In this document: positions 1 to 38,730 of the stretch, piece after piece | How positions within the stretch are numbered: position 1 is the stretch's first letter | Layout of the letters: each line of letters opens with the position of its first letter | Source of the DNA: Pseudomonadota bacterium | GTDB lineage: Bacteria; Pseudomonadota; Gammaproteobacteria; Burkholderiales; Burkholderiaceae_C | Assembly (NCBI GenBank): GCA_018240325.1 | Contig: JAFEFZ010000022.1 | Span: forward strand, 1-38,730 | DNA length: 38,730 nucleotides | Direction of reading: 5' to 3' | Notes under the pieces: model-generated | The model's database searches: none | Seen by the model: only the letters and a program-made list of their open reading frames with translations | What the model was told of the DNA's origin: nothing | Made by a program: the position numbers and the translations under genes

Positions 1-124
1 GCGCAAGACCGTATGGAGAACCGACCGACCCCGACGGTAGGTAGGTCGGCACCCCGCGCATGACGTTGCGGGGACTGGGCCGCAGGATCACCCTGCGGCC
101 GTCACCCCGATCATGGGAGGTGCC
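1..124. repeat. Terminal direct repeat (left copy), circular-contig overlap
   Basis: The first 124 bases are identical to the last 124 (38607-38730). The copy ends inside the transposase reading frame, so joining the ends gives a continuous gene and a 38,606-bp circle. An exact overlap of this size at contig ends is what assemblers leave on closed circular molecules. The alternative is a contig broken in two copies of the same insertion sequence. Confidence 0.9.
21..100 (+). ncRNA. Three consecutive hairpins upstream of the IS110 transposase (candidate bridge RNA)
   Basis: Three stem-loops stand in a row directly before the transposase start. The first has arms 21-26/44-49 with an asymmetric internal loop and an inner stem 28-30/36-38. 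The second has arms 52-57/68-73 with a 10-nt loop. The third is a perfect 9-bp stem, 78-86/92-100, with a 5-nt loop. IS110-group elements encode a structured bridge RNA between their left end and the recombinase gene, made of a 5' stem-loop followed by target- and donor-binding loops. Position and the number of stems fit; the guide loops were not matched to any target. Terminator or attenuator hairpins are the alternative. Confidence 0.4.
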
Positions 125-127
125 GAC

Positions 128-1219
128 GTGTCCCAGCCTAAGAGCGTGGTCGGCCTCGATGTCCACGCCACCCAGACCCATGCCTGCGTGCTCTCGCCCG
201 AGACCGGCGAGTTGAGTACCAGGCGCCTGAACGGCCCGCCGCGCCTGGCCGTCCTCGACCACCTCGATGAGCTGCCGCGACCGCTGATCGCCGTCTATGA
301 GGCCGGGCCGATCGGCTACGGGCTCGCCCGCGGCGCCGCCGAGCGCGGCCTCGACGTGCGCGTCTGCGCTCCGGGCTCGATCCCGCGGGCCCCCAACGAC
401 AAGATCAAGACCGACCGGCGCGACGCCGGGCGTCTTGCCCGGCTCCTGCTGGCGGGGGAACTCTCCTTCGTCCGCGTCCCCACCCCCGAGGAGGAGGCCT
501 TCCGCGATCTCGCCCGCGCCCGGGAGGCGGTCCGCGTCGACCTGATGAGGGCCCGCCACCGGCTGAGTAAATTCCTGCTGCGTCGGGAGCTGCGCTGGGA
601 AGGTCCGCGGAGGACCTGGACCCAGCTCCACTGGGAATGGCTGCGCTCGATCCGCTTCGAGGACGTCGCCTCCGACGCGGTCCTCGCCGACTACCTGAAC
701 GCGGTCCTCCAGCTCGAACAGCGTCGCACCGCCGCCGAAGCCCGGATCGAGGAGCACTGGGCCTCCTCGCCATGGGCGCCGACGATCGCCGGCCTGCGCT
801 GCATGAAGGGGATCAACACCCTGAGTGCGCTCGGGCTCTGCTCCGAGGCGGGCGACCTTCGCCGCTTCGAGCGCCCGACCGCGCTCTCCGCCTATTTCGG
901 CCTGGTCCCCCGCGAGTATTCCTCCGGCGATCAGTTCCGGCGTGGGCCGATCACGAAGGCGGGATCCTCCCACGCCCGCCGCCTCCTGGTGGAGGCCGCC
1001 CAGCAGTACCGCCACCGGCCCGCCGTCGGCGAACTGCTGAAGCGCCGCCAGAAGGGCGCCGACCCGAGGGCGTGTGAGATCGCCTGGCGGGCCCAGCACC
1101 GTCTCTACGGCCGGTGGCGGCGCCTGCGCCTCGAGCGCGGAAAGCCCGCCAACACGACGGTGATGGCCATGGCCCGCGAGCTCGGCTGCTTCGTCTGGGA
1201 GGTGGGCCAGCTGGACTGA
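128..1219 (+). CDS. IS110-family DEDD transposase
   Basis: This protein of about 363 residues catalyses movement of its insertion sequence. IS110 enzymes carry an N-terminal RuvC-like DEDD domain and a C-terminal Transposase_20 domain with a catalytic serine. The N-terminus shows the family start VVGLDVHATQ with its first acidic residue; a DRRDAGRLARLL segment near residue 100 carries further acidic residues. The C-terminal part contains the GINTLSALGL and FGLVPREYSSG stretches, followed by GPITKAGSSHARRLLVEAA, typical of Transposase_20 with its serine. I chose GTG 128 because GGGAGG at 115-120 sits at good spacing; an in-frame ATG at 113 would add five residues. Length is in the normal family range and no frameshift is visible, so it may be active. 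Confidence 0.93.
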   Translation: MSQPKSVVGLDVHATQTHACVLSPETGELSTRRLNGPPRLAVLDHLDELPRPLIAVYEAGPIGYGLARGAAERGLDVRVCAPGSIPRAPNDKIKTDRRDAGRLARLLLAGELSFVRVPTPEEEAFRDLARAREAVRVDLMRARHRLSKFLLRRELRWEGPRRTWTQLHWEWLRSIRFEDVASDAVLADYLNAVLQLEQRRTAAEARIEEHWASSPWAPTIAGLRCMKGINTLSALGLCSEAGDLRRFERPTALSAYFGLVPREYSSGDQFRRGPITKAGSSHARRLLVEAAQQYRHRPAVGELLKRRQKGADPRACEIAWRAQHRLYGRWRRLRLERGKPANTTVMAMARELGCFVWEVGQLD

Positions 1220-1479
1220 GCCGAGCTCCGATAACCCGCCGCGACGCTGTCGGGGCGGCACGGGGAAGACGAGACCAGCGCGTCGCCGCATAGGGCCTGC
1301 GCCCAGCGACCTCGGGCAGCCGGGTGCCGGAAGGCCTCGGTCGCGCCCGCCGCAAGACTGCAGGCCACGCGACGAATCGGCGGTCATGAGGTAGCCAGTC
1401 CTCGTATATGAGGCTGACGATGCAGTCGACGTACCTGGTTCCCGCCCGTGTCGCCCCGAGAGTGCCGCCTCCCCGGGAT

Positions 1480-1514
1480 CCCAGGCCCTCTCGAAGGGCC
1501 CGATCGGGCCTGGG
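1480..1514. other. 9-bp perfect stem with 17-nt loop downstream of the transposase
   Basis: CCCAGGCCC at 1480-1488 pairs exactly with GGGCCTGGG at 1506-1514; the loop contains a further GGGCCC palindrome. It may terminate the transposase transcript or form part of a downstream guide RNA. Confidence 0.5.
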
Positions 1515-1604
1515 CGTTGACGGGCTCCCCTCCATATGAGGTCGCTGCGCTCCCTTCCCCTCCGCTGCGCTCCGGTGCGCTCGTCGTCGGCCGGGGGCCG
1601 ATCG

Positions 1605-1648
1605 CGCTTACGTATCCGGCAGGCGCCCGCCTGCCGGATACGTAAGCG
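1605..1648. promoter_or_regulatory. Perfect 20-bp hairpin directly before the ribosome binding site
   Basis: Bases 1605-1624 pair perfectly with 1629-1648 around a 4-nt GCCC loop. The right arm runs straight into the GAAGGAGA ribosome binding site (1648-1655) of the gene starting at 1662. There is no T-tract, so a simple intrinsic terminator is not obvious. Possible roles are a translational or attenuation switch, a dimeric protein operator, or a recombination or insertion junction. The arm end plus RBS (CGTAAGCGAAGGAG) recurs at 20856-20869 before another plasmid gene. Confidence 0.75.
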
Positions 1649-1661
1649 AAGGAGAAACAGC

Positions 1662-2108
1662 ATGGGCGATCACGACGCGGCATCCATCGTCGGCCGGATG
1701 GCCGGCCTCGACAGCAGCGCAGGCGCGAACCCTCCCCAGAAGGTCACCCCCGACCAGCTGATCGAGGCCTTCTGCGGCGACCGCGCCGCGGGCCTGGTCG
1801 CTGACCCAGGGGAGAGCGAGAGCGACGGCATCAGGACCGCGCGCGGGCATTGCGGCTACATGGGCGGCCGCGGCGACGGCCTCGCGGTCGGGTTCGACGA
1901 CGGCTACGACTTCATGGGCTATCTGGAGGAACGCGGCTGGAGGGCCCTCGCCGCGAAAGGCGACTGGCCCTACGTCGTCTACATGCTCACCGAGCACGGT
2001 GCGGGCTACGCGATCGCCGAGTATTGCGAGCGCGACCTCGTGGTGACCGTCCTGCCGACCGAGGAGCAGACGCGGGTGTTCTACTCCGGCCTGCGAGAGG
2101 CGCCCTGA
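1662..2108 (+). CDS. Hypothetical acidic protein, 148 aa
   Basis: I do not recognise this protein. ATG 1662 is set by a strong AAGGAGA ribosome binding site six bases upstream. The sequence is soluble and acidic, with no signal peptide or membrane segment. A compact globular region spans about residues 28-146, with aromatic-rich stretches YDFMGYLEERGWRALAAKG and WPYVVYMLTEHGAGYAIAEY. The residues alternate as in a mixed alpha/beta fold. It stands alone behind the 20-bp hairpin, between the insertion sequence and the toxin-antitoxin pair, which suggests an individually regulated accessory gene. Codon use looks like that of its neighbours. Confidence 0.75.
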   Translation: MGDHDAASIVGRMAGLDSSAGANPPQKVTPDQLIEAFCGDRAAGLVADPGESESDGIRTARGHCGYMGGRGDGLAVGFDDGYDFMGYLEERGWRALAAKGDWPYVVYMLTEHGAGYAIAEYCERDLVVTVLPTEEQTRVFYSGLREAP

Positions 2109-2184
2109 CCGGAGGCGGCGCCCGGTCCTCGGCGCCGGGCGACGGACACGGACCTGCAGTAGCTGGCGATGCCCGGGCGCGGAC

Positions 2185-2478
2185 TCAGAGCGAACGCGCC
2201 GCGCGCTCGAGGTCGCGGCGGTTGATGATCCGCAGCACGTACCAGCGTGGGCCGCCCGAGGCGGCCTCCTCTGCATCGGCGAGGCGGTAGAGGACGCGCC
2301 ACTCGCCGACGCGCAGGCGCAGGTACGGCGGGCGGCCGACCAGGGGCTTGACGTCCAGGTTCCCGGCGCCCGAGGCAAGCTCCTCCAGGGCGCCGGCGAT
2401 CCGGCGGCGGTCGGGCCTGTCCAGCCTGCGAAGGTCGCGCAACGCGCGCCTGGTCAGCTCGACGCGCGCGGTGCTCAC
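2185..2478 (-). CDS. RelE/ParE-family toxin
   Basis: A 97-residue protein with the RelE/ParE core: N-terminal helix LTRRALRDLRRLDRPDRRRI, then PLVGRPPYLRLRVGEWRVLYRL and a terminal YVLRIINRRDLER strand. RelE toxins are usually mRNA endonucleases acting on the ribosome, while ParE relatives poison gyrase. The LRVGEWRVLYRL and RIINRRDLE segments favour RelE. Translation starts at GTG 2478, nine bases after the upstream antitoxin gene, so the two form an operon. Plasmid stabilisation by killing of cured cells is the likely role. Basic C-terminal residues needed for catalysis appear present. Confidence 0.9.
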   Translation of the reverse strand: MSTARVELTRRALRDLRRLDRPDRRRIAGALEELASGAGNLDVKPLVGRPPYLRLRVGEWRVLYRLADAEEAASGGPRWYVLRIINRRDLERAARSL

Positions 2479-2487
2479 GCAGTGCGG

Positions 2488-2757
2488 TCAGCCCTCGGGG
2501 CCGTCGAGCTCGGCCAACGCGTCGCCGAGCGCGACGGTGGCACCGGCGGCGATGTCCGCCTCGCCGGCCGCCAGGTCCTCGAGGATCTGCGGGGCGCGTG
2601 CCAGCACCAGGTCCTCAAGCTCCTCCGGGTCGAGCGGCACGAGCGCGGCGACGGGCGTGCCGCGCCTGGTGACGAGCGCCGGGCGCCTGGTGCGCGAGAC
2701 GTCGTCGACGACGCGACCGGCGTTGCGCGTGAGCTCGCGGATGCTGAAAGTGGCCAT
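2488..2757 (-). CDS. Phd/YefM-family antitoxin
   Basis: The N-terminus FSIRELTRNAGRVVDDVSRTRRPALVT followed by GTPVAALVPL is the classic Phd/YefM DNA-binding fold, and the acidic C-terminal part (about residues 50-89) would wrap the toxin. I place the start at ATG 2757; an upstream in-frame ATG at 2775 would add six residues but lies inside the palindromic operator, and neither has a clear Shine-Dalgarno. It precedes the RelE-type toxin gene by nine bases in the same operon. Phd-family antitoxins repress their own promoter, alone or with toxin, which fits the palindrome just upstream. Confidence 0.88.
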   Translation of the reverse strand: MATFSIRELTRNAGRVVDDVSRTRRPALVTRRGTPVAALVPLDPEELEDLVLARAPQILEDLAAGEADIAAGATVALGDALAELDGPEG

Positions 2758-2765
2758 ACCGGAAG

Positions 2766-2786
2766 AGTACGACATACCGTCGTACT
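2766..2786. promoter_or_regulatory. Palindromic operator of the toxin-antitoxin operon
   Basis: AGTACGAC (2766-2773) and GTCGTACT (2779-2786) form a perfect 8-bp inverted repeat around five bases, ending nine bases before the antitoxin start. Phd/YefM dimers bind such short palindromes at their own promoters. Confidence 0.75.
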
Positions 2787-2837
2787 TCGCAAGTGCGAGG
2801 GGCCTCAGAGCCCTTCACCAAGCCCTTTCCAGCAACG

Positions 2838-2858
2838 CACGATAATTCTCATTATGTG
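2838..2858. promoter_or_regulatory. AT-rich dyad resembling a Fur-type box
   Basis: The arms CACgATAAT and ATTATGTG surround TCTC in a region that is otherwise very GC-rich. The core GATAATTCTCATTATG resembles half-sites of Fur-family metalloregulator boxes. It lies between the divergent antitoxin (minus) and winged-helix (plus) genes. A simple AT-rich promoter element is the alternative. CGGCCAAA is repeated just downstream, within 2864-2880. Confidence 0.4.
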
Positions 2859-2931
2859 AACTTCGGCCAAATCGGCCAAAAACCGCGCCGTAGACTTCAA
2901 GACCACTCGATTCCGTTAAATTGGTACGTCA

Positions 2932-3267
2932 GTGACCGATCTGAGCTCTGACGGGAAGGCGCAGCGCGCGGGGACGCTGGACAACGAGACGATCACGGAC
3001 CCGATCAACAGGGCGCTCATCAGCGCCCTTTGGCATAGCCACGTGGCGCTGTCGGCGACCAGCTACGTCGATGAATACACAAACCACGGCGGCAGCCCGA
3101 CCTACGCCAATGTCATCGCGGCCAGGCTCGTCGCCCTCGAAGCGGTCGGTGTGGTCAGGGTCGATCGCGTCGCGGACGGCGAGGCCTTCTACGTCCTCGG
3201 CGGCGTCAACGCGAGCGAAGCGGTGCGGCGGCTCGAACTCGCCGGAGACGGGCGCCGCGAGTCCTGA
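2932..3267 (+). CDS. Small winged-helix (ArsR-like) regulator
   Basis: A 111-residue protein with a winged-helix pattern. A helix, NRALISALWHSHVALSATSY, is followed by a recognition-type segment (TYANVIAARLVALEAVGVV) and a beta wing (VRVDRVADGEAFYVLG). This is the layout of ArsR/HTH_20-like regulators, although the recognition helix is not canonical. GTG 2932 has no Shine-Dalgarno; a TAAATT -10-like hexamer at 2917-2922 would make the transcript leaderless or nearly so. It faces away from the toxin-antitoxin operon and may regulate its own promoter through the AT-rich dyad. It is one of four mini winged-helix genes on the plasmid. Confidence 0.65.
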   Translation: MTDLSSDGKAQRAGTLDNETITDPINRALISALWHSHVALSATSYVDEYTNHGGSPTYANVIAARLVALEAVGVVRVDRVADGEAFYVLGGVNASEAVRRLELAGDGRRES

Positions 3268-3282
3268 GTCCCGCAGCCTCGA

Positions 3283-3579
3283 TCACCTTTCCGGCAGTCG
3301 CTCGAGCAGGCTGGCCCAGGCGCTCTGCTCCATCACCACCCGCTCGTATTCGTTCGCCTCGCTGTGGAACTTCGCCGCCGTCTCCAGGTAGTCACGCAGG
3401 CCCCGGTCGTGCGGGAGCGGCGCGTCGTGCTCGAGCGAGGCGATCACCGCGTCACAGTAGGCGAGGATCCGGGCCGCGCTGACGGGATCAGCCGCAATCC
3501 TTTCCTCGCGGGTGTCCTCCCGGAGCCCCATGAAGCTGCTGAGCAGGAAGTCCCGCGAGCTCTGCTCCATCGCGATCAC
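3283..3579 (-). CDS. Hypothetical protein coupled to a winged-helix gene
   Basis: A protein of 98 residues if GTG 3579 is used (95 from ATG 3570). The GTG overlaps the TGA of the upstream winged-helix gene as GTGA, indicating translational coupling. It is helical and acidic, with a SARILAYCDAVIASLEHD core and a charged EANEYERVVMEQ segment, and has no membrane segment. I do not recognise a family. Co-translation with a DNA-binding regulator suggests a ligand-sensing or partner subunit of that regulator. It ends 16 bases from the convergent winged-helix gene. Confidence 0.7.
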   Translation of the reverse strand: MIAMEQSSRDFLLSSFMGLREDTREERIAADPVSAARILAYCDAVIASLEHDAPLPHDRGLRDYLETAAKFHSEANEYERVVMEQSAWASLLERLPER

Positions 3580-3909
3580 GCCGCGACCTCGGCCTGCTCG
3601 TCGAGCGCGTCCAGCGCGTCCAGCGTGTGTGCAACCGCATCGGCCCAGCGGCCGCGGAAGGCGTAGAAGTGCTCCAGCCCTCCCCGTACCTGCCGCGTAC
3701 GCTCCAGCACGATGACCCCGGCCTCGGCGAGCTGGAGCATGTGGTAGCTGACGTTGCCGAGCGGTTCGTGAGCAGGGCGGTGCAGCTGGTTCGGCGACAT
3801 GGCCTCCCCCTGACCGGCCCGGAGGAGCCGCACCAGCGCCACCCTCAGCGGGATGACTGAGCACCTTGCTGACCTGCGCCACATCGTAATCCTCCATCGT
3901 GGTCCTCAT
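3576..3909 (-). pseudogene. ArsR-like winged-helix regulator with a one-base frameshift
   Basis: Read from ATG 3909 or 3897, the frame gives MEDYDVAQVSKVLSHP and then drifts into low-complexity sequence. The next frame continues the expected fold as LRVALVRLLRAGQGEAMSPN through to DALDEQAEVAA. Together they make a normal ArsR-type protein of about 105-110 residues. The shift falls at a run of three C on the minus strand (3850-3852): removing one C restores the frame. It could be a sequencing error, a recent mutation, or less likely programmed slippage. The downstream gene overlaps its stop codon. The MSPNQLHRPAHEPLGNVSYHMLQLAEAG segment would be the recognition helix region. Confidence 0.7.
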
Positions 3910-3935
3910 CGCCCTGGTCAGCCCGATTCTAGCGG

Positions 3936-4379
3936 TCAGGGAAGGTTCCGGGTGTTCCGCCACTCGCCGTCGTAGCCGAGCCGGGCGAGCACTGTGACCA
4001 CGTAGAAGGGTTGGAAAGGCAGGTGCCCCTCACTTGTAGGAAGGCCGCGCGTCTCCCGCAGCGGCATCGCCAGGTCCTCTTCAACGATCACCCAGCCAAG
4101 CGCCGTATGGTGGTCCTGCGTGGTCGAGACGTTCACCGTCCAGCGAGGCGCGTTGTGGGCGAAGATCGCGACCTCGAACAGGCGGTAGATAGCGATCTTC
4201 GCCTGCTCGGAGTCCAGGTACGGGGCCACCCGTTCCTGGTAGCGCCGCACGGCATGGCTGCTGATACCGACGACGCGCGACGTGAGCCAGGAAGGGTGCC
4301 GCCCTTCAGAGTCGGGCGGCGCAGGGTCGGAAACCGGGACACCGGCTTCCTCCATAGCCGCCCTCATCGACTCCGCCAT
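3936..4379 (-). CDS. Hypothetical protein with a HAVRRYQERV motif
   Basis: A 147-residue protein starting at ATG 4379, eight bases after a GGAGG ribosome binding site. The centre carries SSHAVRRYQERVAPYLDSEQ, a helix seen in uncharacterised proteins of actinobacterial plasmids and phages. A beta-rich C-terminal half (WTVNVSTTQDHHTALGWVIV, then FYVVTVLARLG) follows. This order recalls RelE-like or related small RNA-binding folds, but I cannot claim one. It is the last clear gene of the minus-strand transfer operon, 23 bases after the DUF4913 gene, so it may be co-transcribed with conjugation functions. Confidence 0.7.
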   Translation of the reverse strand: MAESMRAAMEEAGVPVSDPAPPDSEGRHPSWLTSRVVGISSHAVRRYQERVAPYLDSEQAKIAIYRLFEVAIFAHNAPRWTVNVSTTQDHHTALGWVIVEEDLAMPLRETRGLPTSEGHLPFQPFYVVTVLARLGYDGEWRNTRNLP

Positions 4380-4402
4380 CTCACCGCCTCCGCTCAAGAA
4401 CT

Positions 4403-4876
4403 TTAGCGCTCGTGCTGGGGAACGGGCGGGGTCCCGGAGCGCCGTTCGTCGGCGGAAGGCTCGGCCCCTTCCTCGGCATGGGCGTCGGCCGGGAAGAGGC
4501 CCGGCAGTGGCTCCACCAGCGGCAGGGCCTCTAGTCGATCGCTGTGCCCTTTGTCGATCGAGCATCGCCGAAAGGGGCCGTCGTTGTCGAGGAGGATCTG
4601 CATGTGGTGGTCAGCATGGTCGCGGAACCACACCGACATGCCGGTCGTCGGGTCCAGCCGCAGATGCTCCCAGGCCCGCCACAGCGCCTCGAGGCGGGCG
4701 ATCGCCTCTGCGTGCCGCCACCATTCCGGGCACCAGCTGCGCTGCGTGCCCTCCATGTCGCGCCGGTACATCGGCACCAGCTGCTCGCGGACGAACTCGA
4801 CGACCGACCCGTAGAAGAGCGCGGGCGCCTGATCGGCCTGGCTCTCCTCGAGCTCGTCCCCCCACGCCTCGCTCAT
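4403..4876 (-). CDS. DUF4913 family protein
   Basis: The core VVEFVREQLVPMYRRDMEG, WCPEWWRHAEAIARLEALWR, AWEHLRLDPTTGMSVWFRDH and LLDNDGPF matches DUF4913, a family found next to TraG/VirD4 genes of actinobacterial conjugative elements. Total length is 157 residues; the C-terminal 35 are disordered and proline-rich. The aromatic WWRH motif with conserved histidines suggests a folded binding domain. The start overlaps the end of the coupling protein gene as ATGA, so the two are translationally coupled. That makes an accessory role at the coupling protein likely. The biochemical function of the family is unknown. Confidence 0.85.
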   Translation of the reverse strand: MSEAWGDELEESQADQAPALFYGSVVEFVREQLVPMYRRDMEGTQRSWCPEWWRHAEAIARLEALWRAWEHLRLDPTTGMSVWFRDHADHHMQILLDNDGPFRRCSIDKGHSDRLEALPLVEPLPGLFPADAHAEEGAEPSADERRSGTPPVPQHER

Positions 4877-6660
4877 CTGTCGCCCCTGCCCGCCGTCGAG
4901 GCCCCCGCGCCGGCGGCCTCGTCCTCGCCGAGCGCCGCGGCCGCGGCCGCCAGGGTCACCGGGGCGGCGGGGTCATGCTCGCGCAGCGAGAGACGTACCT
5001 CTGCGGCGCGCGGGCCGGCCATCCAGGGGAGCGTCCGCACCAGCACCGGCGGAGCGCCGGCGGCGAGGACGATCGCCCGCCCGCGAGGCAGGGCGGCGAG
5101 GTCGGAGACGTCGAGGATCCGCTCCCGCTGGGTGGCGTAGGTCGTGCTGCGTCCCCCTTTCGCGTGGGAGCTCGACGTGGTCGGGCGCTCGTAGTCGCCG
5201 ATCAGCTGCGCCAGGTCGGAGAGGAATTCGACTTCGGACACACCGCCGCCGTAGACCTTCACCGTCGAGGCCGACCAGAGCTTGCGCATCCCGTTCCGCC
5301 CCCACACCTCGACCCCCTGCGACCACGACTGCAGGAAGGTCATCACGCAGATTCCGCGCGAGCCGTAGTGGCTGTAGAGGTTCGGCAGCTCCGGCCAGCG
5401 GCAGACGTTCGCCGCCTCGTCGAGCACCAGGAGCGCCGGTACCCGCAGGCGGCCGCCGGGCTGTCCTTTGGCCAGCTCCTCCGCGGCCTCGGTCACCGCC
5501 ACGGTGAGGGCCGCGACCAGCGCCCCCAGCGACCCCTTGCCCTCCTTGGAGAGGCTGTAGAGCGTCCCGGTCCCCTGGACGAACTCCTCAGGCCGGAACT
5601 CCTCGCGCCCCTCGCCGGGCGTGACCCAGGCCAGGGCGCGGCCGTTGGTGAGGAAGGCGAGGACTTTCTCTGCGGTGCCGTAGACGCCGCCGCGCTGCTT
5701 GTCGGGGGCGTTGATCTCCGCCGCCAGCGAGGCCGCCAGGAGGTCGTAGCCGGCCTCACGCAAGAGGATGACGGGCTGGTCGTCGCGGGGGTCGGCGACC
5801 CACAGGTAGACCTGATCGATCGTCCGGCCTGCGGAGGCCGCCGCGAGCAGCAGCGCGGCGACCACCTTCTGCCCCTTCGGATCGAAGAAGGCATCGGTTC
5901 GCGCGTCGGGATCCGCGACGGCGGCGGCGAAGACGTCGGCCAGGGTCGCCGCCTTCTCCTCGTCGGTGACGTAGCGCAGGGGGTTCCACCACCAGGTGAC
6001 GGGCTCGGCGACGAGCTGTTGCGGATCGAACACCCAGACGGGCCCCTCGGCGGAGCGAGGATCCCGGGTCGCGTCGACCACGTCGCGTTTGTTTGAGGTG
6101 CTGACGACCGCGCCGGGCGCCTCGAGGATCGCGGGGATGACCCGCGAGGTGGTCTTGCCCGTCCGCGGGCCGGCGATGTCGGTCGCCGTGTCCTCCCAGC
6201 CCTGGTAGAGGACGCGGCCGCCGATCACGGTCTTGGCGATCGTCAGGCCCGGCCGGTCGACCCCGAGACGCTTCGCCGTGGCCGCCGCGCCGCGGCGATC
6301 GAGGGCCGCCAGGTCGCGGCCGCCGCCCATGTGGCGGGCCGCCCGGTCGACGCCGCCGCCGGGACGCAGCCGGCGCCAGAGCCACGCCGCGGCGCCGGCG
6401 AGCGCTGCGAGCAAGACCAGGAGGCCGATCAGGACGACGGTCGCGTGCTCGGGCCAGGCGACGCGGCCGCGCACCACGTCGGCGACCAGCGTGACGGGGT
6501 TGCCGGGCAGCCGCTCGCCGCGCCCGTCGAGGGCAGCGCCCAGGCGGACGGCGGCGTTCAGCAGGCCGACCCCGACGACGACCAGGCCGATGACCGACCA
6601 GAGCGCCACGGCCTCGGTGTGGGCGTCGACGGTTGCGCGCCCCTTGGACGTGGCGCTCAT
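4873..6660 (-). CDS. VirD4/TraG-type coupling protein
   Basis: This 595-residue membrane ATPase links the relaxase-DNA complex to the secretion channel. Two N-terminal membrane segments lie at about residues 17-40 and 73-95. Walker A GPRTGKT is at 164-170, followed by a VVSTSNKRDVVDAT stretch and WWWNPLRY, both typical of the TraG/VirD4 family. Walker B LLVLDEAAN is at about 410-418, and the YSHYGSRGICVMTFLQSWSQ segment follows. The start ATG 6660 overlaps the VirB4 stop as ATGA. Length and motif order are normal for actinobacterial coupling proteins, and nothing seems missing. It sits in a row of overlapping transfer genes. Confidence 0.93.
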   Translation of the reverse strand: MSATSKGRATVDAHTEAVALWSVIGLVVVGVGLLNAAVRLGAALDGRGERLPGNPVTLVADVVRGRVAWPEHATVVLIGLLVLLAALAGAAAWLWRRLRPGGGVDRAARHMGGGRDLAALDRRGAAATAKRLGVDRPGLTIAKTVIGGRVLYQGWEDTATDIAGPRTGKTTSRVIPAILEAPGAVVSTSNKRDVVDATRDPRSAEGPVWVFDPQQLVAEPVTWWWNPLRYVTDEEKAATLADVFAAAVADPDARTDAFFDPKGQKVVAALLLAAASAGRTIDQVYLWVADPRDDQPVILLREAGYDLLAASLAAEINAPDKQRGGVYGTAEKVLAFLTNGRALAWVTPGEGREEFRPEEFVQGTGTLYSLSKEGKGSLGALVAALTVAVTEAAEELAKGQPGGRLRVPALLVLDEAANVCRWPELPNLYSHYGSRGICVMTFLQSWSQGVEVWGRNGMRKLWSASTVKVYGGGVSEVEFLSDLAQLIGDYERPTTSSSHAKGGRSTTYATQRERILDVSDLAALPRGRAIVLAAGAPPVLVRTLPWMAGPRAAEVRLSLREHDPAAPVTLAAAAAALGEDEAAGAGASTAGRGDR

Positions 6661-8186
6661 GCGATCGCCTCCGGCTCGGCCTCGCCGACGTCGGCGAGGC
6701 TGCTCTGCTCGTGCCATCGTTTGTTCGTGTCGTTCAGCCCCTCCTCGACCGCCGTGAGCGCGACGTGCACGGGGATCCCCGGCCGCCCGCCGACCTTGAC
6801 GAGGAAGTTGCCCCGCCCCGGGGGAGCCGTCTCCTCGCCCGTCGCGTCATCCCAGGCCGGCGGATCGACCCAGCTGACGAGCATTTCCTGCTCGGCGCGG
6901 CTGAGACCGACGACGCGGCTGAGCTCGGGCATCTCACTCTCGGGCAGACCGCCACAGATCACCATCCCCGCGCGCTCCACGAAGCCCCGCGCCTTCATCC
7001 GGTCGTCCTCGTCGGGAAGGGCGTCCAGATCGGCCATCGTGTGACTGATCATGGCCTGCCCGACGCCGTGTTGGCGGTTGAGGCGCGTGAGCGCGTCGAC
7101 GCGGTCGACCATGCCGCGCCCACCGCGCAGGGCCCGCCATAGCTCGTCCAGGATCACGAAGTAGAGGCGTTGCGGCTCGAGGCCTGCGTCGGCGAGCGCG
7201 TGCGCGACGTTGATCGAGCCGAAGCCGGAGGACCAGCAGGCCATCAGGGCTGCACGCTGCAGCATTTCATCACCAGGATCGATCGAGCTGATGTCGAAGA
7301 CGACGGGCCGGTCGCGCCGCATCGGCGTCGTCGTCTCGGCGGAGAAGATCTCGCCGAGGCGACCCTGCCCGAGCATCGCCGTCAGCGACTTGATCAGCGG
7401 GTCGGTCGCGTCCTGGTAGCGGTCCATGTCGCCGCGGTCGAAGGTGATCTGGCGTACGTCGTCGGGCGCCTGCATCAGGACCTCGATCAGGTCGGGTAGG
7501 ACGGGTACGCCCTCGTGGCGATCGTCGAGCACGCCGATCGCCCGGTCGAGGATCAGCTCCTCATGGTCGGTCGGTGGCGCTGCCCGCAGCAGGGTCACGA
7601 GAGTCGCGACCATCGTGTGGCGGCGGCCTCGGGCGTCGGCGATCACCTGGGCGCGGGCGGAGCCCGTGAGGCGTTCGGCCGCCGCCGACGCCTCGCCGGG
7701 GTCCAGGATGTTCAGCCGACCGCGCCCACGCCCGAGTTCGATCACCTGGCCGCCGAGCCCGCGGATCAGATCGACGTAGTCGGGCTTGAGATCGCCGAGG
7801 ACCATCGGCAGCACCCCGTAGCCGGTGAGGCCGAGCCCCATCCGCCGGAGGACCGTGCTCTTACCGAGCCCCGGTCGCCCGAGGAGGAAGACCGAGGGGT
7901 TGGAGATCAGATGGGCCCGCTGAAACCACGAGATCGGGTCGGCGCAGAGCGTCGCGCCGGTGAGAAGGTTCCTTCCGATCGGCACGCCGATCATCGGCGA
8001 GCCCGAGCCCGCCGCGAACGGCCAGAGCCCGCACACCTGCACGGTGGTCCCCCGCCACTCCTCCGCCGCCTGGACGTAGACGGAGGACCCGGCCCCGCGG
8101 CCGCGCCAGCCACGCGCCGGCGCCGGTCGCGCCGGCGGCGTCTTCCTCGTCTTCTCCGCCTTCGCCTTCCGCCGGCGCCGGATCAA
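6657..8186 (-). CDS. VirB4-type conjugation ATPase
   Basis: A 509-residue soluble ATPase that energises the type IV secretion channel. Walker A GRPGLGKST is at about residues 103-111, a GDLKPDYVDLIRGLGGQ motif follows, and Walker B is YFVILDELWRAL. The later GQAMISHTMADLDAL segment corresponds to the VirB4 motif near the C-terminus. The N-terminal half of canonical VirB4 is missing here and appears to be carried by the preceding SCO6880-like gene, as in Streptomyces-type systems. The likely start is TTG 8186, overlapping the upstream stop as TTGA and preceded by GGGAG. It is coupled to the VirD4 gene downstream by ATGA. Confidence 0.9.
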   Translation of the reverse strand: MIRRRRKAKAEKTRKTPPARPAPARGWRGRGAGSSVYVQAAEEWRGTTVQVCGLWPFAAGSGSPMIGVPIGRNLLTGATLCADPISWFQRAHLISNPSVFLLGRPGLGKSTVLRRMGLGLTGYGVLPMVLGDLKPDYVDLIRGLGGQVIELGRGRGRLNILDPGEASAAAERLTGSARAQVIADARGRRHTMVATLVTLLRAAPPTDHEELILDRAIGVLDDRHEGVPVLPDLIEVLMQAPDDVRQITFDRGDMDRYQDATDPLIKSLTAMLGQGRLGEIFSAETTTPMRRDRPVVFDISSIDPGDEMLQRAALMACWSSGFGSINVAHALADAGLEPQRLYFVILDELWRALRGGRGMVDRVDALTRLNRQHGVGQAMISHTMADLDALPDEDDRMKARGFVERAGMVICGGLPESEMPELSRVVGLSRAEQEMLVSWVDPPAWDDATGEETAPPGRGNFLVKVGGRPGIPVHVALTAVEEGLNDTNKRWHEQSSLADVGEAEPEAIA

Positions 8187-9691
8187 AGCGACTCCCGCAG
8201 CTCGGAGGGCACCCGAAGGTGCGAGGGCAGGACGAGGCCAAGGGGCAGCGCGGCCGCGAACGCGCTGTCCTGCGAGCCGTAGACCGGGCGCAGCATGATC
8301 CGCGCCGTCGGTGCCAGGTGGTCGACCGCCTGGCGCGCGGCGTCGAGGCGATCGCGGTCGGTCACCGTGGCGGTCACCAGCATCCCGAAGTTGACGAGGC
8401 CGGCCCCGCGTGCCTCCTCCGCCGCCGTCGACGCCGCCGCGCGCTGCTCGACCAGCGCCCGCGCGGAGGGCCGGGTCGCCGAGTTGACCCGGAAGTCGGC
8501 GTTGCGCTTGTCCTGCTCGACGATGCGCGCCGCCCGCGCCGAGTCGACCGGGCGGTAGAGAATCGTCACGCGCTTGCGGTCGATGTCCCCATGCGGGCGC
8601 AGCAGCCGCTCGAGCACCCGCGACTGGACCTCGCCTCTCGGTGCCTGGCTCATCGACCAGGTGACCGACCAGGCATCGTCGTGGCGGTAGACGTCCCAGC
8701 CGGCCTCCGCCGCGGTCGGCCCGACGTCGCCCCAGTGAAGCTCGGGAACCGCGCCTTCGGCGCGGGCGTGGTCGAAGACCCGCGCCGAGCGCGGGTCGTA
8801 GGCGGTACGGACCAGCTCGCACAGCTGCTGGGCGGTCATCGGGCGCGCGGCGCCCGCGCCCGTGGCGTGGAGCGTCTGCGAGAGCCACGGCACCCGCGCC
8901 GCCAGATCGCGGGCCATGTCGTCCGCGTCTCGTCCGCGTGCGTACCCCCGCCCGGCGCCGGAGAAGGTCACCGCGACGATGGCCTTGACGGTCGCCGACC
9001 CCGCCGGGTAGGTCGCGACCGTCTCCTCGAGCATCGCCCGCGCGACCGCCGGAGCCTCGGGGTCGATGTTCGCCTCGACCTCGCTGCGTAGGCGCGAGCC
9101 GGTGTCGGGCGCCGTCTCGATCGTCACGGACGCGGCGACCACGCCGGGCTCGTCGCCCAGGGCGGCGAGCCACTGCCCCCAGTGGGCGACCCACAGGTCG
9201 ATCTGCTCCTCGTCCACCAGGGAGGCCCCGTCGGAGTCGGCGGAGAAGGCGACGGTGAAGTGCCCCGTCGAGGGCACACGCAGGAGGGCAAACGGTCGGT
9301 CGTAGGAGTCGCGGGCCTCGAGCAGCGTCGACCCCGCCGCCAGGCCGGGTAGCTGGAAGCGCCCCCACTCGACCCTCCCCAGCGGGCCTGAGCGGTAGAG
9401 GTGCGCCCCCGTCGCGCGGGCGCGCAGCCAACCGAGGCGGGTACCGATCGCCTGCAGGAGCGTCTTGCCGTGGCGGTTGCGGATCATCAGCGACGACAGC
9501 GCCGCGCCGAGGACCAGCGCAACGGCCACGGCCACGAGGATCCCGGCGAGCATCATCGTCAGGATCACGACGATCAATCCGGCCAGCAGCAGGCCGGTCC
9601 CGATCGTCCCGAGTGCCCCGAGTCCGGCGGACGCGGGCCGCCTCCAGTTGCCGTACGTCCGTGGTCCGCCTGATTCACCTACGGGCGCCAT
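8183..9691 (-). CDS. SCO6880-like membrane protein (PrgI/VirB4 N-terminal type)
   Basis: A 502-residue protein with two closely spaced N-terminal membrane segments (about residues 25-70, LGTIGTGLLLAGLIVVILT onward) and a large cytoplasmic domain. In Streptomyces-like conjugative elements this family is encoded immediately before the VirB4-like ATPase, as here. The membrane part resembles PrgI, and the soluble part is thought to match the N-terminal domain of VirB4. I see VYRHDDAWSVTWSMSQAPRG and RVTILYRPVDSARAARIVEQ but no P-loop. ATG 9691 has a good GGAGG site and overlaps the VirB6-like gene by 17 bases. Family assignment comes from memory of its layout. Confidence 0.78.
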   Translation of the reverse strand: MAPVGESGGPRTYGNWRRPASAGLGALGTIGTGLLLAGLIVVILTMMLAGILVAVAVALVLGAALSSLMIRNRHGKTLLQAIGTRLGWLRARATGAHLYRSGPLGRVEWGRFQLPGLAAGSTLLEARDSYDRPFALLRVPSTGHFTVAFSADSDGASLVDEEQIDLWVAHWGQWLAALGDEPGVVAASVTIETAPDTGSRLRSEVEANIDPEAPAVARAMLEETVATYPAGSATVKAIVAVTFSGAGRGYARGRDADDMARDLAARVPWLSQTLHATGAGAARPMTAQQLCELVRTAYDPRSARVFDHARAEGAVPELHWGDVGPTAAEAGWDVYRHDDAWSVTWSMSQAPRGEVQSRVLERLLRPHGDIDRKRVTILYRPVDSARAARIVEQDKRNADFRVNSATRPSARALVEQRAAASTAAEEARGAGLVNFGMLVTATVTDRDRLDAARQAVDHLAPTARIMLRPVYGSQDSAFAAALPLGLVLPSHLRVPSELRESL

Positions 9692-11171
9692 CGGGCCCTC
9701 CCTCCTGGTCGTCGTCCGCCGACGCCTCCTCGCGCAGTCTCCGTATCGCCCCCTGCCCCGCGCCGGCGGCTGCCGCGCCAGCGGCGGCGGGGCCCCCGCC
9801 GGCCGCAGCTGCGCCACCCGAGGCGCCGGAGGCACCGCCTTCCGCCGCAGCGCCTCCTCCGGTGCCGGCCGCGGGCGACCCGCCCGTCCCCTGGCCCCCG
9901 CCGGGTGATGCCGCAGCGCCAGCGCCGCCGGCGGTCGGAGCAGCGGCACGGTCGCCGCCCGAGGGACGGGCCTCCGTGCCGAGGCCCGATCCCTCACCGC
10001 CCGACCCGCCCGACCCGCCCGAACCGTTGCCCTCCGCGCCGTCCTGCCCGGCGGCGCCCGAGGCGCCACCCCCGGCAGGTGGACCGGAAGGCCCGCGTCC
10101 GCCTCCCGCTCCGGCCGCTCCGGTAGCTCCCGAGGGTCCGCCGCCGGCGGCGGCCCCTGCCCCTGCCCCTGCACCCGCCATCGCCGGCATCCGCCCCAGC
10201 GCCATCGCCCCGGTCGGGCCTGCGGCCGCAAGCATCGCAGCGGCACCCCCGACGCCGGCGCCCCCGCCGGAGGCGACGGCGCTGGTCATCGGGGCGAGGA
10301 AGCGCAGCAGCGCGGGCAGCGCGAAGATCGACATGATCATCAGCGCCAGCCCCACCAGCACCTTGAGCAGTCCGTCGTCTTCAAAGACGTCAGAACCGGC
10401 GAGTTTGAAGGCGGTCGCGTAGATGATCGCGGCGGCCGGCTTGTAGAGGATGAACGCAATCAGCCAGGTCGTGAAGCGACGGAACCACATGCGGCCGGCC
10501 TCCGTGCTCGTGAACGACGCGGCCAGCGGTAGCGCGCCGGTGAGAAGAACGAGCATCCCGGCCCGCACGACCATCAGCGCGATCTGCACGATCGAGACGA
10601 AGATCGCGATCAGGCCGAGCACGATGACGAGCATCGGCCCGAGCGTCCCCCCCGAGCTCGCCGAGGCGATGCCGAGCATCGCCGTGAGGTTCTGGCCAAA
10701 GTCGCCGCCCTGCGTCGACGCGTCGACGATGTGCGCGGCGAATTCGTCGGAGGCGGCGATCGCCAGGCTCACCACGGCCAGGCCGCAACCCGTGACGACG
10801 ACGAGCGTGAAGAGGCCCTTAAGGAGGTCGCGGCCCGGATCGGCCCGCTGCTCCCAGGCCATGCGTGCGCCGCCCAGGATCACCGCGAAGACGGCGGCCG
10901 CCGCCATGAACCACCAGAGTTCGGACTGAATGAAGGCGACCGGCGTCGACGCGGTCGTGCCGTCGGAAGTGGTGACGTTTGGCGTGCCGATCTTCACCCA
11001 CACCGTGCCGAGCGTGACGAGGATCTTCGACACGCCATCGGCGACCGCCGAGGCCAGGGCACCGACCGCCGTTTCGGCGACGGCCGATGCGGCGCCGCCG
11101 ACGACGTCGCCGGCGGCGTTCAGCGGGGCGGTGACGATTTCGCCCAGGCCCAGGGCGAGCGGCAGCCTCAT
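9675..11171 (-). CDS. VirB6/TrbL-like polytopic channel protein with Gly/Ala-rich tail
   Basis: About 498 residues. The first 320 contain several hydrophobic segments: ELWWFMAAAAVFAVILGGA, GLFTLVVVTGCGLAVVSLAI, MLVIVLGLIAIFVSIVQIAL, MLVLLTGALPLAASF, WLIAFILYKPAAAIIYATA and LLKVLVGLALMIMSIFALP. This is the topology of VirB6/TrbL proteins, the polytopic component of the inner-membrane channel. The remaining 180 residues are almost only Gly, Ala, Ser and Pro, a disordered tail common in actinobacterial homologues, ending in a charged RRLREEASADDDQEGG. Start ATG 11171 overlaps the upstream stop as ATGA; an ATG at 11183 lacks a ribosome site. Confidence 0.82.
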   Translation of the reverse strand: MRLPLALGLGEIVTAPLNAAGDVVGGAASAVAETAVGALASAVADGVSKILVTLGTVWVKIGTPNVTTSDGTTASTPVAFIQSELWWFMAAAAVFAVILGGARMAWEQRADPGRDLLKGLFTLVVVTGCGLAVVSLAIAASDEFAAHIVDASTQGGDFGQNLTAMLGIASASSGGTLGPMLVIVLGLIAIFVSIVQIALMVVRAGMLVLLTGALPLAASFTSTEAGRMWFRRFTTWLIAFILYKPAAAIIYATAFKLAGSDVFEDDGLLKVLVGLALMIMSIFALPALLRFLAPMTSAVASGGGAGVGGAAAMLAAAGPTGAMALGRMPAMAGAGAGAGAAAGGGPSGATGAAGAGGGRGPSGPPAGGGASGAAGQDGAEGNGSGGSGGSGGEGSGLGTEARPSGGDRAAAPTAGGAGAAASPGGGQGTGGSPAAGTGGGAAAEGGASGASGGAAAAGGGPAAAGAAAAGAGQGAIRRLREEASADDDQEGGPDGARR

Positions 11172-11920
11172 GGCGCGCCCCATTCGACGTAGCCGCTCAG
11201 GTCGTTGAGCTGCTTAACGTTGTAGGGGTCGGACCCGCATTCCGGGCTCTCGTTGAGGACGAACTTCCAGTCCCCGTCTTCCCATCGCATCGGCAGCGTC
11301 AAGGCGCGAAGGCCGGTGCGACCGTCGGATTCCGAGAGGAGTAGCGCCAGTTCCACCGTGACTTCGTCTTCCGTGCGCGCCGGGATGCGGAAGCCGGCCA
11401 GTTGGTGTCGACTGGCGGAAGGGCACCTTTCGTAAGGCTGGGCCTTCGCCTCTTCGAGCGCCGCGGTGTCGGCGAACAGGGGGAGCAGCGCCAGCTCTTC
11501 CTTTTCGCTGTTGGTGGCCAGGGCGGCGGCGAGGAAGTTCGTGGCGGCGAAAAGAGCGCCGGTGGGCGAGTGCGCGTAGCAGCTGCGAACCCCTCCGCTC
11601 GTCCGGCCTGGCCCCGCCTGGCCGCTCGGTGCCGCGAGCTGGCCGATCAGGACCCAGTGTGCGGCGGGCGGCGTCACCGGGACGCGCTGGTCGCCTGCCG
11701 GTAGGCCGCATACGCTGGCGGCGGGATCCCCGGTCGACGTGGTAGTCGACGTCGTCGCCGGGCCCGACGACGACGTTTCGTCGTGCCCGCCTCCGTCGCC
11801 GGTGGCGAGGAGCACCACCGCGGCGGCCGCCAGCACGAGCACCAGTCCGGCCGCGATCACCCAGCCGCGCTCTGAGAACGGGCTCGGCGAATCGCCGCTT
11901 CCTTCCGGCCGCTCCGCCAT
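11168..11920 (-). CDS. Bitopic membrane protein of the transfer operon
   Basis: A 250-residue protein with a short cytoplasmic N-terminus, one membrane helix (about residues 20-41, WVIAAGLVLVLAAAAVVLL) and a Ser/Thr/Pro linker. The extracellular domain contains APSGQAGPGRTSGGVRSCYA, HSPTGALFAATNFLAAALAT and MRWEDGDWKFVLNE. The HSPTGALFAATN stretch is a recurrent motif of uncharacterised proteins in actinobacterial conjugative elements, possibly the family named DUF8175. The fold may resemble VirB8/NTF2-like assembly factors, but that is inference. Start ATG 11920 follows a very strong GGAGGAGG site. Cysteines at the domain edges could form a disulfide. Confidence 0.75.
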   Translation of the reverse strand: MAERPEGSGDSPSPFSERGWVIAAGLVLVLAAAAVVLLATGDGGGHDETSSSGPATTSTTTSTGDPAASVCGLPAGDQRVPVTPPAAHWVLIGQLAAPSGQAGPGRTSGGVRSCYAHSPTGALFAATNFLAAALATNSEKEELALLPLFADTAALEEAKAQPYERCPSASRHQLAGFRIPARTEDEVTVELALLLSESDGRTGLRALTLPMRWEDGDWKFVLNESPECGSDPYNVKQLNDLSGYVEWGAP

Positions 11921-11947
11921 CGGCTCCTCCTCCTCTCCTGCGCCCGC

Positions 11948-12226
11948 TCAGACCAGCGCGCCCACCATCCCCGACGCGGCTCCGATCACGATGCAGCCGG
12001 CGAAGACCCAGCCGAGCCGGGCGGCGTGCTCGCCGCCGGAGCCGTGGCGGTGCTGCAGGGCCATCCCCGCCCCGGCGATGATCACGCCCAGGACGCAGAC
12101 GCCGAAGGCCACCCAGGCGGCCCATTGCAGGATCGTCGTGAACTTGTCGGCGCCGGGCGGCGGATTCCCCTGGCCGGGGTTCGGGACCGCCGCCGTGTAT
12201 AGCAGCGTGGCGAGTTGATCAAACAC
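11948..12226 (-). CDS. VirB2-like small membrane protein
   Basis: Ninety-two residues with two membrane helices, about 35-57 (QWAAWVAFGVCVLGVIIAGA) and 69-91 (GWVFAGCIVIGAASGMVGAL), joined by a short basic loop with HRHG. Size, the two-helix hairpin and the position upstream of the VirB6-like gene fit VirB2/TrbC-type pilin-like subunits of gram-positive systems. There is no clear signal peptidase site, so it may act as a membrane component rather than a surface pilus. GTG 12226 has a strong GGAGGGAG site and overlaps the upstream DUF6668 gene by eight bases. Confidence 0.72.
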   Translation of the reverse strand: MFDQLATLLYTAAVPNPGQGNPPPGADKFTTILQWAAWVAFGVCVLGVIIAGAGMALQHRHGSGGEHAARLGWVFAGCIVIGAASGMVGALV

Positions 12227-12953
12227 GTGCCTCTCCCTCCTGTCGGTGACTTGTCGATGCGTCGAGCCTGACCGCCGCCGGCACGGGCAGGAGCCCGTCC
12301 ACGGCGGTCAGCAAGTTGCGGACTGCGCCCGGCGCCGTCCGGGCGTCCACCCCCTCGCCGAGGCGCCATGCCTCGCACCAGGGGACGCGCCAGGTGGCGG
12401 GAACGCCTCCTTCCACCAGCTCGGCGAGGTAGCGCAGGGCACGTGGCGCGCGCCCCGGGGCGTCGGCGACCAGGACCAGGCCGATCAGGCTCACGGGGAT
12501 CTCGCCGCTGGCCCATTCGGCGGCGGCCGCCTGTGCGGCGCGCAGGCCGCGGGCGTCGGTGCGGGCGACCAGAGCCACGAAGGGCGCCGCGGGGCCGCGG
12601 CGCACGCCTGGGCGGATCGGCCAGGCATGGTCGGCGGCGCGCGAGGCGGGGAGCAGCTGCTCGAGCGTCGTCTCCCCCGCCCCTCCGTGCACTCCCACCC
12701 ACCACAGCCGCGGCGCCGCGGCGTCGTTGATCGTCAGCTGTGGGAGTCGCCTCGAGCTGGGCGGTGGAGCGACTGCCCCCGGCTGCGGTGCCGCCGGCGT
12801 CCGCGGAGCCTCAGGCTCGGCGGGGACCGCCTCGACGCGGGGCTCCGCGTCGGCCGCCGGGGGCGGATCGACCCACGGGTTCGAGGGACGGTTACGCCCT
12901 CCAGACCCGTCCCCTCGCTGCCGGTCAGGCGGCCTTTTCCCGATTCCCCACAT
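12219..12953 (-). CDS. DUF6668-like protein with degenerate P-loop
   Basis: A 244-residue protein. After a Pro-rich disordered N-terminus (to about residue 75) comes LWWVGVHGGAGETTLEQLLP, a MinD/ParA-type Walker A in which the catalytic lysine is replaced by glutamate (GGAGETT, residues 90-96). FVALVARTDARGLRAAQAAA and VSLIGLVLVADAPGRAP continue the Rossmann-like fold. This is the pattern of DUF6668 proteins in Streptomyces-type conjugative elements. Without the lysine it should not hydrolyse ATP normally and may be a structural or regulatory partner of the MinD-like ATPase encoded divergently. ATG 12953 has no clear ribosome site and opens the transfer operon. Confidence 0.8.
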   Translation of the reverse strand: MWGIGKRPPDRQRGDGSGGRNRPSNPWVDPPPAADAEPRVEAVPAEPEAPRTPAAPQPGAVAPPPSSRRLPQLTINDAAAPRLWWVGVHGGAGETTLEQLLPASRAADHAWPIRPGVRRGPAAPFVALVARTDARGLRAAQAAAAEWASGEIPVSLIGLVLVADAPGRAPRALRYLAELVEGGVPATWRVPWCEAWRLGEGVDARTAPGAVRNLLTAVDGLLPVPAAVRLDASTSHRQEGEARV

Positions 12954-12966
12954 TTTGCCGGATTAG

Positions 12967-12999
12967 CCAGATAATGCCGTAGCATACACATTATTCTGG
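12967..12999. promoter_or_regulatory. Inverted repeat in the divergent transfer promoter region
   Basis: CCAGATAATG (12967-12976) faces CATTATTCTGG (12989-12999), arms equal except for one inserted base. It lies in the 90-bp, locally AT-rich gap between the two divergent transfer operons, where both promoters must be. An operator for a repressor of transfer, perhaps the HTH protein encoded at 13045, is the natural reading. Confidence 0.6.
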
Positions 13000-13044
13000 A
13001 TGCCGTGATACGAATAGTGGACGGGCTCGACGACGCGGAATGCC

Positions 13045-13302
13045 GTGGACAACACACATCTCGACGAACTTTTCGCTCCATACCCGGAGCACCTCAACGT
13101 CACGCATCTCACGGAGATCCTGGGGCTCGGCCGGACGGCCGTGTATCGCTACCTGAACGAGGGCATCCTTCCTGCGTACAAGCCCGGCGGCCAATGGCTG
13201 ATCCTGAAAAGCGAGGTACGGGACTACGTCGCCTCCACGAGCCCCGCCCCCCGAGAGGACGAGGCGGACGCGGCCGACACAGAGGAGGACGCCGCGAACT
13301 GA
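13045..13302 (+). CDS. Excisionase/MerR-type helix-turn-helix protein
   Basis: Eighty-five residues; the first 62 form an HTH_17/excisionase fold: LNVTHLTEILGLGRTAVYRY, LNEGILPAYKPGGQWLILKS and EVRDYVAS, i.e. helix-turn-helix, wing and closing helix. The C-terminal 20 residues are acidic. In conjugative elements such proteins act as transfer regulators or, with an integrase, as excision factors. No integrase is present, so regulation of the divergent transfer operons through the 12967-12999 palindrome is favoured. GTG 13045 has only a weak ribosome site. It opens the plus-strand operon. Confidence 0.82.
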   Translation: MDNTHLDELFAPYPEHLNVTHLTEILGLGRTAVYRYLNEGILPAYKPGGQWLILKSEVRDYVASTSPAPREDEADAADTEEDAAN

Positions 13303-13312
13303 AGGCGGGCCG

Positions 13313-13852
13313 ATGAGGCGCGCGGGGCGCTCGGATCACTCACGACCGCGCGGCCTCGTCGTCCTCATCGCCGCCCTCGGCCTCGTCGCCGCCGGCGCGA
13401 CGATCGCGCTCGCCCTGGGCGGTGGCGCCGCCTCCCGCCCCGGGACACCGGGCGGCCCTGAGGCCACGGTGCCCGCCACCGGCGCGCCCATCGAGCGCGT
13501 CCCGCCGCCGAACCCGGGCCTCCTCCCCGCCCAGCGCGCCGCCCGCGACGCGGCGAGGCGCTTCCTGCGGGGGTTCCTCCCATACAGCTACCGGCAGCTG
13601 CCGGCCGGACGGATCGAGGCGATCGCGCCGCCGCTGCGGCGCGAGCTCACCTCCTCCGCGCCGCGCGTGCCGCCCGCCTACCGGCAGTTGCGGCCGCGCC
13701 TCCTCTCGCTCGACCTGGCCGTCTCCGCCGGCGACGTCGGCATCGACTTCGTCGCAACCGTCGACGACGGCGTGCACACCTACCAGCTGCGGCTGGCCGT
13801 CCGACCCGTCCTCGAGGGCGAACACGGCTGGCTGGTCACCGCCGTCTCATGA
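13313..13852 (+). CDS. VirB8/TcpC-like bitopic membrane protein
   Basis: A 179-residue protein with a basic N-terminus, one membrane helix (about residues 14-36, LVVLIAALGLVAAGATIALA), a Pro/Gly linker and an extracellular domain. That domain has ARRFLRGFLPYSYRQLP, IEAIAPPLRRELTSS, DVGIDFVATVDDGVHTYQLR and a final GWLVTAVS strand. The pattern of a long helix, a short helix and a strand sheet ending in GW-xVT is that of NTF2-like VirB8/TcpC assembly proteins. The assignment is by topology and strand pattern, not sequence match. The stop overlaps the hydrolase start as ATGA. Confidence 0.68.
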   Translation: MRRAGRSDHSRPRGLVVLIAALGLVAAGATIALALGGGAASRPGTPGGPEATVPATGAPIERVPPPNPGLLPAQRAARDAARRFLRGFLPYSYRQLPAGRIEAIAPPLRRELTSSAPRVPPAYRQLRPRLLSLDLAVSAGDVGIDFVATVDDGVHTYQLRLAVRPVLEGEHGWLVTAVS

Positions 13853-15507
13853 GCGCGACGGCCGCGCTCCGTCCCCTCTGGCCCCTCGCCGCCCTCGCCG
13901 GCATCGCGATCTTCGTCCTCGTCCTGGCGACGATGCTCCTCGGTGCGCAGATCGAATCCGAATGCGGCAGCGGGAGTGAAGGCGGCTTCATCGAACCGTC
14001 CAAAGCCGCGCTCGCCGACATCCCCGGCAACTACCTCAAGATCTACATCAGCGCAGCCGCCGAATACGAACTGGGCCCCGACGGCTGGAGCTACCTGGCG
14101 GGCATTGGCTGGAGGGAGACCGACCACGGCCAATACAAGGCGGAAGGCGTGACCTCCGGCGCCAACTTCGCCGGCGCCGCCGGCCCGATGGGGATCGGCA
14201 TCGGCGGCGCCGCCGGCGACACCTGGGCCACCTACGGCGTCGACGGCGATCACGACGGGAAGAAGGACGTCTACGACCCGGCGGACGCCATCCCGGCCGC
14301 TGCGCGCATCGTGAAGGCAGCCGGAGCGCCCGGCGACTGGCCCGCCGCGATCTTCTCCTACAACCACGCCGGCTGGTACGTCGAAGAGGTGACGGCCAAA
14401 GCGGCGAGCTACCGCGGTGCCGCCCGCGCTCAGGGGCTCCCCACCGGGGCGGCCGCGGTCACCGCCCCCTCCGGGCTCGGCACCCCGAGCCCGCCACTGA
14501 ACCCGATGGGGCCGATCATCGCCACCCCCGCCGACCACCAGGCGCGGGCGCTCGGCAACTGGCAGTCCGACAACGCGATCGACATCGAAGTCCCGAAGGG
14601 GACCGACGTGCTGGCGGTCGAAGACGGCACGATCGTCGCGCTCGGCGGCTCGCCGCCGAGCGAAGGATCGGGCGTCATCGCCGGTTACGACATAACCCTC
14701 CGCGGCGCCAACAACGAATATTTCTACACCCACCTCCTAGGCCGTTCCGTGCATCTCGGCGAGCACGTCCAGGCAGGGCAGGTGATCGCCGCCAGCGGCT
14801 ACGCCAACGGCGTCGAACACCTCCATATCGCCACCGAGCACGGCAACCCGATGAAGCTCTGGGGCGCCGGCGCGACCGAAGGCCCCGCCGAAGCGATCGG
14901 CGGCTGCGAAGCCGGCGCCCCGGTGGGGCCGGCCGAGCTCGGCAAGGCGGTGAAAGTACGCACGCCCCGCGAATTCGGCCATCTGCCCCAGTGGGCGATG
15001 GCCGGCGACCGCCCGCCCGCCGAACTCGACGCGCGGATCATCCCCGACGCCCTCTGGTTGCTGCGCACCTACCACCTGCAGGTCACGGCGGGCCGCGAGG
15101 AAGGCCACCTCAGCCACGGCGACGGGACGGCACTCGACATGGTGCCGGAAGAATCCCTAGCCGGAACGCAGGCCACCTGGGACGACACGACCAAGCGCCT
15201 CGCCGAAGACATCGGCTGGATCGAAAGCTGCGGCGCGAGCGGCGTTCCGCCAGCGTGCCCGCTCAAGCCCTGGGTGCGCTTCGTCGGCTACAACGGCTAC
15301 CCCGACCACGGGGATCCCGCGCACGTCGGCGAAAACGCCCACCTCCACGTCTCATGGCTCGCCTCGGGCCCGCCGACGGCGGGCCTGAGCCCGCCCCACG
15401 AATGGATCTACGCCTTCCCCGTCCCCGAAGAAACGACGGCACCCGCCGTCGCGTCAGAAAAGCCCGCCGCGGGCGAAGCCGCGGCCAAGAGCAAAGGAGG
15501 CCCTTGA
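13849..15507 (+). CDS. Three-domain cell-wall hydrolase (lytic transglycosylase, M23-like, M15-like)
   Basis: A 552-residue VirB1-type enzyme that would open peptidoglycan for the conjugation channel. A membrane anchor spans about residues 9-32. Domain 1 (about 56-190) is a lytic transglycosylase-like fold with Glu90 in AGIGWRETDHG, AAGPMGIG and FSYNHAGWYV. Domain 2 (about 225-335) is M23-like: DNAIDIEVPKGTDVLAVEDG, then HLHIA at 324-328; the usual first zinc histidine is Asp241 here. Domain 3 (about 365-505) is M15-like with SHGDGTALD at 422-430 and AHLHVSW at 497-503. The Ala-rich end is a linker-like tail. It overlaps both neighbours (ATGA, TGATG), so all are made together. Three hydrolytic modules in one protein is unusual. 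Confidence 0.88.
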   Translation: MSATAALRPLWPLAALAGIAIFVLVLATMLLGAQIESECGSGSEGGFIEPSKAALADIPGNYLKIYISAAAEYELGPDGWSYLAGIGWRETDHGQYKAEGVTSGANFAGAAGPMGIGIGGAAGDTWATYGVDGDHDGKKDVYDPADAIPAAARIVKAAGAPGDWPAAIFSYNHAGWYVEEVTAKAASYRGAARAQGLPTGAAAVTAPSGLGTPSPPLNPMGPIIATPADHQARALGNWQSDNAIDIEVPKGTDVLAVEDGTIVALGGSPPSEGSGVIAGYDITLRGANNEYFYTHLLGRSVHLGEHVQAGQVIAASGYANGVEHLHIATEHGNPMKLWGAGATEGPAEAIGGCEAGAPVGPAELGKAVKVRTPREFGHLPQWAMAGDRPPAELDARIIPDALWLLRTYHLQVTAGREEGHLSHGDGTALDMVPEESLAGTQATWDDTTKRLAEDIGWIESCGASGVPPACPLKPWVRFVGYNGYPDHGDPAHVGENAHLHVSWLASGPPTAGLSPPHEWIYAFPVPEETTAPAVASEKPAAGEAAAKSKGGP

Positions 15508-16820
15508 TGGCCGCAGTGGATGAGATACCCAGCTGGCCGGTCGCCGCGGCGACCGTCCGTGACGACGGGAGCGCGCTCCTGACGATGAACGGCGCCGAGC
15601 GCGAGATCACCCGCGACGACGCCGCCGCTGCCCGCGCCGAGATACGCCGCCTCGTGCAGACCGAGCTGGCGACGGACCTTGGCCGACCCGTCCGCCTGCA
15701 CACGATCGACCCCGACGGAAGTGAGGGGCTTGTGGCGATCGCGCCCGACGGCTCGGTCACCGAGCTGTCGGCCCCGCGTGGCGCGAGGCGGGCGATCGCT
15801 GTGCCCCCCGTGGCGGAGGACGCGGCTGCTGCGTCGACTCCGCGCGTCCTCAAGGTGGCGGACGAGCTGCCCACCACCGCCGACGAGCCCGACAGCGCGG
15901 GCGTCGACGCGAGCGATCGCCGGCCTCGCCTGATCCGGCGAAATGAGGTCCACCACCGACCGCCGGGCCTCCTGCAACGCGTCTGGGAGTGGTTCAACGA
16001 CGGCCTCTTGGTCTCCTCCGGCGAGCGGGCCGAGCGCGAAGAGGACGCGCGGCTCGAACGTCTCGCCGGTGCCACCCGCTCAAACCTGATCCCGTTCGTC
16101 GGCCCGCGCGGAGGAGCCGGCAAGACCACCACGGCGCGCACCGCCGGCGGGATCCTCGCCGCAGCTCGCCGGGGCACCGTCGTCCTCCTCGACGCCGATC
16201 AGCACTACGGCCCGGCCGTGGACCTTGTGCCCGAGGAGCAGCGCTCCTCGAAGACGATCATCGACCTTCTCGACGACTTCGACCAGCCTCCACCCCCACC
16301 CGAGCTGCGGCCCTACTGCTCGCGCTTCGACGACGGCCTGCTCCTGCTTGCGGCGCCGACGCGGCGGGCGGACATGGAAAGGCTCGCCCAGGACCTGAGC
16401 CACTACGAGCGGGCGCTCGAACTGCTCCGCGGTGTCGACGTCGTCCTGATGGACACCGCCGGCGGCATCGGCTCCGTCCAGGAGTGGGCGCTGCGCCGGG
16501 CCGACCAGGCGGTCGTCCTCTGCCCCCCCGACTACATGGCGGCGAACAACATCGCCAGGGTCCTCAGCGACGAGGACCTTGAGCTGCCCCAGCGCACGAC
16601 GTTGGTACTCAACGACACCCGGCCCGACAGCGGCGGCGACATGGCGGCGCTCGAGCGCCATTTCGCCCGTCACCACTTCGAGGCCCGCGTCCGGGTCCCC
16701 TACGACCACCGTCTCCGGCTCTCCCTCGACCAGGCCACCTACGAGCTCGACCAGCTACCCCGCTCCACGCGGCTGCCGCTGAAACGACTCGCCGCGACGA
16801 TCGGGGAGGGCCTGCAATGA
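15507..16820 (+). CDS. MinD/ParA-like P-loop ATPase with N-terminal extension
   Basis: A 437-residue protein. Residues 1-185 are a non-ATPase extension with two beta-rich repeats and a WEWFNDGLLV segment. The ATPase domain begins near 195 with deviant Walker A GPRGGAGKTTTA, keeping the MinD signature lysine pattern less clearly than ParA. It continues with VVLLDADQHYGPAVDL, DVVLMDTAGGIGSVQEWALR (Walker B region) and QAVVLCPPDYMAANNIARV. Such proteins are common in actinobacterial transfer operons and may position the machinery or act with the DUF6668 protein. AAAGGAGG lies before ATG 15507; the start overlaps the hydrolase stop. It is not the plasmid partition ParA, which is at 22099. Confidence 0.85.
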   Translation: MAAVDEIPSWPVAAATVRDDGSALLTMNGAEREITRDDAAAARAEIRRLVQTELATDLGRPVRLHTIDPDGSEGLVAIAPDGSVTELSAPRGARRAIAVPPVAEDAAAASTPRVLKVADELPTTADEPDSAGVDASDRRPRLIRRNEVHHRPPGLLQRVWEWFNDGLLVSSGERAEREEDARLERLAGATRSNLIPFVGPRGGAGKTTTARTAGGILAAARRGTVVLLDADQHYGPAVDLVPEEQRSSKTIIDLLDDFDQPPPPPELRPYCSRFDDGLLLLAAPTRRADMERLAQDLSHYERALELLRGVDVVLMDTAGGIGSVQEWALRRADQAVVLCPPDYMAANNIARVLSDEDLELPQRTTLVLNDTRPDSGGDMAALERHFARHHFEARVRVPYDHRLRLSLDQATYELDQLPRSTRLPLKRLAATIGEGLQ

Positions 16821-17395
16821 GCACCCTCCGTGAGCGGCCGCGCGCGGCGATCGCCGTCGGCACCGCGCTCCTGGTCGTCGTCGTGGTCGCGCTCCTGGTC
16901 GGCTCGGCGCTCGGCGGCGGGAACGACGCCCCGGCCTCGCCGGGCCCCGACGCCAACGCCGTCCGCGCGCAGCTGCAGGCCGTGAGGGGCCAGCTCCACG
17001 GCCAGGCTGGCGAACTGGCGGCCGCGAAGGCGGCCACCAACGAATGGCGCGCCAAGGCGCGCAAGGCCGAACAGCAGCTCGCCGACGAGGCTGTGAAGCA
17101 CCATCACCAAGACGAGAAGGGCGACCGCGAACACCGCTCGGCCGCTCAGGACGGCGCCGAGGCCTCCGCGCACCAGGGGCACGCCGCAATCGCCACCGGC
17201 CCGACCATGAAGGCGGCGGCTCCCACTAGCCCGGGCTCGTCGAGGACAACGGCCGTCGTGATGGCCTTCCCCTCCCACCCTGCCCGCGATCGCCGCGGTT
17301 GGCCGGCGAGGCGCATCTCGCAGACTGTGGGGCCCTGTCGAGGGGATCGGCGTCGGCGGCTCCCGGGTCCGCCGGTCTGTCCGGGTCGATGTTGA
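16817..17395 (+). CDS. Membrane-anchored coiled-coil protein, C-terminal extent uncertain
   Basis: The start overlaps the ATPase stop as ATGA. The first 95 residues are convincing: a membrane helix (about 11-33, AIAVGTALLVVVVVALLVGS) and a coiled coil (VRAQLQAVRGQLHGQAGELA, then AKARKAEQQLADEA). This suggests a bitopic assembly factor of the transfer apparatus. After that the frame turns His/Asp/Glu-rich and then Arg/Pro-rich. The same DNA read on the minus strand gives a hydrophobic stretch, which can be a coding shadow. The true protein may therefore end earlier through a frameshift not visible to me. I recognise no named family. Confidence 0.6.
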   Translation: MSTLRERPRAAIAVGTALLVVVVVALLVGSALGGGNDAPASPGPDANAVRAQLQAVRGQLHGQAGELAAAKAATNEWRAKARKAEQQLADEAVKHHHQDEKGDREHRSAAQDGAEASAHQGHAAIATGPTMKAAAPTSPGSSRTTAVVMAFPSHPARDRRGWPARRISQTVGPCRGDRRRRLPGPPVCPGRC

Positions 17396-17609
17396 CGGCC
17401 GGCGTCGCCCCTATGTCGGTGCCCGCGAGTCCCTTCTGCGCCCCCAGGCTGCCCGACCGCCTGTCAGCCGCCACAGCGGCTACCCGCGTCGGCTGCGCCG
17501 CCGTGAAGCGCTACGCGCCGGGCACGCCGCTGCGTGCATTGCCAGGTCGGCCGGGCTTCGCCGGGTCTTGCAGGAACCCACGAACACCAACCCAGAGGAG
17601 ACATCGAGC

Positions 17610-17969
17610 ATGGCCGAGAACATCAACGTCGTCGTACTGACCGGCAACCTCACCCGGGACCCGGAACTCCGCGCGACCGAAGGCGGCACGTTCGTCTGCG
17701 AGATGCGCCTCGCCGTCAACACGCGGCGCAAGAACAAGGCGGGCGAGTGGGAGGACAAGGCCAACTTCTTCGACCTGGTCGTCTTCGGCGGCCAGGGAGA
17801 GGCCTGCGCCGAGCACCTTTCGAAGGGTCGGCCGGTGGCGATCGAGGGCCGCCTCGACTGGCGCGAGTGGGAGGCCAAAGATGGCTCCGGCAAGCGCCAG
17901 GCCGTACAGGTGATCGTCGACACCGTGCAGTTCCTCGGCAGCGCCCCCGACAGGGAGAGCGCCGACTGA
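17610..17969 (+). CDS. ssb: Single-stranded DNA-binding protein
   Basis: A 119-residue OB-fold protein: NVVVLTGNLTRDPELRAT, GTFVCEMRLAVNTRRKN, ANFFDLVVFGGQGEACAEHL, KGRPVAIEGRLDWREWE and VQVIVDTVQFLG are the classic SSB strands. It binds single-stranded DNA during replication and in the recipient after transfer. The usual acidic C-terminal tip (DDDxPF) that recruits partner proteins is missing: the protein ends SAPDRESAD. Plasmid SSBs often differ in this way. ATG 17610 follows GAGGAGA at good spacing. A terminator-like hairpin follows and the gene looks monocistronic. The 214 bases before it hold nothing I can support. Confidence 0.95.
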   Translation: MAENINVVVLTGNLTRDPELRATEGGTFVCEMRLAVNTRRKNKAGEWEDKANFFDLVVFGGQGEACAEHLSKGRPVAIEGRLDWREWEAKDGSGKRQAVQVIVDTVQFLGSAPDRESAD

Positions 17970-17977
17970 GCGTCCCA

Positions 17978-18006
17978 GGGGCGGCGGCCGACCCGGTCGC
18001 CGCCCC
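17978..18006 (+). terminator. Hairpin after ssb
   Basis: A perfect 9-bp stem, GGGGCGGCG (17978-17986) with CGCCGCCCC (17998-18006), 11-nt loop, nine bases after the ssb stop. No T-tract follows, as is common in high-GC actinobacteria. Confidence 0.6.
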
Positions 18007-18036
18007 CCTACCCAGACGGAGAGGAGATCCCAGCCC

Positions 18037-18924
18037 ATGTCAGAGCCCACACCCCGCACCCGCAGGCGCGGCCGTCCGCTCGGCCGCCACGGCGCGGCGG
18101 CGCTCCGCTACGCCGCCCGCGGCTGGGCCGTCTTCCCCCTCCAGCCGGCGGGCAAGCAGCCTCGCACCAGGCACGGCCTACACGACGCGACCAGCGACCG
18201 GCGCCGCATCCGGGCCTGGTGGGCGGCCTGCCCGACCGCCAACATCGGTCTCGCCACCGGCCGGCTCGTCGTGCTCGACGTCGACGGCGAGGAGGGCCGC
18301 GCATCGCTCGCCGCGCTCGAGGGCGATCGCGGACCCCTGCCGCCGACGCTCCGCGCCTTGACCGCGCGCGGCGCCCACCTCTACTTCCTGGCCCCGCCGG
18401 GGCCGGCGATCCCGAACTCGGCCGGGCGGCTCGGCCGAGGCCTCGACGTGCGCGGCGAGGGGGGCTACGTCGTCGCTCCTCCGAGCGTGCATCCAGACGG
18501 CGGGACCTATCGCTGGGCGAGCCGCGCCACTCCGGCGATGCTGCCCGAGCACCTGGCGGCCAGCCTGCGGCACGCGCCCACCCGGGCACGTGATCGCGCC
18601 CCCCTGCCTACGGCGCTCCGCGCCGGCGATCGCGCCGAGCGGTATCTGCTGGCCGCGCTCGAGGGCGAGTGCGACGCCGTGGCCGAGGCCAAGGAGGGGA
18701 CCCGGAACGACACCCTGAACCGCGCCGCGTTCCGCCTTGGCCAGCTCAGCGCCGCGGTGCCGGGCTTCGCCGACGACGCGACCCTCACCGCGGCGCTCCT
18801 GGACGCGGCCGATGCCGCCGGGCTGGGCGAGACCGAGGCAGTCACGACGATCGCCAGCGGCCTTCGCGCGGGCCACGAGAACCCGCGGCCCCTTCCCGAC
18901 TCGCCTAGCCGACGCCGGCCTTAG
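18037..18924 (+). CDS. Bifunctional DNA primase/polymerase (Prim-Pol)
   Basis: A 295-residue archaeo-eukaryotic-type primase. The N-terminal helix LRYAARGWAVFPLQPAGKQP is diagnostic of the prim-pol family. Metal-binding aspartates are in VLDVDG (Asp81, Asp83), the histidine motif is SVHPDGGTYRW (His152), and GAHLYF (112-117) and GLDVRGEGGYVVAPP complete the site. The C-terminal 100 residues are helical (EGTRNDTLNRAAFRLGQL) as in primase C-terminal domains, but no helicase is fused. It probably primes plasmid replication or the transferred strand. GAGGAG lies upstream of ATG 18037. It stands between ssb and the ParB-like gene in a DNA-maintenance block. Confidence 0.9.
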   Translation: MSEPTPRTRRRGRPLGRHGAAALRYAARGWAVFPLQPAGKQPRTRHGLHDATSDRRRIRAWWAACPTANIGLATGRLVVLDVDGEEGRASLAALEGDRGPLPPTLRALTARGAHLYFLAPPGPAIPNSAGRLGRGLDVRGEGGYVVAPPSVHPDGGTYRWASRATPAMLPEHLAASLRHAPTRARDRAPLPTALRAGDRAERYLLAALEGECDAVAEAKEGTRNDTLNRAAFRLGQLSAAVPGFADDATLTAALLDAADAAGLGETEAVTTIASGLRAGHENPRPLPDSPSRRRP

Positions 18925-18988
18925 ACCGCGGCGTCGGAAACGGGGCCGGCCAGGGGGTCGCGCGACCGGCAGACGAGAACGGGGCGCA

Positions 18989-19079
18989 GGTCCCGCTCGG
19001 CGCGTGACCGACCCCTCCCTATTTTGGCACGCCTCCGGCGTGCGGACGGTCGGGGATCGGTCCCGCACCGAGCGGGACC
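18989..19079 (+). promoter_or_regulatory. Leader with alternative hairpins before the ParB-like gene
   Basis: GGTCCCGCTCGG (18989-19000) can pair perfectly with CCGAGCGGGACC (19068-19079). The same right arm can instead pair locally with GGTCCCGC at 19059-19066 (8 bp, loop ACCGA). A third hairpin, 19027-19033/19037-19043, lies between. The structure ends nine bases before the AAAAGGAGGGGG ribosome site. Mutually exclusive stems suggest attenuation. Alternatively the repeated GGTCCCGC units are protein-binding sites, for example for the ParB-like protein itself. Confidence 0.55.
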
Positions 19080-19103
19080 ACCGATTCAAAAGGAGGGGGT
19101 CAA

Positions 19104-20792
19104 ATGACCACCACCACCACCGCACCCAGCCCCACCACCGGCGCCATGCGAGTGCCCATGAAGAGCATCGACCTTGGGCCGAACGTACGGGAGCTCGACC
19201 CCGATCACGTCGATCGTCTCGCGCGCTCGATCGAACTGCGCGGCCTGATCGTCCCGCTGACCGTCCGCCCCGTCGGCGACGACTACGCGCTGGTCGCCGG
19301 CTGGCACCGCTACGCGGCCCTGGAGAAAGCCGGCTTCACCGAGGCCGACGTCCTCTCCCGTGAGGAGGAGGCCCCCAGTGGCGACACCGCGGCGGAGAAC
19401 ATCGTCCGAAAGGACCTGACGCCGCTCGGCGAAGCGAATGCGATCGCCGCGATGCTCGAAGAGGGTTACACGCCGCAGGGGGCCGCCGAGGTCCTGGGCT
19501 GGAGCCCGCAGCTGGTCGCCGCACGGGCCAAGATCCTCGAGCTGTCGGAGGAGGCGCAACGCCTGCTCGACCGTGGCGAGCTCCCGGTGACCGCCGTTGA
19601 CGTGCTCCTGGCGATCGGCACCGTCTCCCCCGCCCTCGCCGAGGCGACCGTCGCCGCGGTCGGCGACGACGTGATCAGCGGACGCTCGCTCGCCAACGAA
19701 CCGGCCTGGGCGCTCCGAGCTGTTCTCCAGGGTGGAGACGCCAAGCTGTTCGCGGGCTACCTCGCGCAGCTGCACAGCCACGACATCGAGCAGCTGCGGC
19801 TCGGCAAGAAGACGGCGGCGCTGCTCGACGAGGCGGAGGAGCTGTATCGCAAGCTCGACCGCTACGCCTACGGGGCGCCGACGATCACGTTCAGCGAACT
19901 AGAGGTGGACCAGGCCCGGGCCGCCGGCGTCCTGCTCGAGTTCGACCGTGGCACGCCGATCATCACCGACCGGCCGCTCTACCGTGAGCTGGCGAAACAG
20001 GCCATCGCGCGGACCACGGAGGAGCTGCGCGCCGCGGTGGCCAAGCGCAGCGAGGAAGGGGCCGAGCGCCGGCGCCAGGGCAAGCGCGACCGCACGCCGC
20101 GCGAGCAGATCGAGGCCGATCACCGCGCCACGATGCGCGAACTGGTCGGTCGGGCCCACAACACGAACCTCGACCTGGGCGCCGCCCTGCGGCGGGAGCT
20201 GGCCGAGGTCGACCCCGACAGCATGGACGTGGCGCGCTTCTTCGCCTACTCCGTACTCGGCCCCGAGACGACGATGCTCGGAGGGCCCAACTCCCGCACC
20301 GTGGCGGAGACGATCGCCGCGACGGGGATCCGCCTCGTCTTCGGCGACTACCGTGAGACGACGACGCCGATCCTCAAGAGCGGCAAGCCGGGCAAGACGA
20401 AGGTCATTTACGACGACCCGGAGGAGGCCACCAAGTGGCTGTGGCACTTCGTCGACGGGGCGAAGACGGCGGCCGAGCTCTACGGCCGGGTCCTCACCGT
20501 GTTCGCCTGCCAGCACTACGCCGAGCAGCTGGTGCTCTCGCGCAATCGGCGCAGCTCGTCGGTCCTGCCGTCCTCCCACGACGGACGGGCCCGCAAAGCG
20601 TTCGAGCGGGTGACGCGCGGCGTCCTGCCCGGCTCGCACAAGGAGCTGCAGCGGGCACTCAAGCGCGCCGCACGCGACCAGGACAAGGCGATCGAGGACC
20701 TGGCCGCCGCTGAACGGAAAGCCGACGAGGCCGAGCCGGAGGGCGACGACCAGCCCGAGGCCGAGGTGGCGGGTGTCGAGGACGCCGGCTGA
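19104..20792 (+). CDS. ParB/Spo0J-like DNA-binding protein, long plasmid form
   Basis: A 562-residue protein. The N-terminal ParB domain has NVRELDPDHVDRLARSIELR, GLIVPLTVRPVG, ALVAGWHRYAALEKAG (the GxxRxxA box) and a second box TAAENIVRKDLTPLGEANAI. A helix-turn-helix follows (YTPQGAAEVLGWSPQLVAAR). The remaining 380 residues form an uncharacterised, charged region ending in a disordered acidic tail. It is much longer than chromosomal ParB (about 300). No parA is adjacent (the parA at 22099 has its own RHH partner), so this may be an origin- or transfer-linked ParB-like protein rather than a classical centromere binder. The ribosome site is very strong. Confidence 0.85.
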   Translation: MTTTTTAPSPTTGAMRVPMKSIDLGPNVRELDPDHVDRLARSIELRGLIVPLTVRPVGDDYALVAGWHRYAALEKAGFTEADVLSREEEAPSGDTAAENIVRKDLTPLGEANAIAAMLEEGYTPQGAAEVLGWSPQLVAARAKILELSEEAQRLLDRGELPVTAVDVLLAIGTVSPALAEATVAAVGDDVISGRSLANEPAWALRAVLQGGDAKLFAGYLAQLHSHDIEQLRLGKKTAALLDEAEELYRKLDRYAYGAPTITFSELEVDQARAAGVLLEFDRGTPIITDRPLYRELAKQAIARTTEELRAAVAKRSEEGAERRRQGKRDRTPREQIEADHRATMRELVGRAHNTNLDLGAALRRELAEVDPDSMDVARFFAYSVLGPETTMLGGPNSRTVAETIAATGIRLVFGDYRETTTPILKSGKPGKTKVIYDDPEEATKWLWHFVDGAKTAAELYGRVLTVFACQHYAEQLVLSRNRRSSSVLPSSHDGRARKAFERVTRGVLPGSHKELQRALKRAARDQDKAIEDLAAAERKADEAEPEGDDQPEAEVAGVEDAG

Positions 20793-20812
20793 GGCGCCTC
20801 CCCCGACCAGAG

Positions 20813-20842
20813 GGGGCGACGGGCCTGTGCGCCCGTCGCCCC
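20813..20842 (+). terminator. 12-bp hairpin after the ParB-like gene
   Basis: GGGGCGACGGGC (20813-20824) pairs perfectly with its complement at 20831-20842 around CTGTGC. It lies 21 bases after the stop codon and would end the ParB-like transcript. Confidence 0.7.
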
Positions 20843-20855
20843 TATCGACAACGAC

Positions 20856-20869
20856 CGTAAGCGAAGGAG
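20856..20869 (+). promoter_or_regulatory. Shared leader element containing the ribosome site
   Basis: CGTAAGCGAAGGAG here is identical to 1641-1654, upstream of the hypothetical gene at 1662. The 14-base identity goes beyond a Shine-Dalgarno and includes TAAGCG, so both genes may have acquired a common leader or share a regulator. Confidence 0.5.
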
Positions 20870-20875
20870 CCTCAC

Positions 20876-21550
20876 GTGGACCCCAACCGAATCAACGACC
20901 AACCCGACGAGGACAACCCGAAGGGAGCCGACCGACACGAGGCCGATCGCGGCCGCGACGGCGAGGACGTAGTCAAGCCCCGCCTGACCTACCGCGAGCG
21001 CCGCGAACGCCGCGCGGAGCGTCGGCGGAGCTGGGCCGAGGATCGGACCAGGAAGGCCGGCGCCGCCGCCGAGGCGGCCCGCGCCGCAACCGCCGGGATC
21101 CCGTTCGGCCAGCCGATCCTTGCCGGCCACCACTCGCAGCGACGGCACGAACGCGCCTTGGAGCGGGCCGACGACAAGACGAGAAAAGCTGTCGAGCACT
21201 CCCGCATGGCAGACCACCATGAGCAGGCGGCGAGCACGATCGAGTCGCAACTAGACGCCTCGATCTATGACGACGACCCCGACGCGATCGACCGGCTGCG
21301 CGAGCGGATCGAGGTGCGCGAGGCGAAGAGGGAGCGCATCAAGCAGTTCAACCGCAACCGCAGAAAGGGGAGCCGCGACCTCGCGCCGCTCAACGAGCAG
21401 GAGCAAAAGGAACTGGCCGACACGGCGCGGGTCGCGCCCTACCAGCTAGGACCGAAAGGCGAGGCGCCGCGCTACTGGCTGTCGAATCTCGGCGCCAACA
21501 TCAACCGCGATCGTAAGCGCCTCGCCCGACTCGAAAAGCGCCGCGACTAG
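20876..21550 (+). CDS. DUF3560 family protein
   Basis: A 224-residue, highly charged protein. The core YRERRERRAERRRSWAEDRT, then ATAGIPFGQPILAGHHSQRR and HERALERADDKTRKAVEHS is the hallmark of DUF3560 (a long helix, IPxGQPIL-GHHS, a second helix). The family occurs on plasmids and conjugative elements; its function is unknown, and the charged helices suggest nucleic-acid binding. The C-terminal half continues helical with LNEQEQKELADTARVAPYQL. GTG 20876 is preceded by GAAGGAG. The strand then ends in a hairpin at 21555-21595, shared with the convergent gene. Confidence 0.85.
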   Translation: MDPNRINDQPDEDNPKGADRHEADRGRDGEDVVKPRLTYRERRERRAERRRSWAEDRTRKAGAAAEAARAATAGIPFGQPILAGHHSQRRHERALERADDKTRKAVEHSRMADHHEQAASTIESQLDASIYDDDPDAIDRLRERIEVREAKRERIKQFNRNRRKGSRDLAPLNEQEQKELADTARVAPYQLGPKGEAPRYWLSNLGANINRDRKRLARLEKRRD

Positions 21551-21892
21551 CCGACCGATCGGCGGGGCCGGCTACGGCCGAGCCTCGCCGATCGGCAGTT
21601 GGGGCACGGCCGGGCGCCGACGACGACCGACAACCAGGCCTTGTCGGTCGGCTCATGGACCGGCACCATTCCGTCGTCGCAGATCGCGCACGGTTCGGTG
21701 ACGCCGGGCACCGGAACGCTCTTCGTCGGGAACCACCTCCCCCACGTTGCCGTCGAAAACCGTGACCTCCAGACCGTTCGCCCACCGTCCTGAGTAGAGG
21801 CCATCACCGCGATCCTCAACGATCCGCACCGGCCGCCCCGCTATCCCGGGCGGCCACCCTCCCCATCGGTACCAGGACCCGACCTCGAGCAC
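21547..21892 (-). pseudogene. Zinc-ribbon protein gene with an apparent frameshift
   Basis: From GTG 21892 the frame encodes LEVGSWYRWGGWPPGIAG, RPVRIVEDRGDGLYSGRWAN and GLEVTVFDGNVGEVVPDEE, a compact beta-rich domain, then becomes Arg-rich. A second frame over the adjoining bases reads SVPVPGVTEPCAICDDGMVP and ends with GARPCPNCR, a four-cysteine zinc ribbon. Joining them near 21720-21725 needs a shift of one base. Either one protein is split by a mutation or sequencing error, or only one frame is used. The gene converges with and overlaps the end of the DUF3560 gene, and its start lies on an SOS-box-like palindrome. Confidence 0.5.
21555..21595. terminator. Long hairpin at the convergent gene ends
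   Basis: CCGATCGGCG (21555-21564) pairs with CGCCGATCGG (21586-21595), extended inward by further pairs. It follows the DUF3560 stop at once, so it is a plausible terminator for the plus strand, although it lies inside the convergent frame. Confidence 0.6.
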
Positions 21893-21905
21893 GAACAGAT
21901 GTTCG
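21892..21905. promoter_or_regulatory. SOS-box-like palindrome (LexA operator type)
   Basis: CGAACAGATGTTCG is a perfect 14-bp palindrome apart from its GA centre and matches the gram-positive/actinobacterial LexA consensus CGAACRNRYGTTCG at every position. It overlaps the start of the minus-strand zinc-ribbon gene and lies about 200 bases upstream of parA. Confidence 0.65.
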
Positions 21906-21979
21906 CATATCGAGAAGATCGGGGCTGCCGCCGGGACAACCCTGCAGTCAGCCTGCCATGCATATACCTAGGAGGACCA

Positions 21980-22055
21980 CCGACAATACGACCGGTAGGC
22001 TTGCTAGTAATACGTCAAGTAAGCCTAGCGGTAATACTGCGCGTGTTATTGTCGG
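21980..22055. promoter_or_regulatory. Repeat-rich AT-richer leader of parA (candidate centromere/operator)
   Basis: Two interleaved inverted repeats are present: CCGACAATA (21980-21988) with TATTGTCGG (22047-22055), and TAGGCTTGC (21996-22004) with GTAAGCCTA (22019-22027, one mismatch). GTAATAC is repeated at 22007-22013 and 22031-22037. In type Ib partition systems the ribbon-helix-helix partner binds such short repeats upstream of parA, both as centromere and as autoregulatory operator. Confidence 0.6.
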
Positions 22056-22098
22056 CGGGCTGGCAAGGAATCCGACCGAGGAAGGCGAAATCGGACGC

Positions 22099-22914
22099 AT
22101 GAGCACGATCTACGCAGTGGCGAACCAGAAGGGAGGGGTGGGGAAGACCACCACGGCCATCAACATCGCGGCCACGGCCGCGGCGGACGGCGCCAAGGTC
22201 CTTCTGGTCGATGTCGATCCGCAGTTCGCCGCGACGCGGCAGGTCGGCGTCTCCTACGGCGACCTGCCCTTGACGATCGTCGACGTCCTCGCTCGCGACG
22301 TCCCCGCCGCCAACGTGATCATTCACGACGTCCACGGATTCGACGTCCTCCCGGCCCGCCGGGATCTCAAAGACGTCGCCCTCGCCCTCGTCCAGGCCTT
22401 GGGGAGAGAGAGCGTCCTGCGCCTCGCGTTGGACCCGCTCGCCGACGAATACGACGCGATCGTCATCGACACGCCGCCCGATCTCGGCCTGCTCACGGTG
22501 AACGCGCTCGTCGCCGCCGACGTCGTCGTGGCCCCCGTCAGCGCTGAGGACGAGGGCGCCGCGCAGGGCGTGCTTGAGCTCCGCGCCACGCTTCACCAGG
22601 TCGTCGACCGCCTCCGGGCCGGCAAGCCGATCCGCCTCGTCACCCTGATGACGCGCTGGAGCGACGACCGCGCCCAGGCCGGCGACATGAGCGACGCCCT
22701 CGCGGGCGCCGACATATCCGTTGCCGCCCGGGTCAAGTTGCGCGTCGACGTTCAGAAGGCCGCCGGCCGCCGCACGCCGTTCGTCCTCCAGCACGACCGC
22801 GCCGCCCGCGACGCGGCCGACCAGCTGCAGGACTTCGCCCGCGAACTCGTCGCCGGCGATGCCACGGCTCAGGTGATCGGCGACGCCACCGAGAACACGG
22901 AGGCCGCAGCGTGA
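22099..22914 (+). CDS. parA: ParA partition ATPase
   Basis: A 271-residue ParA with deviant Walker A KGGVGKTTTA (residues 11-20) including the signature lysine, VLLVDVDPQFAATRQVG, YDAIVIDTPPDLGLLTVNAL (Walker B region) and DVVVAPVSAEDEGAAQGV. It moves plasmid copies along the nucleoid during segregation. There is no N-terminal HTH, so it is of the short type Ib class whose partner is a small ribbon-helix-helix protein; that partner follows with a GTGA overlap. ATG 22099 is used because upstream sequence in the same frame lies in the repeat-rich leader and does not look coded. The ribosome site (GAGGAAGG) is somewhat distant. Confidence 0.93.
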   Translation: MSTIYAVANQKGGVGKTTTAINIAATAAADGAKVLLVDVDPQFAATRQVGVSYGDLPLTIVDVLARDVPAANVIIHDVHGFDVLPARRDLKDVALALVQALGRESVLRLALDPLADEYDAIVIDTPPDLGLLTVNALVAADVVVAPVSAEDEGAAQGVLELRATLHQVVDRLRAGKPIRLVTLMTRWSDDRAQAGDMSDALAGADISVAARVKLRVDVQKAAGRRTPFVLQHDRAARDAADQLQDFARELVAGDATAQVIGDATENTEAAA

Positions 22915-23330
22915 CGCCGCTCAAGCTGGACGATCCGCTGGCCGCTGCTACGCCGCCGCCGGCGCCAGAGGAGCGCCCGGCCGAGAAGCCTGCGGCAACC
23001 CCGCGGCCGCCGCGCACCCGGACCAGGAGCGGGGGAGGGGCCCGCAAGACCGCCGCCGCTTCCCCGCAGGTTGACGCGCCCACCGATGGCGAGCACCAGG
23101 CTTGGCGCTCGTGGGGGAGAGGTACGCGAGCGCAGACCTACAAGCTCCCCGATCAGTTGATCGAGGAGCTTGACGCCCGGACCACCACCCTCAATCTGCC
23201 GATCGGCATGACGGTCGCGGCCGCCATCGTCGCGGCGCTCGACCTGAAGGACGACGAGCTGATCACGCTCGTCGAGCGCGCCGAAGAAGCGCGCGAACGC
23301 GGCCGCCGGGCCGCTCGTCGTCTGCACTGA
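22911..23330 (+). CDS. Ribbon-helix-helix partition partner (ParG/ParB-like)
   Basis: A 139-residue protein. The N-terminal 70 residues are a disordered Pro/Ala/Arg-rich arm. The C-terminal part QTYKLPDQLIEELDARTTTL, NLPIGMTVAAAIVAALDLKD has one strand and two helices as in ribbon-helix-helix (Arc/MetJ) DNA-binding proteins. It then ends in a charged helix (LVERAEEARERGRRAARR). Translation starts at GTG 22911, overlapping the parA stop. It should bind repeats upstream of parA and stimulate ParA ATPase through its mobile arm, as ParG does. Confidence 0.8.
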   Translation: MTPLKLDDPLAAATPPPAPEERPAEKPAATPRPPRTRTRSGGGARKTAAASPQVDAPTDGEHQAWRSWGRGTRAQTYKLPDQLIEELDARTTTLNLPIGMTVAAAIVAALDLKDDELITLVERAEEARERGRRAARRLH

Positions 23331-23488
23331 GCCGCAGCACACCTGGTCTGCACAGCTCCGGCGTCGGGATCCCGAGGCCGCCGCAGGCTGGCTCATGCCC
23401 GGGCGAGCCGCCACGCCAGACCCGGGCTCCGCCTGGACTTGCGTCCACCCCTTACGGGGCCGGCCTGGCGCGTGCGTTCGCCCGGCTC

Positions 23489-23914
23489 ATGAGCGGGTCG
23501 CCTGGCGTCCTCGAAATCCCGACGCCGGAGGCCCCGTTGAAGCCCAGCCCTGCACAACTCCAGTACCTCAAGATCCTCGCCGACCGTACCGGCACCACGT
23601 TCACCCCGCCGAAGACGCGCAGCGAGGCGTCGCGCGAGATCGACCGCCTCAAGGCCCTCCCAACCGAGCGGCGCGACGAGGTTGCCCGCGAGCGCCGCCA
23701 GGTCGCCGCCGACCTTCAGGCCGGTAGGGGCGATTCCGTCCGATACCGGCGCCGCGAGACGGCCGGCTACGGCTCGGAGGCACGCTGGGCCCACAACGGC
23801 GTGGAACTGCGCGAGTGCCGCGAGTGCGGCGATGGACAGCCCGTCACCCACACGCGCTGCTCGTCCTGCGGCGCGTGGCTGCGCAGCCTGGCCGAGGCGG
23901 AGGCCCACCGATGA
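23489..23914 (+). CDS. DUF3072-like protein with zinc ribbon
   Basis: A 141-residue protein. Residues 18-60 (LKPSPAQLQYLKILADRTGT, TFTPPKTRSEASREIDRLKA) match DUF3072, a short helical module of actinobacteria and their plasmids. The C-terminal part has a four-cysteine ribbon, CRECGDGQPVTHTRCSSC, likely binding zinc. A nucleic-acid-binding role is plausible but unproven. ATG 23489 lacks a clear ribosome site; a later start is possible. The stop overlaps the next gene as ATGA, starting a chain of four coupled small genes. Confidence 0.75.
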   Translation: MSGSPGVLEIPTPEAPLKPSPAQLQYLKILADRTGTTFTPPKTRSEASREIDRLKALPTERRDEVARERRQVAADLQAGRGDSVRYRRRETAGYGSEARWAHNGVELRECRECGDGQPVTHTRCSSCGAWLRSLAEAEAHR

Positions 23915-24087
23915 GCCCGGCCCCCGACCGGCACGACCCCGCCGGGGTCCTGGCGACGATCGCGCTCGGCCTTCCCACCGAGGACGACTGGCACAGCGCG
24001 GCCGACTTCATGGAGCACGTCGCCGGCGTCCTCGAGGACGCCGGTTGGGGCCACTTGCGCCCCGACCACTACCCGGAGGAAGACTGA
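23911..24087 (+). CDS. Small acidic hypothetical protein, 58 aa
   Basis: It starts within the previous stop (ATGA) and ends within the next start (TGATG), so it is clearly translated as part of the chain. The sequence is acidic with one amphipathic region, DWHSAADFMEHVAGVLEDAG. It has no cysteines, signal or membrane segment. I do not recognise it. Confidence 0.65.
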   Translation: MSPAPDRHDPAGVLATIALGLPTEDDWHSAADFMEHVAGVLEDAGWGHLRPDHYPEED

Positions 24088-24530
24088 TGAGCGCCCAGGT
24101 CTACAGCCTCACCCGCGGGTCGATCGTCGTCCGGCTAGACCCGGCCTCCTTCCCCGACCACGCCGAGTACGAGGTCGCCGGCTGGCGCACCGAGCTCTGC
24201 GGGCATCCCGTCGTCGTCCACCGCAGCATTCGCGGCGGCACGACTCCCAGACTCAGCATCGCGGCCTGGACGATCAGCGAGCCGCGGACGGGGATGAGGG
24301 TGCGCGGAGGCTCCGTCGGCCAGGACCGCCGGAGCCTGCTTCAGGCGGCCGCCGCGTTCCTTGAGGAGCGCGGTGGTCACGACTTCCTCGAGCGGGTGAT
24401 CGTCCGCACGCTCGCGAAGAGCGCCGGTGGGCCGCCCGACCCCCCGGCGCCGCCCGTCCCGGCCGGCGGCGTCGGCGGGTGGAACAACGCCGCGCGCCTC
24501 ATCGGCGCGGGGCCGAGGACGCGGCGATGA
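24087..24530 (+). CDS. Hypothetical protein, 147 aa
   Basis: A beta-rich start (QVYSLTRGSIVVRLDPASFP, YEVAGWRTELCGHPVVVHRS) is followed by helices (RRSLLQAAAAFLEERGGHDF, LERVIVRTLAKSA) and a Pro/Gly tail. The ribosome site GGAGGAAG lies just upstream of ATG 24087. It overlaps both neighbours and belongs to the four-gene small-protein chain. No family is recognised; the strand-then-helix layout would fit a small binding protein. Confidence 0.68.
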   Translation: MSAQVYSLTRGSIVVRLDPASFPDHAEYEVAGWRTELCGHPVVVHRSIRGGTTPRLSIAAWTISEPRTGMRVRGGSVGQDRRSLLQAAAAFLEERGGHDFLERVIVRTLAKSAGGPPDPPAPPVPAGGVGGWNNAARLIGAGPRTRR

Positions 24531-24847
24531 GGCGCGCGAGGTTCAACCCGCTGCAGCTGACCCTCGGCGATCGCGTCATCTCGGTCGACGAGGCCAACCA
24601 GCGCCTCACGGACGCGTTGATCGTGCGCGTCGACGCCCACGATCGCCGCTGCCGCGACGAACCGGCGATGTCCGTTCACGAATATCTGGTCGCGCTCGAG
24701 TGGGTGCGCTGGGTGGAGGACACGCTCGAGCCGATCCGGCGCGCGGCCGGATTCAACTTCTCGCGCGCGGCGGAACGGTCCTCCGCGCACACGGAGGACT
24801 TCTACATCGGCGAGGCGGGCAGGCGGTCGTGGCAGGAGGCGATCTAG
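24527..24847 (+). CDS. Hypothetical helical protein, 106 aa
   Basis: The last gene of the chain, starting at ATG 24527 within the previous stop. It is predicted helical with ISVDEANQRLTDALIVRVDA, HEYLVALEWVRWVEDTLEPI and RRAAGFNFSRAAERSS. The many charged residues and absence of hydrophobic runs indicate a soluble protein. I do not recognise the family. It is followed 100 bases later by a strong hairpin. Confidence 0.68.
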   Translation: MRRARFNPLQLTLGDRVISVDEANQRLTDALIVRVDAHDRRCRDEPAMSVHEYLVALEWVRWVEDTLEPIRRAAGFNFSRAAERSSAHTEDFYIGEAGRRSWQEAI

Positions 24848-24946
24848 GCGACCGCCCACCCGCCAGGCTCGCGAGCAGCCGGCCTCGCCGATCCCCGCCG
24901 CCTCCAGCGTGCAACTTCGCGGCCGTGCTCCCGGGACGAGAGGAAA

Positions 24947-24986
24947 GGGGGCGCGGCGGTCGAAAAAGCACGACCACCGCGCCCCC
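24947..24986. terminator. Very strong hairpin ending the small-gene chain
   Basis: Arms 24947-24962 and 24971-24986 form 15 pairs with one mismatch around an AAAAAGCA loop. It lies between the small-gene operon and the next regulator. There is no T-tract, but the stem is strong enough to terminate in either direction. Confidence 0.7.
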
Positions 24987-25234
24987 TGAATGTCGCGATC
25001 AGAAGTCGACACCCGGCACGTTGCGGACATTAGGTGTGCGACGCCGTGACTGTACCGAACTGGGTACGACGCCGGACGCTCAGGGGGCGCGGCGATCGAC
25101 CCGGCGGCGAGCACGGTGCCGCCTGATTCTTTGCTGACAATCCGCCGTGGACCGCCTGCCCGCGCCGTGCTAAGTGCGCTAACGTCGCCTCAACGGTCAA
25201 CGGTTTCCTTAGCGGTGATCGAGGGGGGTTGCGA

Positions 25235-25507
25235 ATGCGGCGGCGACGAGGTGACGGCGGCGAGCGAGAGGACCCTCTTGAGCACCCGCTGCGGCGGACG
25301 ATCATGCTGAGACTGCGCGAGGCGCCTGGCGTCAGCGCCCCGATGATCGCGGAGGAGACCGGCGAGATGTTGGCCACCGCCCGCTATCACCTTCTCGTGC
25401 TGGAGGACGAGGGCCTGGTCGAGGTGGCCGAGGTCCTGGATGACCCTGAGACCGGCGGGATCCTCCAGATCTTCCGCGCCACACCGAGCGCCCCGACGTT
25501 TCACTAG
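25235..25507 (+). CDS. Mini winged-helix regulator (ArsR-like)
   Basis: A protein of about 90 residues: HPLRRTIMLRLREAPGVSAP, MIAEETGEMLATARYHLLVL, EDEGLVEVAE and GGILQIFRAT. This is the helix, helix-turn-helix and wing layout of ArsR-type regulators, and the ARYHLLVLEDEGLVE recognition segment is nearly canonical. ATG 25235 sits six bases after GAGGGGGG; TTG 25229 is a possible start. The upstream 60 bases hold GCTAA repeats with an inverted TTAGC copy (25168-25214) that could be its operator. It has no cysteine metal site, so any ligand is unknown. Confidence 0.78.
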   Translation: MRRRRGDGGEREDPLEHPLRRTIMLRLREAPGVSAPMIAEETGEMLATARYHLLVLEDEGLVEVAEVLDDPETGGILQIFRATPSAPTFH

Positions 25508-25584
25508 TCCCTTCTCCTTGTCGGTCGCGGCGCTAACCTGCCACGAGGGCCCCCTCAGGACACGAACGGAAGAGGCCGAGGAAC

Positions 25585-25788
25585 ATGAACAACGCAGACA
25601 CGAGCAACCGTAGCGCCGGCGGGCCCGGCGGTGACCCAGTCGCGGAAGCGATGCTAAATCGAGCCGTCCGCGACTACCCGGAATCGCCCGCCGTCGACGA
25701 CCTCCTCGCGGAGGCTGGCGTCGGCGGGGCCGAAGCCGAAGGACTTGCGACGGCCGCGATCGCCTACGCCGCCTTGCTGCACGCCTAG
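25585..25788 (+). CDS. Small hypothetical protein, 67 aa
   Basis: ATG 25585 has a GAGG site five bases upstream. The protein is acidic and Ala-rich, with helices VAEAMLNRAVRDYPESPAVD and AEGLATAAIAYAALLHA, the latter weakly hydrophobic. It stands alone between two hairpins or regulators. I see no family signature; similar short proteins next to winged-helix genes are common in high-GC actinobacteria. Confidence 0.55.
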   Translation: MNNADTSNRSAGGPGGDPVAEAMLNRAVRDYPESPAVDDLLAEAGVGGAEAEGLATAAIAYAALLHA

Positions 25789-25846
25789 GCGCTCTTCTCC
25801 CGACGCCGTAGCCCGGCGCCCAGTCCGCCGCCCGCCCGGCGCGCGT

Positions 25847-25874
25847 GCCGTCCGGCTCATCCCGACCGGACGGC
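25847..25874 (+). terminator. 9-bp perfect hairpin
   Basis: GCCGTCCGG (25847-25855) pairs with CCGGACGGC (25866-25874), loop of ten bases, 58 bases after the small hypothetical gene. It separates that gene from the next regulator. Confidence 0.6.
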
Positions 25875-25913
25875 CTGGCTGTTCCGTCCGCCTGCCGGCC
25901 TTTACTAACCCGC

Positions 25914-26177
25914 ATGGACGACCGTGTCTCGTTTCCACACGACCCCCCTTCGTCAGCGAGTGGGGGAGGGGGGCGACCCCGCAGCGGGCGACCGCGCATC
26001 AAGGGCACCCGCATCACCTCGGTCGAGTTGAACGAGGACGAACGCGAGCTGTTGGAGGCCCTCGCCGAGCGCGACGGCTCCTCGCTCGGCGACGTCTGGC
26101 GTAGCGCCCTGCGCTGCTACGCCGCACAAGAGCCCGGCCAGGGCTCCACCGGAAGGGAGCTGAGTAGAGCTGCGTGA
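25914..26177 (+). CDS. Ribbon-helix-helix (CopG-like) protein, 87 aa
   Basis: After a disordered basic N-terminus, residues 36-75 (RIKGTRITSVELNEDERELL, EALAERDGSSLGDVWRSALR) have the strand, helix, turn, helix order of CopG/Arc proteins. Such proteins control plasmid copy number or replication genes. It lies upstream of the probable rep gene, so a role as rep repressor is a reasonable guess. ATG 25914 has no strong ribosome site. A perfect inverted repeat follows at 26227-26251. Confidence 0.68.
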   Translation: MDDRVSFPHDPPSSASGGGGRPRSGRPRIKGTRITSVELNEDERELLEALAERDGSSLGDVWRSALRCYAAQEPGQGSTGRELSRAA

Positions 26178-26226
26178 CGCCTGAACAAAGGGGCGGTCCA
26201 CCATGAGACCGGCCCTAAACGAAGGA

Positions 26227-26251
26227 AGACCGTTGCGGCCAACAACGGTCT
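26227..26251. promoter_or_regulatory. 9-bp perfect inverted repeat before the rep region
   Basis: AGACCGTTG (26227-26235) faces CAACGGTCT (26243-26251) around CGGCCAA. It may be an operator for the preceding ribbon-helix-helix protein, an antisense or attenuation hairpin for rep control, or a terminator. Confidence 0.5.
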
Positions 26252-26384
26252 CCGGGTCATCCACTTCTAAGACAAGCTCTGCGTCACAGCTTAGCGCGCG
26301 TGCGGACGGATTCGCCGGGCGCGGCGGCGTCGAGCGTCGGTGCCCCGGTTTCGGCCCTCCTGGCGCACGCCCGGGAGCGCTCGC

Positions 26385-26612
26385 ATGAGGTTCGTCGTCC
26401 CCGCCCGGATCGCGGTCGAGGCCACCGACGCCGGGGACGCGATCGCCAAGGCGCGGCTGCTCGTCGACGCCACCTCCCGCCTCCGCGAGCGCGGCTACGA
26501 CCTGGCCATCACCGGCCCGGCGGCGCGCGGCGCGGTCGCGCGCTGCGCCTCCTGCGGCGGACGACGTCATGACGGCGAGCCCTGCCCCTCCGAAACCGGA
26601 GTGGCGTCCTAG
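26385..26612 (+). CDS. Small zinc-finger-like protein, 75 aa
   Basis: A basic helical start (FVVPARIAVEATDAGDAIAK, RLLVDATSRLRERGYDLAIT) is followed by CASCGGRRHDGEPC, a short Cys/His cluster that could bind zinc. ATG 26385 has GGGAG upstream at acceptable spacing. The gene ends directly before the probable replication initiator (TAG then ATG), so the two are co-transcribed. It may be a small rep-associated factor. No family is recognised. Confidence 0.65.
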   Translation: MRFVVPARIAVEATDAGDAIAKARLLVDATSRLRERGYDLAITGPAARGAVARCASCGGRRHDGEPCPSETGVAS

Positions 26613-28154
26613 ATGGCGGCCGGATCCGCAGAGCCGTCCCGCCGACGGCGCGGCGTCGTCCCCGTCGACCTTCGGCGCCGGATCGAGAGCCTGACTAAGG
26701 ACTTCACGGTACGCACGATCGCCCGCCTGGTCGCAGCGCAGCTCGACGGCGTCGCGCCCTCGGCGCTCACCGCCGCCGAGCGCGAGGACCTGCAGGAGGT
26801 ATGGGGGCCGGACCTCGACCTGGCCGGCGCGCTCGACGTCCTCGAGCGCGCCGGCTACGGCGCGCGAGGGGTCCGGCGCCCCCGCGCGGAGCGGACCCAC
26901 GGCATGAGGCGCGAGGAGCGCCTGAAGGGTGTCGTCGGAAAGCTGCCGCGCGCCCTCGCGCTGCGCCTGCCGATCTCGGCCGACACCCACCGCGAGGGCC
27001 CGAACGACGGCACCGATCGTTGGGGGCCAGTCAGGTGCTCGCGCACGCTGCGCGCTTCGCACCTCGGCCTCGTCGCGGCGCTCGGCGGCCTCTGGCACCG
27101 CCGGGCGGAGGGGGGAGAGGGGCACGTCGACCTCACCGCCGGCGAGCTCGTCCATCTCCTGACCGGCCGCGGCCGGGTCGGCGGCCGGGACGTCGCCTGG
27201 GTGCATGAGCTCCTGGCCGACCTCGAGGACCTGGACCTTCGCGCCGACGTCGCCGACCGCTCGGAGCAGCGGGGCGCGCCGCCGGGCGGGCCGCCGAGCG
27301 AGGCCCATTGCATCCCCTCGACGCCGATCGCCGCCGTCGAGCGGCGCATCGGCGATCGGTGGGTCGCCACGTCCGAGTACGCGGAGGCCCTGGCGCAGGC
27401 CGCCGGTGAGAAGGACGACACCGACCTGGTCGAGCTGCACGACGCCGAGCGCGCCAGCTGCCACGGTCTCGCGACCATCCGCGTCCACCTCGCGGAGTGG
27501 ATGCGGGCCGAGCTGACCCATGAGACGCGGCGCGCCGTCTTCGTCAACTTCGACGTCTGGGCGCACCTGCGGCCGCAGAGCCAACGGATCTACGCCTTCC
27601 TCCAGGGCCACGGGCGCGACGAATTCGACGAGCGGATCTACTTCTACCTCGGCGCGCCCACCCTCTACACCCTCGGCCTCTCCGGGCGGCGCGATCGCGC
27701 CGCGGCGATCGTCCGACACGACCTCACCGCAATCTGGCACGCCGATCGGCGCTACCACGACGGCAAGGGCTTCCGCGCCCACGCCCACGCCGGCACGGGG
27801 ATCCCCGCGTTCGCCTTCGACGCCGCGCGGATCGCGTCGACGCCGACGCCGACGGCGCTCGCGTCCAAGAGCCCGCCGAAGCGCCCCGCGGGCCTGCGGG
27901 GGGCGATCGGCGGCCTGCGCCGACACTCCCTGCTCAGCACTCGCGTCCGCGGCGACGAGCTCGACCCCGACCACCTGCGCCGCGCCGGCGCCGCCGCGGC
28001 GCGCCGCCAGGCCGAGCAGGTGCGCCAGAGCATCGAGCGCTCCCTCGCCTCCGCCTCCGCGGCCACGGCCACACGCCGCAGCCAGCGCGACGCCAGCGCG
28101 CCTCGGCGCGAGGGCGACGACGACGACGACGCAGACGCAGAGGCAGCCGCCTAG
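26613..28154 (+). CDS. Probable plasmid replication initiator (RepA-like)
   Basis: A 513-residue protein. N-terminal residues 20-90 are helical (IESLTKDFTVRTIARLVAAQ). The centre has a winged-helix-like stretch, SHLGLVAALGGLWHRRA with HVDLTAGELVHLLTGRG, and a second one, FVNFDVWAHLRPQSQRIYAF, LQGHGRDEFDERIYFYLGAP, RAAAIVRHDLTAIWHADRRY. Two successive winged helices with a LRPQSQRIYAFLQ segment recall RepA/Rep_3-type initiators. The C-terminal 130 residues are basic, then acidic and disordered. The position, before a terminator and a gene-free repeat-bearing stretch and in a plasmid with no other Rep candidate, supports the call. It is not a firm family match. Confidence 0.65.
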   Translation: MAAGSAEPSRRRRGVVPVDLRRRIESLTKDFTVRTIARLVAAQLDGVAPSALTAAEREDLQEVWGPDLDLAGALDVLERAGYGARGVRRPRAERTHGMRREERLKGVVGKLPRALALRLPISADTHREGPNDGTDRWGPVRCSRTLRASHLGLVAALGGLWHRRAEGGEGHVDLTAGELVHLLTGRGRVGGRDVAWVHELLADLEDLDLRADVADRSEQRGAPPGGPPSEAHCIPSTPIAAVERRIGDRWVATSEYAEALAQAAGEKDDTDLVELHDAERASCHGLATIRVHLAEWMRAELTHETRRAVFVNFDVWAHLRPQSQRIYAFLQGHGRDEFDERIYFYLGAPTLYTLGLSGRRDRAAAIVRHDLTAIWHADRRYHDGKGFRAHAHAGTGIPAFAFDAARIASTPTPTALASKSPPKRPAGLRGAIGGLRRHSLLSTRVRGDELDPDHLRRAGAAAARRQAEQVRQSIERSLASASAATATRRSQRDASAPRREGDDDDDADAEAAA

Positions 28155-28188
28155 AGCGGCGCCGCCCCACACTTCCACAGCCCCGTAG

Positions 28189-28211
28189 AGCCGCCGGCAA
28201 ACCCGGCGGCT
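28189..28211 (+). terminator. Terminator hairpin after the rep-like gene
   Basis: AGCCGCCGG (28189-28197) pairs with CCGGCGGCT (28203-28211) around CAAAC, 35 bases after the stop codon, followed by a short T/C run. Confidence 0.75.
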
Positions 28212-28755
28212 TCCTCATGTCCGCCTTCGGCGTCTCATCGCCTCAGACGCGGCGACAGACGCCCCCGCGCCCGACGGCGCTCGCCGCCGCGGCCCGCCTG
28301 CGCCACCTCGAGGCCGTTCCGTCGACGCCGTCGTGACCGCGGCGCGGGTCTTGGGCGCCAGCCCTACTTCTGGGCCGGGGCCTGGCCGCCGAACGGCGAT
28401 CGACCTCCGGGGTGTGGCGGATCGAAGGGCGCGGGGGAGGGTGGACGTCGAGGTGTCCCCGGCGCGGGGTTTCGCCGCCCGGCGGGCGGCTCCCTTCCCG
28501 ACCGGAAAACCGCATCAGAACGTGCGCGGCCGTGCCGCGTCGGTCCCTGCAAAGCTGGGACATCCCCTAAAGAAAAGAACAGCGAAAGCTACGAACCGCG
28601 CGCCGCGACTCGCAGCCCCACCGACAGCCACCAGGCCGTCGCACCCCACCAGGCCGTCCCCGAACAACTGGCACCGAGGAAAAGCGTCCCGGCCGGGACA
28701 CCGATTCGAGGGGTGAGCCCACGATCTCGCCGATGTGGCCGTCGCGATCTCATCG
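28212..28755. other. Gene-free region, candidate replication origin
   Basis: About 540 bases with no convincing frame. It contains a locally A-rich island (about 28545-28600, with AAAGAAAAGAACAGCGAAAG) and a perfect 13-bp direct repeat CCACCAGGCCGTC at 28628-28640 and 28646-28658 (18-bp period). Its place behind the rep-like gene fits an origin with iteron-like sites, but only two repeats are visible. Confidence 0.4.
28628..28658. repeat. 13-bp direct repeats, 18-bp period
   Basis: CCACCAGGCCGTC occurs at 28628-28640 and again at 28646-28658, within the candidate origin. Initiator-binding iterons are one explanation. Confidence 0.6.
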
Positions 28756-29073
28756 TCACTCCGTCGCGGGCGCCTGGCCGTCGCCGGTTGCCCCGGATCC
28801 CCGACGCGTTCGACGGCTCCGCGCCGCCGTCCGTTTGACCGGCGCGACAAGGCCGAGCTTCTTCAGCTCTTGCTCGCTCCAGCCGCCTTTCTTCGCCGCC
28901 GCGTAGGCATCGGCGTGTGCCGACGTCACCGCGGCGAGCTCGTCCTCATGGCGCTCCTGTACGTGGGCGACTTCGGCCTGCGCCTTCGCCAGCTCGCGGA
29001 CGCTCGTGACCCGCGCGTCCAACAGGTCGCGCGCCTCCGCTGCGACCGCGTCTACATCGGGGGCGTCCGACAT
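28756..29073 (-). CDS. Coiled-coil hypothetical protein, 105 aa
   Basis: From ATG 29073 the protein is helical and charged: VAAEARDLLDARVTSVRELA, KAQAEVAHVQERHEDELAAV is a coiled coil, then YAAAKKGGWSEQELKKLGLV, a small helix pair, and a basic tail with ARSRRTRRGSG. No membrane segment is present. It is transcribed away from the oriT region, opposite to mobC; a relaxosome or regulatory accessory role is possible. No ribosome site is clear, so the start is moderately sure. Confidence 0.6.
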   Translation of the reverse strand: MSDAPDVDAVAAEARDLLDARVTSVRELAKAQAEVAHVQERHEDELAAVTSAHADAYAAAKKGGWSEQELKKLGLVAPVKRTAARSRRTRRGSGATGDGQAPATE

Positions 29074-29322
29074 GGCGCGAGGGTAACGCACCACCTCGTC
29101 GCGGCCGCCGCCACGCCGGTTTCGACCCGACCAGGCGACCCGTCCTTCACCGCGCGGTGACCGCCTGGACGTACCCTCTGGCCAGCCCCGCGGAGCGGGG
29201 ATCTCGCTGCACGAGGATGCTCCCTTTCGTGCCCGGGGTACGTGCTGCGCGGGCGTTCCTTCCGCGCTCTTGCGCCTGCGGCGCTTCCGACCTTCGCTGG
29301 CGCTTCGTGCGGAGCAAGCTAT

Positions 29323-29412
29323 ACAGTTAGGTGCCCTAACTGTCCGGTCCGGCTTGGCATTCGCCAGCCGACCGGGTACGCTTCGCGTACGGTCCCCGCC
29401 GCCGGGGCGGGG
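29323..29412. other. Candidate origin of transfer (oriT): hairpin cluster
   Basis: Four adjacent stem-loops lie directly upstream of mobC and the relaxase gene. They are ACAGTTAGG/CCTAACTGT (29323-29331/29335-29343); a 13-bp bulged stem 29344-29375 (outer CCGGTC/GACCGG, inner GGCT/AGCC, loop ATTC); GTACGC/GCGTAC (29376-29381/29385-29390); and CCCCGCC/GGCGGGG (29394-29400/29406-29412). Further short hairpins precede at 29185-29225. The first is AT-richer than its surroundings. oriT sites of MOBP/MOBQ plasmids typically have such an inverted repeat just before the nick. The nick itself is not identified. Confidence 0.6.
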
Positions 29413-29447
29413 TCGCTGCGCTGGGCTCCAGACGACCACAACCGCGA

Positions 29448-29855
29448 ATGACCGAACAGCCGTCACAACCGTCGAAGAAGCGTCGTCTCGGCCGCAAGCG
29501 CCGCGAGAACGTGACCGGCGGGCGGCAGCATTCGCATCGCGTAAAGGTCACGCCGGAGGAGGAGGCCGAACTCGTCCGACGCGCCGAGCTCGAGCGCGTG
29601 TCCGTGCCGCGCCTCATGGTCGAGGCCGCGCTCGCCGACGAGCGCGGCGAGACGTCCTCGCAGCGCCGAAGCAAGATGGTGATGCTCTTCCAGCTGCGGC
29701 GGTCCGTGGCCGGGCTGGCCAGGAACGTCAACCAGATCGCCGCCTACGCGAACGCCACCGACGAGTTCCCGATGCAGGCGTACGAGCTGATGCCCCAGCT
29801 GCGGAGTACCTGCGTGCGGATCGACGCGGCGATCGACGAGCTGAGCAACGGCTAA
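29448..29855 (+). CDS. mobC: MobC-type relaxosome accessory protein
   Basis: A 135-residue protein: a basic N-terminus, then SHRVKVTPEEEAELVRRAEL, ERVSVPRLMVEAAL (ribbon-helix-helix-like DNA binding) and FQLRRSVAGLARNVNQIAAY. The last is the MobC signature (LRR-x-G-x-N-x-NQIA). MobC binds oriT and helps the relaxase melt the nick region. It is the first gene after the oriT candidate and stands two genes upstream of the relaxase; the next gene begins immediately after its stop. Length is normal for the family. Confidence 0.88.
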   Translation: MTEQPSQPSKKRRLGRKRRENVTGGRQHSHRVKVTPEEEAELVRRAELERVSVPRLMVEAALADERGETSSQRRSKMVMLFQLRRSVAGLARNVNQIAAYANATDEFPMQAYELMPQLRSTCVRIDAAIDELSNG

Positions 29856-30272
29856 ATGAATGCCGACGACATCCGCACTTACAGTGGCCTGCGGCTGCTT
29901 CCCGCCGCCGTGATTCTCCTGAACGTCGACCAGGATGCCGGGGCGCGCCGATGGGTGACGATTGAACCGGTGGAGCGCGCCGGTTCCGGCGGGCGCACCT
30001 GGATGGAGGACGAGGTCACCGTCAACTGGACTCGCCTGGAGGACCCGCGGCGGTCCAGCACCGCGCTCCGGCTGACGGCCTTCGCCCGCTCGATGCTCGA
30101 CGGGACGCCGGTCGACGTTCGAGAGATAGATCACTTCCCTCACGACGCCTACGCACTCTTCATGCGCGCGCTCGCGACCGCCTGGCCGGACCCCCCACCG
30201 TCGATCGACCAGTTGCTCGCGTCGGGATGGCGCGAGCTGACGGCGGACGAGTTTCGGAGACGAATCGAATGA
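29856..30272 (+). CDS. Hypothetical protein between mobC and the relaxase
   Basis: A 138-residue protein starting directly after the mobC stop and overlapping the relaxase start as ATGA, so it is co-translated with the mobilisation genes. It begins beta-rich (LRLLPAAVILLNVDQDAGAR, WVTIEPVERAG), then helical (STALRLTAFARSMLDGT, HDAYALFMRALATAWPDP). No metal or nucleotide motif is visible. A role in the relaxosome or in oriT control is inferred from position only. I do not recognise a family. Confidence 0.7.
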   Translation: MNADDIRTYSGLRLLPAAVILLNVDQDAGARRWVTIEPVERAGSGGRTWMEDEVTVNWTRLEDPRRSSTALRLTAFARSMLDGTPVDVREIDHFPHDAYALFMRALATAWPDPPPSIDQLLASGWRELTADEFRRRIE

Positions 30273-31849
30273 TCCCGAACATCACGCGGGGGGGACGGAT
30301 GGTCGGCTTGATGCAATACCTCGCCGGCCCGGGTCGCACCAACGAGCACGCCGAGCCGCACTTGATCACCGCCGACCCGGCGGTGATGGCGTGGCATGAC
30401 GACGCCGAACTCGACCGCGCGACGGCGACGGCGATCGCGCGGGAGCTCGACCATCCCCGTCGCGCCTTCGGCACCCGCGTCACGACCGCCGTGAAGGACG
30501 GTGAGGGTCGGCGGCGCGGGCGGCGCGACGCGCACGTATGGCACTGCTCCTTGAACCTGGCGGCCGAGGAGGGCCAGCTGCCCGACGAGTGTTGGGCGCG
30601 GATCTCCGAGGACTTCATCGAGGCGATGGGCTTCGGAGGCGAGGCGCCCTGTCGTTGGGCCGCGGTGAGACACGGCCTCTCGAAGGCCGGGAACGACCAC
30701 GTTCACCTTGTCGTCTCCCTCGTCCGCGAGGACGGCACCAAGGCGAACGTCTGGAATGACCGACCGCGGGCCCAGAAGGTGTGCGGCGAGCTCGAGCGGC
30801 GCTACGGCCTCCAGGTGTTGGAGTCGCGGGCGGCAGGGCGGGGGGGAGCGCGCGGCCACAAGCCCGCGGAGCAGGCTGTGGCCGCGCGGCGCGGTACCCC
30901 TGACAACGCACGCGAACGCCTGGAGCGCATCGTCCGCGCGGCCGCCGCCGCGGCCGGCGACGAGGCCGAGTTCGTCCGTCGTGTGCGGCGCTCAGGGGTG
31001 CGCCTGCGGCCGCGCTACGCGGCCGACCGCGACGACGTTGTCGCCGGTTATTCGGCCGCGCTGCGGGCGCCGAGCGGCCAGTCCCCCGTCTGGTACGGCG
31101 GGGGCCACCTGGCCCGCGACCTGACCTTGCCGCGCCTGCGATCGGGTTGGCCGGACACGCCCGAGGCGGCGGGTGACGCGGTGTCGGAGTGGCAGGCGGC
31201 GCGCCGCGGCCGGCGCGTCGTCGCGCCCGGGCGCGAGCAACACGAGCCGGATCCGAAACTTTGGAAGCGCTACGCGCAGGAGGTCGGCGAGCTGCGCGAG
31301 CAGCTGCGCTCGGTGCCGCCCGAGGACCGGGCGACCTGGGCGCACGTCGCCCGCGAGACGGCCGGCGCCTTCGCCGCCTGGTCGGTGGCGGTCGAGCCCG
31401 AGCCGGGGCCGCTCGCGGCGACGGCCTCGCAGCTGGCGCGCAGCGCACAGCTACATGCCCACCAGGTACGTCCCCCACGGCCCGGCCTGCCGTCGCTCGG
31501 CGGCGTCGCCCTCCTGGTCGCCTCCGCCGGGCGCGGAGGTCGCGGCCCGGTCGGTGAGCTCGCGCTGCTGCGCCAGCTCGCCAACACCGCGCAGGCCCTC
31601 CACGACGCGCACGCCGCGGCGGGCGAGGCGCGCACCGCCCAGCGGCTCGCCAGCGTGGTGCGCGGCCAGCTGCAGGCGGTCGCCGGCGAGCTGCGCCCGC
31701 CTGGCTCCGGGCAGGAGGAGACCGGGCCGGGTGTCGATCCGCGCGCGCCCGGCAGTCCACTTCCACGGTCGTTGCCCGAGCGCGGCTCCGCCGCCACGAC
31801 GCCGCGGGCGCGGCCGCCGTCGACCCCCAACCGCGGCGTCGAGCGCTGA
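30269..31849 (+). CDS. MOBP-type relaxase
   Basis: A 526-residue DNA-nicking relaxase. The start MIPNITRGGRMVGLMQYLAG, PGRTNEH is the N-terminal signature of actinobacterial MOBP relaxases, with Tyr17 the likely nucleophile. Motif III is NDHVHLVVSLVREDG (His144, His146), metal-binding, with His92 in the HVWHCSLNL strand. Residues 210-526 are helical and basic, including WYGGGHLARDLTLPRLRSGW, a segment usual in these long relaxases. ATG 30269 overlaps the upstream stop. With MobC and VirD4 it starts plasmid transfer. No helicase or primase is fused; SSB and Prim-Pol are encoded separately. Confidence 0.92.
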   Translation: MIPNITRGGRMVGLMQYLAGPGRTNEHAEPHLITADPAVMAWHDDAELDRATATAIARELDHPRRAFGTRVTTAVKDGEGRRRGRRDAHVWHCSLNLAAEEGQLPDECWARISEDFIEAMGFGGEAPCRWAAVRHGLSKAGNDHVHLVVSLVREDGTKANVWNDRPRAQKVCGELERRYGLQVLESRAAGRGGARGHKPAEQAVAARRGTPDNARERLERIVRAAAAAAGDEAEFVRRVRRSGVRLRPRYAADRDDVVAGYSAALRAPSGQSPVWYGGGHLARDLTLPRLRSGWPDTPEAAGDAVSEWQAARRGRRVVAPGREQHEPDPKLWKRYAQEVGELREQLRSVPPEDRATWAHVARETAGAFAAWSVAVEPEPGPLAATASQLARSAQLHAHQVRPPRPGLPSLGGVALLVASAGRGGRGPVGELALLRQLANTAQALHDAHAAAGEARTAQRLASVVRGQLQAVAGELRPPGSGQEETGPGVDPRAPGSPLPRSLPERGSAATTPRARPPSTPNRGVER

Positions 31850-31876
31850 TCAACACCACGACGAACGGAGGCAGTC

Positions 31877-32722
31877 ATGGATCACAACGAGCCCGACGGT
31901 GTGAACGAGGCCCTGAGCGGAGGGCTGCGCGTGTCCCTCACCGTCGCCGCCCAGATAGCCGAGCGCGTCGCGCGCGAGCGCGAGCAGCAGTCGCGGAGGG
32001 CGGCGGTCGACGGCGAGCAGCAGGCCCGCCAGTTTGAGAGCCGACTCGACGCCGAACGGTCGGCCGCAAGGGCCGAGCTGGCGCCGGTCAGCCGTGATGA
32101 GTGGTGGAACTCGGCCGGGCGCGCGCAGATCGCGGGCGCCTGGCAGACGGCGCAGACGTGGCGCGACGCGGACCCGGCCGCCCGGGAGGCCGCCGACCGG
32201 ATCCACGAAGAGCTGCGCCGTCGCTACGACATCGACACCGCCAACCTGGGCGCCGACCCCGCCGCGGTGAACGACGCGCTGGCGGTGCTCGACGACATGC
32301 GCGCTGGCTCCCGTGACGAGCGCGGGCGCGCCGCCGACGAGGAGGCCGAGGCGCTGGCGCTGCTCGGCGCCTCCGACGCCCCGGAGCTCGCCGAGCTCTA
32401 TGCCGAACGCGAAGACGACAAAGGCATCGAGGCCACCGGCGACCAGGTCGCCCGCCGCGAGGAGCGCGAGGCTCGTATATCCGAGCTGGAGTCGGCCGGC
32501 GCCGGGGTGGCCGAACATGTCGCCGACGCCGACGCTAGAGCCGAGCTGGCGGCGGCCCTCGAGGGCGCCGCCGACGAGCAGGCGGTCACGGCGCGGGTGG
32601 TGGCGACGACGAACCAGGGGCGGCCGGCGGGCGAGGCGGTGGCCAGCCCGCCGCGCCGCCCGGCCCGCGCGTCCCGCGCCCGCCGCGGCGGCCCCCCGCG
32701 CGATCTGGGGCGCTCCCGGTGA
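31877..32722 (+). CDS. Coiled-coil protein downstream of the relaxase
   Basis: A 281-residue, strongly charged, helical protein with a coiled-coil start (IAERVAREREQQSRRAAVDG), a WWNSAGRAQIAGAWQTAQTW segment and DRIHEELRRRYDIDTANLGA. It ends in a basic disordered tail. GGAGG lies before ATG 31877, 27 bases after the relaxase. The composition suggests a DNA- or relaxase-binding partner, and homologues follow relaxase genes on other actinobacterial plasmids as far as I recall. It closes the mobilisation operon. Confidence 0.72.
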   Translation: MDHNEPDGVNEALSGGLRVSLTVAAQIAERVAREREQQSRRAAVDGEQQARQFESRLDAERSAARAELAPVSRDEWWNSAGRAQIAGAWQTAQTWRDADPAAREAADRIHEELRRRYDIDTANLGADPAAVNDALAVLDDMRAGSRDERGRAADEEAEALALLGASDAPELAELYAEREDDKGIEATGDQVARREEREARISELESAGAGVAEHVADADARAELAAALEGAADEQAVTARVVATTNQGRPAGEAVASPPRRPARASRARRGGPPRDLGRSR

Positions 32723-32890
32723 GCCCGCGGCCGGCCAGCGCCGCCTAACGGCGGGCCGCCCGCGAGGCCCTGGAGCTGCTGGGGGACAAGAGCGGGCACG
32801 CCCCGCCGGTGATGCCGTGAGCGCCCGACCGCAACCGGGTACGGGGGTCCGAGGGGGCGCGCACCGCCACGTCCCAGGACCCGCGCCGGG

Positions 32891-32940
32891 CCATGGCGGC
32901 GGCCGTCTGCCGCCGCCTGGTCGGTGACCTAGCGGCTAGG
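32891..32940 (+). terminator. Tandem hairpins ending the mobilisation operon
   Basis: GGCGGCGG (32895-32902) pairs with CCGCCGCC (32910-32917), extended by CCA/TGG. CCTAGC/GCTAGG (32928-32933/32935-32940) follows. The rest of the 353-base gap 32723-33075 holds no gene; it marks the boundary between backbone and cargo. Confidence 0.6.
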
Positions 32941-33075
32941 CCCAAGACGCCTCCTCGACTCAGATATCCGGCCGAGGTCGAGCGACAACCACGGCCGTAC
33001 CCGATAATCTTCGCGCTACTTGGATTCTCTTGAGCTTTCCAAACCCCGCAAAGCACACCCGGACGGAAGGCGCCC

Positions 33076-34308
33076 GTGCGCCGGCTGCTGCTGCTGAACG
33101 GACTTATCTTCCTCGAGGTCCTCTTCTTCACGGTTCTCGCGCCCCTGCTCCCTGATCTCGCCGCGCGCCTGGGTCTCAGCGACGCCGAGCTCGGCGTCCT
33201 GTCCGGTGCCTACGCCTGGGGATCGGTCTTCGCGGCGTTCCCCGCCGCCTTTCTCGCGCAGCGCTTCGGCCCGCGCCCCGTCGCCGCCGCCGGTCTGATC
33301 GCCCTCTCGATCGCGAGCCTGCTTCTCGGCTGGGGCGAACATGTCGCCCTCCTCGACGCCGCCCGATTCGCTCAGGGGATCTCCGGAGCCGTCGTCTGGG
33401 GTGCCGCGATGACCTGGCTCCTGGCCACCGCGCCCACCGAACAAAGAGGCGCCATGATCGGCACATCCGTCGCGGCAGGAGCGGCGGGCGGCATCGTCGG
33501 GCCGATCATGGGGGCGACGGCCAGCGTCCTCGGAACCCGATGGGTCTTCACCGCTTCGCTGGGCCTGACGTTGCCGTTGCTCCTCGCAGTCCTCCTGGCC
33601 AGGGGGACGCCTCGTCTGGAGCACCAGCCCGTCCGTGCGGTCCTCGCCACACTCGCGAGCCGCCAGATCGGCGCCGCCGCCGCATTCCTCTCCGTCCCCG
33701 CGCTCGCCTTCGGCGCACTCTTGGTTCTCGTCCCGTTGAAGATCCACCAGCTCGGCGGCAGCGCCAGCCTGATCGCCGGTGTCTTCGTCGGCGCTGCGAT
33801 CATCGAGATGGCGGGCGCGCCCCTGTCGGGCCGTCTCTCGGACTCCGTCGGGAGGCAACCCCTGTACGTCCTCGGACTCCTCCTCTACGCGATCTCCGTC
33901 GTCGTGATGGCGGCGGCGGGTTCCCTCGGCCTCCTGACCGCGGCCTTTCTCGGAGGGTCGGTCGGGTGCGGGCTGTTCATCACGCCCGCGCTCGCCTCGC
34001 TCTCCGACGTCGCCGAGCGCTCTCACCTCGCCCAGAGCCACGCCATGGCCTTGTCCAACACCACGTTCGTGCTCGGCCTCGCTCTGGGCGCCGTGGTGGG
34101 GGGTGTCGTCGCCAGCGTCGGCGGCAACGACACCGCCTACCTGGTCATGGCCGCCCTGGTCTTCGTCGTTGCAGGGTGGGGCAGCCGCGCGTCGCTGCCC
34201 CGCCCCTTGATTCCGACGCAGCGCCCGTACCCCCTCAGTCGAAGGGTGGGGCGCCGCCGGCACGCGAAGGCGCGCCCGGCACCATCGGACCGACCTATGG
34301 CCCGCTGA
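33076..34308 (+). CDS. MFS transporter, DHA1-like
   Basis: A 410-residue protein with about 12 membrane helices. The first half begins LLLLNGLIFLEVLFFTVLAP and carries the loop LPDLAARLGLSDAELGVL before GAYAWGSVFAAFPAAFLAQR. The motif FGPRPVAAAGL corresponds to the MFS loop 2-3 signature, GISGAVVWGAAMTWLLATAP is helix 4, and GRLSDSVGRQPLYVLGLLL is the repeat in the second half. The family usually exports drugs or small metabolites by proton antiport; the substrate is unknown. GTG 33076 follows a GGAAGG site. The gene is monocistronic and its end overlaps the convergent surface-protein gene by 14 bases. Confidence 0.9.
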   Translation: MRRLLLLNGLIFLEVLFFTVLAPLLPDLAARLGLSDAELGVLSGAYAWGSVFAAFPAAFLAQRFGPRPVAAAGLIALSIASLLLGWGEHVALLDAARFAQGISGAVVWGAAMTWLLATAPTEQRGAMIGTSVAAGAAGGIVGPIMGATASVLGTRWVFTASLGLTLPLLLAVLLARGTPRLEHQPVRAVLATLASRQIGAAAAFLSVPALAFGALLVLVPLKIHQLGGSASLIAGVFVGAAIIEMAGAPLSGRLSDSVGRQPLYVLGLLLYAISVVVMAAAGSLGLLTAAFLGGSVGCGLFITPALASLSDVAERSHLAQSHAMALSNTTFVLGLALGAVVGGVVASVGGNDTAYLVMAALVFVVAGWGSRASLPRPLIPTQRPYPLSRRVGRRRHAKARPAPSDRPMAR

Positions 34309-35431
34309 CGACCGAGATCGTCAAGGTGCTTGTGTAGGTGCCGGAAAAGCTGTTCTGCGGGACCGCCACGGTGACCGTGGGAGTGACCGTGAAGAGTCCT
34401 TTGCCGGTCGCGGCCGCGGCGTTGAAAAGCTTGACCGCAGTCGGCGGCCCGGCGCCGGCGGGGACCGCGACCGGATAGGTGATCGAGTTCGTCGGTTCGG
34501 TGCAGAGGCCCCCGTTGGCACACGCCTTCGCGACGGCGGTGATCTTCGAAGCTTCGCTCGACAGCGTTTTGGTGCCGTTCGTGAACTGGGTCGAGGTGAC
34601 GGTCAGGTTCCAGCCGAGGCCGGCGCTGCCGCCGGTCCGCGTGTCGTTGAGGGTCAGCGGGGCGGTGTACGTTGGTTCCTGGTCGCCGCTGTCGAGGTTC
34701 GCCGAGAAGGTCGGTGCGGCGCTCGTCGCCACCGCGAGGCTCGCCTGTCCCGCTTCGCGGAGCGCGATCGTCTGCGCGATCCAGGCCGCGGTGGTGATCA
34801 GCGGGACCGCCGTCTTCGCCGTCGTGGTGCCCGCGGTCGGCTGGGCGAAGTCGGCCGCCTCGCTGGTGGTGGCGGAGGTGGAGGACTTGTCGTAGCGCTC
34901 CGTCGTGCCGGTGTTCGGGGTTACCGTCGTCGCCGTGGCGAAGGAGACCGCCACCACGACCTGGTCCGCGGGAAGCGAGGTCGTCAGCGCAGGGGCGACG
35001 GCGTTGCCGCTGGTGCCACTCGCGCTCGCCGTCGCGTCGATCGGCACCGTCTGGTTCACCCCCCTGTAGTCGATGATCCCGCCGGAGGCCAGGCGCCTCG
35101 TCCCGAGTTTGAACGAGTAGCTGGTCGCCTCGCTCGCGGTCGCGACCTTGTAGAAGGTCACCTGGCGGATCGAGGTTCCCTGGGTCGTGTCCTTGACGAC
35201 CGTCCAGCCGCTCGGTGGGGTCAGGGCCCCGCTTCCGGTCGCGCTCACGGTGGCGATCATCACGTCGCCTTCGGCGACCCCGGTCGGCTTGGTGATCGCC
35301 AGCGTGGTCGACGCCCTGGTCCTCCCGGCGCTCGTGGCCGCGACGAAGCTGATCGCGCCCTGCGAGCTGGCCGGGAGAAGCAGCGCCGCCGCGAGGATCG
35401 TCAGCGCGGCGGCTTGCCGGAGGCGGCGCAT
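34295..35431 (-). CDS. Secreted protein with C-terminal WxL-like domain
   Basis: A 378-residue protein with a signal peptide (residues 1 to about 25, AALTILAAALLLPASSQGA). The N-terminal domain (about 25-225) has GVAEGDVMIATVSATGSGAL, TPPSGWTVVKDT and SGGIIDYRGVNQTVPIDAT, a beta-sandwich seen in secreted proteins of Solirubrobacterales. A C-terminal domain of about 140 residues (SAAPTFSANLDSGDQEPTYT to GTYTSTLTISVVSGP) closely resembles the protein at 36514. It has the beta pattern and YxxTLT-xxxP end of WxL domains, which bind the cell wall. ATG 35431 has GGAGGG upstream. It is the last gene of the surface operon. Confidence 0.75.
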   Translation of the reverse strand: MRRLRQAAALTILAAALLLPASSQGAISFVAATSAGRTRASTTLAITKPTGVAEGDVMIATVSATGSGALTPPSGWTVVKDTTQGTSIRQVTFYKVATASEATSYSFKLGTRRLASGGIIDYRGVNQTVPIDATASASGTSGNAVAPALTTSLPADQVVVAVSFATATTVTPNTGTTERYDKSSTSATTSEAADFAQPTAGTTTAKTAVPLITTAAWIAQTIALREAGQASLAVATSAAPTFSANLDSGDQEPTYTAPLTLNDTRTGGSAGLGWNLTVTSTQFTNGTKTLSSEASKITAVAKACANGGLCTEPTNSITYPVAVPAGAGPPTAVKLFNAAAATGKGLFTVTPTVTVAVPQNSFSGTYTSTLTISVVSGP

Positions 35432-35451
35432 CACTCGACCCTCCACCCGGG

Positions 35452-36501
35452 CTAGACGACGCCCCGGTGGCGGAGGAAGAAGAAGCTCGCCGCGCCGATC
35501 GAGAGGGCCGAGACCCCCACCAGGGCGACGACGAGGGCGGAGTCAGAGGAGCCCCCGCCCCCGGGGTCTCCGGGTGCGGGGGGGGACGCGGTCGAGCCGA
35601 ACACCTGCTTGACCTGACTTGAGGTGATCTTGAACGGGAAGGTCCGGCGGGCGGTCTTGCCCCGATAGTGGACCGTCACCGTGCCCCGGTAGCTGCCCGG
35701 GGGAAGGGCCTTGCCCTGGACGTAGACCGGGAATTCGATCTCGGATTCCGGGACGAAGGTGTCCAGGGCGAATTCCTGGCGTTGGACCTGCCTGCCTCCG
35801 GCGTTGACGACGCGCAGCGTGCCGCTGCCCTTGGTCAGCACGTTGCCGGCATTCTCGATCCCTAGCAGGAGCGCCTGGTGGCCGGGGGTGCCGCCGGGCT
35901 TGATCCCGGTCAGGTTCATCGCAGCGCGCCGGGTCCCGGGCACGTCGACCTGAACGGCCAGCACCGAGAGTGCGTGGATCTTGACCTTGAAGCCGCCTTC
36001 TTCGCCTTCCCCTCCGCCGCCGGAGGGCGGCTGCACCGTCTTAGTGAAGCGCTGGGTGACGAGCCCGCCGAGGTACTGGCCGGGAGGCGTTCCTTCCGGA
36101 ATCCGCACGCTGAAGGAGACGACCTGCGATTCCCCCCCTTCCATCGTGAGCGCGTTCTTGCCGAGCTTGATCCAGCGCCCGACGCCGCGTCTCGGGGCTC
36201 CACGGGAGAGGTAGACGGCGCCGCTGGTCTGCCCCGTCGTCGCGTCGACCGCGTAGAGCCGCGTCGATCCCGCGCCTCCGCCGGCGTTGGTGACGAGCAC
36301 CTTGGCGCGCAGGGTTTCTCCCGGCTTGCCGCTGAGGACGAAGTAGCCGCTTTCGGTGGCGGGTTCGGGCTTAAGCGAGAAGGTCGGCCCGGCGGCGGCG
36401 GCGCTCCCCGGCGGCAGGATCAGGGCGATAGCGGCGGCGAGGACGCAGAGTGCGACCGCCCGACCCCGGATGCCTCCCGCCGGGCTATCCACCGATGCCA
36501 A
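35452..36501 (-). CDS. DUF916/WxLIP-like membrane-anchored surface protein
   Basis: A 349-residue protein with a signal peptide (about residues 14-37), a large extracellular part and a C-terminal membrane helix (about 325-345, VVALVGVSALSIGAASFFFL) with an RHR stop anchor. FSLKPEPATESGYFVLSGKP, then LRAKVLVTNAGGG and WIKLGKNALTMEGGESQVVS match the WxL-interacting-protein DUF916 fold. The second domain is Ig-like (LTGIKPGGTPGHQALLLGIE). In Firmicutes this family displays WxL-domain proteins on peptidoglycan. Here it sits between two WxL-like genes, 21 and 12 bases from its neighbours. The start is TTG 36501 or GTG 36492. Confidence 0.8.
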   Translation of the reverse strand: MASVDSPAGGIRGRAVALCVLAAAIALILPPGSAAAAGPTFSLKPEPATESGYFVLSGKPGETLRAKVLVTNAGGGAGSTRLYAVDATTGQTSGAVYLSRGAPRRGVGRWIKLGKNALTMEGGESQVVSFSVRIPEGTPPGQYLGGLVTQRFTKTVQPPSGGGGEGEEGGFKVKIHALSVLAVQVDVPGTRRAAMNLTGIKPGGTPGHQALLLGIENAGNVLTKGSGTLRVVNAGGRQVQRQEFALDTFVPESEIEFPVYVQGKALPPGSYRGTVTVHYRGKTARRTFPFKITSSQVKQVFGSTASPPAPGDPGGGGSSDSALVVALVGVSALSIGAASFFFLRHRGVV

Positions 36502-36513
36502 GGGCCGTCGCCC

Positions 36514-37065
36514 CTACGGGCCGCTGACGATCGAGATCGTCAGCGTCGAGGTGTAGGTGCCCGCGGTGCTGCTCTGCGGCACGAACACCCCGATCGTCGG
36601 CGTGTTGGTGAATTTGCCGAGGCCGGTGTTGGCGGCGGCGTTGAAGAATTTGACCGCGGTCGGCGCCGTCGGCGCGGCGGGCACCGCGACCGGATAGGTG
36701 ATCGCGTTGGTCGGCAGCGTGCAGGTCCCGCCGGCGCAGACGTTGGTGACGCCGGTGATGGTGGAGGCATTGGTCGCGAGCAGGCTGGGGGTGGCGCCGC
36801 CGGTGGTGAACTGGGTCGAGGTGATCGTCGCGTTCCAGCCGGCGCCGGTGCCACGGGTGTCCTGGATCGTCAGCGGCACCGTGTAGGTCGGCGTCGAGTC
36901 GCCCAGATCGAGGTTGGCCGAGAAGCTCGGGGTGGCGCTGGTCGAGAGGCTGAGGGTGCTGCCGGTCAGAGTGCCGGTCACGTTGGCGGTGGCGCCGAGC
37001 GCCATCGCCGGGAGGACGAGCATGGCCGCAAGGGCCAAGAAGATCGGGGGGATGGTGCGTCTCAA
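36514..37065 (-). CDS. Secreted WxL-like domain protein
   Basis: A 183-residue protein: signal peptide (about residues 1-25, PPIFLALAAMLVLPAMALG), then a single domain with ATPSFSANLDLGDSTPTYTV, TGAGWNATITSTQFTTGG, CAGGTCTLPTNAITYPVAVP and GTYTSTLTISIVSGP at the very end. It is nearly a stand-alone copy of the C-terminal domain of the protein at 34295. The end pattern resembles the second WxL motif of Firmicutes surface proteins, with ISI in place of WTL. Two cysteines (CAGGTC) may bridge. The likely start is TTG 37065 with GAAGGG upstream. First gene of the three-gene operon. Confidence 0.75.
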   Translation of the reverse strand: MRRTIPPIFLALAAMLVLPAMALGATANVTGTLTGSTLSLSTSATPSFSANLDLGDSTPTYTVPLTIQDTRGTGAGWNATITSTQFTTGGATPSLLATNASTITGVTNVCAGGTCTLPTNAITYPVAVPAAPTAPTAVKFFNAAANTGLGKFTNTPTIGVFVPQSSTAGTYTSTLTISIVSGP

Positions 37066-37356
37066 GGGAATGCCCTTCTGCCGGGAGTAGAAGTTTGATT
37101 TCCGTGTGTTATCGGCAGCTCCTCCATCGTGATTTATCGGTAGGACGGAAAAATCTCCCCGAGTGATCCAGGGAATTCTGGTGATGGAACCAGCCGGAGT
37201 GGTGGATTGCTGCACGGCGCTCTCGTCCAGGCTCGCTCTAAACAGGCGTATGAGTTTCGACATCCAGGGTCAGGTAACGGGGCTTACTACCGAAAACTGA
37301 TGAGCGGCCCGCGTCCCGCCGGCCGGCGACCCAGAGCAGCATCAAAGGAGCCAGCT
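37066..37356. promoter_or_regulatory. Divergent promoter region of the surface-protein genes
   Basis: The gap between the divergent surface operon (minus) and secreted-protein gene (plus). TTATCGGCAG (37109-37118) and TTATCGGTAG (37134-37143) are direct repeats with a 25-bp period, upstream of the minus-strand operon. They could be binding sites of a shared regulator. AT content is higher than average around 37085-37160. No gene or riboswitch I can name is here. Confidence 0.45.
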
Positions 37357-38403
37357 GTGACCAGACCCCTCAAAAACCCACTGCGGTGGGTGCTCGCGGC
37401 AGGAGCGCTCACCCTCCTATTCCTCGGCGTAGCAGCCGGGTCCGCCCGCGCCGCCACCTACGGGGCCGCCGGCTTCAGCAGCAGCGCCGAAGGCTGGAAG
37501 GTGACGAGCTCGACCTGCAGCATCCCGCTGGCCCTCGCCTGCGCATCGAGCGGCGAATACGCGACCACGGCCGGCAATCCGCCCGGCTCGCTCGCGACGA
37601 AAGGCACCGTCCTCGTCAACGTCGTCGGCCTCTTCAAGGCAGACACGACCTTGGAATCGCCGAGCTTCACCGTCGGCGAAGGGGGCCAGGGCACGCTCGA
37701 GATGCAGCGGGCGTTCGACCCGGGCGGCCTCGTCGAACTGAATCCGCAGCTCTCCTACACGGCGATCCTGGTGGATCAGACCAGCGGCCAACAGCAGAAG
37801 GCGATCGCCGAAACCTTCAGCGGCTCCTCGGACTTCGCAGACAGATCAGGCCCCGTCAGCCTCGTCGCCGGCCACAGCTACGCGATCGTGGTCGAATCGC
37901 AGATCAGCGCCACCCTGGTCGGCGTCGGCCTGATCGGATCCTCGATTGCCAACTTCGACAACGTCTCGGTCACCGGCCCCGGAGGGGCCGGGGGTGGAGG
38001 TGGCAACGGCGGTGGCGGAACCGGCGGGAACGGCGGAGAAGGGAGCCCCGGTGCCAACGGCCTTACCGACGCGCGCCTCGCGAGCATCCTCAAGTCGAGC
38101 GGGGGCGCCGTCTCGGCCGCCAGGGCGCAAAGTGGCAGGCTCCTGGTCAAGGCCAAGTGCCCGAAGAAGGTGGGGGTCGCCTGCCGAGTCACCCTGCAGG
38201 GCCTGCTCAGCAAGAAGAAGCCGGCGACGGCGCCCCGCACCGTGAAGATCCAGAAAGGGAAGAGCAAGCTGGTCGCGCTCAAGTTGAAGCCGAAGGCGAA
38301 GGGCGCGGTCACCAAACGCAAGAAGCTCCTCTTCAAGGAGACGGTGAAGGCCGGCAGCGCCACCGCGACGCTCTACAGGCCGCTGAAGTTGATCCGGCGT
38401 TAG
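37357..38403 (+). CDS. Secreted Gly-rich surface protein
   Basis: A 348-residue protein with a signal peptide (about residues 8-32, WVLAAGALTLLFLGVAAGSA, RA|A). A beta-rich domain (about 33-205, ATYGAAGFSSSAEGWKVTSS, VSLVAGHSYAIVVESQ, ANFDNVSVTGPGG) resembles carbohydrate-binding sandwich modules. A Gly/Asn spacer (about 208-230) follows. The C-terminal basic domain has KAKCPKKVGVACRVTLQGLL and many lysines, a type common in secreted proteins of Solirubrobacterales and possibly wall-binding. GTG 37357 has AAAGGAG upstream. It is divergent from the WxL operon and probably belongs to the same surface structure. Confidence 0.78.
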   Translation: MTRPLKNPLRWVLAAGALTLLFLGVAAGSARAATYGAAGFSSSAEGWKVTSSTCSIPLALACASSGEYATTAGNPPGSLATKGTVLVNVVGLFKADTTLESPSFTVGEGGQGTLEMQRAFDPGGLVELNPQLSYTAILVDQTSGQQQKAIAETFSGSSDFADRSGPVSLVAGHSYAIVVESQISATLVGVGLIGSSIANFDNVSVTGPGGAGGGGGNGGGGTGGNGGEGSPGANGLTDARLASILKSSGGAVSAARAQSGRLLVKAKCPKKVGVACRVTLQGLLSKKKPATAPRTVKIQKGKSKLVALKLKPKAKGAVTKRKKLLFKETVKAGSATATLYRPLKLIRR

Positions 38404-38606
38404 TCGACCGGGTCGAGGGCCGCATCCGGCCGGGCGATCCTCTCCGCCGCGGGGATCATCCGGCCGGGCTGGCCCGGTATTACGGGCAGGCGCCAGTCCT
38501 CACCAGGACGTCTCCCCTTCGGCGGCCTCAGCCATCACCCAGGGGTCGGGCACCAGCTCCAGGGGCGCCTGCCCTGGACGCTCCACTCTGCCCCCGGCTC
38601 CTCCTC
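38404..38606. other. Gene-free stretch up to the circle junction
   Basis: No convincing gene. CATCCGGCCGGGC is repeated exactly at 38423-38435 and 38457-38469, with a GATCC/GGATC hairpin between. The right part probably contains the left end of the IS110 element, which continues across the junction into 1-112. Confidence 0.5.
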
Positions 38607-38730
38607 GCGCAAGACCGTATGGAGAACCGACCGACCCCGACGGTAGGTAGGTCGGCACCCCGCGCATGACGTTGCGGGGACTGGGCCGCAGGATCACCCT
38701 GCGGCCGTCACCCCGATCATGGGAGGTGCC
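38607..38730. repeat. Terminal direct repeat (right copy)
   Basis: Identical to bases 1-124. It includes the three hairpins and the first bases of the transposase frame. Annotate it once in the circular molecule. Confidence 0.9.

What the first reader, a model, noticed from the sequence alone, without database searches (positions are those of the whole stretch)
34295..37065. Plasmid-borne WxL/WxLIP-like surface display operon in an actinobacterium
Two secreted proteins share a C-terminal domain ending in GTYTSTLTIS-VVSGP or its ISIVSGP variant. Between them lies a DUF916-type protein with signal peptide and C-terminal membrane anchor. In Firmicutes, WxL proteins are held on peptidoglycan together with WxLIP (DUF916) proteins. 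Here a compact version is carried as cargo on a conjugative plasmid of a high-GC host. It could alter adhesion, mating-pair contact or surface exclusion in carriers. The WxL motif itself is not conserved, so it may be a divergent class.
Basis: partly seen in the sequence, partly recalled or inferred. Interest (0 to 1): 0.8.

Follow-up and report, generated by a model that had tools for sequence, protein, structure and literature searches.

The report
Plasmid-borne WxL surface-display gene cluster
A circular plasmid, probably from an actinobacterium, carries a three-gene set that appears to build a cell-surface protein platform known mainly from lactic acid bacteria and their relatives, and related sets turn up on the genomes of uncultured actinobacteria.

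Summary
Three tightly packed minus-strand genes encode a small secreted protein matching Pfam WxL (34.4 bits, cut-off 25), a membrane-anchored protein with both WxLIP domains, and a larger secreted protein whose C-terminal domain is 64% identical to the small one: the minimal Firmicute WxL cluster. The WxLIP model's best solved-structure match is E. faecium WxLIP (E 1.1e-13). The contig is a complete circular 38,606-bp plasmid whose transfer genes run as in conjugative Arthrobacter plasmids. It sits in a Gram-negative bin, very probably by misbinning: cargo, backbone and composition look actinobacterial. Relatives occur in Actinomycetota MAGs; 21 of 249 genomes of one class have a strong WxLIP match. 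"WxL motif not conserved" is half right: the first Trp is kept in 12 of 12, the second in 0 of 12, inside an intact distal frame. The large protein's N-terminal domain recurs in actinophage tail-region proteins, hinting at an envelope-binding adhesin. Wall binding and adhesion are untested; the large protein's model was too poor to test its fold. A new, mobile, actinobacterial variant of a known kind.

The parts
36514..37065 (-). small WxL protein (183 aa; signal-like sequence plus WxL domain), TTG start behind AGAAGGG
   Evidence: PF13731 WxL E 2.9e-8, 34.4 bits vs cut-off 25; closest relative L031 of a Solirubrobacterales MAG; start and SD read
35452..36501 (-). WxLIP protein: signal-like sequence, PGBD (DUF916), HBD (DUF3324), C-terminal hydrophobic helix
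   Evidence: PF11797 33.7 bits (cut-off 28.9), PF06030 27.0 bits (cut-off 27.3) and 29.3 bits; Foldseek best hit 9i1y_A, E. faecium WxLIP, E 1.1e-13
34295..35446 (-). large WxL protein: signal-like sequence, N-terminal ~205-aa domain, C-terminal WxL domain; probable start ATG 35431
   Evidence: C-terminal domain 64% identical to the small WxL; no Pfam match over cut-off of its own; N-domain shared with L033 large WxL; start and SD read
34739..35359 (-). N-terminal displayed domain of the large protein (approximate bounds)
   Evidence: matches in 8 actinophage records (two of them the same phage), at best E 1e-5 over about 40% of the query; in ORFs beside WxLIP genes of L033, L048, L057, L061, L062 and in 4 of 5 fetched phage loci
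1..124 (.). left copy of the terminal repeat: contig ends overlap, so the molecule is circular (38,606 bp)
   Evidence: identical to 38607-38730; L032 crosses the junction at 99.97%
38607..38730 (.). right copy of the terminal repeat
37207..38403 (+). divergent neighbour: secreted-looking protein with a lysine-rich C-terminal tail; possible part of the surface cassette (inference)
   Evidence: no Pfam match at E <= 1, no match in the plasmid collection at E <= 0.01
4403..12953 (-). type IV secretion block: DUF4913, coupling protein (4873-6717), ATP/GTP-binding protein, SCO6880-like protein, three further proteins, DUF6668
   Evidence: Pfam; same order and 37-58% identity in three Arthrobacter/Pseudarthrobacter plasmids typed conjugative
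30227..31849 (+). relaxase
   Evidence: PF03432 E 3.3e-13; 51-58% identity to the 12 best-listed plasmid relaxases, of Arthrobacter and related genera

Best explanation
The operon encodes a WxL surface complex of the Firmicute kind in an actinobacterial variant. All three proteins are exported. The WxLIP stays in the membrane by its C-terminal helix, and its two Ig-like domains reach into the wall, where PGBD holds the WxL domains. The small WxL coats or binds the wall and helps to seat the large WxL, whose C-terminal WxL domain holds it there while its N-terminal beta-rich domain faces outward as an adhesin, probably for a glycan or envelope surface of neighbouring cells or particles. The genes ride on a 38.6-kb conjugative-type plasmid that probably took them from a Solirubrobacterales-like chromosome. 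Shown here: gene content, order, families, circular plasmid, transfer-gene synteny, related clusters in actinobacterial MAGs. Inferred from Firmicute work: wall binding and WxL-WxLIP contact. Inferred only: adhesion, its target, and the route of acquisition.
For: Family matches in the order of the known minimal cluster (cluster content from PMC9772566 section 3.3 and PMC10599100 section 2.2). WxLIP model against solved WxLIP 9i1y and 9i25 (the latter titled WxLIP bound to long WxL), ranks 1-3, E 1.1e-13 to 2.5e-12. Proximal Trp 12 of 12; Asp at W-8 9 of 12 and Arg at W-6 4 of 12, the pair named in a passage of PMC9772566. Distal frame Y-xxx-phi-T-phi-x-phi-xxx-P: Y, T and P 12 of 12, against the published YXXX(L/I/V)TWXLXXXP (PMC5817068 passage). 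Same linkage in L033, L036, L037, and a WxL-profile hit within about 1.5 kb of the WxLIP hit in 18 of 27 sampled loci at E < 0.01, 16 of 27 at E < 1e-5 (no shuffled control was run). dN/dS about 0.19 for the small WxL domain against L031. N-domain shared with phage tail-region proteins.
Against: The large protein's WxL domain has no Pfam match of its own, and its model is poor with no fold hit at E <= 0.001. Distal Trp 0 of 12 and third residue of the first motif Leu in only 3 of 12, so wall binding by the known motif cannot be assumed. PF06030 sits at its threshold. PF11797 is met by 2 of 5 aligned WxLIPs at E <= 0.01. 9 of 27 sampled loci showed no WxL hit within the short flanks. L035's small WxL has no WxLIP gene in its 12-kb stretch, and no WxLIP was found in the assembly of the nearest relative L031, whose contig ends behind the small WxL gene. 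The WxLIP model is of middling confidence (pLDDT 66.9, pTM 0.47), and 388 PDB chains match it at E <= 0.001, since Ig-like folds are widespread. No binding or expression data exist here.
Confidence: 0.8

Rival explanations
1. The proteins share ancestry with WxL/WxLIP but do not bind the wall: WxLIP acts as an assembly chaperone for a fibre built of small WxL subunits, and the large WxL is its tip.
For: Foldseek also lists fimbrial chaperones (CfaA, DraB) below WxLIP. Two small WxL genes in tandem occur in L033, L036, L037. Loss of the distal Trp.
Against: Chaperone hits are weaker (best E 8.7e-9, TM-score 0.27-0.34 by query length) than WxLIP (E 1.1e-13 to 2.5e-12, 0.54-0.55 by query length), and a peptidase fibril entry ranks above them. 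A membrane anchor is unusual for such a chaperone (recalled knowledge).
Confidence: 0.1
2. The cluster is a mating-pair or surface-exclusion device of the plasmid: the displayed domain binds the envelope of recipients or blocks redundant mating.
For: It lies on a conjugative-type plasmid. Its N-domain recurs in tail-region proteins of phages of Rhodococcus, Gordonia and Mycobacterium, parts that meet the cell envelope.
Against: It is separated from the transfer block and relaxase by other genes, related clusters lie beside housekeeping-type genes (by eye), and no WxL or DUF916 gene is annotated in the three Arthrobacter-type plasmid stretches examined, one whole and two partial.
Confidence: 0.15
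3. The plasmid truly lives in the Gram-negative host in whose bin it was placed.
For: The contig is in G000, and a fragment of the same plasmid is in a second bin titled Proteobacteria. G000's phylum has a few weak DUF916-type relatives: with P0002 as query G087 (25% identity, E 2.0e-7) and G272 (25%, E 1.4e-4), and with PF06030 G379 under the cut-off (E 3.7e-4).
Against: G000 has LpxC. PF06030 was found in 0 of the 60 other genomes, and PF13731 in 0 of the 397 other genomes. The backbone's tetranucleotide profile is nearer to four actinobacterial MAG contigs (mean 0.848) than to eight contigs of G000 (0.732). The best-listed plasmid relatives of coupling protein and relaxase are actinobacterial, at 56-58% and 51-58% identity.
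Confidence: 0.06

Closest known systems
WxL gene clusters of Lactobacillales and Bacillales (PMC9772566, PMC10599100; E. faecium locus A, PDB 9i1y and 9i25)
   Same: one small WxL, one WxLIP with PGBD, HBD and C-terminal helix, one large WxL; all secreted-looking; WxL domain C-terminal; WxLIP fold
   Different: distal WxL Trp replaced by Ile; a Cys pair 4-6 residues apart in 11 of 12 aligned domains (its absence in Firmicutes is recalled, not tested); different displayed domain; high-GC, probably actinobacterial host; on a conjugative-type plasmid
WxL/WxLIP clusters in Actinomycetota MAGs (L033, L036, L037 and class relatives)
   Same: same families, tandem small WxL then WxLIP, large WxL with the same N-domain in L033
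   Different: two small WxL genes, or two WxLIP genes in L033; housekeeping-type surroundings by eye; the WxL domain of L033's large protein lies in another subclade
DUF916 loci on Cellulosimicrobium pCPRO01 and a Streptomyces plasmid
   Same: DUF916 protein beside a secreted-looking protein with a WxL-like C-terminus; profile E 0.0028 for the Streptomyces one, by eye only for Cellulosimicrobium
   Different: distant: 32-34% identity over about a third of P0002; displayed parts are LamG, glycoside-hydrolase or ricin-type by annotation and by eye; 13 of the 14 records with a match are typed non-mobilizable

Membership tests
[quoted passage not shown]
   definition in PMC10599100 section 2.2; the large WxL is counted through its 64% identity to the small one
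WxLIP | PGBD (PF06030) followed by HBD (PF11797) and a C-terminal transmembrane helix | tested here: met
   PF11797 over cut-off; PF06030 27.0 vs 27.3, 29.3; helix 321-345 at low confidence, hydrophobic by eye
WxLIP | WxLIP fold | tested here: met
   Foldseek ranks 1-3 are E. faecium WxLIP chains; model pLDDT 66.9
WxL domain (PF13731) | profile match over the curated cut-off | tested here: met
   small protein 34.4 vs 25 bits; the large protein has no match of its own and is linked through the small one
WxL domain (PF13731) | first WxL motif (Trp, then Leu two residues on) | tested here: inconclusive
   Trp 12 of 12; third residue Leu in 3 of 12, otherwise Val 4, Ala 3, Ile 1, Thr 1; window: WNA small, WNL large
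WxL domain (PF13731) | distal WxL motif YXXX(L/I/V)TWXLXXXP | tested here: not met
   Y, T, P kept in 12 of 12 but Trp 0 of 12 and Leu 1 of 12 at their places; W-x-L two residues earlier in L047 and L050, W-x-F in L048, L049 and L033's large protein
WxL domain (PF13731) | WxL fold | tested here: inconclusive
   model of the large protein pLDDT 56, no fold hit at E <= 0.001; the small protein was not modelled on its own
WxL domain (PF13731) | C-terminal end of a secreted protein | tested here: met
   export judged by eye
WxL domain (PF13731) | non-covalent peptidoglycan binding | not testable with these tools
   needs protein; reported for Firmicutes (PMC5817068 passage)
Conjugative plasmid of the Arthrobacter MOBP/MPF_T type | relaxase, coupling protein and T4SS genes in conserved order | tested here: met
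   typing of the relatives by MOB-suite as given
Conjugative plasmid of the Arthrobacter MOBP/MPF_T type | self-transfer | not testable with these tools
   no experiment

The most novel reading that the evidence does not exclude
A mobile WxL platform on an actinobacterial conjugative plasmid displays a domain shared with phage tail proteins so that carriers grip the envelope of other actinobacteria, making the WxL system part of the plasmid's own spread; and the actinobacterial WxL domain holds the wall without the paired Trp platform, by a rearranged distal strand and a cystine loop.
Probability: 0.12. Interest if true: 0.75.

Novelty: new variant of a known kind. Interest (0 to 1): 0.52.

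Why it matters
WxL systems have been described as largely a Bacilli trait tied to gut commensals (over 91% of 938 WxL sequences in Firmicutes, PMC9772566 section 3.2). Here the complete module is on a conjugative-type plasmid that is probably actinobacterial, and strong WxLIP relatives are in 21 of 249 genomes of one class of Actinomycetota MAGs. That separates the module from gut adhesion, offers natural variants lacking the distal Trp with which to ask what the WxL motif is for, and suggests that a surface-display platform with an exchangeable outer domain can move between cells.

Tried and rejected
PDB sequence searches with single proteins found nothing useful; with the WxL alignment only weak murein-endopeptidase-type hits (best E 0.032); with the WxLIP alignment E. 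faecium WxLIP at E 0.018, not significant by itself. NCBIfam (E <= 1) and PHROGs (E <= 0.1) gave nothing for the proteins tried. Two viral-contig scans confirmed no relative. P0003, the large protein's N-domain and P0004 have no match in the plasmid collection. The 16S search of the bin found none. Promoter scan: none; terminators 3 found, 1.8 expected. The fold search for the large protein gave no match at E <= 0.001 and its hits are not used. The searches in G000's own relatives and phylum say nothing about Actinomycetota, because that bin has LpxC; they serve only for the host question. The 36 of 57 genomes whose best match is weaker than E 1e-20 may hold other Ig-like proteins and are not counted as WxLIP. 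The Deinococcus plasmid locus was set aside: no WxL-type C-terminus was evident in the four proteins translated. The Cohnella locus was set aside without translating its neighbours.

Rows and limits of the counts: no row of the 12-row alignment was dropped before the counts, but Asp and Arg were counted at fixed distance, so the window's large protein, with a 3-residue insert, counts as a miss. The composition test used 8 stretches of 5 kb or more out of 20 fetched from G000, and 4 of 6 actinobacterial MAG contigs. In one search, against the whole window, 14 G000 stretches gave 0.67-0.77 (four more had no readable bases), L033-L036 gave 0.83-0.87, and the two contigs left out, L031 and L037, gave 0.75 each, no better than G000; L032, a 3.7-kb piece of the plasmid itself, also gave only 0.76, so short contigs tell little. 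The tree holds the 12 domains plus 8 further hits that I chose.
Full report
1. What is there. Three minus-strand genes at 37065-34295 are packed with gaps of 12 and 5 bases. Gene 1 (183 aa) is a signal-like sequence plus a WxL domain, PF13731 at 34.4 bits against a cut-off of 25. Gene 2 (349 aa) matches PF11797 WxLIP_HBD (33.7 bits, cut-off 28.9) and PF06030 WxLIP_PGBD; the latter scores 27.0 bits in hmmscan, just under its cut-off of 27.3, and 29.3 bits in the genome search. Gene 3 (383 aa) has no Pfam match of its own, but its C-terminal part is identical to gene 1's protein at 97 of 152 aligned positions (E 3e-56). Shine-Dalgarno-like AGAAGGG and GGAGGG precede TTG 37065 and ATG 35431 (read).

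2. Fold. The AlphaFold2 model of gene 2's protein (five-row alignment, mean pLDDT 66.9) finds E. faecium WxLIP at Foldseek ranks 1-3 among PDB chains: 9i1y_A E 1.1e-13, 9i25_C E 1.9e-12 (titled WxLIP bound to long WxL), 9i1y_B E 2.5e-12; 388 chains in all reach E <= 0.001, since the fold is Ig-like. The model of gene 3's protein is poor (pLDDT 56) and gave no match at E <= 0.001, so the WxL assignment rests on sequence profiles, not on a model.

3. The WxL motifs. In twelve aligned domains, the window's two included, the first Trp is present in 12 of 12, Asp eight residues before it in 9 of 12 and Arg six before in 4 of 12; a passage of PMC9772566 names this Asp-Arg pair. The published distal motif is YXXX(L/I/V)TWXLXXXP (PMC5817068, passage). 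Here Y, T and P of that frame are kept in 12 of 12, the Trp in 0 of 12 (Ile in both window proteins), the Leu in 1 of 12. In L033's large protein, and in more distant relatives, a Trp stands two residues earlier: W-x-L in L047 and L050, W-x-F in L033, L048 and L049. Positions two apart lie on the same face of a strand, so part of the hydrophobic platform may have moved rather than vanished; that is inference. Eleven of 12 have two Cys 4-6 residues apart, a possible disulfide loop.

4. The carrier. The contig's first and last 124 bases are identical. A 3,691-base contig from another bin (L032, JAFEDF010000092.1) matches the circularised sequence end to end at 99.97%, across the junction. The molecule is therefore a circle of 38,606 bp. 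It has ParA and ParB, a primase-polymerase domain, an IS110 element, relaxase, coupling protein, DUF4913, DUF6668 and an M23 peptidase. The block DUF4913 - coupling protein - ATP/GTP-binding protein - SCO6880 - three further proteins - DUF6668 has the same order, at 37-58% identity, in Arthrobacter FB24 plasmid 2 (with three other genes inserted), pA48BH1 and pASPHE302, all typed conjugative, MOBP, MPF_T.

5. The host. The window's assembly has LpxC, so the bin is Gram-negative. None of the 60 other genomes has PF06030, and none of the other 397 genomes drawn from its phylum has PF13731; weak DUF916-type relatives exist there (G087 and G272 at 25% identity; G379 under the cut-off). One scan of genome contigs with the WxL alignment gave seven loci: five in four MAGs titled Actinomycetota, Actinobacteria or actinobacterium, one in Solirubrobacterales, and one that is the plasmid itself in a second bin titled Proteobacteria. 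The coupling protein's best-listed plasmid relatives are Arthrobacter-type at 56-58%; a match as close, 56%, is in one of 199 genomes of the class of L033's genome. Tetranucleotide correlation of the backbone is 0.848 with four actinobacterial MAG contigs, 0.732 with eight contigs of the bin and 0.706 with three Arthrobacter-type plasmid stretches; for the operon alone 0.642, 0.487 and 0.596. Two further actinobacterial contigs, L031 and L037, were left out there and had done no better than the bin's contigs (0.75 each against the whole window). In a tree the small WxL pairs with the Solirubrobacterales sequence (support 0.90), the large one beside them (0.93). Misbinning of a plasmid from a Solirubrobacterales-like host is the simplest reading; that two bins of Gram-negative type hold pieces of it is noted against.

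6. Relatives. L033 carries small WxL, small WxL, WxLIP, WxLIP, large WxL; L036 small, small, WxLIP; L037 small, small, WxLIP. L035 has a small WxL without a WxLIP in its stretch, and L031's assembly gave no WxLIP, its contig ending behind the small WxL. A search of 249 genomes of the class of L033's genome (G454) with the WxLIP alignment gives 57 with E <= 0.001 and, by my count of the table, 21 with E < 1e-20, three of these being sources of the alignment. That this class is Thermoleophilia is my inference and was not told by a tool. Of the 27 sampled loci L045-L071, with about 1.5 kb or less on each side, 18 have a WxL-profile hit at E < 0.01 and 16 at E < 1e-5; no shuffled control was run. 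More distant DUF916 loci with WxL-like partners occur on Cellulosimicrobium and Streptomyces plasmids.

7. The displayed domain. The N-terminal part of the large protein has no family name in Pfam or PHROGs. It aligns with the same part of L033's large protein, with ORFs beside WxLIP in L048, L057, L061 and L062, and with proteins of eight actinophage records, two of them the same phage (tblastn, best E 1e-5, 27-43% of the query). Of five phage loci fetched, three hits lie in proteins directly after the tape-measure gene (annotated minor tail protein in two, hypothetical in one), and two in hypothetical proteins near a minor tail protein gene; the two-sequence profile confirms four of the five. 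A module shared by wall-displayed proteins and tail-region proteins fits a role in binding envelope glycans; this is inference. In the tree the plasmid large protein's WxL domain groups with small WxLs and not with L033's large one, which suggests exchange or homogenisation inside the operon.

8. Mechanism and status. The best reading is a WxL surface complex: WxLIP anchors in the membrane and holds WxL domains at the wall, the large WxL shows its N-domain outward. Order and families are shown by sequence, export by eye; wall binding and complex formation are taken from Firmicute work (PMC10599100 abstract, passages and section 2.2; PMC5817068 passages); the adhesin role and its target are inference. 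Full-text searches for WxL with Thermoleophilia (one paper, each word once, not opened), WxL domain with Solirubrobacter (none), WxL domain with Actinobacteria (seven listed) and WxL with DUF916 (13 listed) showed, by titles, starts of abstracts and the parts read, no paper about such clusters. Of the papers listed I opened PMC10599100, PMC9772566, PMC5817068 and PMC12537917, each in part. The library is partial.

9. Verdict. It is a new, mobile, actinobacterial variant of a known kind.

Noticed in passing
window 1-124 and 38607-38730: Identical ends: the window is a complete circular plasmid of 38,606 bp, binned with a Gram-negative genome; a second bin holds another piece of it (L032).
   Followed up: yes
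window 37207-38403: Divergent secreted-looking protein with a glycine-rich linker and a lysine-rich tail, no Pfam or plasmid match; may belong to the surface cassette.
   Followed up: partly
window 33076-34308: MFS transporter gene converges on the operon and overlaps the 3' end of the large WxL gene by 14 bases.
   Followed up: no
window 17291-17325 and 17694-17728: Inverted repeat of 35 bases, 89% complementary, 368 bases apart, around part of a small ORF (17568-17969); could be a small mobile element or regulatory site.
   Followed up: no
L033:10934-11569: In L033 the WxL cluster is followed by a secreted-looking protein and a gene that looks like a TadE/TadG-type pilus protein (by eye, no profile run).
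   Followed up: no
L009:1-5858 (Cohnella herbarum plasmid): A DUF916 gene lies about 4.7 kb from a gene annotated TadA, again a DUF916 protein near Tad-type genes.
   Followed up: no
window 34294-34514 and 36513-36733: The WxL domain of the large protein groups with the plasmid's small WxL rather than with L033's large WxL, hinting at exchange within the operon.
   Followed up: partly
L072 (G617:C1:450770-452512): A coupling protein 56% identical to the plasmid's lies on a 3.6-Mb genome of the class of L033's genome, perhaps an integrated conjugative element.
   Followed up: no
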